IMG/VR virus record: IMGVR_UViG_3300008113_000485 | Coordinates: 1 to 29,839 of that record | Origin: a virus | Length of the DNA stretch: 29,839 nucleotides | Direction: 5' to 3' (one strand) | Shown: positions 1-29,839 of the stretch, piece by piece | Numbering within the stretch: the stretch's first letter is position 1 | How the letters are laid out: each line of letters begins with the position of its first letter | Program-made: the position numbers and the translations under genes | The notes under the pieces: model-generated | What the model was told of the DNA's origin: nothing | What the model saw: the letters and a program-made list of their open reading frames with translations, nothing else | The model's database searches: none

Positions 1-93
1 GCGTTGAAAGCGGGATTAACTAACGCAGTTAATGATAGACCTGTAGACAGATCTGCTAAACAAGAAATTCAAAAACTAATTAAACAACTTTAA
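1..93 (+). CDS. 3' end of an unidentified gene (partial)
   Basis: The + strand is open in frame 1 from the first base to a TAA at 91-93, giving 30 residues of C-terminus ending in LIKQL. It is rich in Lys and Gln and looks helical, with no recognisable motif. Its stop overlaps the stop of the - strand gp51-like frame (90-92), so the two genes converge tail to tail with no spacer and no terminator. Such tight packing is normal in phage genomes. The product cannot be named from this fragment. Confidence 0.55.
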   Translation, partial: ALKAGLTNAVNDRPVDRSAKQEIQKLIKQL

Positions 94-317
94 AAGAACG
101 GTAGTCCTGATTTTTTAGTTGTTTCTAAATTTTCTTTAATGATCTCTCCGATGATCATGCGTTCATCGTTTGTTAAATTAAGGACGTCTTGATAGCTCAT
201 GCCGCGCATATACCAGCACATCTTCAAGAGATCTTTCTTGAGCTCCTGTCCTTCTTTTTCTAATGCCTTAACATACTGTAGGATCTCCGGACGGGAGAGA
301 TTTAAGATCCTACTCCG
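90..317 (-). CDS. gp51-like baseplate hub assembly frame, probably expressed as a -1 frameshift extension of gp26
   Basis: Read on the - strand, this frame encodes 75 residues, beginning RSRILNLSRPEILQ, passing through KMCWYMRG and ending ENLETTKKSGLPFF. The C-terminal pattern resembles the small gp51-type hub assembly protein that follows gp26 in many T4-like phages; this is recalled family knowledge, not a search result. No ATG, GTG or TTG occurs in this frame before the middle of the protein, so it has no ordinary start. It lies in the -1 frame of gp26 and is entered at a slippery site (317-323) backed by a stem-loop (278-313). The likely product is a gp26-gp51 fusion of about 360 aa. The alternative is initiation on a rare ATC at 308-306. 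The reading frame is certain, the name moderate, and the expression mode inferred. Confidence 0.6.
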   Translation of the reverse strand, partial: RSRILNLSRPEILQYVKALEKEGQELKKDLLKMCWYMRGMSYQDVLNLTNDERMIIGEIIKENLETTKKSGLPFF

Positions 318-323
318 AAAAAA
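278..323 (-). promoter_or_regulatory. Candidate programmed -1 ribosomal frameshift signal
   Basis: On the - strand the gp26 frame contains the heptamer T TTT TTC (323-317), which fits the X XXY YYZ slippery rule in the correct phase. Three bases later a perfect 9-bp stem begins: GTAGGATCT (313-305) pairs with AGATCCTAC (286-278) across an 18-base loop. The loop contains the gp26 TAA stop (304-302) and a smaller nested TCTCC/GGAGA pairing. Slippage by -1 leads straight into the start-less gp51-like frame. The spacer is shorter than the usual 5-9 bases, so the lowest pairs may need to open. Confidence 0.6.
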
Positions 324-1171
324 TTTGTTTGATCCATTGTCAACTCAACATCAAATGTAGTTTCACATTCTTGACAACTAACTGTTTGAGCTTTTAGAGC
401 AATCTCATCTTTTAATTTAGTAATGTGTTCATTAATACCGTTGAATACCGCTGTTGGACTGTTGTTAACAAATTCTTGAATTTGTTCTTGATCAGTTACA
501 AGATCAGTTGGTGTTTGAATACTGGTGATACAACCAGTAACAATGTCAACGGTAAGCTCAGTTAGTTTGACAAAACTCAATCCAAATCGTTCAATTTTTT
601 CTTCATCTGTTAACGATTCATCATTGACAATAGAAATAATTTTTTGTTGTTCAAGACTTCTAATTGCTGTCTTTGTGATTTCTTTGTAGTTGTATGGTCT
701 AATACTGATTACCAAAGGACCAACAGGGATTTCTTTTACATATTGGAATTGAGAAGCTCTGTCTAGATAGTGAACTAGATTGATTTGATAATCGTTAGAG
801 TGATCACAGCTAGGACATATTGATGATACTTCCATCTCCTCACCGTATGTGGCAATTCGTATTGCAATTAACACAGCATCTAGATCAATACTGGGCATTA
901 GCCAAGGATCTTTAATTGAAGGTATACAACTCTTGATAACTTCAACAGTGGCTTGACCGTTCATTAACGCATCAGGTGACTTAAAAATTAACTCGTCTTT
1001 AGCTGTCATAGCATAAACTGCATACTCGTCAATTTGGCTGTGATCCAGGATACCATCAGGATAAAACTCGCCGTTACTAGGCAATTTCAAATACAACTTA
1101 GGCTGTCTGAAATACCCGGCAAGCGGATTAACAGGCTTAGCCGTTGGCTGTGGAATTGTTTGTTCTGGCAT
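302..1171 (-). CDS. 26: gp26-like baseplate hub subunit
   Basis: This 289-aa protein matches the gp26 / T4 baseplate protein family in overall character. It has an N-terminal part with PKLYLKLPSNGEFYP, a central region with DALMNGQATVEVIKSC, then two cysteine pairs, CPSC (about residue 119) and CQEC near residue 268, which look like a split zinc ribbon. In T4, gp26 is needed to build the central hub of the baseplate, onto which the tail tube and tape measure assemble. The ATG at 1171 has a good ribosome site (CGGAG, about 8 bases upstream on the - strand), and a TATAAATA late promoter lies just beyond at 1212-1205. The last residues (NFFGVGS) overlap the candidate frameshift signal. T4 gp26 is 208 aa; longer forms are common in aquatic relatives. 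Confidence 0.82.
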   Translation of the reverse strand: MPEQTIPQPTAKPVNPLAGYFRQPKLYLKLPSNGEFYPDGILDHSQIDEYAVYAMTAKDELIFKSPDALMNGQATVEVIKSCIPSIKDPWLMPSIDLDAVLIAIRIATYGEEMEVSSICPSCDHSNDYQINLVHYLDRASQFQYVKEIPVGPLVISIRPYNYKEITKTAIRSLEQQKIISIVNDESLTDEEKIERFGLSFVKLTELTVDIVTGCITSIQTPTDLVTDQEQIQEFVNNSPTAVFNGINEHITKLKDEIALKAQTVSCQECETTFDVELTMDQTNFFGVGS

Positions 1172-1182
1172 TTTTTTACTCC

Positions 1183-1190
1183 GATAAATA
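1183..1190 (+). promoter_or_regulatory. Late promoter-like GATAAATA for the tape-measure gene and head operon
   Basis: GATAAATA differs from the T4 late box only at the first base. It lies 50 bases upstream of the ATG at 1241 and overlaps the region between the divergent genes. The same GATAAATA form recurs at 11070 and 23762, which supports it as this phage's own late consensus. Confidence 0.55.
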
Positions 1191-1204
1191 AATGTGTATA
1201 AGTC

Positions 1205-1212
1205 TATTTATA
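1205..1212 (-). promoter_or_regulatory. Late promoter, perfect TATAAATA, for gp26
   Basis: The - strand reads TATAAATA, the exact T4 late-promoter consensus recognised by the phage gp55/gp33/gp45 machinery in T4. It is about 33 bases upstream of the gp26 ATG, leaving a short leader that holds the ribosome site. It is divergent from the + strand box at 1183-1190. Confidence 0.7.
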
Positions 1213-1240
1213 TGCGCATTTTTTGAGGTCTAAATTAATT

Positions 1241-4200
1241 ATGGCAGATGTATATGGCGCTATTGGTGATCAACCAGTAGAACTAAACAACGCAGCAACC
1301 GAAGCAACGCTCAAAGCTCTGCTTGCCACAATGACGGCTATGATGAATAGTCAGTCAAAAAACACTAAAAAAGACAAAAAGATACAGACTGATCTTGAAG
1401 CAGAACTGCGCAGACTAGCCAAAGCTAGCAAAGACTCATCTAAAGCTAGAGAAAACGAGACAGCAGCAGTCAAAGACAACACCGAAGAGCAGACAAAAAA
1501 TACCGCTGCTCAAAAGAAAGCAGCAGCCGCACAGAAAAAATATATTGAAGAATTAGAAGATTCAATTGTTATTTTAGAAAAACTAGCAAATGGATTGGAG
1601 CAAGCTGTTACTGGCCTATCAAGTATTATGACCAGTTTTTCTACAATGGGCAATAGTGTAACTGCTGCTGCGGCAACGTTTAATCATATTCCGATAGCAG
1701 GTAGACTGCTATCTAGTGTGTTTGGAGCTGTTGCCCAAGCAGCTGATCGAAGTATGACAGCGTTTCAAAAATCGGCCAGTGTTGGCGCAAACTTTGGCGG
1801 CAGTATTACTGACATGATTGATTCTGCCACAGGTGCTGGTTTAACTTTTGATGCGTTTAGTGGTATTATTGCAAAGAATGGCGAAAGTGTTGCGTTATTA
1901 GGACAAGGATCAGCTGACGGTGCAAAACGATTAGGCGAGTTGGGTAAACAAATTCGTAAAAGTGGGGTGGCTGATGAGTTGTATCGTATGGGATACTCTA
2001 CCGAAGATATTAACAACGGATTAGCTTCATTTGGTGGTCGACTTGCCAAAGGTGGTGCATTACAAAAAATGACCACTGAACAGATTGCATCTGTTACTGG
2101 TAACTATCTCAAAGAATTAAATGCAGTAGCAACGCTTACTGGACAAAGTAAAGAAGCATTGCAAGAACAAGAAAATGCTCGCATGGCCGATGCGCAATAT
2201 TTAAATTTAAAAAATAAGTTAGATGCTGATGGTCAAAAGAATTTAGAAATATTGATGGCTAGTATTCCAGCAGGAATGCAAGCAGGAGCCAAAGAAGTTT
2301 TAGCCACAGGCACAGCTACTACAGAAGCAGGACAACAATTTTTAGTCTTTATGAAAAATTCTGGTAGAAGTTTACAATCGTTAGGTAAAACTGCCGAAAG
2401 AACCGGAACTATTACTACAGATGCGGTAATACAAAATGCAAATCTTATACAATCCGAAGGAAAAGCATTATCAAAATCTAGTCTAGGAGGAGTTGCTGCA
2501 AAATTTATTCCAGAACTAAACGGAATAATGGTAGCATCAAATACACTTGCATCACGTCAAACAGATTTGGGCACAGAGATAAAAGGACAGATTGCCGCAG
2601 CAGCAGAGCGAAAGAAACAAGAAAAAGAATTGCTAGATAAAGGATTAGATCCCGCATCGATGGAGAAGTTTAAGCAACAGATTGCTGCAACCAGCAACGA
2701 ATTTACAAAAATGCTAGCAGGAATTTTACCAGCAATGATGGGAGCATTTACGCTACTTGCAGATTTTACTAAAACGTTCTTGGTACCTATATTTGTGTAT
2801 CTAGCGACAAATATTAAAGCAGTTGTTGCTACTATGATTGCTCTTAAAGTTGCCCAGTTGGCATATAAAGCATCGCTTGCAATTGAAAGAGCCAAAGTAA
2901 ATCAACGAGGCTCGTCGGCGCTAAATCCAATGCATGTAACTACCAACGGTAAAGGCGGCCTAGGTGACGGACCTGATGGTAAAGATAAAGATGGTAAAGA
3001 TAAAAAAGGATCTAAAGGATCTAAAGGTCTAAAGACACTTGGCCGACTCGGCGGCGGTGTTGCTGCGGTAACTGCAATTGCAGGAATGGGAATGGAATTA
3101 AGCGAGATTAGCGACGAGTTAAAAGATGGAAAGATATCTGAAGACCAAGCTAAACAAAAAAAATCAGAAGCAGTCGGAGGCGGCGTAGGTAGCGCAGCAG
3201 GCGGAGCAGGTGGTACACTGGCAGGCGCAACTATTGGTACATTAATATTCCCAGGCGTCGGTACTGTGATCGGTGGTATCATTGGTGGTGTATTAGGTAG
3301 TAAGGGTGGGGACTTCCTTGGTAGAAAAGTTGCTGGCAAATACGCTGAGCCAAAATCAGATGTAAAGGGATTAGGCAAAGTTGCAGCGCAATTTGAATCT
3401 GGTGGAAATTCGGGTTCAGTATCAACTGGGCACGGCGATCACGGTGGCAAGAGCTACGGATCGTTCCAGTTATCAAGCAAAACAGGTGACGTTGACAAGT
3501 TCTTACAAAAATCTGGGTATGCAAGTCAATTTCAAGGTATGCAGGTTGGGTCAGCAGCATTTGACGCTCAGTGGAAAAAACTTGGGAAAGAAGATACTAA
3601 ATTTGGCGAAGCTCAATCAGCACACGCTAAAACAACTCACTATGATCCGCAAATGGCAAAATTACAAAACAGCGGAATTGATTTGTCTAAAAAAGGGTTT
3701 GGCGTACAAGAAGCAATTATGTCAACTGCCAATCAATATGGTGCAAACACTGAAACTATAATCAAAGCTCTTAAAGGTAAAGACACCAATAAGATGAATG
3801 ATAAAGAAATCATTGACGCTATTCAAGACTATAAAGCAGAAAATGTTAAAACAAACTTTAGAAGCAGTTCGGAAGCAGTTAAGGCCGGTGTTACAAAACG
3901 AATTAATCAAGAAAGACAAGCATTATACAAAGCAAATGAGGGCGGTGGTGTAGTAGTCAATGATCCGGTAACAGCTAAAAAAGAAGACAAGCCAACCACA
4001 GCAGTTGCAACAGCTAAAACAGAAAATACACCAAAAGCTTCAGATACTCAAACAGCATTAGCTAAACCAAAAGAAGCCAAAGAACTTGTAAAAGCCACAG
4101 CGGTAAACACTCCAACTGCTTCTGCGGTCCAAACAGCATTAGCTAAACCAAAAGAAGCAGAAGCTGCTTCATCAACTGGCCTTGCAGCTAATCCAATGGA

Positions 4201-4417
4201 ATCATTGAAACAAGGGCTAGCAGGTACTCAACAAACAGCACTGGGAGGACCTACTGGTCCTGCCGGCTCTCAAGAATCACCGGCTGTACTACTTTCTAGC
4301 TTAAATAGTAAGATGGAACAATTAATTAAAATTCAAATTGGTGCAAAAGACACTGGAGAAAAACAATTAAGAAAGACTGGCAACACAGACATGTTCACTA
4401 ACATAGCTACTGCTTAA
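1241..4417 (+). CDS. Tape-measure-like virion protein with peptidoglycan-hydrolase-like domain
   Basis: I chose the ATG at 1241 (1058 aa) because GAGGT precedes it; an in-frame TTG at 1223 has no ribosome site. In order: Lys/Glu/Ala-rich coiled-coil-like region (residues 25-125); Gly/Ala-rich helical body; hydrophobic stretch (about 490-545); Lys/Gly linker; glycine-zipper segment (about 645-700); then a lysozyme/transglycosylase-like domain starting FESGGNSG (Glu about 719, the likely catalytic acid) followed by GDHGGKSYGSFQLS; and a Thr/Ala/Lys-rich tail with a duplicated TALAKPKEA. Membrane-like segments, coiled coils and an internal muralytic domain together are typical of tape measures that also open the cell wall during DNA entry. 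It is divergent from hub gene 26 and directly upstream of the portal. It could instead be a separate virion-associated lysozyme. No match to T4 gp29 is visible by eye. Confidence 0.6.
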   Translation: MADVYGAIGDQPVELNNAATEATLKALLATMTAMMNSQSKNTKKDKKIQTDLEAELRRLAKASKDSSKARENETAAVKDNTEEQTKNTAAQKKAAAAQKKYIEELEDSIVILEKLANGLEQAVTGLSSIMTSFSTMGNSVTAAAATFNHIPIAGRLLSSVFGAVAQAADRSMTAFQKSASVGANFGGSITDMIDSATGAGLTFDAFSGIIAKNGESVALLGQGSADGAKRLGELGKQIRKSGVADELYRMGYSTEDINNGLASFGGRLAKGGALQKMTTEQIASVTGNYLKELNAVATLTGQSKEALQEQENARMADAQYLNLKNKLDADGQKNLEILMASIPAGMQAGAKEVLATGTATTEAGQQFLVFMKNSGRSLQSLGKTAERTGTITTDAVIQNANLIQSEGKALSKSSLGGVAAKFIPELNGIMVASNTLASRQTDLGTEIKGQIAAAAERKKQEKELLDKGLDPASMEKFKQQIAATSNEFTKMLAGILPAMMGAFTLLADFTKTFLVPIFVYLATNIKAVVATMIALKVAQLAYKASLAIERAKVNQRGSSALNPMHVTTNGKGGLGDGPDGKDKDGKDKKGSKGSKGLKTLGRLGGGVAAVTAIAGMGMELSEISDELKDGKISEDQAKQKKSEAVGGGVGSAAGGAGGTLAGATIGTLIFPGVGTVIGGIIGGVLGSKGGDFLGRKVAGKYAEPKSDVKGLGKVAAQFESGGNSGSVSTGHGDHGGKSYGSFQLSSKTGDVDKFLQKSGYASQFQGMQVGSAAFDAQWKKLGKEDTKFGEAQSAHAKTTHYDPQMAKLQNSGIDLSKKGFGVQEAIMSTANQYGANTETIIKALKGKDTNKMNDKEIIDAIQDYKAENVKTNFRSSSEAVKAGVTKRINQERQALYKANEGGGVVVNDPVTAKKEDKPTTAVATAKTENTPKASDTQTALAKPKEAKELVKATAVNTPTASAVQTALAKPKEAEAASSTGLAANPMESLKQGLAGTQQTALGGPTGPAGSQESPAVLLSSLNSKMEQLIKIQIGAKDTGEKQLRKTGNTDMFTNIATA
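4049..4158 (+). repeat. Two identical 29-bp direct repeats in the tape-measure-like gene
   Basis: Bases 4049-4077 and 4130-4158 are identical over 29 bp and encode QTALAKPKEA twice. The repeats are 81 bp (27 codons) apart, so recombination between them would keep the frame and change the length of the flexible tail. Confidence 0.85.
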
Positions 4418-4431
4418 TTGGATAAAAAAAT

Positions 4432-6141
4432 ATGAGTTGGAAAAAATACTTTACCCCTGTAAGCGTTAACAATCAAGCTGGAGGATTTAGCCCAATTAGT
4501 GGCGGAAGTCGTCCCGGACCAGCACATACAAACTACAGTTCTTATCTTCCTGATGTTTATGCAGGATCACCAAATCGTGTTGAACGATATATTCAATATG
4601 ATACAATGGACATGGATTCAGAAGTTAACGCTGCTTTAGATATTCTTGCAGAGTTCTGCACTCAAAAAGACAAAGAAAATAATACACCTTTCCAGTTGTT
4701 CTTTAAAGGAAAACCCACAGCTACTGAAGTTAAAATTCTAAAAGAAAGTCTTCAGAAGTGGGTTAAACAACAACAATTTGATATTAGAACATTCCGTGTT
4801 GTGCGCAATACTTTCAAGTACGGCGACTGTTTTTTCATCCGCGATCCTGAAACTAAAAAATTATTATACATTGATCCAGTAAAAGTTACCAAAGTAATTG
4901 TTAATGAATCCACAGGCAAAACTCCTGAACAATATGTATTAAAAGACATTAATTTTAATTTTGTATCATTAGTAGCTACACAACCACATAATACAACAAA
5001 TACAAGTCCGAGCGGAACTAGCTCTTATACCAGTGGAGGTGGGTTTGGCAAAGGCATGGTAGGCGATGCTGCTCGCCCTCCAGGAACACGTTTTCAAAAT
5101 CAAACAAATGAAATTACTGTAGATGCAAAACACATCGTACATATTAGTTTGAGTGAAGGGTTAGATCAAAACTTTCCGTTTGGTAATAGTCTACTGGAAT
5201 CAGTATTCAAAGTCTACAAGCAGAAAGAATTGCTTGAAGATGCAATTATTATCTATCGTATACAACGAGCTCCTGAGCGTAGAATTTTCTATGTTGACGT
5301 GGGTAACATGCCGGCACACATGGCCATGGCATTTGTAGAACGTGTTAAAAACGAAATCCAACAAAGACGTATTCCTAGCTCAACAGGTGGTGGCAATAAT
5401 ATGATCGATGCCAGTTACAATCCGTTAAGTGTCAACGAAGATTACTTCTTTCCGCAGACAGCAGAAGGTCGTGGATCCAAAGTTGAAACACTTCCAGGTG
5501 GTACCAACCTAGGTGAAATTACAGATCTGCGATACTTTACCAACAAGCTATTCCGTGCTTTGCGCATTCCAAGCAGCTACTTGCCAACATCTGTTGATGA
5601 TGCTAGTAACACAGTAACTGACGGAAAAGTAGGCACAGCATACATTCAAGAGCTACGTTTCAATGAATATTGCAAACGCCTACAGAACTTAATTACTCCA
5701 ACTCTAGACTTAGAATTTAAAATTTGGATGGAATCAAACGGTGTAAACATTGATTCAAGTTTATTTGAATTACGTTTTAATCAGCCGCAGAACTTTGCTG
5801 CATATCGTCAATCAGAGCTTGATACTGCTCGTGCAGCAACATACAGTACAGTTGCAGAAATCCCACATCTTTCTAAACGTTTTGCACTAAAACGCTTCTT
5901 AGGTTTATCAGAAGAAGAGATTAAAGAAAACGAATTGATGTGGAGAGAAGAGAACGGTAATAAACTAAAAATTGTAGGAGATGCCGCTAGCGAAATGAGA
6001 GGTATTGGCATCACTCCGTCAACTATCAGTGCAGAAGCAGGTGCAGCAGACGCAGAAGCACCCGACAATTTAGCTGCAGAAGTTCCTGCAGAAGGTGCAG
6101 AAACCTCACAGCCTGTGGCACCACCTCCAGCCGGTCAGTAA
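4432..6141 (+). CDS. 20: gp20 portal vertex protein
   Basis: This 569-aa protein has the hallmarks of the T4 gp20 portal: N-terminal YDTMDMDSEVNAALDILAEF, the clip/stem region with FRVVRNTFKYGDCFF, HIVHISLSEG, IYRIQRAPERRIFYVDVGNM, and LPGGTNLGEITDLRYF followed by the LRIPSSYLP helix. Twelve copies form the ring at the unique capsid vertex that starts prohead assembly and through which terminase packs DNA. The C-terminus is an Ala/Glu/Pro-rich extension (about residues 530-569). T4 gp20 is 524 aa. The gene begins 14 bases after the previous stop; the upstream GGAT is a poor ribosome site, so translational coupling is likely. Identity is secure. Confidence 0.96.
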   Translation: MSWKKYFTPVSVNNQAGGFSPISGGSRPGPAHTNYSSYLPDVYAGSPNRVERYIQYDTMDMDSEVNAALDILAEFCTQKDKENNTPFQLFFKGKPTATEVKILKESLQKWVKQQQFDIRTFRVVRNTFKYGDCFFIRDPETKKLLYIDPVKVTKVIVNESTGKTPEQYVLKDINFNFVSLVATQPHNTTNTSPSGTSSYTSGGGFGKGMVGDAARPPGTRFQNQTNEITVDAKHIVHISLSEGLDQNFPFGNSLLESVFKVYKQKELLEDAIIIYRIQRAPERRIFYVDVGNMPAHMAMAFVERVKNEIQQRRIPSSTGGGNNMIDASYNPLSVNEDYFFPQTAEGRGSKVETLPGGTNLGEITDLRYFTNKLFRALRIPSSYLPTSVDDASNTVTDGKVGTAYIQELRFNEYCKRLQNLITPTLDLEFKIWMESNGVNIDSSLFELRFNQPQNFAAYRQSELDTARAATYSTVAEIPHLSKRFALKRFLGLSEEEIKENELMWREENGNKLKIVGDAASEMRGIGITPSTISAEAGAADAEAPDNLAAEVPAEGAETSQPVAPPPAGQ

Positions 6142-6147
6142 TAAATA
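6140..6147 (+). promoter_or_regulatory. Late promoter-like AATAAATA at the gp20 stop
   Basis: AATAAATA overlaps the portal stop codon and ends five bases before the ATG at 6152. A T4-type start point would fall at or inside that ATG, so the transcript would be leaderless for the next gene but would serve the genes beyond it. Confidence 0.35.
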
Positions 6148-6151
6148 CATT

Positions 6152-6400
6152 ATGCTCCTACGTGAATTCTTTTATTTTAACGACAATACCAATGACTTTT
6201 CAGTCGATCAACGATATGAAAACTCTAAAGACAGTTCTGTGGTCAAAAAATCAGACACACGTAAACTACGTTTAACTCTTAAACAAATAAACCAGCTGCG
6301 AATACAAAGCGAAGCTCATGATTTTGAAGAAGAATCAGAAAGAGCTTTTATACAACAAATGTACGGTACCCCAGTTGAAGCAGACCAACCCGCAGAATGA
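6152..6400 (+). CDS. Small conserved-position protein between portal and core genes (gp67 position)
   Basis: The 82-aa product starts MLLREFFYFNDN and contains a charged helical middle (KLRLTLKQINQLR), then an acidic stretch and QQMYGTPVEADQPAE. It sits between gp20 and the acidic core protein, where T4 has the 80-aa prohead core protein gp67, so a head-core role is plausible, but I see no clear sequence match to gp67. I rejected a longer in-frame start at 6095 because it lies inside the portal gene and the relative-like start MLLREFF is at 6152. There is no ribosome site in front of the ATG. Its 3' end overlaps the next gene. Confidence 0.7.
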   Translation: MLLREFFYFNDNTNDFSVDQRYENSKDSSVVKKSDTRKLRLTLKQINQLRIQSEAHDFEEESERAFIQQMYGTPVEADQPAE

Positions 6401-7010
6401 ACCCGCTTTCGTATTAGGTAATGGCAGAAGTAGACTACACGTAGATGCTCCTTCGCTATTATTGCACGGCACTGTATATGCTTGTAATGCTGTTTACAGA
6501 GAATTTGATCCTGACTTTTTAATAGCTGTTGATGTTAAGATGGTTAACGAAATCATTTCAGCAGGATATCATAAAACCCACAGTGTTTGGTCCAATCCTA
6601 ATAAAGGAATTAACGCTAAGAGCGGAATTAATTACTTTCATCCACATAAAGGATGGAGTAGTGGTCCAACAGCATTGCACTTTGCCTGCGAGCGTGGACA
6701 TAAAGAAGTGTACATATTTGGGTTTGACTACCAAGGAATTGGCGGAAAATTCAATAATGTATATGCTAATACTTTTAATTACAAACGCAGCGAAGACGTT
6801 GCAACTTATCACGGAAATTGGTTGAGCCAAACAGAAAAAACAGTTAGAGATCACAGATATACTCAGTTTTATCGAGTTATAGAATCCGGCGGGTTTATTC
6901 CTGACAAACTGGCAAACTCAAACATAACACATATATCCTTTGACGAATTTGCACAAAAGTTTCCGGGTACTATATATGCAGATGAAACCATTCAAAAAAG
7001 TATCATTTAA
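6318..7010 (+). CDS. Phage protein with Rossmann-like NGRSR motif (DUF115/MptE-like?), start uncertain
   Basis: The recognisable protein begins PAFVLGNGRSRLHVD and continues with VYACNAVYREFDPDFLIAVDVKM, GPTALHFACERGHKEVYIFGFDY and a C-terminal DEFAQKFPG. The N-terminal VLGNG loop and the alternating hydrophobic strands suggest a Rossmann-type nucleotide-binding fold like that of DUF115/MptE-related proteins, common as unassigned genes in aquatic T4-like phages. Function is unknown. The only in-frame ATG (6318) is deep inside the previous gene and adds about 29 unlikely residues. An ATGA overlap at 6397-6400 would be the natural start (MNPAFVLGNG), but one C is missing from the following C run, putting it out of frame. 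See the finding. Confidence 0.7.
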   Translation: MILKKNQKELLYNKCTVPQLKQTNPQNEPAFVLGNGRSRLHVDAPSLLLHGTVYACNAVYREFDPDFLIAVDVKMVNEIISAGYHKTHSVWSNPNKGINAKSGINYFHPHKGWSSGPTALHFACERGHKEVYIFGFDYQGIGGKFNNVYANTFNYKRSEDVATYHGNWLSQTEKTVRDHRYTQFYRVIESGGFIPDKLANSNITHISFDEFAQKFPGTIYADETIQKSII

Positions 7011-7030
7011 CACCAAATTGTAATCATTGA

Positions 7031-7038
7031 GTTAAATA
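7031..7038 (+). promoter_or_regulatory. Late promoter-like GTTAAATA before the core/protease/scaffold/capsid genes
   Basis: GTTAAATA lies 41 bases before the ATG at 7079 in the 68-base gap between genes, leaving a leader with a strong AAGGAG ribosome site at about 7065. It would allow high late expression of the core, protease, scaffold and capsid genes. Confidence 0.4.
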
Positions 7039-7078
7039 AAATGTATGACAGCCTACCCATCTTTAAGGAGAATATAAC

Positions 7079-7942
7079 ATGGCAGATAAAAACTTACTAG
7101 CACAGATGCTAGAGAACTTGGTCAACAACGATCAAGCTAAAGCAGAAGAATTATTCCACGAGTATGTAGTTGCAAAATCTCGTGAAATCTACGAAGATCT
7201 TATTGAATCTGAAATCGAAGATGAAGATGATAAGGAAGTAGATGAAGCAGCTGATGACGAAGAAGCTGAAGAAGACAAAGTAGACGAAGCATCCGATGAC
7301 GAAGAAGCCGACGAAGATAAAATGGACGAAAATTTCGAAGATATCGCATATGAAGGTGATGACGAAATGGGCGGTGACCCAACTGACGACCTAGAAGCTG
7401 AATTGGGCGACGAAGAAGAAATGGACGACGAAGAAAAGTCCGAAGACGAGCTATTCATGGATTTAGAATCCATTGTTGACGAATTACAAGCTAAGTTCGA
7501 CGAATTAAAGGGCGGTGACGACATGGGCGGTAACGACATGGGCGACAATGCAATGAAAGACGATTTTGATCTAGCAACTGTACGTGAATATGTTGAGAAA
7601 GTTCCAGCAGGCCATGGCGCAGAAAAGAAAGGTCAAGGCGAAAAAGCTGACAATACAAAGTCTATCGTAGCTGGCAAGAATGATATGGGCGGTACAACTG
7701 CTAATATCCTAAGCGGCAAAAACGGTAGTGACGCAGGCGAAGCTGGTTCCGCAGGCGGTCAACTAAAAGGTAATGGTTTGTTGAAAGGTAATCCACAGTT
7801 ACAAGACGGTGGTAATGTAAATACTCCTGGCGCAAAGAATGGTAATGCATTCTCTAAGAAAGAACCAGGACACGGCGCAGAAAAGAAAGGCGCTGGCGAA
7901 ACTGCTGACAACAAGCAAAGTCTTTTCCGTGGTCGTAGATAA
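7079..7942 (+). CDS. Acidic prohead core protein (gp67/gp68-like)
   Basis: The 287-aa protein has three parts. A helical N-terminus (residues 1-43, MADKNLLAQMLENLVNN through a LFHEYVVAKSREI motif) resembles the start of gp67-type core proteins. A very acidic Asp/Glu tract follows (about 45-165). The C-terminus is Gly/Asn/Lys-rich and carries the motif GHGAEKKGxGExADN twice (about 178 and 262), ending in basic FRGRR. Acidic tracts of this kind are typical of scaffold-core components that fill the prohead and are degraded by gp21 before packaging. It has a strong ribosome site and lies directly upstream of protease, scaffold and capsid genes. The role is well supported by context, but the exact T4 counterpart is not. 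Confidence 0.72.
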   Translation: MADKNLLAQMLENLVNNDQAKAEELFHEYVVAKSREIYEDLIESEIEDEDDKEVDEAADDEEAEEDKVDEASDDEEADEDKMDENFEDIAYEGDDEMGGDPTDDLEAELGDEEEMDDEEKSEDELFMDLESIVDELQAKFDELKGGDDMGGNDMGDNAMKDDFDLATVREYVEKVPAGHGAEKKGQGEKADNTKSIVAGKNDMGGTTANILSGKNGSDAGEAGSAGGQLKGNGLLKGNPQLQDGGNVNTPGAKNGNAFSKKEPGHGAEKKGAGETADNKQSLFRGRR

Positions 7943-7955
7943 TTAGGACGAAACG

Positions 7956-8588
7956 GTGAAAAAATTTACTCTAGCAGAACATTTAAGTTACGATCAGGCT
8001 AAGATTGTCTTGGAGAGCGAAGAAGGTGCAGACGGCAAGAAGTCGCTGCATTTAAACGGTATTTGCATTCAAGGAGACATCCGAAATGCAAACCAACGTG
8101 TTTATTCTTCTCAAGAAATTGGCAGGGCTGTCAAAACGCTCAACGAGCAGATCGCTGGTGGTTACTCTGTGCTAGGTGAAGTTGATCATCCGGAAGATTT
8201 ACGCATCAACTTGGATCGAGTCAGTCACATGATTACAAAAATGTGGATGGATGGTCCAAACGGCTACGGAAAACTAAAACTACTTCCGACTCCAATGGGA
8301 CAGTTAATTCAGTCTATGTTGGAAGCGGGAGTCAAGTTGGGTGTATCGAGTAGAGGTTCAGGCGAAGTAGACGGGGAAGGTAATGTTCAAGGTTTTGAAA
8401 TTATTACCGTTGACGTAGTAGCACAACCAAGCGCCCCGGGAGCTTACCCAACTCCAGTTTATGAACACTTGATGAATAATACAGGTGGATATCAGGCATT
8501 TAAAATAGCAAAAGAAGTCCAAGGCGACCCAAAGGCACAGCAATACATAGCAGAGAGCTTGATGAAAATCATCAAGGGTCTCAGATAA
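7956..8588 (+). CDS. 21: gp21 prohead core protein protease
   Basis: This 210-aa protein is the T4-type prohead maturation protease. His78 in GEVDHPED and Ser131/Ser132 in GVSSRG are the likely catalytic residues of the herpesvirus-like fold, and VDVVAQPSAPGAYP near residue 165 is the typical strand after the active site. In T4, gp21 matures the head by cutting scaffold, core and capsid proteins at (I/L)xE sites. The gene begins with GTG at 7956, 13 bases after the core gene, with AGGAC as ribosome site. Length is close to T4 gp21 (212 aa). Confidence 0.95.
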   Translation: MKKFTLAEHLSYDQAKIVLESEEGADGKKSLHLNGICIQGDIRNANQRVYSSQEIGRAVKTLNEQIAGGYSVLGEVDHPEDLRINLDRVSHMITKMWMDGPNGYGKLKLLPTPMGQLIQSMLEAGVKLGVSSRGSGEVDGEGNVQGFEIITVDVVAQPSAPGAYPTPVYEHLMNNTGGYQAFKIAKEVQGDPKAQQYIAESLMKIIKGLR

Positions 8589-8605
8589 CCAAGTAGGAGA
8601 ATCAC

Positions 8606-9700
8606 ATGCTAGATATCGTAAAACAATTGTTTGAGAACAATGTGATTTCCGAAGAAATCAAATCGGAAATTGAATCAGCTTGGGAAGGCAGAATTCAAGA
8701 AACCCGTGAACAAGTCACCGCAACATTACGTGAAGAATTTGCTCAGAAGTATGAGCACGATAAGTCCGCAATGGTAGAAGCTGTAGAAGGCATGCTAACA
8801 GACCGCTTACAAGCAGAGTTAGCTGAATTCGCAGAAGATCGCCAGGGCCTGATCGAAGCAAAAACAAAATACGCAAAGAAAATGAAGAAAGATACCGAAG
8901 CAATGGAATCTTTCATTATGAATAACTTGGGTAAAGAGCTTGCTGAATTGCATGAAGATCGTAAAGCAGTTGCAGGTAACGTGGCAAAATTAGAATCTTT
9001 TATTGTGGACACTCTAGCGAAAGAAATCGCAGAATTCCACGCTGATAAGAAAGACCTAGCAGAAACTAAAGTACGTTTAGTACGTGAAAGCAGAGCTAAG
9101 TTTGAACAAGTTAGAAAAGATTTCGTCAGTCGTTCAGCTAAAATCATCGAAGAAACAGTCTCAAAAGGCTTGCGTTCTGAAATGACTCAGTTGAAAGAAG
9201 ATATTAATGCTGCTCGTAAAAACGACTTTGGTCGCAGAATTTTTGAATCTTTCGCAAGTGAATTTGCAGCAAGTCATCTAAATGAAAAATCTGAAACAGC
9301 AAAACTATTAAAAGTAGTTGCGCAAAAAGAAATAGAATTAGAAGAAGCGGCAAAAATTGTTGCAGACACAGAAAAATTAGTAGAAAGCAAAAATGCTGAA
9401 CTACGCATTGCTAAAGACATAAGCACACGCAAGGAAGTTATGAACGAATTGCTAGGTCCATTGTCTGGTGACAAGCGTTCAGTAATGGGCGAACTACTAG
9501 AATCAGTACAAACAGATAAGCTACATGCAGCTTTTGACAAGTACATCACATCAGTAATGAATGGTGGTGCTCCAGTCAAGAAAGCATTAACAGAGGCTAA
9601 AGAAATAACAGGCGACAAAAAACAGGCACAATCTATCAGTGGTGAGGAAAGAACCGCTGAGATTTTTGACATCCGCAGGCTTGCGGGACTAAAAGTTTAA
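8606..9700 (+). CDS. 22: gp22 major prohead scaffolding protein
   Basis: This 364-aa, highly charged, almost wholly helical protein lies between protease and capsid genes, the position of T4 gp22 (269 aa). The N-terminus MLDIVKQLFENNVISEEIKS and the C-terminal ISGEERTAEIFDIRRLAGL fit the family. Three copies of a repeat are visible: EGMLTDRLQAELAEF (61-75), ESFIMNNLGKELAEL (101-115) and ESFIVDTLAKEIAEF (130-144), which may explain the extra length. The scaffold forms the core around which gp23 assembles and is removed by gp21. A strong GTAGGAG ribosome site precedes the ATG. Confidence 0.92.
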   Translation: MLDIVKQLFENNVISEEIKSEIESAWEGRIQETREQVTATLREEFAQKYEHDKSAMVEAVEGMLTDRLQAELAEFAEDRQGLIEAKTKYAKKMKKDTEAMESFIMNNLGKELAELHEDRKAVAGNVAKLESFIVDTLAKEIAEFHADKKDLAETKVRLVRESRAKFEQVRKDFVSRSAKIIEETVSKGLRSEMTQLKEDINAARKNDFGRRIFESFASEFAASHLNEKSETAKLLKVVAQKEIELEEAAKIVADTEKLVESKNAELRIAKDISTRKEVMNELLGPLSGDKRSVMGELLESVQTDKLHAAFDKYITSVMNGGAPVKKALTEAKEITGDKKQAQSISGEERTAEIFDIRRLAGLKV

Positions 9701-9711
9701 GGAGAACTATA

Positions 9712-9804
9712 ATGTCACAATTACTCGAGTCACGCTGGTCGGAAACCAAAGAAGCTCTTTTAGAAGGTCTTCAAGAATGCCTACCGTTATTGCTAACGAG
9801 TTAG
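9712..9804 (+). pseudogene. 23: Out-of-frame N-terminal remnant of gene 23
   Basis: After a strong AAGGAG ribosome site, the ATG at 9712 opens a 30-aa frame beginning MSQLLESRWSETKEALLEGL and ending at a TAG at 9802-9804. MSQLL plus a charged helix is the usual start of capsid proteins in aquatic T4-like phages. After about 21 residues the frame departs, and the capsid body continues in another frame from 9777. The segment normally between them, including the usual gp21 cleavage region, is absent. Either a deletion changed the frame or the contig is wrong here. Confidence 0.7.
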
Positions 9805-10736
9805 TAGGTGTACAACCAATGACTGGCCCAGTTGGTCAAATCCACACTCTACGTGTTCGCTACAGCGACGCAAGTGAATTTGCTGCTGGTACAGAAGCAT
9901 TGAGCCCATTCCAAATCGCTCAAGGTTATTCTGCTAACTCATCTAGCGCAACTGCTAGAGCAGCTTCTACAGCCGCTCTTGAAGGTGTAGCTGGTAACAA
10001 GTTAAGCATTCAAATCTTGAAGCAAACAGTTGAAGCCAAGACACGTAAATTGTCAGCTCGCTGGACATTTGAAGCTGCACAAGATGCACAAGCCCAACAA
10101 GGTATTGACATCGAAGCAGAAATCATGGCTGCTCTTGCACAAGAGATCACAGCTGAGATCGACCAAGAAGTTATTGGTAGCTTGAATAGCTTGGCTGGAA
10201 CTGTATTGACTTATGATCAAAACACAGTTTCTGGTACAGCTACTTTCGTTGGTGATGAGCATGCTGCTTTGGCTGTTCAAATCAACCGTGCTGCTAACTT
10301 GATTGCTCAACGTACACGTCGTGGTGCTGGTAACTATGCAGTTCTAAGCCCAACAACATTGACAATTCTTCAGTCTGCTACTACTAGCGCATTTGCTCGT
10401 ACAACAGAAGGTACATTCGAAGCACCTACAAACACCAAGTTTGTTGGTACATTGAACGGTGCTATGAAGGTGTATGTAAACAGCTACGCATCTAGCGATG
10501 ACGTATTGATCGGATACAAAGGTGCTTCAGAATCTGATGCTCCTGCATTCTACTGCCCATACATCCCATTGATGTCAAGTGGTGTTGTATTAGATCCATC
10601 AACTTTCGAACCAGTCGTATCATTCATGACACGTTATGGTTATGTTGAGTTGACAAATACAGCGTCGTCTCTAGGTAACGCTGCTGACTATCTAGCTAAA
10701 GTTGCTGTAACAACAGCCAACTTGAAGTTTGCTTAA
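9777..10736 (+). CDS. 23: gp23 major capsid protein, N-terminally truncated as assembled
   Basis: The 319-aa frame carries the body of T4-type gp23: GVQPMTGPVGQIHTLRVRY at the start, AKTRKLSARWTFEAAQDAQ, EIDQEVIGSL, QRTRRGAGNY, LNGAMKVYVNSYAS, DDVLIGYKG, FYCPYIPL and VVSFMTRYGYVEL. It would form the hexamers of the capsid shell. In T4 the GVQPM motif lies near residue 112, after a cleaved leader; here it is residue 11, so the leader and part of the mature N-terminus are missing. The first in-frame ATG (9777) lies inside the 30-aa remnant frame and has a possible AGAAGG ribosome site nine bases upstream, so coupled translation of a headless form is conceivable. Downstream is a strong terminator. 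Confidence 0.93.
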   Translation: MPTVIANELVGVQPMTGPVGQIHTLRVRYSDASEFAAGTEALSPFQIAQGYSANSSSATARAASTAALEGVAGNKLSIQILKQTVEAKTRKLSARWTFEAAQDAQAQQGIDIEAEIMAALAQEITAEIDQEVIGSLNSLAGTVLTYDQNTVSGTATFVGDEHAALAVQINRAANLIAQRTRRGAGNYAVLSPTTLTILQSATTSAFARTTEGTFEAPTNTKFVGTLNGAMKVYVNSYASSDDVLIGYKGASESDAPAFYCPYIPLMSSGVVLDPSTFEPVVSFMTRYGYVELTNTASSLGNAADYLAKVAVTTANLKFA

Positions 10737-10762
10737 TCAGTAGAGTTCATAGTAACTAATTC

Positions 10763-10786
10763 AAAAAGGCTCTTCGGAGCCTTTTT
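10763..10786 (+). terminator. UUCG-loop intrinsic terminator after gene 23
   Basis: A perfect 10-bp stem (AAAAAGGCTC paired with GAGCCTTTTT) encloses a TTCG tetraloop, and the 3' arm itself gives the T run. UUCG-capped hairpins are the classic strong T4 terminators. It lies 27 bases after the capsid stop and closes the head operon. The A run also makes it potentially active on the - strand. Confidence 0.9.
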
Positions 10787-10792
10787 GTTTGA

Positions 10793-10800
10793 CTTAAATA
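10793..10800 (+). promoter_or_regulatory. Late promoter-like CTTAAATA after the gp23 terminator
   Basis: CTTAAATA follows the terminator by seven bases and ends five bases before the GTG at 10805, so a transcript from it would start at about the start codon. The placement right after a terminator supports a promoter; the sequence match is partial. Confidence 0.35.
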
Positions 10801-10804
10801 CCAA

Positions 10805-11071
10805 GTGAAGATAGAATCAGACAAAGACTTTAGTAATCTACAAACGCAATTTGCAGACTGGCGTAAACGTTTTCCTATGTTTACACATGATGTAAAGCAA
10901 ATAGAACACATGGTAAACGATCGTATACAGGCACACAGCAAACATCTTGTAAACTACAGACAAACCCACAGTAAAAGTCATTTAGAAAAAGCACAATTAG
11001 AAATAGATGCTATTAACCAAATATTAAACACAGTTGAAAAAATTGAGTTGATGGCAATGATAGCACGTTGA
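10805..11071 (+). CDS. Small helical protein of unknown function downstream of gp23
   Basis: The 88-aa product begins MKIESDKDFSNLQTQFADWR and ends EKIELMAMIAR. It is charged and helical throughout, with aromatic and His residues (RFPMFTHDVKQIEHMV), and has no Cys. I do not recognise a family. The GTG at 10805 is the first start in frame after the terminator and has no ribosome site. It stands alone between the UUCG terminator and a late promoter that overlaps its TGA (11070-11077), so it can be expressed separately from capsid genes. Confidence 0.6.
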   Translation: MKIESDKDFSNLQTQFADWRKRFPMFTHDVKQIEHMVNDRIQAHSKHLVNYRQTHSKSHLEKAQLEIDAINQILNTVEKIELMAMIAR

Positions 11072-11077
11072 TAAATA
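11070..11077 (+). promoter_or_regulatory. Late promoter GATAAATA before the fibre/structural block
   Basis: GATAAATAC overlaps the stop of the preceding gene and lies 88 bases before the ATG at 11165. The form is identical to the boxes at 1183 and 23762. Confidence 0.6.
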
Positions 11078-11164
11078 CAATGTCTATTAAAGAACTTGCA
11101 TAGGGCAAGACTTATGGGGTAACCATCCTCGTAGACCTAAAACGTCATATTAAGGAGAAACAAA
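11078..11164 (+). other. Untranslated leader with two small hairpins
   Basis: This non-coding stretch holds CTTGC/GCAAG (11095-11109, five-base loop) and ATGG/CCAT (11114-11126). It ends with a strong AAGGAG ribosome site at about 11152. A seven-codon ATG frame inside (11080-11103) has no ribosome site. The long structured leader resembles the one at 16299-16398 in layout, though not in sequence. Confidence 0.4.
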
Positions 11165-11617
11165 ATGGGACGTCCATTAAGAAAAGATGTAAGAGGTACT
11201 GATGTAATTAACACGCCAGCATCTACAGCAACTGGCATTACAGTATCATTTTACGACGGTTCAACAAATCAAACCGACGGCATTATTATTAAACAACGCG
11301 GTGCAAATTCATTTGTAGTTGCTCGTATTGGTACACCAGGTACTACTTTTGTTTGTAAGTTGGTAGATACAACACCAAACGCAGCAGGCGAAATGCTAAT
11401 GCGAGGTTCGACTACTGGCCAATTAGACGCAGCGTTAGTTCCTATTGCAAAACTTTCACGTAGACTAGCTTACGGTTTTCCGTCAAGCCCAGTACTAAGT
11501 GGCGGATTTAACCGCGGCGAAGACTCAAATGCTTCTACAAATCATGATGCTACTCGTTACACTTGGTATTTAGAAAGCGATTCGTCAGCTGATTATATTG
11601 TTCTAACAGCAATTTAA
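11165..11617 (+). CDS. Virion structural protein, MGRP-type
   Basis: This 150-aa beta-rich protein starts MGRPLRKDVRGTDVI. It resembles small unassigned virion proteins of aquatic T4-like phages that begin MGRP followed by a basic segment, a recall-based comparison. It includes DGIIIKQRGANSFVVARIG and ends YTWYLESDSSADYIVLTAI. It has no membrane segment or signal. The upstream leader and strong ribosome site (AAGGAG) suggest abundant late synthesis, as expected for a virion component. It heads the run of structural genes reaching to 18173. Confidence 0.62.
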   Translation: MGRPLRKDVRGTDVINTPASTATGITVSFYDGSTNQTDGIIIKQRGANSFVVARIGTPGTTFVCKLVDTTPNAAGEMLMRGSTTGQLDAALVPIAKLSRRLAYGFPSSPVLSGGFNRGEDSNASTNHDATRYTWYLESDSSADYIVLTAI

Positions 11618-11631
11618 TTTAAGGAACTAGT

Positions 11632-12726
11632 ATGGGACAGGTTGTACAAGTTAACGGCGATTATACGATTAAGGCCAAGCAAGGGTCTAACATTATTTTT
11701 GATGTTGGAACTGGGCCTGAAGCCGGTAACGTTAAGATAACTGGCAACCTGACCGTTGTTGGCGAAACATTAATTGTTCAAACAACAGATTTAGCTGTAG
11801 AAGATAACATCATTACTCTTAACAGAGGTGAAGCAGGATCCGGAGTTACTAAAATACTTTCAGGTATTGAAATTGATCGAGGACTATTAGCCAACACTTC
11901 TTTTATATACGATGAATCCACACAAAGTTGGCAAATTGCTGAAGGCTCAACCGAACTAGGTTTTAATAATTTTTCTAATAGTTCATTACGATTAAAAACA
12001 TTGTTAACCTCTATGGACGAAGACGAAGGCGATTTAACTTTATTTGCCGAGGCAGGTAATACTGGAGTTTTAAAAGTTGGCGGCGCAGCGTTATATAACG
12101 AGCGAGTTACCAATGATAACGATATTCCAAATAAGAGATATGTTGACCTTGCTATTCAAACTAATCCAACATTTCAAATTCGTTCACCTGGTGCGCTAGT
12201 TGGAGTACCAGAAAGCCAAGTAAAAGGAGATACTCGTGTTGTAGCATTTGACTTCAGTGCAACATATGACGAGGCATTATTCCCAATCGGGCCGTTTACT
12301 GATTCTGGCGACTTACCAAGTGAAAGTTTTGTTGCACTACTAGTTGATAATCAATTGGTTGGATCGGTGTTTGTTAACAGATTTAACGTTGCCGGTCTAA
12401 CATTTTGGCAAGAGGATCCAAGCTATCCAGGCCAAGCACCTGCTTCTATAATTCAAACAACCGGAACTGACGGAAATTTAAAATTAGAAACCAACGGTCC
12501 GGGAAAAGTTGAGATAACTAATGCTATACAGTTTAATGATAACCAAGGATATAATGAAGATGGTGGCCCAACAGCATTTCCATTACAAAGTGTAATATAC
12601 GGCGGAAAAATTGGAGCTGGAAATACCGGAATATATGTTTCGGCACAGAATTTTAATAGTACAAACATACAAAGAAGTGAATTGATCAGCAAAAAGAAAG
12701 CTTTACTTTTTAGTATGTTATTTTAA
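11632..12726 (+). CDS. Fibre-like virion protein
   Basis: The 364-aa protein begins MGQVVQVNGDYTIKAKQG and runs into beta repeats of the form VKITGNLTVVGETLIV, followed by TTDLAVEDNIITLNRGE, a pattern common in trimeric phage fibres. The motif DNDIPNKRYVDLAI (about residue 160) is a typical hinge before a distal fibre domain. The C-terminal half has LVDNQLVGSVFVNRF and ends with a short Lys-rich SKKKALLFSMLF. It starts 15 bases after the previous gene with AAGGA as ribosome site. A receptor-binding or decoration role is inferred from composition only. Confidence 0.68.
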   Translation: MGQVVQVNGDYTIKAKQGSNIIFDVGTGPEAGNVKITGNLTVVGETLIVQTTDLAVEDNIITLNRGEAGSGVTKILSGIEIDRGLLANTSFIYDESTQSWQIAEGSTELGFNNFSNSSLRLKTLLTSMDEDEGDLTLFAEAGNTGVLKVGGAALYNERVTNDNDIPNKRYVDLAIQTNPTFQIRSPGALVGVPESQVKGDTRVVAFDFSATYDEALFPIGPFTDSGDLPSESFVALLVDNQLVGSVFVNRFNVAGLTFWQEDPSYPGQAPASIIQTTGTDGNLKLETNGPGKVEITNAIQFNDNQGYNEDGGPTAFPLQSVIYGGKIGAGNTGIYVSAQNFNSTNIQRSELISKKKALLFSMLF

Positions 12727-12735
12727 GAGACAACT

Positions 12736-13134
12736 ATGATATATAGCACACGAATAACAAACGCAACAACTGATACAATAGTGTATACTAGTTCTACTAC
12801 TGGTGCTGCTGTTGGTGGTCTTATAGAATCAGCAGACACTGCGATTACTAATATTATACTTTGTAACACAGGAACTCCGGATTCTACAGACGAAAATGTA
12901 AATACAGTTTCTGTTACTATATATTTGCTAAATGCCGATGTCAGTCTTACTCCGTCGGTGTCTAACACAATTGTCAGCAATTTGATTGTTCCTGCTGGCG
13001 AAACAATATTTTTTAGCGACGAACGAATTGTATTACGAGGTACTTCGGTAAATGCAAGAGGCAGCGACAAAGTTGTTGTAAGAGCTAGTGCTGCTAATTT
13101 AATTACTGTAACGGTGAGTGCATTAATTGTATGA
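12736..13134 (+). CDS. Small beta-rich virion protein, paralogue of the protein at 17456
   Basis: The 132-aa protein is Thr/Ser/Val-rich and predicted beta. It follows the pattern TNIILCNTG – VTIYLLNADV – SNLIVPAGETIFF – DKVVVRAS – ITVTVSALIV. The same order of elements is found in the protein at 17456-17791 (VIGCNLA – IDVYITEA – LVIPPSTAVKL – LDVVLSYVEI), so the two are probably paralogues. Its stop overlaps the next start (ATGA at 13131-13134), indicating coupled translation. No function can be assigned beyond probable virion component. Confidence 0.62.
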   Translation: MIYSTRITNATTDTIVYTSSTTGAAVGGLIESADTAITNIILCNTGTPDSTDENVNTVSVTIYLLNADVSLTPSVSNTIVSNLIVPAGETIFFSDERIVLRGTSVNARGSDKVVVRASAANLITVTVSALIV

Positions 13135-13640
13135 GGTTCCTTAAATCAAAAGCTCTTTCTAAATATAGTCCAACAGATCAAACTCTGTTTAGTAATTCTG
13201 CAGGTCGTGCAGTAATGAGTGGCAAAGGTGCGCTGCGACTACCGAAAGGAACAACAGCCCAACGTCCGGACCTTACAGGCGTAAGGGTTCTTGGTGGAGC
13301 ATACGGTTATATTCGTTATAACACAGATTTAAATGCCATTGAAGCCTACGTGGGAGACGGTGTTTATAGTTCTTGGGAAATTGTTAGAGAAGCAGCAACT
13401 GAAACAGTTACTAGACAAAAAATTGAAACAGCAGACGGGTTAGTATCATCGTTTGGACCGCTCGATTCAATTCCTGCAGATGCCAAAAACATCATAGTCT
13501 ACGTAGAAAACGTATTTCAACATGGTGGCGAAAACTATAATATTGATACCAGCACATACCCAGGACAGGCGTGGATTCAATTTGCCAGCCCTGTGCCAAT
13601 GGGCAAACCTATTTGGATCTATTACGGCATAACTAACTAA
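13131..13640 (+). CDS. Virion protein with RYNTD module
   Basis: The 169-aa protein starts MRFLKSKALSKYSPTDQ. In its middle is the module LPKGTTAQRPDL followed by YGYIRYNTDLNAIEAYVGD and SWEIV, which recurs near the C-termini of the fibre-like proteins at 15103 and 16399. The remainder (IIVYVENVFQHGGENY, then WIYYG) looks like a beta sandwich. It is coupled to the previous gene by an ATGA overlap. The repeated module suggests a shared assembly or trimerisation element. Function is otherwise unknown. Confidence 0.62.
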   Translation: MRFLKSKALSKYSPTDQTLFSNSAGRAVMSGKGALRLPKGTTAQRPDLTGVRVLGGAYGYIRYNTDLNAIEAYVGDGVYSSWEIVREAATETVTRQKIETADGLVSSFGPLDSIPADAKNIIVYVENVFQHGGENYNIDTSTYPGQAWIQFASPVPMGKPIWIYYGITN

Positions 13641-13651
13641 CAGCCAAAACA

Positions 13652-13685
13652 GGTAAATATACGTATCAAAGAATTGGAGATACGT
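13652..13685 (+). promoter_or_regulatory. Late promoter-like GGTAAATA and inverted repeat over a start site
   Basis: GGTAAATA lies at 13652-13659. Directly after it, ACGTATC (13661-13667) and GATACGT (13679-13685) form a perfect 7-bp inverted repeat with an 11-base loop. The 3' arm covers the end of the GGAG ribosome site and touches the start codon at 13687. It could hide the start in read-through mRNA but would be missing from a transcript started at this box. Confidence 0.35.
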
Positions 13686-13686
13686 G

Positions 13687-15096
13687 ATGGCCCTGGTATT
13701 AGTAGATAGAGTCAAAGTAAGAACACAAACTGCCGGAACTGGCACATTAACCTTGGGACCTGCGGTCGAAGGATTCCAAACATTTGCATCTGTAGGTACC
13801 GGTAATACTACCTATTACGCTATTGTTGACAATCGAGGCAATTGGGAAACCGGACTAGGTACATATACATTATCAAGTTCTGTACATTCTTTGGCCCGCA
13901 CTACCGTTTACAGTTCATCTAATGGCGGAGCCAAAATTAATTTTCCAGCCGGAGCAAAAAATGTATTTTCTACATACCCGGCAGCTGCCGCAACTACATT
14001 GTTTGGCGGGCCAGGCAGTGCTCCGTCGGCAGTATATGCAAACACTATCTCAGTACTAGCAGACACAGCCAATGCAACTAACTATCCCTTGTTTGTAAAC
14101 AACACAACAGGAAACTTAGCTACAAGAGTATCTACAGGATTCACATTTAATCCCTCAACTAATACATTAACTGCTGGTACTTTTTTAGGCAATGTGACCG
14201 GCAATGTGACCGGCAATGTGACCGGCAACGTAACAGGCAATGCTGGCGGCACATCATCTAGACTATCTACAGCTAGAAATATTAACGCTGTGGCGTTTGA
14301 TGGCAGTGCCGATATTACAATAACAGCCGCAGCAGGAACACTAACTGGCACAGAATTAAAATCAACTGTAGTTACCAGCAGTCTTACAAGTGTTGGTACA
14401 TTAACTAATTTGACAGTCACCAATACAATTGTTGGCAAAGCACAATCTAGTCTTGCTGCAGATGCTGTATCAACCAGTTCTACTATCAATAATGTTTCTT
14501 ATTATTTGTTAATTGCATCGGCAGTTAGCGGTAATCAGGAACCTAACACAACCTCTACGTTACGATTCAATCCGTCAACCGGAGTATTGTCAGCAACATC
14601 ATTTGCAGGTGTGTTTACAGGAAATGCTGATACTGCAACAACATTACAAACCGGTAGAAATATTAATGGTGTTAGTTTCAATGGATCTACAGATATCACA
14701 ATCGGAATGCCGGTTAGAGCATACCAAAAAACAGCAGACATAACCGGATCCGGCACCGTGGCATTTGCATCAACTGCCACAATATCAATAGGAGCAGCTT
14801 TTGGTACTATGGCAAATACTGGAATTTTTACATTTTCTCGAGCTGGTACATACCAAGTTAATGTAAACTATAATGTTAGTGCAGATCCCGATGCTTGGGG
14901 CGGTATTAACGGGACAACTGGCAATAGATACAATCAGTTTAAGAAAAATTCCACCGGCGCAGCAATTGGCAGTGTCAGTGATATTATCACAGTTAGTGCT
15001 AATGATACTTACGAATGGAAAACCAACAATCTAGTAATAGTCTACGGAAGCCCTGCTTCGACTGCCACTAAAATACAATTTGTACAACTAGGATAA
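13687..15096 (+). CDS. Tail-fibre-like protein with GNVT repeats
   Basis: I chose the ATG at 13687 (469 aa) for its spacing to TTGGAG; a GTG lies one codon earlier. The N-terminal 100 residues (VDRVKVRTQTAGTGTLTLG and LARTTVYSSSNGG) look like a virion-attachment domain. The middle has four GNVT units and then STARNINAVAFDGSADITI and TGRNINGVSFNGSTDITI, two copies of a fibre repeat widespread in phage tail fibres. The C-terminal 120 residues (FSRAGTYQVNVNYNVS to IQFVQLG) resemble a C1q/TNF-like jelly-roll tip. It is a likely trimeric fibre or host-recognition protein. Receptor and host are unknown. Confidence 0.72.
   Translation: MALVLVDRVKVRTQTAGTGTLTLGPAVEGFQTFASVGTGNTTYYAIVDNRGNWETGLGTYTLSSSVHSLARTTVYSSSNGGAKINFPAGAKNVFSTYPAAAATTLFGGPGSAPSAVYANTISVLADTANATNYPLFVNNTTGNLATRVSTGFTFNPSTNTLTAGTFLGNVTGNVTGNVTGNVTGNAGGTSSRLSTARNINAVAFDGSADITITAAAGTLTGTELKSTVVTSSLTSVGTLTNLTVTNTIVGKAQSSLAADAVSTSSTINNVSYYLLIASAVSGNQEPNTTSTLRFNPSTGVLSATSFAGVFTGNADTATTLQTGRNINGVSFNGSTDITIGMPVRAYQKTADITGSGTVAFASTATISIGAAFGTMANTGIFTFSRAGTYQVNVNYNVSADPDAWGGINGTTGNRYNQFKKNSTGAAIGSVSDIITVSANDTYEWKTNNLVIVYGSPASTATKIQFVQLG
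14188..14235 (+). repeat. 12-bp tandem repeat encoding GNVT
   Basis: Three identical units GGCAATGTGACC (14188-14223) and a fourth diverged unit (GGCAACGTAACA) lie in tandem inside the fibre gene. Unit length is a multiple of three, so slippage changes fibre length without breaking the frame. Confidence 0.9.
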
Positions 15097-15102
15097 TAAA
15101 AA

Positions 15103-16278
15103 ATGTCAGGAACTATATCAGATGATGACTTTGGGTTTGGCGGTTCGAGTCAAGGAACAGAACCAAATTATCTTGCAGCATTAGGACGCATCAGCGGTAA
15201 AGCTCTAGCTGACAATCTAGAACGCAATGGTATTGACCTAACATTTAGGAATGGTGGTAACGATCCTGATTTATTGTATCTTGATGTTACCAACAAGCGG
15301 TTAGGTATTAATAGAGAAAGTCCGACATTTTCTTTAGAAATCGTAGGTACATCTAAAGTCACTGACAGTGTGAATGTTAATGGAACATCAGCTAAAATTT
15401 CTAATATTATATTTGGAACCAACGGCACGGTGTCAACCCAAGTGGGCCCAATCAACATTATCCCAGCAGGATTGGACCCGTATATACAATACGGAAAAGT
15501 CTTAACAGACGATTTAGAAATTAATGACAACTATATTAGAGCAAATATAACCAATCAACCTGTTGAAATGTTTGCCCACGGAACTGGAATAGTAGACATC
15601 GGGTCGTCAACAACAGTTACTGGAAATTTACAAATTGTAAGAATTAGCGAAACAGAGCCCGAACTTAGTGGAAATATTACAGCAAACGGTAACGTGCAAT
15701 TCAACGGACAATTTGTAATAGGTGACAGCCCACTAGATACAGTCGCAGTACAAACTGATTTTACGCAGTCGATAATTCCAGGTGCTACTTTAACATACGA
15801 TCTAGGAGCATTGAATAAACGTTGGCGCGACATACATTTTTTATCACTACAAGGTGTTTCAAATATCAATGTTAACAATGCGTATATTGGCCAGGTGTTA
15901 ATTTCTGGAAACGGAATATCAAATTCAGTTAACAATACTGACATAATTTTTGATGCTGGCGGTGTAGGTAAATTGTCATTAGAAGATTTTGATATTATAG
16001 ATTCAGAAATTATTAATATAGCAGGAACACCTACAATTTTAGAATCTACGGGTATTGGTTATTTTGAAATTGATGATACCAATGCTATAGTTATTCCTGT
16101 GGGTTCGGATAGACAACGATCATTTACTGAAGTAGGTGAAACCCGTTGGAACACAGATCGAGGCTACCTAGAGTGTTTTGATGGTAATGTTTATCAAGTA
16201 GCATCAGGAGGCGGAGCTGTTGTAACACCAAGACTCATGGAAGAGTTTGGTAATTTATATGCCCTCGTACTAGGCTAA
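15103..16278 (+). CDS. Fibre-like virion protein, paralogue of the protein at 16399
   Basis: The 391-aa protein shares its plan with the next gene: LGRISGKALADNLERNGIDL near the start, LLYLDVTNKRLGINRESP, a series of beta repeats (GTGIVDIGSSTTVTGNLQI), YDLGALNKRWRDIHF, and a C-terminal RYNTD-like module (TRWNTDRGYLECFDG) before a helical LMEEFGNLYALVLG end. It has an extra acidic/Gly-rich N-terminal segment of about 25 residues absent from the paralogue. The conserved end (ALVLG/ALMLG) may be an interaction tag. It is likely a virion fibre or baseplate-attached component. The ribosome site is weak (GGAT). Confidence 0.68.
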   Translation: MSGTISDDDFGFGGSSQGTEPNYLAALGRISGKALADNLERNGIDLTFRNGGNDPDLLYLDVTNKRLGINRESPTFSLEIVGTSKVTDSVNVNGTSAKISNIIFGTNGTVSTQVGPINIIPAGLDPYIQYGKVLTDDLEINDNYIRANITNQPVEMFAHGTGIVDIGSSTTVTGNLQIVRISETEPELSGNITANGNVQFNGQFVIGDSPLDTVAVQTDFTQSIIPGATLTYDLGALNKRWRDIHFLSLQGVSNINVNNAYIGQVLISGNGISNSVNNTDIIFDAGGVGKLSLEDFDIIDSEIINIAGTPTILESTGIGYFEIDDTNAIVIPVGSDRQRSFTEVGETRWNTDRGYLECFDGNVYQVASGGGAVVTPRLMEEFGNLYALVLG

Positions 16279-16290
16279 ATTTCCATTAGA

Positions 16291-16298
16291 CATAAATA
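16291..16298 (+). promoter_or_regulatory. Late promoter CATAAATA
   Basis: CATAAATAC lies 12 bases after the stop of the previous gene and 100 bases before the ATG at 16399. It differs from the T4 late consensus only in the first base. Confidence 0.6.
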
Positions 16299-16398
16299 CT
16301 ATTACTGTAAAGACTGACCAAGTTTTTACGATATTCAACAGTGGTAAACCCGCTATGTAAGGTGGTTATCCGTGTAACACGGTGTCTAAGGAGAGCAC
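16299..16398 (+). other. Untranslated leader with CCGTG-TAA-CACGG hairpin
   Basis: This 100-base non-coding stretch ends in a 5-bp hairpin with a three-base loop (16370-16382), five bases before the TAAGGAG ribosome site. I see no open frame with a ribosome site in it. A stabilising 5' leader or late-mRNA regulatory element is the simplest reading. Confidence 0.4.
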
Positions 16399-17451
16399 AT
16401 GGCTATTGGTCGTATTAGCGGTCCGCTCTTAAAGCAGAATCTCATCCGAGACGGTGTGAATCTAGCCTTTGAGACCGACCTTTTATATCTTGATGTTGTA
16501 AACAGCCGAGTTGGTGTTAATACCACTTCGCCGCAACACGCCTTAGACATAGTTGGTACTGCACGTACTACAAATTTACAAGTTACAAATCAATTAAATG
16601 TTGGCAACTTTACAGTTACCGGCAACACCATTTCTAGCACATTGCCTACAATCAGTTTTGTTGCATCAGGCGGTGAAACAACAGCATATCATTCTCGATT
16701 AACAGTCGACGACATCGACATCAGAGCCAACACAATTTCTACCACAGTATCGAACGCTAATTTAGAACTTAAAGCAAACGGTACTGGAATCATTGATATT
16801 CAAAGCAGTTCTAGAATTACCGGCAATCTCACAGTTACTGGAAATATCAATGCAGGCGGCAACATTACAATTGGCGGAAATCTTATTATCGGTGACGCAC
16901 TTACTGATACTATAACAATCAATGCTAGCCTCAACAGCAGTTTAATTCCCGAAGCGTCTAATTTGTACGACCTCGGTTCTACAACTTTCAAATGGCGTAG
17001 TGTCTATGCTAATAATTTAACCACTGACAGTTTAACTTTAAATTCTTTTCAAATTGGTGATATTTCTATTACCGGTAATAGAATTAGTACTGTAACTAAT
17101 CAAGATTTAATTCTTAGCGCCAGCGGCACAGGTAGAATTTCTATTGGAAATTTTGCTATTAGAGGAAACACTATTACAAATACTGCAAATAACGCAGTTT
17201 CTGTAATTACTCATACAGGCAACGGATATCTTAAAATTAATGGCACAAATGGTTTTGTATTGCCACGTGGCGGATCAGGTGACAGACCAACACTATATGC
17301 TGTTGAGGGAATGACAAGATACAATACAGATTCAAAAGCCATTGAAATTTGGGACGGCACAACATGGGCTAGTCCGTCAGGTACATCAGGAGCGGTATCA
17401 GAAGGTTCCGCTAACGATATTTCAGTAGCATTCGCATTAATGTTAGGATAA
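16399..17451 (+). CDS. Fibre-like virion protein
   Basis: The 350-aa protein begins MAIGRISGPLLKQNLIRDG and contains LLYLDVVNSRVGVNTTSPQ, a pattern common in phage fibre and autotransporter-like chaperone-domain proteins (GIGTTSP-type). Many short beta repeats follow (TGNLTVTGNINAGGNITIGG), then YDLGSTTFKWRSVYA and the module LPRGGSGDRP followed by GMTRYNTDSKAIEIWDG, ending VAFALMLG. It is paralogous to the gene at 15103. It has a strong ribosome site and its own late promoter and leader. It is probably an abundant fibre-like virion component. Confidence 0.7.
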   Translation: MAIGRISGPLLKQNLIRDGVNLAFETDLLYLDVVNSRVGVNTTSPQHALDIVGTARTTNLQVTNQLNVGNFTVTGNTISSTLPTISFVASGGETTAYHSRLTVDDIDIRANTISTTVSNANLELKANGTGIIDIQSSSRITGNLTVTGNINAGGNITIGGNLIIGDALTDTITINASLNSSLIPEASNLYDLGSTTFKWRSVYANNLTTDSLTLNSFQIGDISITGNRISTVTNQDLILSASGTGRISIGNFAIRGNTITNTANNAVSVITHTGNGYLKINGTNGFVLPRGGSGDRPTLYAVEGMTRYNTDSKAIEIWDGTTWASPSGTSGAVSEGSANDISVAFALMLG

Positions 17452-17455
17452 GATT

Positions 17456-17791
17456 ATGCCAACCGTATTTAAACACGCACTTGAAACACAAATAGGAACA
17501 GTTCCTACAGAAGTATATACAGTGCCTATTGGATTTAGAGCAACAGTTATTGGTTGCAATTTAGCTAATGTCACAGAATATGACACTATCGTTATTGATG
17601 TGTATATTACAGAAGCAGAAACCAGTACAGCAGCATCATATATTAAAGGATTAGTTATTCCGCCTAGTACAGCAGTAAAGTTAATTACCAACGGTGAAAA
17701 ATTAATTCTAACACAGAACACAGGCATCAAAATTGTCAGCAATACAGCAGACAGTTTAGATGTAGTATTAAGTTACGTTGAAATATCATAA
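17456..17791 (+). CDS. Small beta-rich virion protein, paralogue of the protein at 12736
   Basis: The 111-aa protein starts MPTVFKHALETQIGTVP four bases after the previous stop. It has a jelly-roll-like alternation (FRATVIGCNLANVTEYDTI, VIDVYITEA, LVIPPSTAVKLITNGEKL) and no catalytic motif. The layout matches the 12736 protein, which also follows a fibre-like gene. It is probably a virion decoration or fibre-associated subunit, based on context. Confidence 0.62.
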   Translation: MPTVFKHALETQIGTVPTEVYTVPIGFRATVIGCNLANVTEYDTIVIDVYITEAETSTAASYIKGLVIPPSTAVKLITNGEKLILTQNTGIKIVSNTADSLDVVLSYVEIS

Positions 17792-17801
17792 GGAGTAAAT
17801 C

Positions 17802-18173
17802 ATGGCAGCAGGCAGCTATTACTTTGGTGAAGATCCGGATAAGCGATTAGGCGATAGTCCTAGGTATTTCTACGGTCTTAGAAAAAATGAAAACGGTAGT
17901 CTTTTTATGATTCGTAGTGATCAGTCAAAAGATAAAGAAACAGTTCAAATCAATAACTTAGGATTAGAGGACGACAACTTTAATGATTTTGAAGTTGCAG
18001 TAGACTTTACTGAAGGTGTTGACGTAAATCACAATCCAGTCTATCCAAACTTGAGATACCCGCAATATCGTTGGGACGATAGATCTATTTTTTATTATGT
18101 TAACGACGATGGCGAACTTGTTGCCCGAGTAAATAACGGCTATGCTTATCCAACCGGCATGTCAGAGGATTAA
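17802..18173 (+). CDS. Virion structural protein of aquatic T4-like phages
   Basis: The 123-aa protein contains SYYFGEDPDKRLGDSPRYFY, DQSKDKETVQINNLG, DFEVAVDFTEGVD and YPQYRWDDRSIFYYVNDDG. I recall this pattern from small structural proteins encoded just upstream of giant fibre genes in marine T4-like phages. It is acidic and aromatic-rich and lacks Cys. A strong AAGGAG ribosome site precedes it, and the next gene starts eight bases after its stop, suggesting co-expression with the adhesin. A role in attaching or folding that adhesin is a reasonable guess. Confidence 0.68.
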   Translation: MAAGSYYFGEDPDKRLGDSPRYFYGLRKNENGSLFMIRSDQSKDKETVQINNLGLEDDNFNDFEVAVDFTEGVDVNHNPVYPNLRYPQYRWDDRSIFYYVNDDGELVARVNNGYAYPTGMSED

Positions 18174-18181
18174 GATTAAAA

Positions 18182-21100
18182 ATGGCAGAATTTAAATTAA
18201 GTAGATTAAAATTTACATGGCTAGGAGCATGGAGCTCTTACGCCAGATATAATCCAGATGATATTGTTAGCTTCGGCGGACAATCATACGTTTGTTTAGA
18301 AAGTCATGCTGCGTCAAACGACTTTTATGGCGACTTAAATTATTACAACAATGACGTACCACCGTTATTGGTTCCTAAATGGGAACTAATTGCCAGCGGT
18401 AATTCGTGGCTAGGTGATTGGATTGCAAGTACATATTATCGCGTTGGCGATATAATCAAGAGAGGCGGCGCCCTTTACATCTGTACTTTTGCACATACAT
18501 CTCCAGCAGCAACTACTGGTAACTCTTCAGGCGAGCAGGCATTTTCGGTAACTGGTGTAGATGCAAGCAATGACCCAGTACAATTATGGGCTCAATATTT
18601 TTCCAGCCAATCATGGATGAAAGATTGGACAGTTACTACCTACTACAAAATCAATGACGTTGTTCGTTACGGTGGTAGAATATTTAAATGTATTTCAGCG
18701 CACACGTCAGCTGGAGATCCTAAAGACGGACTAGAAGCCAGTTTATCTGATTGGGTTACAATATCAATTGTTGATGCATGGAGAGGGAGCTGGGCGTTAG
18801 ACACCAAGTATCGATTAAACGATCTTGTTAAAGATGGCGGCAATGTATATCAGTGTGTTACACCACACGTTTCTGCAGTTGATGTTGCCATAGGGCGTGA
18901 AGGCGATGCCTCTAAATGGGCATTGTTGCACAACGGTGTTCAATATGTTGGAGTATGGTCTGGCGGAATTGCAACATACAAAATTAACGATGTTGTTAAG
19001 TACGGTTCATACTTGTATCAGTGTAGACAATTTCACACAGCCGGTACAACTTTTGATTTGTCATACTGGGAAATATATTGTCCAGGTGTACAATTTGATC
19101 AAGTATGGCAAGGTGCGGTATTAGATGGAACTACAGTAATTATACCACCAACTGTTTATCAGACAGGCGATATTGTAAAATATGGTGGAAATTTATATGT
19201 GTCGTTGCTTACAAATATAAATCAAAATCCTGCAGTTACCACAGCATGGGCAAAATTATTTGACGCTGTTCGAGTAACAGGCGAGTGGGATCAATATCAC
19301 CCTTATTTTCCAGGCGATGTTGTTCGTCGTGGGGGTAATGTATATACAGCAATATTAGACAACTTAAATCAAGATCCAGATTTTTTTAACGACGACACAA
19401 CAACAAACTCAGTTTATTGGGATTTGATCATTACTGGTAGTAAGTGGGCAGGCATATGGATCCCAGGACGTACATATGTATCAGGCGAAACTGTTGTCTG
19501 GGTATCAAGTTCATACATTTGTCAAGACAAGCATTTATCTGATCAAGGTAACAGACCTGATGACGATTACTACGAAGACGGTAGTACTATTGTAGGAAGA
19601 TATTGGTTAAAAGTTACCAATGGTAACAAAATAAATCGATTAAAGAAACGCGGAGACTTGCGTACATTTGGTCCAACACAAGATGGTAGTACTGTAGGAT
19701 ATACAACTATAGAAATTGGCACACCGGGACACGTTGCACAAGCGACTAACGGATTAGTTACTTGGCGTCCGATGTTCGAAACCCCAAAAGTGTACTATGT
19801 TGCAATGACAGGAAAAGATGATCCATTGGCTGGAACATCTCCAAATGCTCCATGGCGCACTTTACGATACGCTTTAGAAAATGTTACCGGATATGCAACT
19901 GTCAATGTTAGAACCGGAGTATTTGAAGAAGTGTTGCCATTGCGTGTTCCAGCATTTGTTGCTGTTCAAGGCGACGAACTACGATCAACAGTGATAAAGC
20001 CAGCAAATGGAATAATTGATCAAACTTATTATGATCAAATTATTGCTGCTATAGAATATATTGGTAATATATCAGAATTTGTTGTAAGAAATATACCAAT
20101 CGGAGCAGATGATCCAGTCGCTCCAACAACATTGTTGTACGGAGAAATTCCTCAAGACTTTTCAGCGGGAGCTGCAACAACAGATGAATCATTAATCATT
20201 ACTAGTTTAATTTCACAAATAGTTAATAGACTAGAAACTTTTTCATCGATATCCATTTCCGGATCAAACTCACTAACAGCAACCGCTAATCGTGTGAAAG
20301 CATACAACACGATGATAAACAACAAAGCCTTTATCAAGAACGAAGTTACTTTGTATATTGAAAGTGTGTTTATTGATTCCACCGCAGTGTCGCTTCCCGA
20401 AAGATGGAGTGATGACCTAGATCGAATTATTAATGGCATTACCTATGACATTGGATATGTTGGCAATTACAAAACTGCTGAGGCATCGACCTTCTTTGTT
20501 AATGCGTTCGACTACGGTAATAATAAAACTGAAAATATGTTTTTGTTACGTGATGGTACAGGATTACGTAACATGACATTGGTTGGGTTAGAAGGAACAC
20601 TGGGAGAGCTAAGTATCTATCTAACACGTCGCCCTTCTGCAGGTGCATATGCCAGTTTAGATCCAGGTTGGGGTCCAAGTGACTCAACAGTATGGGTAGG
20701 ATCTAAATCACCGTATATTCAAAACGTTACCACATTCGGTACAGGGTGTATTGGCCTTAAAGTCGATGGCGACATACATGGCGGTGGCAATCAAACTATT
20801 GTTTCTAACGACTTTACGCAGGTGTTATCAGACGGAATTGGTGTGTGGTGTAATGGCGCTGGACGAACTGAAGCTGTGTCAGTTTTCACTTATTACAACT
20901 ACATCAGCTATCTATGCACTGCTGGCGGAAAGATTCGTGGAACAAACGGGAATAGTTCATATGGAACATTTGGCGCTGTTTCTGAAGGATTCAGCACAAC
21001 AGAAAATCCAATTACTGCAACTGTTAATAATCGTTATTATCAAGCAGATGTTGCACAAACATTAATTGGCGCCAACGGAGACATTTTAAAAGTATTTTAT

Positions 21101-23740
21101 AGTGATGCTGGTGTAAATTACACCAACGCTACTTACAATTTGGTAGGCGCCGGCAACGATGCTGTTATCATTGGTGATGATTTCCGTGACGGCGCTGTAT
21201 ATGAAGTTAGAATTGTAACAGCAATGGATTCAACAATAGCTGGTGGTTCAAGCTATATGTTCAATACAAATACTTCACAAGGCGGCGATACTATTTCAAT
21301 CACGCTGGCCGGATCAAATGATAATACTGCTGCAGAATATCGCACATTACGATTATTAATTACCAGCGGAACAGGCACAGGACAATATGGTTATATTGCT
21401 GAATACGACGATGTGGGCAAAGTTGCTTATATCGGAAAAGAATCAAAAGCTTCGTTGACTGTAGTATCAAGTACTACTGGTCTGGCTGGTAGTTTGTACA
21501 CACTTACATCAGTTAGTGGATTAGCAATTAACGACAGAGTGATTTTTACTGGGACCAAATTTGGTAACATACAAGATTTCACTACCTATTACATCAAGAC
21601 CATTGACACAGGTACAAAGAGAATTACATTGAGTCTTAGCTCAGGCGGCGCTACTTATAGTAGTTCGTTAGGAACAGGAACAATGACTTTGCACTTTGTT
21701 GGATGGGAACATATTGTTCCAGGAACTACTATTTTATCAGTGCTAGATAAAAGTTCTAATTACAGCATTGAACCAAGAGTAACTTTTAGCAGCCCTGGAT
21801 TTTCAGCGGCTACCGGTGGTGTACTACCGACCGAAAGCCAGTGGTTAAGTGTTGCATCAAGCGATAGTGTTTATGTAGCAGTAGGGTTGGCATTAAATAC
21901 CGCTGCGTACTCAACAGATGCGCAAACATGGTTAACTGCTAGTTTGCCTTATACTGGATTATGGTCTAGAGTTAGATATGTCAATGGACAATTTATTGCA
22001 TTTGCTGAATTAGGAAAAGCAGCTAGATCTGTGAACGGATTATCATGGTCAGCAATAACAATGCCAAGCACCAAGGTAGACTGGCGCGATGTTACCTATG
22101 GAAATGGCAAATATGTTGCTATTGCCAACGGCGGCACCTCAGCAGCAACCTCAACAGACGGAATTACTTGGACAGCACAAACACTCCCCGAGGGCGCAGA
22201 ATGGAATTCTATAGAGTACGGTAAAGGTAAATTTGTAGTTGCTGCACAAAGTGATTCAACTATAACAAACTTATTGTACAGCACTACAGGACTATCTGGA
22301 TCTTGGACTATCGGTTCGGTTCCAAGTGGAATCATAGCACTAGCATACGGGAACAACAGATTTGTTGCCATTTCCGGTGGATACATTGGGGCTAACACTT
22401 CCTACACCAGTGTTGACGGAGTAACGTGGAGCAGTGCGGTAATAATTCCAACAGCAAACTGGCAAGACCTCACTTATGGTCAAGGATTGTTTATGGCTGT
22501 TGCTACCGGTACTAATACTGTTATTACGTCACAAGATGGTATTTCATGGACCACACAATCTATACCAAGTTCAGGTACTTGGTCGGCAGTGACTTTTGCA
22601 AATATTAACAAGCCAGGTAAATTTCTTATCGTGGCTGGCGGCACTGGAAACAGCACAGCTACTATATTGATAACAACTGGAGTAACTGCACAGGCTCGTG
22701 TCTATGTTGTAGGTAATAAAATATCTCAAGTTAGGTTGTGGGATACAGGTAGTGGATACACTAGCACTCCAGCAATTACACTTACAGATCCAAACAATGT
22801 TAACGATGTTTCACTAGAAGTTAGAAGAGGAAACGGAGTTCTAGGTGTGCCTACTATTGAAAATGGCGGGACCGGATATGCACAGACTAGTACAACAATT
22901 ACTATTACAGGTAATGGTTATAAAGATCAGTATCAAATTGGATCATTTTTAGTTGTTAGCGGATTGACTCGTATTCCAGGACCTGGAGATAACGTTTCGA
23001 TTGGCGGCATTAATGATTACACTTACAAATTATTAAATTGTTTAATTTTAGGTGGGTCACTAGGCAACTACACAGCAAGATTGAATATTGGTAAAGATTT
23101 AAACATTGAAGAATCCCCAGAACATGGAATTCCAGTGTCGATTAGGCAATTTTACAGTCAATGTCGATTAACAGGACACGATTTCTTAGATGTTGGGCTA
23201 GGTAACTTTATCCAAACAAATTATCCTAACACACTATTTCCAAACGGAACTGTGGTTTCTCCTGAAAACGAAGTTCAAGAAGCCAACGGTGGTCGTGTAT
23301 TCTACACAACCACTGATCAAGACGGTAACTTTAGAGTGGGTGAATTATTTGCTGTTGAGCAGTCAACTGGTATTGTTACATTAAATGCTCAATTCTTTGA
23401 ACTGCAAGGTTTAGAAGAATTGCGATTAGGCGGAATTGTTGTAGGCGGAACGGGTGTTGTTGTTCGTGAGTTTTCAACAGATGTAACATTTACATCTGAT
23501 TCGAACAATGTTGTACCGACACAAAAAGCAATCAAAGCCTACATTCAACGTAGGGTATCGGGCGGTGGTGCAGATGCAATTACTGGAGGATTAACTGCTG
23601 GAGTAGTTCAGGTAGGATCACCAGATAGACTTACAACAACAGACGGATCGGCTTTAATTTTTAGAAATAAGGTCAACTTGACAGGCGGTATAGATGGCGA
23701 TATGTTAGTTTTAGCATATTTTACATCTAGTGGGGCGTAA
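18182..23740 (+). CDS. Giant fibre/adhesin protein 1 with carbohydrate-binding-like repeats, beta-helix and propeller-like repeats
   Basis: 1852 aa. Residues 8-470 hold eight copies of a roughly 50-residue unit (WxGxW, TxY, GDxVKYGG, YxCxxxH) resembling CBM5/12-type carbohydrate-binding modules. A pectate-lyase-like beta-helix start follows at about 535 (KVYYVAMTGKDDPLAG, PWRTLRYALE, GDELRSTVI), with WGPSDSTVW and NDFTQVLSDGIG further on. Residues 1091-1170 are an inserted beta domain. Residues 1219-1494 carry seven units of WxxVxYGNGxFVA followed by S-DGxTW, as in a seven-bladed propeller. The C-terminus (1700-1852) has YTTTDQDGNFRVGELFAVEQ and NNVVPTQKAIKAYI. It is likely a virion adhesin binding or cutting surface sugar. 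It starts MAEFKL, with GAGGA overlapping the end of the previous gene. Enzyme activity is not shown. Confidence 0.8.
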   Translation: MAEFKLSRLKFTWLGAWSSYARYNPDDIVSFGGQSYVCLESHAASNDFYGDLNYYNNDVPPLLVPKWELIASGNSWLGDWIASTYYRVGDIIKRGGALYICTFAHTSPAATTGNSSGEQAFSVTGVDASNDPVQLWAQYFSSQSWMKDWTVTTYYKINDVVRYGGRIFKCISAHTSAGDPKDGLEASLSDWVTISIVDAWRGSWALDTKYRLNDLVKDGGNVYQCVTPHVSAVDVAIGREGDASKWALLHNGVQYVGVWSGGIATYKINDVVKYGSYLYQCRQFHTAGTTFDLSYWEIYCPGVQFDQVWQGAVLDGTTVIIPPTVYQTGDIVKYGGNLYVSLLTNINQNPAVTTAWAKLFDAVRVTGEWDQYHPYFPGDVVRRGGNVYTAILDNLNQDPDFFNDDTTTNSVYWDLIITGSKWAGIWIPGRTYVSGETVVWVSSSYICQDKHLSDQGNRPDDDYYEDGSTIVGRYWLKVTNGNKINRLKKRGDLRTFGPTQDGSTVGYTTIEIGTPGHVAQATNGLVTWRPMFETPKVYYVAMTGKDDPLAGTSPNAPWRTLRYALENVTGYATVNVRTGVFEEVLPLRVPAFVAVQGDELRSTVIKPANGIIDQTYYDQIIAAIEYIGNISEFVVRNIPIGADDPVAPTTLLYGEIPQDFSAGAATTDESLIITSLISQIVNRLETFSSISISGSNSLTATANRVKAYNTMINNKAFIKNEVTLYIESVFIDSTAVSLPERWSDDLDRIINGITYDIGYVGNYKTAEASTFFVNAFDYGNNKTENMFLLRDGTGLRNMTLVGLEGTLGELSIYLTRRPSAGAYASLDPGWGPSDSTVWVGSKSPYIQNVTTFGTGCIGLKVDGDIHGGGNQTIVSNDFTQVLSDGIGVWCNGAGRTEAVSVFTYYNYISYLCTAGGKIRGTNGNSSYGTFGAVSEGFSTTENPITATVNNRYYQADVAQTLIGANGDILKVFYSDAGVNYTNATYNLVGAGNDAVIIGDDFRDGAVYEVRIVTAMDSTIAGGSSYMFNTNTSQGGDTISITLAGSNDNTAAEYRTLRLLITSGTGTGQYGYIAEYDDVGKVAYIGKESKASLTVVSSTTGLAGSLYTLTSVSGLAINDRVIFTGTKFGNIQDFTTYYIKTIDTGTKRITLSLSSGGATYSSSLGTGTMTLHFVGWEHIVPGTTILSVLDKSSNYSIEPRVTFSSPGFSAATGGVLPTESQWLSVASSDSVYVAVGLALNTAAYSTDAQTWLTASLPYTGLWSRVRYVNGQFIAFAELGKAARSVNGLSWSAITMPSTKVDWRDVTYGNGKYVAIANGGTSAATSTDGITWTAQTLPEGAEWNSIEYGKGKFVVAAQSDSTITNLLYSTTGLSGSWTIGSVPSGIIALAYGNNRFVAISGGYIGANTSYTSVDGVTWSSAVIIPTANWQDLTYGQGLFMAVATGTNTVITSQDGISWTTQSIPSSGTWSAVTFANINKPGKFLIVAGGTGNSTATILITTGVTAQARVYVVGNKISQVRLWDTGSGYTSTPAITLTDPNNVNDVSLEVRRGNGVLGVPTIENGGTGYAQTSTTITITGNGYKDQYQIGSFLVVSGLTRIPGPGDNVSIGGINDYTYKLLNCLILGGSLGNYTARLNIGKDLNIEESPEHGIPVSIRQFYSQCRLTGHDFLDVGLGNFIQTNYPNTLFPNGTVVSPENEVQEANGGRVFYTTTDQDGNFRVGELFAVEQSTGIVTLNAQFFELQGLEELRLGGIVVGGTGVVVREFSTDVTFTSDSNNVVPTQKAIKAYIQRRVSGGGADAITGGLTAGVVQVGSPDRLTTTDGSALIFRNKVNLTGGIDGDMLVLAYFTSSGA

Positions 23741-23761
23741 GTATAACACTTACAAAAGTTT

Positions 23762-23769
23762 GATAAATA
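23762..23769 (+). promoter_or_regulatory. Late promoter GATAAATA before adhesin 2
   Basis: GATAAATA lies 36 bases before the ATG at 23798, giving a short leader. A GTAAGT/ACTTAC hairpin (23737-23753) at the preceding stop lacks a T run and is not a convincing terminator, so read-through from adhesin 1 is also possible. Confidence 0.6.
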
Positions 23770-23797
23770 TCATATAAGAGCATAAACGGAGCTTTAA

Positions 23798-26700
23798 ATG
23801 GCTGAATTTAAATTAGGTAGAATTAGATTTGTATGGAAAGATCAGTGGACAACTGGAACAACATACTACAAAGACGACGTCGTTAATTATGGCGGTAAAA
23901 CATTCCTTTGCGTAGTAGGACATACTGCTGCTGCGGATTTTTATACCAACTTAGATAACGTTCCAACAAAATGGAATCAATTTTCAGACGGTCAAGTATG
24001 GAAAGGAAACTGGACTGCATCTAGTACATTATATAAAATTGGCGATATTGTAAAATATGGCGGCCTAGTTTATATTTGTATAGATGGTCACGCAAGTCAA
24101 TCTACGCTCGAACTTGATCAAAGTAAATGGGATCTATTTGCCGAGTCACTTGACTGGAAGGGCAATTGGGCTATCAACATAACTTACAAGGTCAATGACG
24201 TTGTTAAATACGGCGGATCTGTATATCTTTGTAATACTGCTCACACATCTGCAGCAAATACTACAGCAGGACTTGAAGCCAACTCCAGCAGCTGGGATAC
24301 CTATTCACGCGGTATAGAATGGAAAGGCAATTGGGCTACTAGCACACGTTACAAACTTGGCGACGTAATAAAATATGGTGCCACAACTTATGTGTGCAAC
24401 ACATATCACACATCTAATGCTTCTGCTGCCAGTGGACTAGAAGTAGATCAAAGCAAATGGGATTATTTTAATCAAGGCATTGAATATAAAGGTGATTGGA
24501 GCGGGTCGACAGTTCGTTATAAAGTTAATGACGTTGTTAAAAATGGCGGCGGCACATGGATTTGTGTAACCAGTCATACAAGCACAGCAAGTTTTGTAAC
24601 TGATCAAGCCAATTGGAATAAATTTGTTGAAGGTGTACAGTATCGCACAAACTGGTCATCAGTTAATTCATATCAACCAGGTGACATTGTAAAGTATGGC
24701 GGAAATAATTATATTTCTAAAACAGCGCACATTGGTTCGGCCGGAAGCCCACCATCAACAAACACAACAGACTGGTCATTATTTGCTACAGGATTTAGTC
24801 TTGTAGGCGATTGGAGTAACGGTACTGCTTATCGTATTGGCGAAATTGTTCGCAACGGTGGGTATACATATGTTGCATTACTTGATAACCAATCACAAAA
24901 ACCACCAAATGCCACATACTGGTCAAAATTAAACGAAGGTATCAAATGGCGCGGTGCTTGGTTAACTGGAACAGCATACGAATTAGGCGATGCAATCAAA
25001 GACAGCACAAACAGTTATATTTGCATCCTTACACATACTGCTGGAACACCAAACAAGCCAACAACTGACATTGCTGGAACATATTGGAATTTATTAACTG
25101 GCGGTAACGAAGAAAGCGTTCTAACTACCACTGGAGATTTAGTATACTATGGTGGCGCAGGCGCTACACGTTTGCCAGTTGGTGATGCAGGTCAAGTGCT
25201 TGCAGTTGAAAACGGATTACCTGCATGGACCTATTTTGGTCGTGTAGCAAAAGTATTTTATGTTGGACCTAACGGCGTTAACAGTCCAGCACCAACTTAC
25301 GGGTTAACTATCGATCAGCCTTTTGCAAGTTTAAGATACGCACTTGAACAAATTGAAAATGGTTATCAAAATGCTAATGCAGGATTCCTATTAAAAAATA
25401 ATAGACAGTTTATTCAGAAAGAAATTGTTGAATACATTGACTATCAAATTGCCAATGCAGTAAGCCCGTTTGTTGGACTAAGCTACATTAAAGCCACATG
25501 CCAACGTGATATGGGACTTTTAGTTGACGCAATTATTCATGATCTAACTCACAGCGGAAATGTCAAAGTTATTGAAGCTGCTAGAACCTATTATAATACA
25601 CTAGGCACTGGTTATATTACAACACCGTTTGGCACACAAGTTGCACAAACAGTTGCCGCTATCAATTACGGTCTTACATTGATGGGTAATATACTAGCAA
25701 ACACTACTCCTGCAAGCAATTATCAAACATTAAATGGTATCGGCTCTGGCGACAGAATTAAACAGTATATCAATACTAGCTATACTGCTGAAAGTGGAAC
25801 CACCACTCTAGCAACAGCATTAACAGCAGTAGTAACTGATGCGTTAACTGCCGGCAACACCAACAGTTTACCAGTAGCAGATATTCCAGGATATACAGTA
25901 TTTGTAAAAACTGGACAATTCTATGAAGTATTACCAATGCGTGTGCCAGCAAATACCGCCATTGTTGGTGACGAACTTCGCTCTTCAAGAATTAGTCCAG
26001 CAGGAAAAATTATTGCAACTAATGATAAAGTCAAGTCAGTATCGGCTCTTCAAAGATTACAAGCAATCACTGATGAAATTATTGTCAACACAACAATTAC
26101 TCCTACAACAGGAAATACAGCAACTCAAGTTACCACAGCACAGATTGCAGGTAGCGTGGGAAGCTCAACAGCAGTAACGTCGGTACAGAATAATACTACT
26201 GAAATTAGAGACATTTTAACTAATGGTATTGGGGCCGCGAACTCATATGTTTACCCAGACCCATCAGGGTATGGCAGTGGGTATAGTAATGCTCGCAGAT
26301 TAATTCTTGCTAACAAAGCATTTTTAGTTGACGAAGTTAGCACTTGGATTCTTGCACAAATTGCAGGAAGCGTTAGCCCGTTTGTAGGATTTACCTATAC
26401 AGGCACACGCAGAACTAAATGCGAACGCGACGTTGGCTATATTGTTGATGCCTTAGTGTATGATTTAACCTACGGCGAAACAAGCGGTTGTAATTTGGCC
26501 ACACAAATTGTGGCTCGTTCATATTATTCATATGGTGTATTTGTTGAGCCAACTGTAGAAAAAGCACCGGCATTGGCTGTGCAAAATCGTATCAAAGACA
26601 TCATTGATAATATTGCCACAGGCAACACAGCAGGTTGGACAAAAACAACAGCATTAAGTCAAGATGTATCAGGAACACCTGGTTCTGCTCCAGCAGCAAC

Positions 26701-29700
26701 ATTTGCCCAAGCACGTATTCAGGAAGTATACGACACTATCAACACTGGCACAACACCAACCACTATCGCTCCAAGTACAGCATGGGTATCAAGTGCATTG
26801 GTAACTGCTGGCGCAGCATTAGCTACTGCTAAAGCAGATATTCAAACGCATGCAACTGACTATGTTGATGTAAACTATCCAACATTAAAATATACTAAAG
26901 CTACATGTGCTCGAGATGTCGGTTATATGGTTGATGCATTAATGTATGATCTAATGTTTGGATCAAACTTCTTGTCAATTCAATCTGGTCTATCATATTA
27001 CAGAGGTACAGCTAGCGCACAGGTAGTAATTGCTAATCAACTAGCTGCAACCAATGCAATTATTAATTTTGTTTCTAAGAAAGCATCGCTATTTGCTGCA
27101 TCGGGCGCAGTAGTTCTTGCAGATAACTTATGGACAGACATTATTGGTTATGTCAACACTGGCACACGCCCAATAGTAACCGGCTCTGTAAAACCAACAA
27201 TTGAGTTATCAATGCTCAATGGTGCTGAAAATTTAAGATTAAACGCAGCATTTTTAGCAGCAGAAGCAACAGCATACATTGTTAATACAAACAAATCAAC
27301 AGTTACAGCCACAACTGGTTCAACTACTGATACGCTAACTGGCGACACTACTTGGATGGTAGTGGGCGATACCGTTAGATTTACAGGTACAGTGTTTGGA
27401 GGTGTTGCTCTCAATACAACTTATTATGTTGTTAACATTGGCGGTGGCACAACATTTAAAATCAGCGATACTTTAGGCGGAGCAGTAAAAGATCTGTCTA
27501 CAGCATCTGGTTCAATGACTGTAACTTATTACTTTAATCAAGCAAGATGTCAAAATGATGTCATTAACTATGTAAATGCCATAGCAGATGATCTAGTAAA
27601 CACAGGTAACTACAATTCTGTAATGGCCGCACGTTATTACAGAAGCGCATTAACAGGTTCTAAACTTGAAGATATGTACTATGTACGTAATGGCGCTGGC
27701 ATCCGCAATCAAACATTGCTAGGATTAGATGGTAGTTCTGATGGTAATACTACTGCTTATCAGTCTCCATTAACTGCGGAGCCAAATGAATACGGAACTA
27801 AACGTCCAAATGCAGGCGCTTACGTTTCTCTTGACCCAGGATGGGGTCCAAGCGATAGCAGAGTATGGGTCACAAACAAATCGACTTATGTACAAAACGT
27901 AACAACATTTGGTATTGGTTGCGTAGGACAAAAAATTGACGGATCATTACACGCAGGTGGTAACGATTCTATTGTATCAAACGACTTTACACAAGTACTA
28001 TCAGATGGTATTGGTGCATGGGTTACTAACTTAGGCCGTGCTGAACTTGTTTCTGTATTCTCATACTATAACTACATTGGTTACCTAGCTGAGAACGGTG
28101 GTAAGATTCGTGCTACAAACGGAAACAACTCCTACGGTACGTTTGGTGCTGTTGCAGAATACATCGATATTAGCGAACAAGAAGTTACTGGTAATGTTAC
28201 CAATAGACTTGCTGAAGCAGGAGTTGCCAACGTAATGACCAGCGGCGATGTTGTATATGCTTTAGAGTATAATAATGCAGGATCTGAATACAGCTCTGCG
28301 GCTTACACATTTTCTGGCTCAGGAATTAGTGTAGCCGCAGTTGGCGACGAATTCCGTGATGGCAGTGTATTCCAAGTTCGTTTGGTTGATCCAGGCGATT
28401 CAACAGGTGGTGGTGGATACAATTATCTAACATCTTCTAACACTGCTCAAGGCGGAACGACAACACAAATTACACTAGCGGCTGCTGATAATCAAGCAAG
28501 TGCGGCATATGTTGGCATGTTTATCTACTTGACAGCAGGTGTAGGCGCTGGCCAGTTTGGTTATATCACAGCTTACAATGCAGCAAGTAAAGTAGCTTTG
28601 GTTTCTAAAGAATCTACAGGAACGGCTGGATGGGATCACGTAGTTCCAGGAACAGCTATCGAAGCTGCTCTTTCTGTAACAACAACTTATACAATTACTC
28701 CAAGATTAACATTTACCGAACCTCCATTTACAACATCAACATCAACATTGCCAAGTTCTCAAAATTGGACTGACGTTGCCTATGGTGACGGTACTGGTTC
28801 TTACACCAGTATTTCTGCAACTGGTGGCGCAGGTACATTGGCCACATTTGATGTTACTCGTAGAGAAGGAGTCTACACTGTTGCTGTTAATGTTCCAGGC
28901 GTTCTATATGTTGCTGGAAATACATTAACAATTCTAGGTACAAGTTTAGGTGGTGCAACACCAGCTAATGACCTTACAATTACTGTTGCTACCATAGCTT
29001 CGGGTAGTAACGGTGTTGCTACAATAACAAGTAGTGGTACAGCAGTAACACAAAACTATGTGGCTATTGCTTACGGAACAACCGCAGCAGCAACATCAAT
29101 AAACGGCACAACTTGGGTTGCAATGACAATGCCAGCGGCCCTTAACTGGACTGCGATAGATTACGGTACTGTGGCAGGAGTAGGTTACTATGTGGCAGTT
29201 GCTTCAGGATCTACAAATGCTTACTACTCTACAAATGGTACTACCTGGTCCGCTGGATCTGTTGGTGCAGGAGCATGGTCAGACATTGCTTACGGTAATG
29301 GATCATTTGTGGCCATTGCTCAAGCATCGGTCTCATCAACCACTTATGCAAGAACAACAAACGGTGGAGTGACTTGGACTGCAAGTACATTTGCAGCTGG
29401 ATCAACAGCGATTGCATACGGTGGTGGAAAATTTGTTACAGTGCAAGGTGGCGGCAGCAGAAATTCTGCGTATTCAATTAATAATGGTGGTGCATGGACC
29501 GTAGTTCAACTGCCAACTAACAATGATTCGTCTAACTCTAACTGGGTTGACATTGCATACGGTAATGGCAGATTTGTTGCAATTGCTGATAATGCAGCAC
29601 AAGCAGCTTATTCATTGAACGGCATTGCATGGACCAGAAGTGTACTACCAAATATCTACGAATGGTCGTCAATTCAATACGGACAAGGTGTTTTCTATGT

Positions 29701-29839
29701 AACATCATATGGTTCAGACGCAGTAAGTTCACCAGATGGTGTTACTTGGACTGTGCGTGACGGCAAGTATACAACTGTAACAGTAACATCAACATCTAAA
29801 GATACAACTGCTACAACATATACCGCACAAACATTGCCA
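23798..29839 (+). CDS. Giant fibre/adhesin protein 2, partial (runs off the window)
   Basis: The frame is open for 2014 codons from the ATG at 23798 to the window edge. It is a paralogue of adhesin 1: same MAEFKLxRxxFxW start, eight carbohydrate-binding-like repeats (about residues 8-430), beta-helix start at about 483 (KVFYVGPNG, FASLRYALE), VLPMRVPANTAIVGDELRSS at about 707, WGPSDSRVW at about 1348, NDFTQVLSDGIG, KESTGTAGWDHVVPGT, and propeller-like repeats from about 1656. Differences are four CxRD-type helical units (about 567, 873, 1036, 1250), a beta domain inserted at 1168-1246, and another inserted in the first propeller unit (about 1665-1752). By analogy with adhesin 1, several hundred residues should follow outside the window. 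It is a likely host-surface-binding virion protein. Confidence 0.8.
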   Translation, partial: MAEFKLGRIRFVWKDQWTTGTTYYKDDVVNYGGKTFLCVVGHTAAADFYTNLDNVPTKWNQFSDGQVWKGNWTASSTLYKIGDIVKYGGLVYICIDGHASQSTLELDQSKWDLFAESLDWKGNWAINITYKVNDVVKYGGSVYLCNTAHTSAANTTAGLEANSSSWDTYSRGIEWKGNWATSTRYKLGDVIKYGATTYVCNTYHTSNASAASGLEVDQSKWDYFNQGIEYKGDWSGSTVRYKVNDVVKNGGGTWICVTSHTSTASFVTDQANWNKFVEGVQYRTNWSSVNSYQPGDIVKYGGNNYISKTAHIGSAGSPPSTNTTDWSLFATGFSLVGDWSNGTAYRIGEIVRNGGYTYVALLDNQSQKPPNATYWSKLNEGIKWRGAWLTGTAYELGDAIKDSTNSYICILTHTAGTPNKPTTDIAGTYWNLLTGGNEESVLTTTGDLVYYGGAGATRLPVGDAGQVLAVENGLPAWTYFGRVAKVFYVGPNGVNSPAPTYGLTIDQPFASLRYALEQIENGYQNANAGFLLKNNRQFIQKEIVEYIDYQIANAVSPFVGLSYIKATCQRDMGLLVDAIIHDLTHSGNVKVIEAARTYYNTLGTGYITTPFGTQVAQTVAAINYGLTLMGNILANTTPASNYQTLNGIGSGDRIKQYINTSYTAESGTTTLATALTAVVTDALTAGNTNSLPVADIPGYTVFVKTGQFYEVLPMRVPANTAIVGDELRSSRISPAGKIIATNDKVKSVSALQRLQAITDEIIVNTTITPTTGNTATQVTTAQIAGSVGSSTAVTSVQNNTTEIRDILTNGIGAANSYVYPDPSGYGSGYSNARRLILANKAFLVDEVSTWILAQIAGSVSPFVGFTYTGTRRTKCERDVGYIVDALVYDLTYGETSGCNLATQIVARSYYSYGVFVEPTVEKAPALAVQNRIKDIIDNIATGNTAGWTKTTALSQDVSGTPGSAPAATFAQARIQEVYDTINTGTTPTTIAPSTAWVSSALVTAGAALATAKADIQTHATDYVDVNYPTLKYTKATCARDVGYMVDALMYDLMFGSNFLSIQSGLSYYRGTASAQVVIANQLAATNAIINFVSKKASLFAASGAVVLADNLWTDIIGYVNTGTRPIVTGSVKPTIELSMLNGAENLRLNAAFLAAEATAYIVNTNKSTVTATTGSTTDTLTGDTTWMVVGDTVRFTGTVFGGVALNTTYYVVNIGGGTTFKISDTLGGAVKDLSTASGSMTVTYYFNQARCQNDVINYVNAIADDLVNTGNYNSVMAARYYRSALTGSKLEDMYYVRNGAGIRNQTLLGLDGSSDGNTTAYQSPLTAEPNEYGTKRPNAGAYVSLDPGWGPSDSRVWVTNKSTYVQNVTTFGIGCVGQKIDGSLHAGGNDSIVSNDFTQVLSDGIGAWVTNLGRAELVSVFSYYNYIGYLAENGGKIRATNGNNSYGTFGAVAEYIDISEQEVTGNVTNRLAEAGVANVMTSGDVVYALEYNNAGSEYSSAAYTFSGSGISVAAVGDEFRDGSVFQVRLVDPGDSTGGGGYNYLTSSNTAQGGTTTQITLAAADNQASAAYVGMFIYLTAGVGAGQFGYITAYNAASKVALVSKESTGTAGWDHVVPGTAIEAALSVTTTYTITPRLTFTEPPFTTSTSTLPSSQNWTDVAYGDGTGSYTSISATGGAGTLATFDVTRREGVYTVAVNVPGVLYVAGNTLTILGTSLGGATPANDLTITVATIASGSNGVATITSSGTAVTQNYVAIAYGTTAAATSINGTTWVAMTMPAALNWTAIDYGTVAGVGYYVAVASGSTNAYYSTNGTTWSAGSVGAGAWSDIAYGNGSFVAIAQASVSSTTYARTTNGGVTWTASTFAAGSTAIAYGGGKFVTVQGGGSRNSAYSINNGGAWTVVQLPTNNDSSNSNWVDIAYGNGRFVAIADNAAQAAYSLNGIAWTRSVLPNIYEWSSIQYGQGVFYVTSYGSDAVSSPDGVTWTVRDGKYTTVTVTSTSKDTTATTYTAQTLP

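Follow-up and report, generated by a model that had tools for sequence, protein, structure and literature searches.

Ribosomes translating the gp26 homologue of this T4-like phage very probably slip back one base at the end of the gene, yielding a short and a long form of a chaperone. The window analyzed here is the whole 29,839-nt stretch of viral DNA (IMG/VR record IMGVR_UViG_3300008113_000485). Its gp26 homologue ends in a slippery heptamer, T_TTT_TTC, followed by a covarying hairpin and an open −1 frame. The complete explanation, in which −1 frameshifting at T_TTT_TTC with the hairpin would make a short/long chaperone pair for the tape measure protein, was assigned a probability of roughly 0.9 on the basis of comparative sequence analysis.

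The slip site at the end of the gp26 homologue

The gp26 homologue lies at positions 302–1171 on the minus strand and has a predicted product of 289 aa (32.4 kDa), the candidate short tail-assembly chaperone (TAC-N). It matches Pfam PF12322 (T4_baseplate, E = 4.7e-17) and PHROG 150 (baseplate hub, E = 6.7e-19). Four invariant cysteines (C119, C122, C266, and C269) make up two zinc-ribbon-like pairs. A sequence-only reading of the window had pointed to an in-phase heptamer five codons before the gp26 stop. It is present at 323–317 (minus strand) in the phase aaT TTT TTC, with TTC the fifth codon ahead of the TAA at 304–302. Each of the other elements named in that reading was likewise confirmed, and the conservation of the arrangement lies far outside chance.

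A scan of IMG/VR returned 80 loci, 58 of which have non-identical junctions and complete downstream frames; these relatives are about 53–100% identical. T_TTT_TTC is kept in 58/58, lies 12 or 18 nt ahead of the stop, and almost universally has AAT as the codon that supplies its first T. Among 99 conserved, codon-degenerate gp26 residues in the 58 genes, a single codon is used throughout only at the N-F-F of the slip site, AAT TTT TTC (AAT in 56/56, TTT in 58/58, and TTC in 58/58). The top codon at conserved two-fold residues of these genes averages 74%, and Phe overall is encoded by TTT in 76% and TTC in 24% of cases. In five relatives (L060, L065, L074, L075, and L078), the gp26 stop is two codons further downstream, while the heptamer, the hairpin, and the −1 frame remain in register with one another; it is thus the spacing that is conserved, and not the position of the stop. 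A second lineage scan, partly overlapping the first, found T_TTT_TTC with a −1 frame in 60/60 readable loci, and a scan using cyanophage gp26 found the same in 69/69 cyanophage-like loci.

The layout of gp26 followed by a −1 frame also spans cultured jumbo phages of many hosts, cyanophages, and other T4 relatives, with T_TTT_TTC, T_TTT_TTT, or T_TTT_TTG as the heptamer. T_TTT_TTC is found in Sinorhizobium phage Phosso, Agrobacterium Atu_ph07, Pseudomonas MIJ3, Serratia BF, Klebsiella RaK2, Escherichia PBECO4, Vibrio 2.275, Cronobacter GAP32, Salmonella Munch, and Xanthomonas XaC1, and Stenotrophomonas RAS14 has the same layout with T_TTT_TTT. Salicola SCTP-2, Xanthomonas XacN1, Prochlorococcus P-SSM5, Cronobacter S13, Vibrio Vme-32, and the Rhizobium phages LG08 and RL38J1 share the frameshift layout. 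Two separate genes, one short and one long, occur without a slip site in T4, Acinetobacter Stupor and Acj9, Aeromonas AS-gz, and Escherichia Skers.

Homopolymer runs are generally known to be error-prone, and the two frames would also be separated by a one-base mistake made in the T run during sequencing or assembly, or by the decay of a former gene fusion. Sequencing error is excluded because three other assemblies (L002–L004) carry an identical junction; the layout recurs in every relative, cultured phages included, and the −1 frame is under protein-level constraint. We regard both origins as extremely improbable.

One further pair of frames in the window, 6095–6400 and 6318–7010 (plus strand), was considered as a second frameshift and rejected: in most relatives, the conserved start of the second ORF has an in-frame ATG, GTG, or TTG a short way upstream. 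The window copy of this ORF has a TTG and no ATG near the conserved part, and we read the pair as overlapping genes. Elsewhere, two adjacent giant ORFs (18182–23740 and 23798–29839, plus strand; 1852 and over 2014 aa) both start with MAEFKL, carry W..G.W......Y...D.V..GG..Y.C repeats, and have similar later parts; they look like paralogous tail or adhesin-like proteins. ORFs 15103–16278 and 16399–17451 (plus strand) resemble paralogues as well, with a common LLYLDVxNxRxGxNxxSP stretch and similar C termini.

A covarying hairpin downstream of the heptamer

A perfect 9-bp stem enclosing the gp26 stop, as had been proposed from the sequence, was confirmed on the minus strand. Its 5′ arm (GTAGGATCT, 313–305, conserved core 310–305) begins after a 3-nt spacer (316–314) and pairs with the 3′ arm (AGATCCTAC, 286–278, conserved core 286–281), which places the TAA within the loop. 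The window copy of the hairpin folds with −14.1 kcal/mol (z = −1.6), and relatives reach z = −4.5.

Covariation was assessed in an ungapped alignment of 55 distinct sequences. In 88.9% of alignment cells the 9-bp stem is paired, as against 30–53% for slid registers, and its covariation exceeds that of all 500 shuffles. RNAalifold recovers the stem core unaided. When changes were mapped onto the gp26 tree, 12 two-sided compensatory events fell in the true register versus 0–4 in slid registers. One stem pair (columns 29–56) changed four times on this tree, each time in concert, and was never broken. Most changes in the core of the 3′ arm leave the amino acid of the −1 frame unaltered (ATC/ATT, CTA/TTA), so constraint on the protein does not explain them.

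The conserved pairs (28–33/52–57 of alignment A3) start 6 nt downstream of the heptamer, a distance typical of stimulatory structures. The three outer pairs are looser than the core and would sit in the ribosomal mRNA channel. The stem is weak (3–5 bp) in about 8–10 of the 55 relatives, and RNA folding of one relative (L025) gave no significant fold. Since some relatives carry merely a weak stem, the hairpin is probably a modulator of slipping and not an absolute requirement.

In the 69 cyanophage-like loci the hairpin begins 5 nt after T_TTT_TTC and has a mean energy of −13.9 kcal/mol. The ATG used for the annotated gp51 in cyanophage-like loci L107–L186 falls within this conserved hairpin, which could both stimulate frameshifting and mask the start codon. 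Atu_ph07 has a very stable 11-bp hairpin (L083:2352–2400) nearly 20 nt past the heptamer, beyond the usual distance.

The −1 frame and its relation to T4 gp51

The −1 frame (317–90, minus strand) comprises 75 codons plus a stop and ends in TTKKSGLPFF; its putative product (TAC-C) resembles the tail of gp51. Joined to gp26 by frameshifting, it would give a fusion of 360 aa (41.0 kDa). The expectation that this frame is exactly −1 and protein-like was borne out: it is open over 75–76 codons in all 58 relatives, and it varies chiefly at the third positions of its own codons (entropy 0.79/0.54/1.29). The AlphaFold2 model of the domain is all helical (pLDDT 92). Scans of Pfam and PHROG with the 75-aa frame by itself gave no match. 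The domain and the −1 frames of jumbo phages form one family (E = 3.8e-21).

The frame was also said to lack a start codon until its middle. Its first ATG, GTG, or TTG in the window is the TTG at codon 31, and no such codon is conserved among the 58 relatives (best column 15/58). Upstream of the start region of the frame these relatives have no AGGAG and no conserved Shine-Dalgarno sequence. Comparison of the junction across relatives, which the sequence-only reading had suggested, finds heptamer, stem, and missing start codon all conserved. The Atu_ph07 record annotates a gene that begins midway in the −1 frame.

We weighed whether the domain could instead be a separate small protein. Its initiation would be independent or coupled to termination, at an uncommon start codon (for instance ATC 308) or at the ATG that follows the stop in cyanophages. 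The P-SSM5 record does give it a gene of its own, gp51; 64/69 cyanophage-like loci have an ATG 11 nt past the slip codon; and ATC is the third codon of the −1 frame in 42/58 relatives. This codon is variable, however (GTC in 15 and CTC in 1 of the remainder), and together with the missing Shine-Dalgarno sequence its variability led us to reject initiation at ATC 308. The sampled cyanophages bury their ATG in the hairpin; the window lineage has neither a conserved start codon nor an upstream AGGAG; and the frame of MIJ3, which is unannotated, holds no ATG, GTG, or TTG at all. Separate initiation would leave the invariant heptamer and its codon fixation unexplained, and the T4 counterpart, gp51, is an in-frame fusion. 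We consider a separate protein very unlikely and prefer the frameshift fusion.

The relation of this fusion to T4 proteins was traced by profile comparison. T4 gp26 and gp51 are paralogues (E = 3e-17), and the 249-aa gp51 consists of a gp26 paralogue plus a C-terminal domain of the kind encoded in the −1 frame. The earlier description of the frame as "gp51-like" holds for this C-terminal part and fails for gp51 as a whole. Directly, the C-terminal domain of the window matches the gp51 tail weakly, with the position right (E = 0.047), and its comparison with the cyanophage domain is too weak by itself. Fusion profiles were used where the domain profiles were too weak, so that the link to gp51 runs through cyanophage and jumbo-phage intermediates. 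The P-SSM5-type cyanophage fusion aligns with T4 gp51 over its length, and the alignment continues through the slip junction (E = 6e-18). The window/jumbo fusion matches both the P-SSM5-type fusion (E = 1.5e-17) and the T4 gp26 group (E = 2e-11). Foldseek searches of the PDB with models of gp26 (pLDDT 80) and of the C-terminal domain gave no significant match. Solved structures include none from a relative of this family, and the models add no independent evidence.

Like the window pair, T4 gp26 and gp51 are paralogous short and long proteins, and the last ∼45 residues of gp51 correspond to the −1 frame of the relatives. The arrangement differs: T4 has two divergent genes, and its gene 26 ends without a slip site, whereas the window phages have one gene and a putative frameshift. 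We read the two-gene state as probably derived because its distribution is narrow. By a slight margin of confidence we also favor the wider view that the covarying stimulatory hairpin is old in T4-related phages, occurring in this lineage and in cyanophages, that the frameshift is ancestral, and that its loss in T4 and close relatives came with the duplication of gene 26 into a short gene (26) and a long one (51).

Proposed function and comparison with known chaperones

The sequence-only reading had placed a tape-measure-like gene beside gp26. This gene was found at 1223–4417 (plus strand), divergent from the gp26 homologue, and matches tail length tape measure proteins (PHROG 167, E = 4e-14; PHROG 794, E = 3.3e-11). 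A tape measure gene adjoins the gp26 homologue in Klebsiella phage RaK2 too. The window protein has a C-terminal VgrG3-like domain (PF21277, E = 1.8e-60, residues 717–898), of a kind seen in type VI secretion spike proteins. The tape measure protein is the likely client of the chaperone pair.

In the mechanism we propose, most ribosomes would terminate at TAA 304–302 and release the 289-aa short form. A minority would pause at the hairpin with tRNA-Phe on both codons of TTT TTC, slip one base back, and re-pair both tRNAs on TTT TTT. Having bypassed the gp26 stop, they would continue in the −1 frame to give the 360-aa long form, whose helical C-terminal domain would be the equivalent of the T4 gp51 tail. 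By analogy with λ G/GT, both forms would bind and fold the tape measure protein of the adjacent gene and then depart. The sequences themselves show the slip site, the covarying hairpin, the conserved coding −1 frame that lacks a start, and the homology to T4 gp26 and, through cyanophage fusions, to gp51; the slipping, its rate, and the binding to the tape measure protein are inferred.

A frameshift could be real and its products still be components of the baseplate hub. PF12322 and PHROG 150 carry a baseplate hub annotation, and some T4 genetics places gp26 in the hub (PMC3004832). The same source nevertheless counts both gp26 and gp51 among the chaperones of hub assembly, with gp51 not in the final particle, and a short/long pair made by frameshifting next to a tape measure gene is the chaperone pattern. 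A hub role is thus unlikely, and gp26 and its fusion are most likely a short/long tail-assembly (tape-measure) chaperone pair, given that T4 gp51, a paralogue of gp26, carries a C-terminal domain of this kind. In the record of Acinetobacter phage Stupor, both gp26 and gp51 are already annotated as chaperones for tape measure protein assembly. The chaperone role suggested earlier gains from the profiles, which tie the short form to gp26 of T4 and, via cyanophages, the fusion to gp51, and from the short/long tail-assembly chaperones reported to have been identified in T4-like phages (cited in PMC10885494 and PMC12846349).

The long form is unannotated or misannotated in the window lineage and in jumbo phages: it is missed, labelled as a separate ORF, or started midway. 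The analysis corrects the annotation of an essential tail gene across many environmental T4-like and jumbo phages. It also provides a natural panel of frameshift sites that have diverged while carrying a covarying hairpin, on which the contributions of slip sequence and structure to the short:long ratio could be examined.

The λ proteins gpG/gpGT and the P2 proteins gpE/E+E′ are tail chaperones, and the λ slip sequence differs from the T_TTT_TTC of the window. These pairs were reportedly described by Xu and colleagues (2004) and Christie and colleagues (2002). Foldseek comparison with the PDB found no homology of the window proteins to solved chaperones. A visible evolutionary series connects genes 26 and 51 of T4, hub genes that have long been puzzling, to the λ G/GT system.

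Closer counterparts exist, and the earlier supposition that no frameshift had been described for the gp26/gp51 genes of T4-like phages does not stand. Vladimirov, Gautam, and Davidson (2022; Virology 566:9–15), as cited in PMC10885494 and PMC12846349, identified the tail assembly chaperones of T4-like phages. According to the passage of PMC10885494 that cites them, some T4-like phages dispense with frameshifting and have one short gene and one long gene that is a fusion; a later paper cites the same work for poly-T slip sites in T4-like phages. At the Pakpunavirus/Vandenendeviridae locus, an invariant poly-T motif likewise ends the short gene and the −1 frame is never closed, the −1 region being otherwise annotated as a hypothetical gene or intergenic (PMC12846349). 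The motif there is GTTTTT, unlike the heptamer of the window, and the cited passages on that locus mention no hairpin. As these sources present them, the T4-like chaperones likewise have a short form, a long form with an extra C-terminal domain, and, in some phages, a poly-T site. The kind of system is thus known, and the window locus adds a structural detail, the covarying 3′ hairpin demonstrated here. Its lineage is environmental and far from T4. Judged against the portions of the literature cited here, that hairpin and the extension to this lineage and to jumbo phages may be new.
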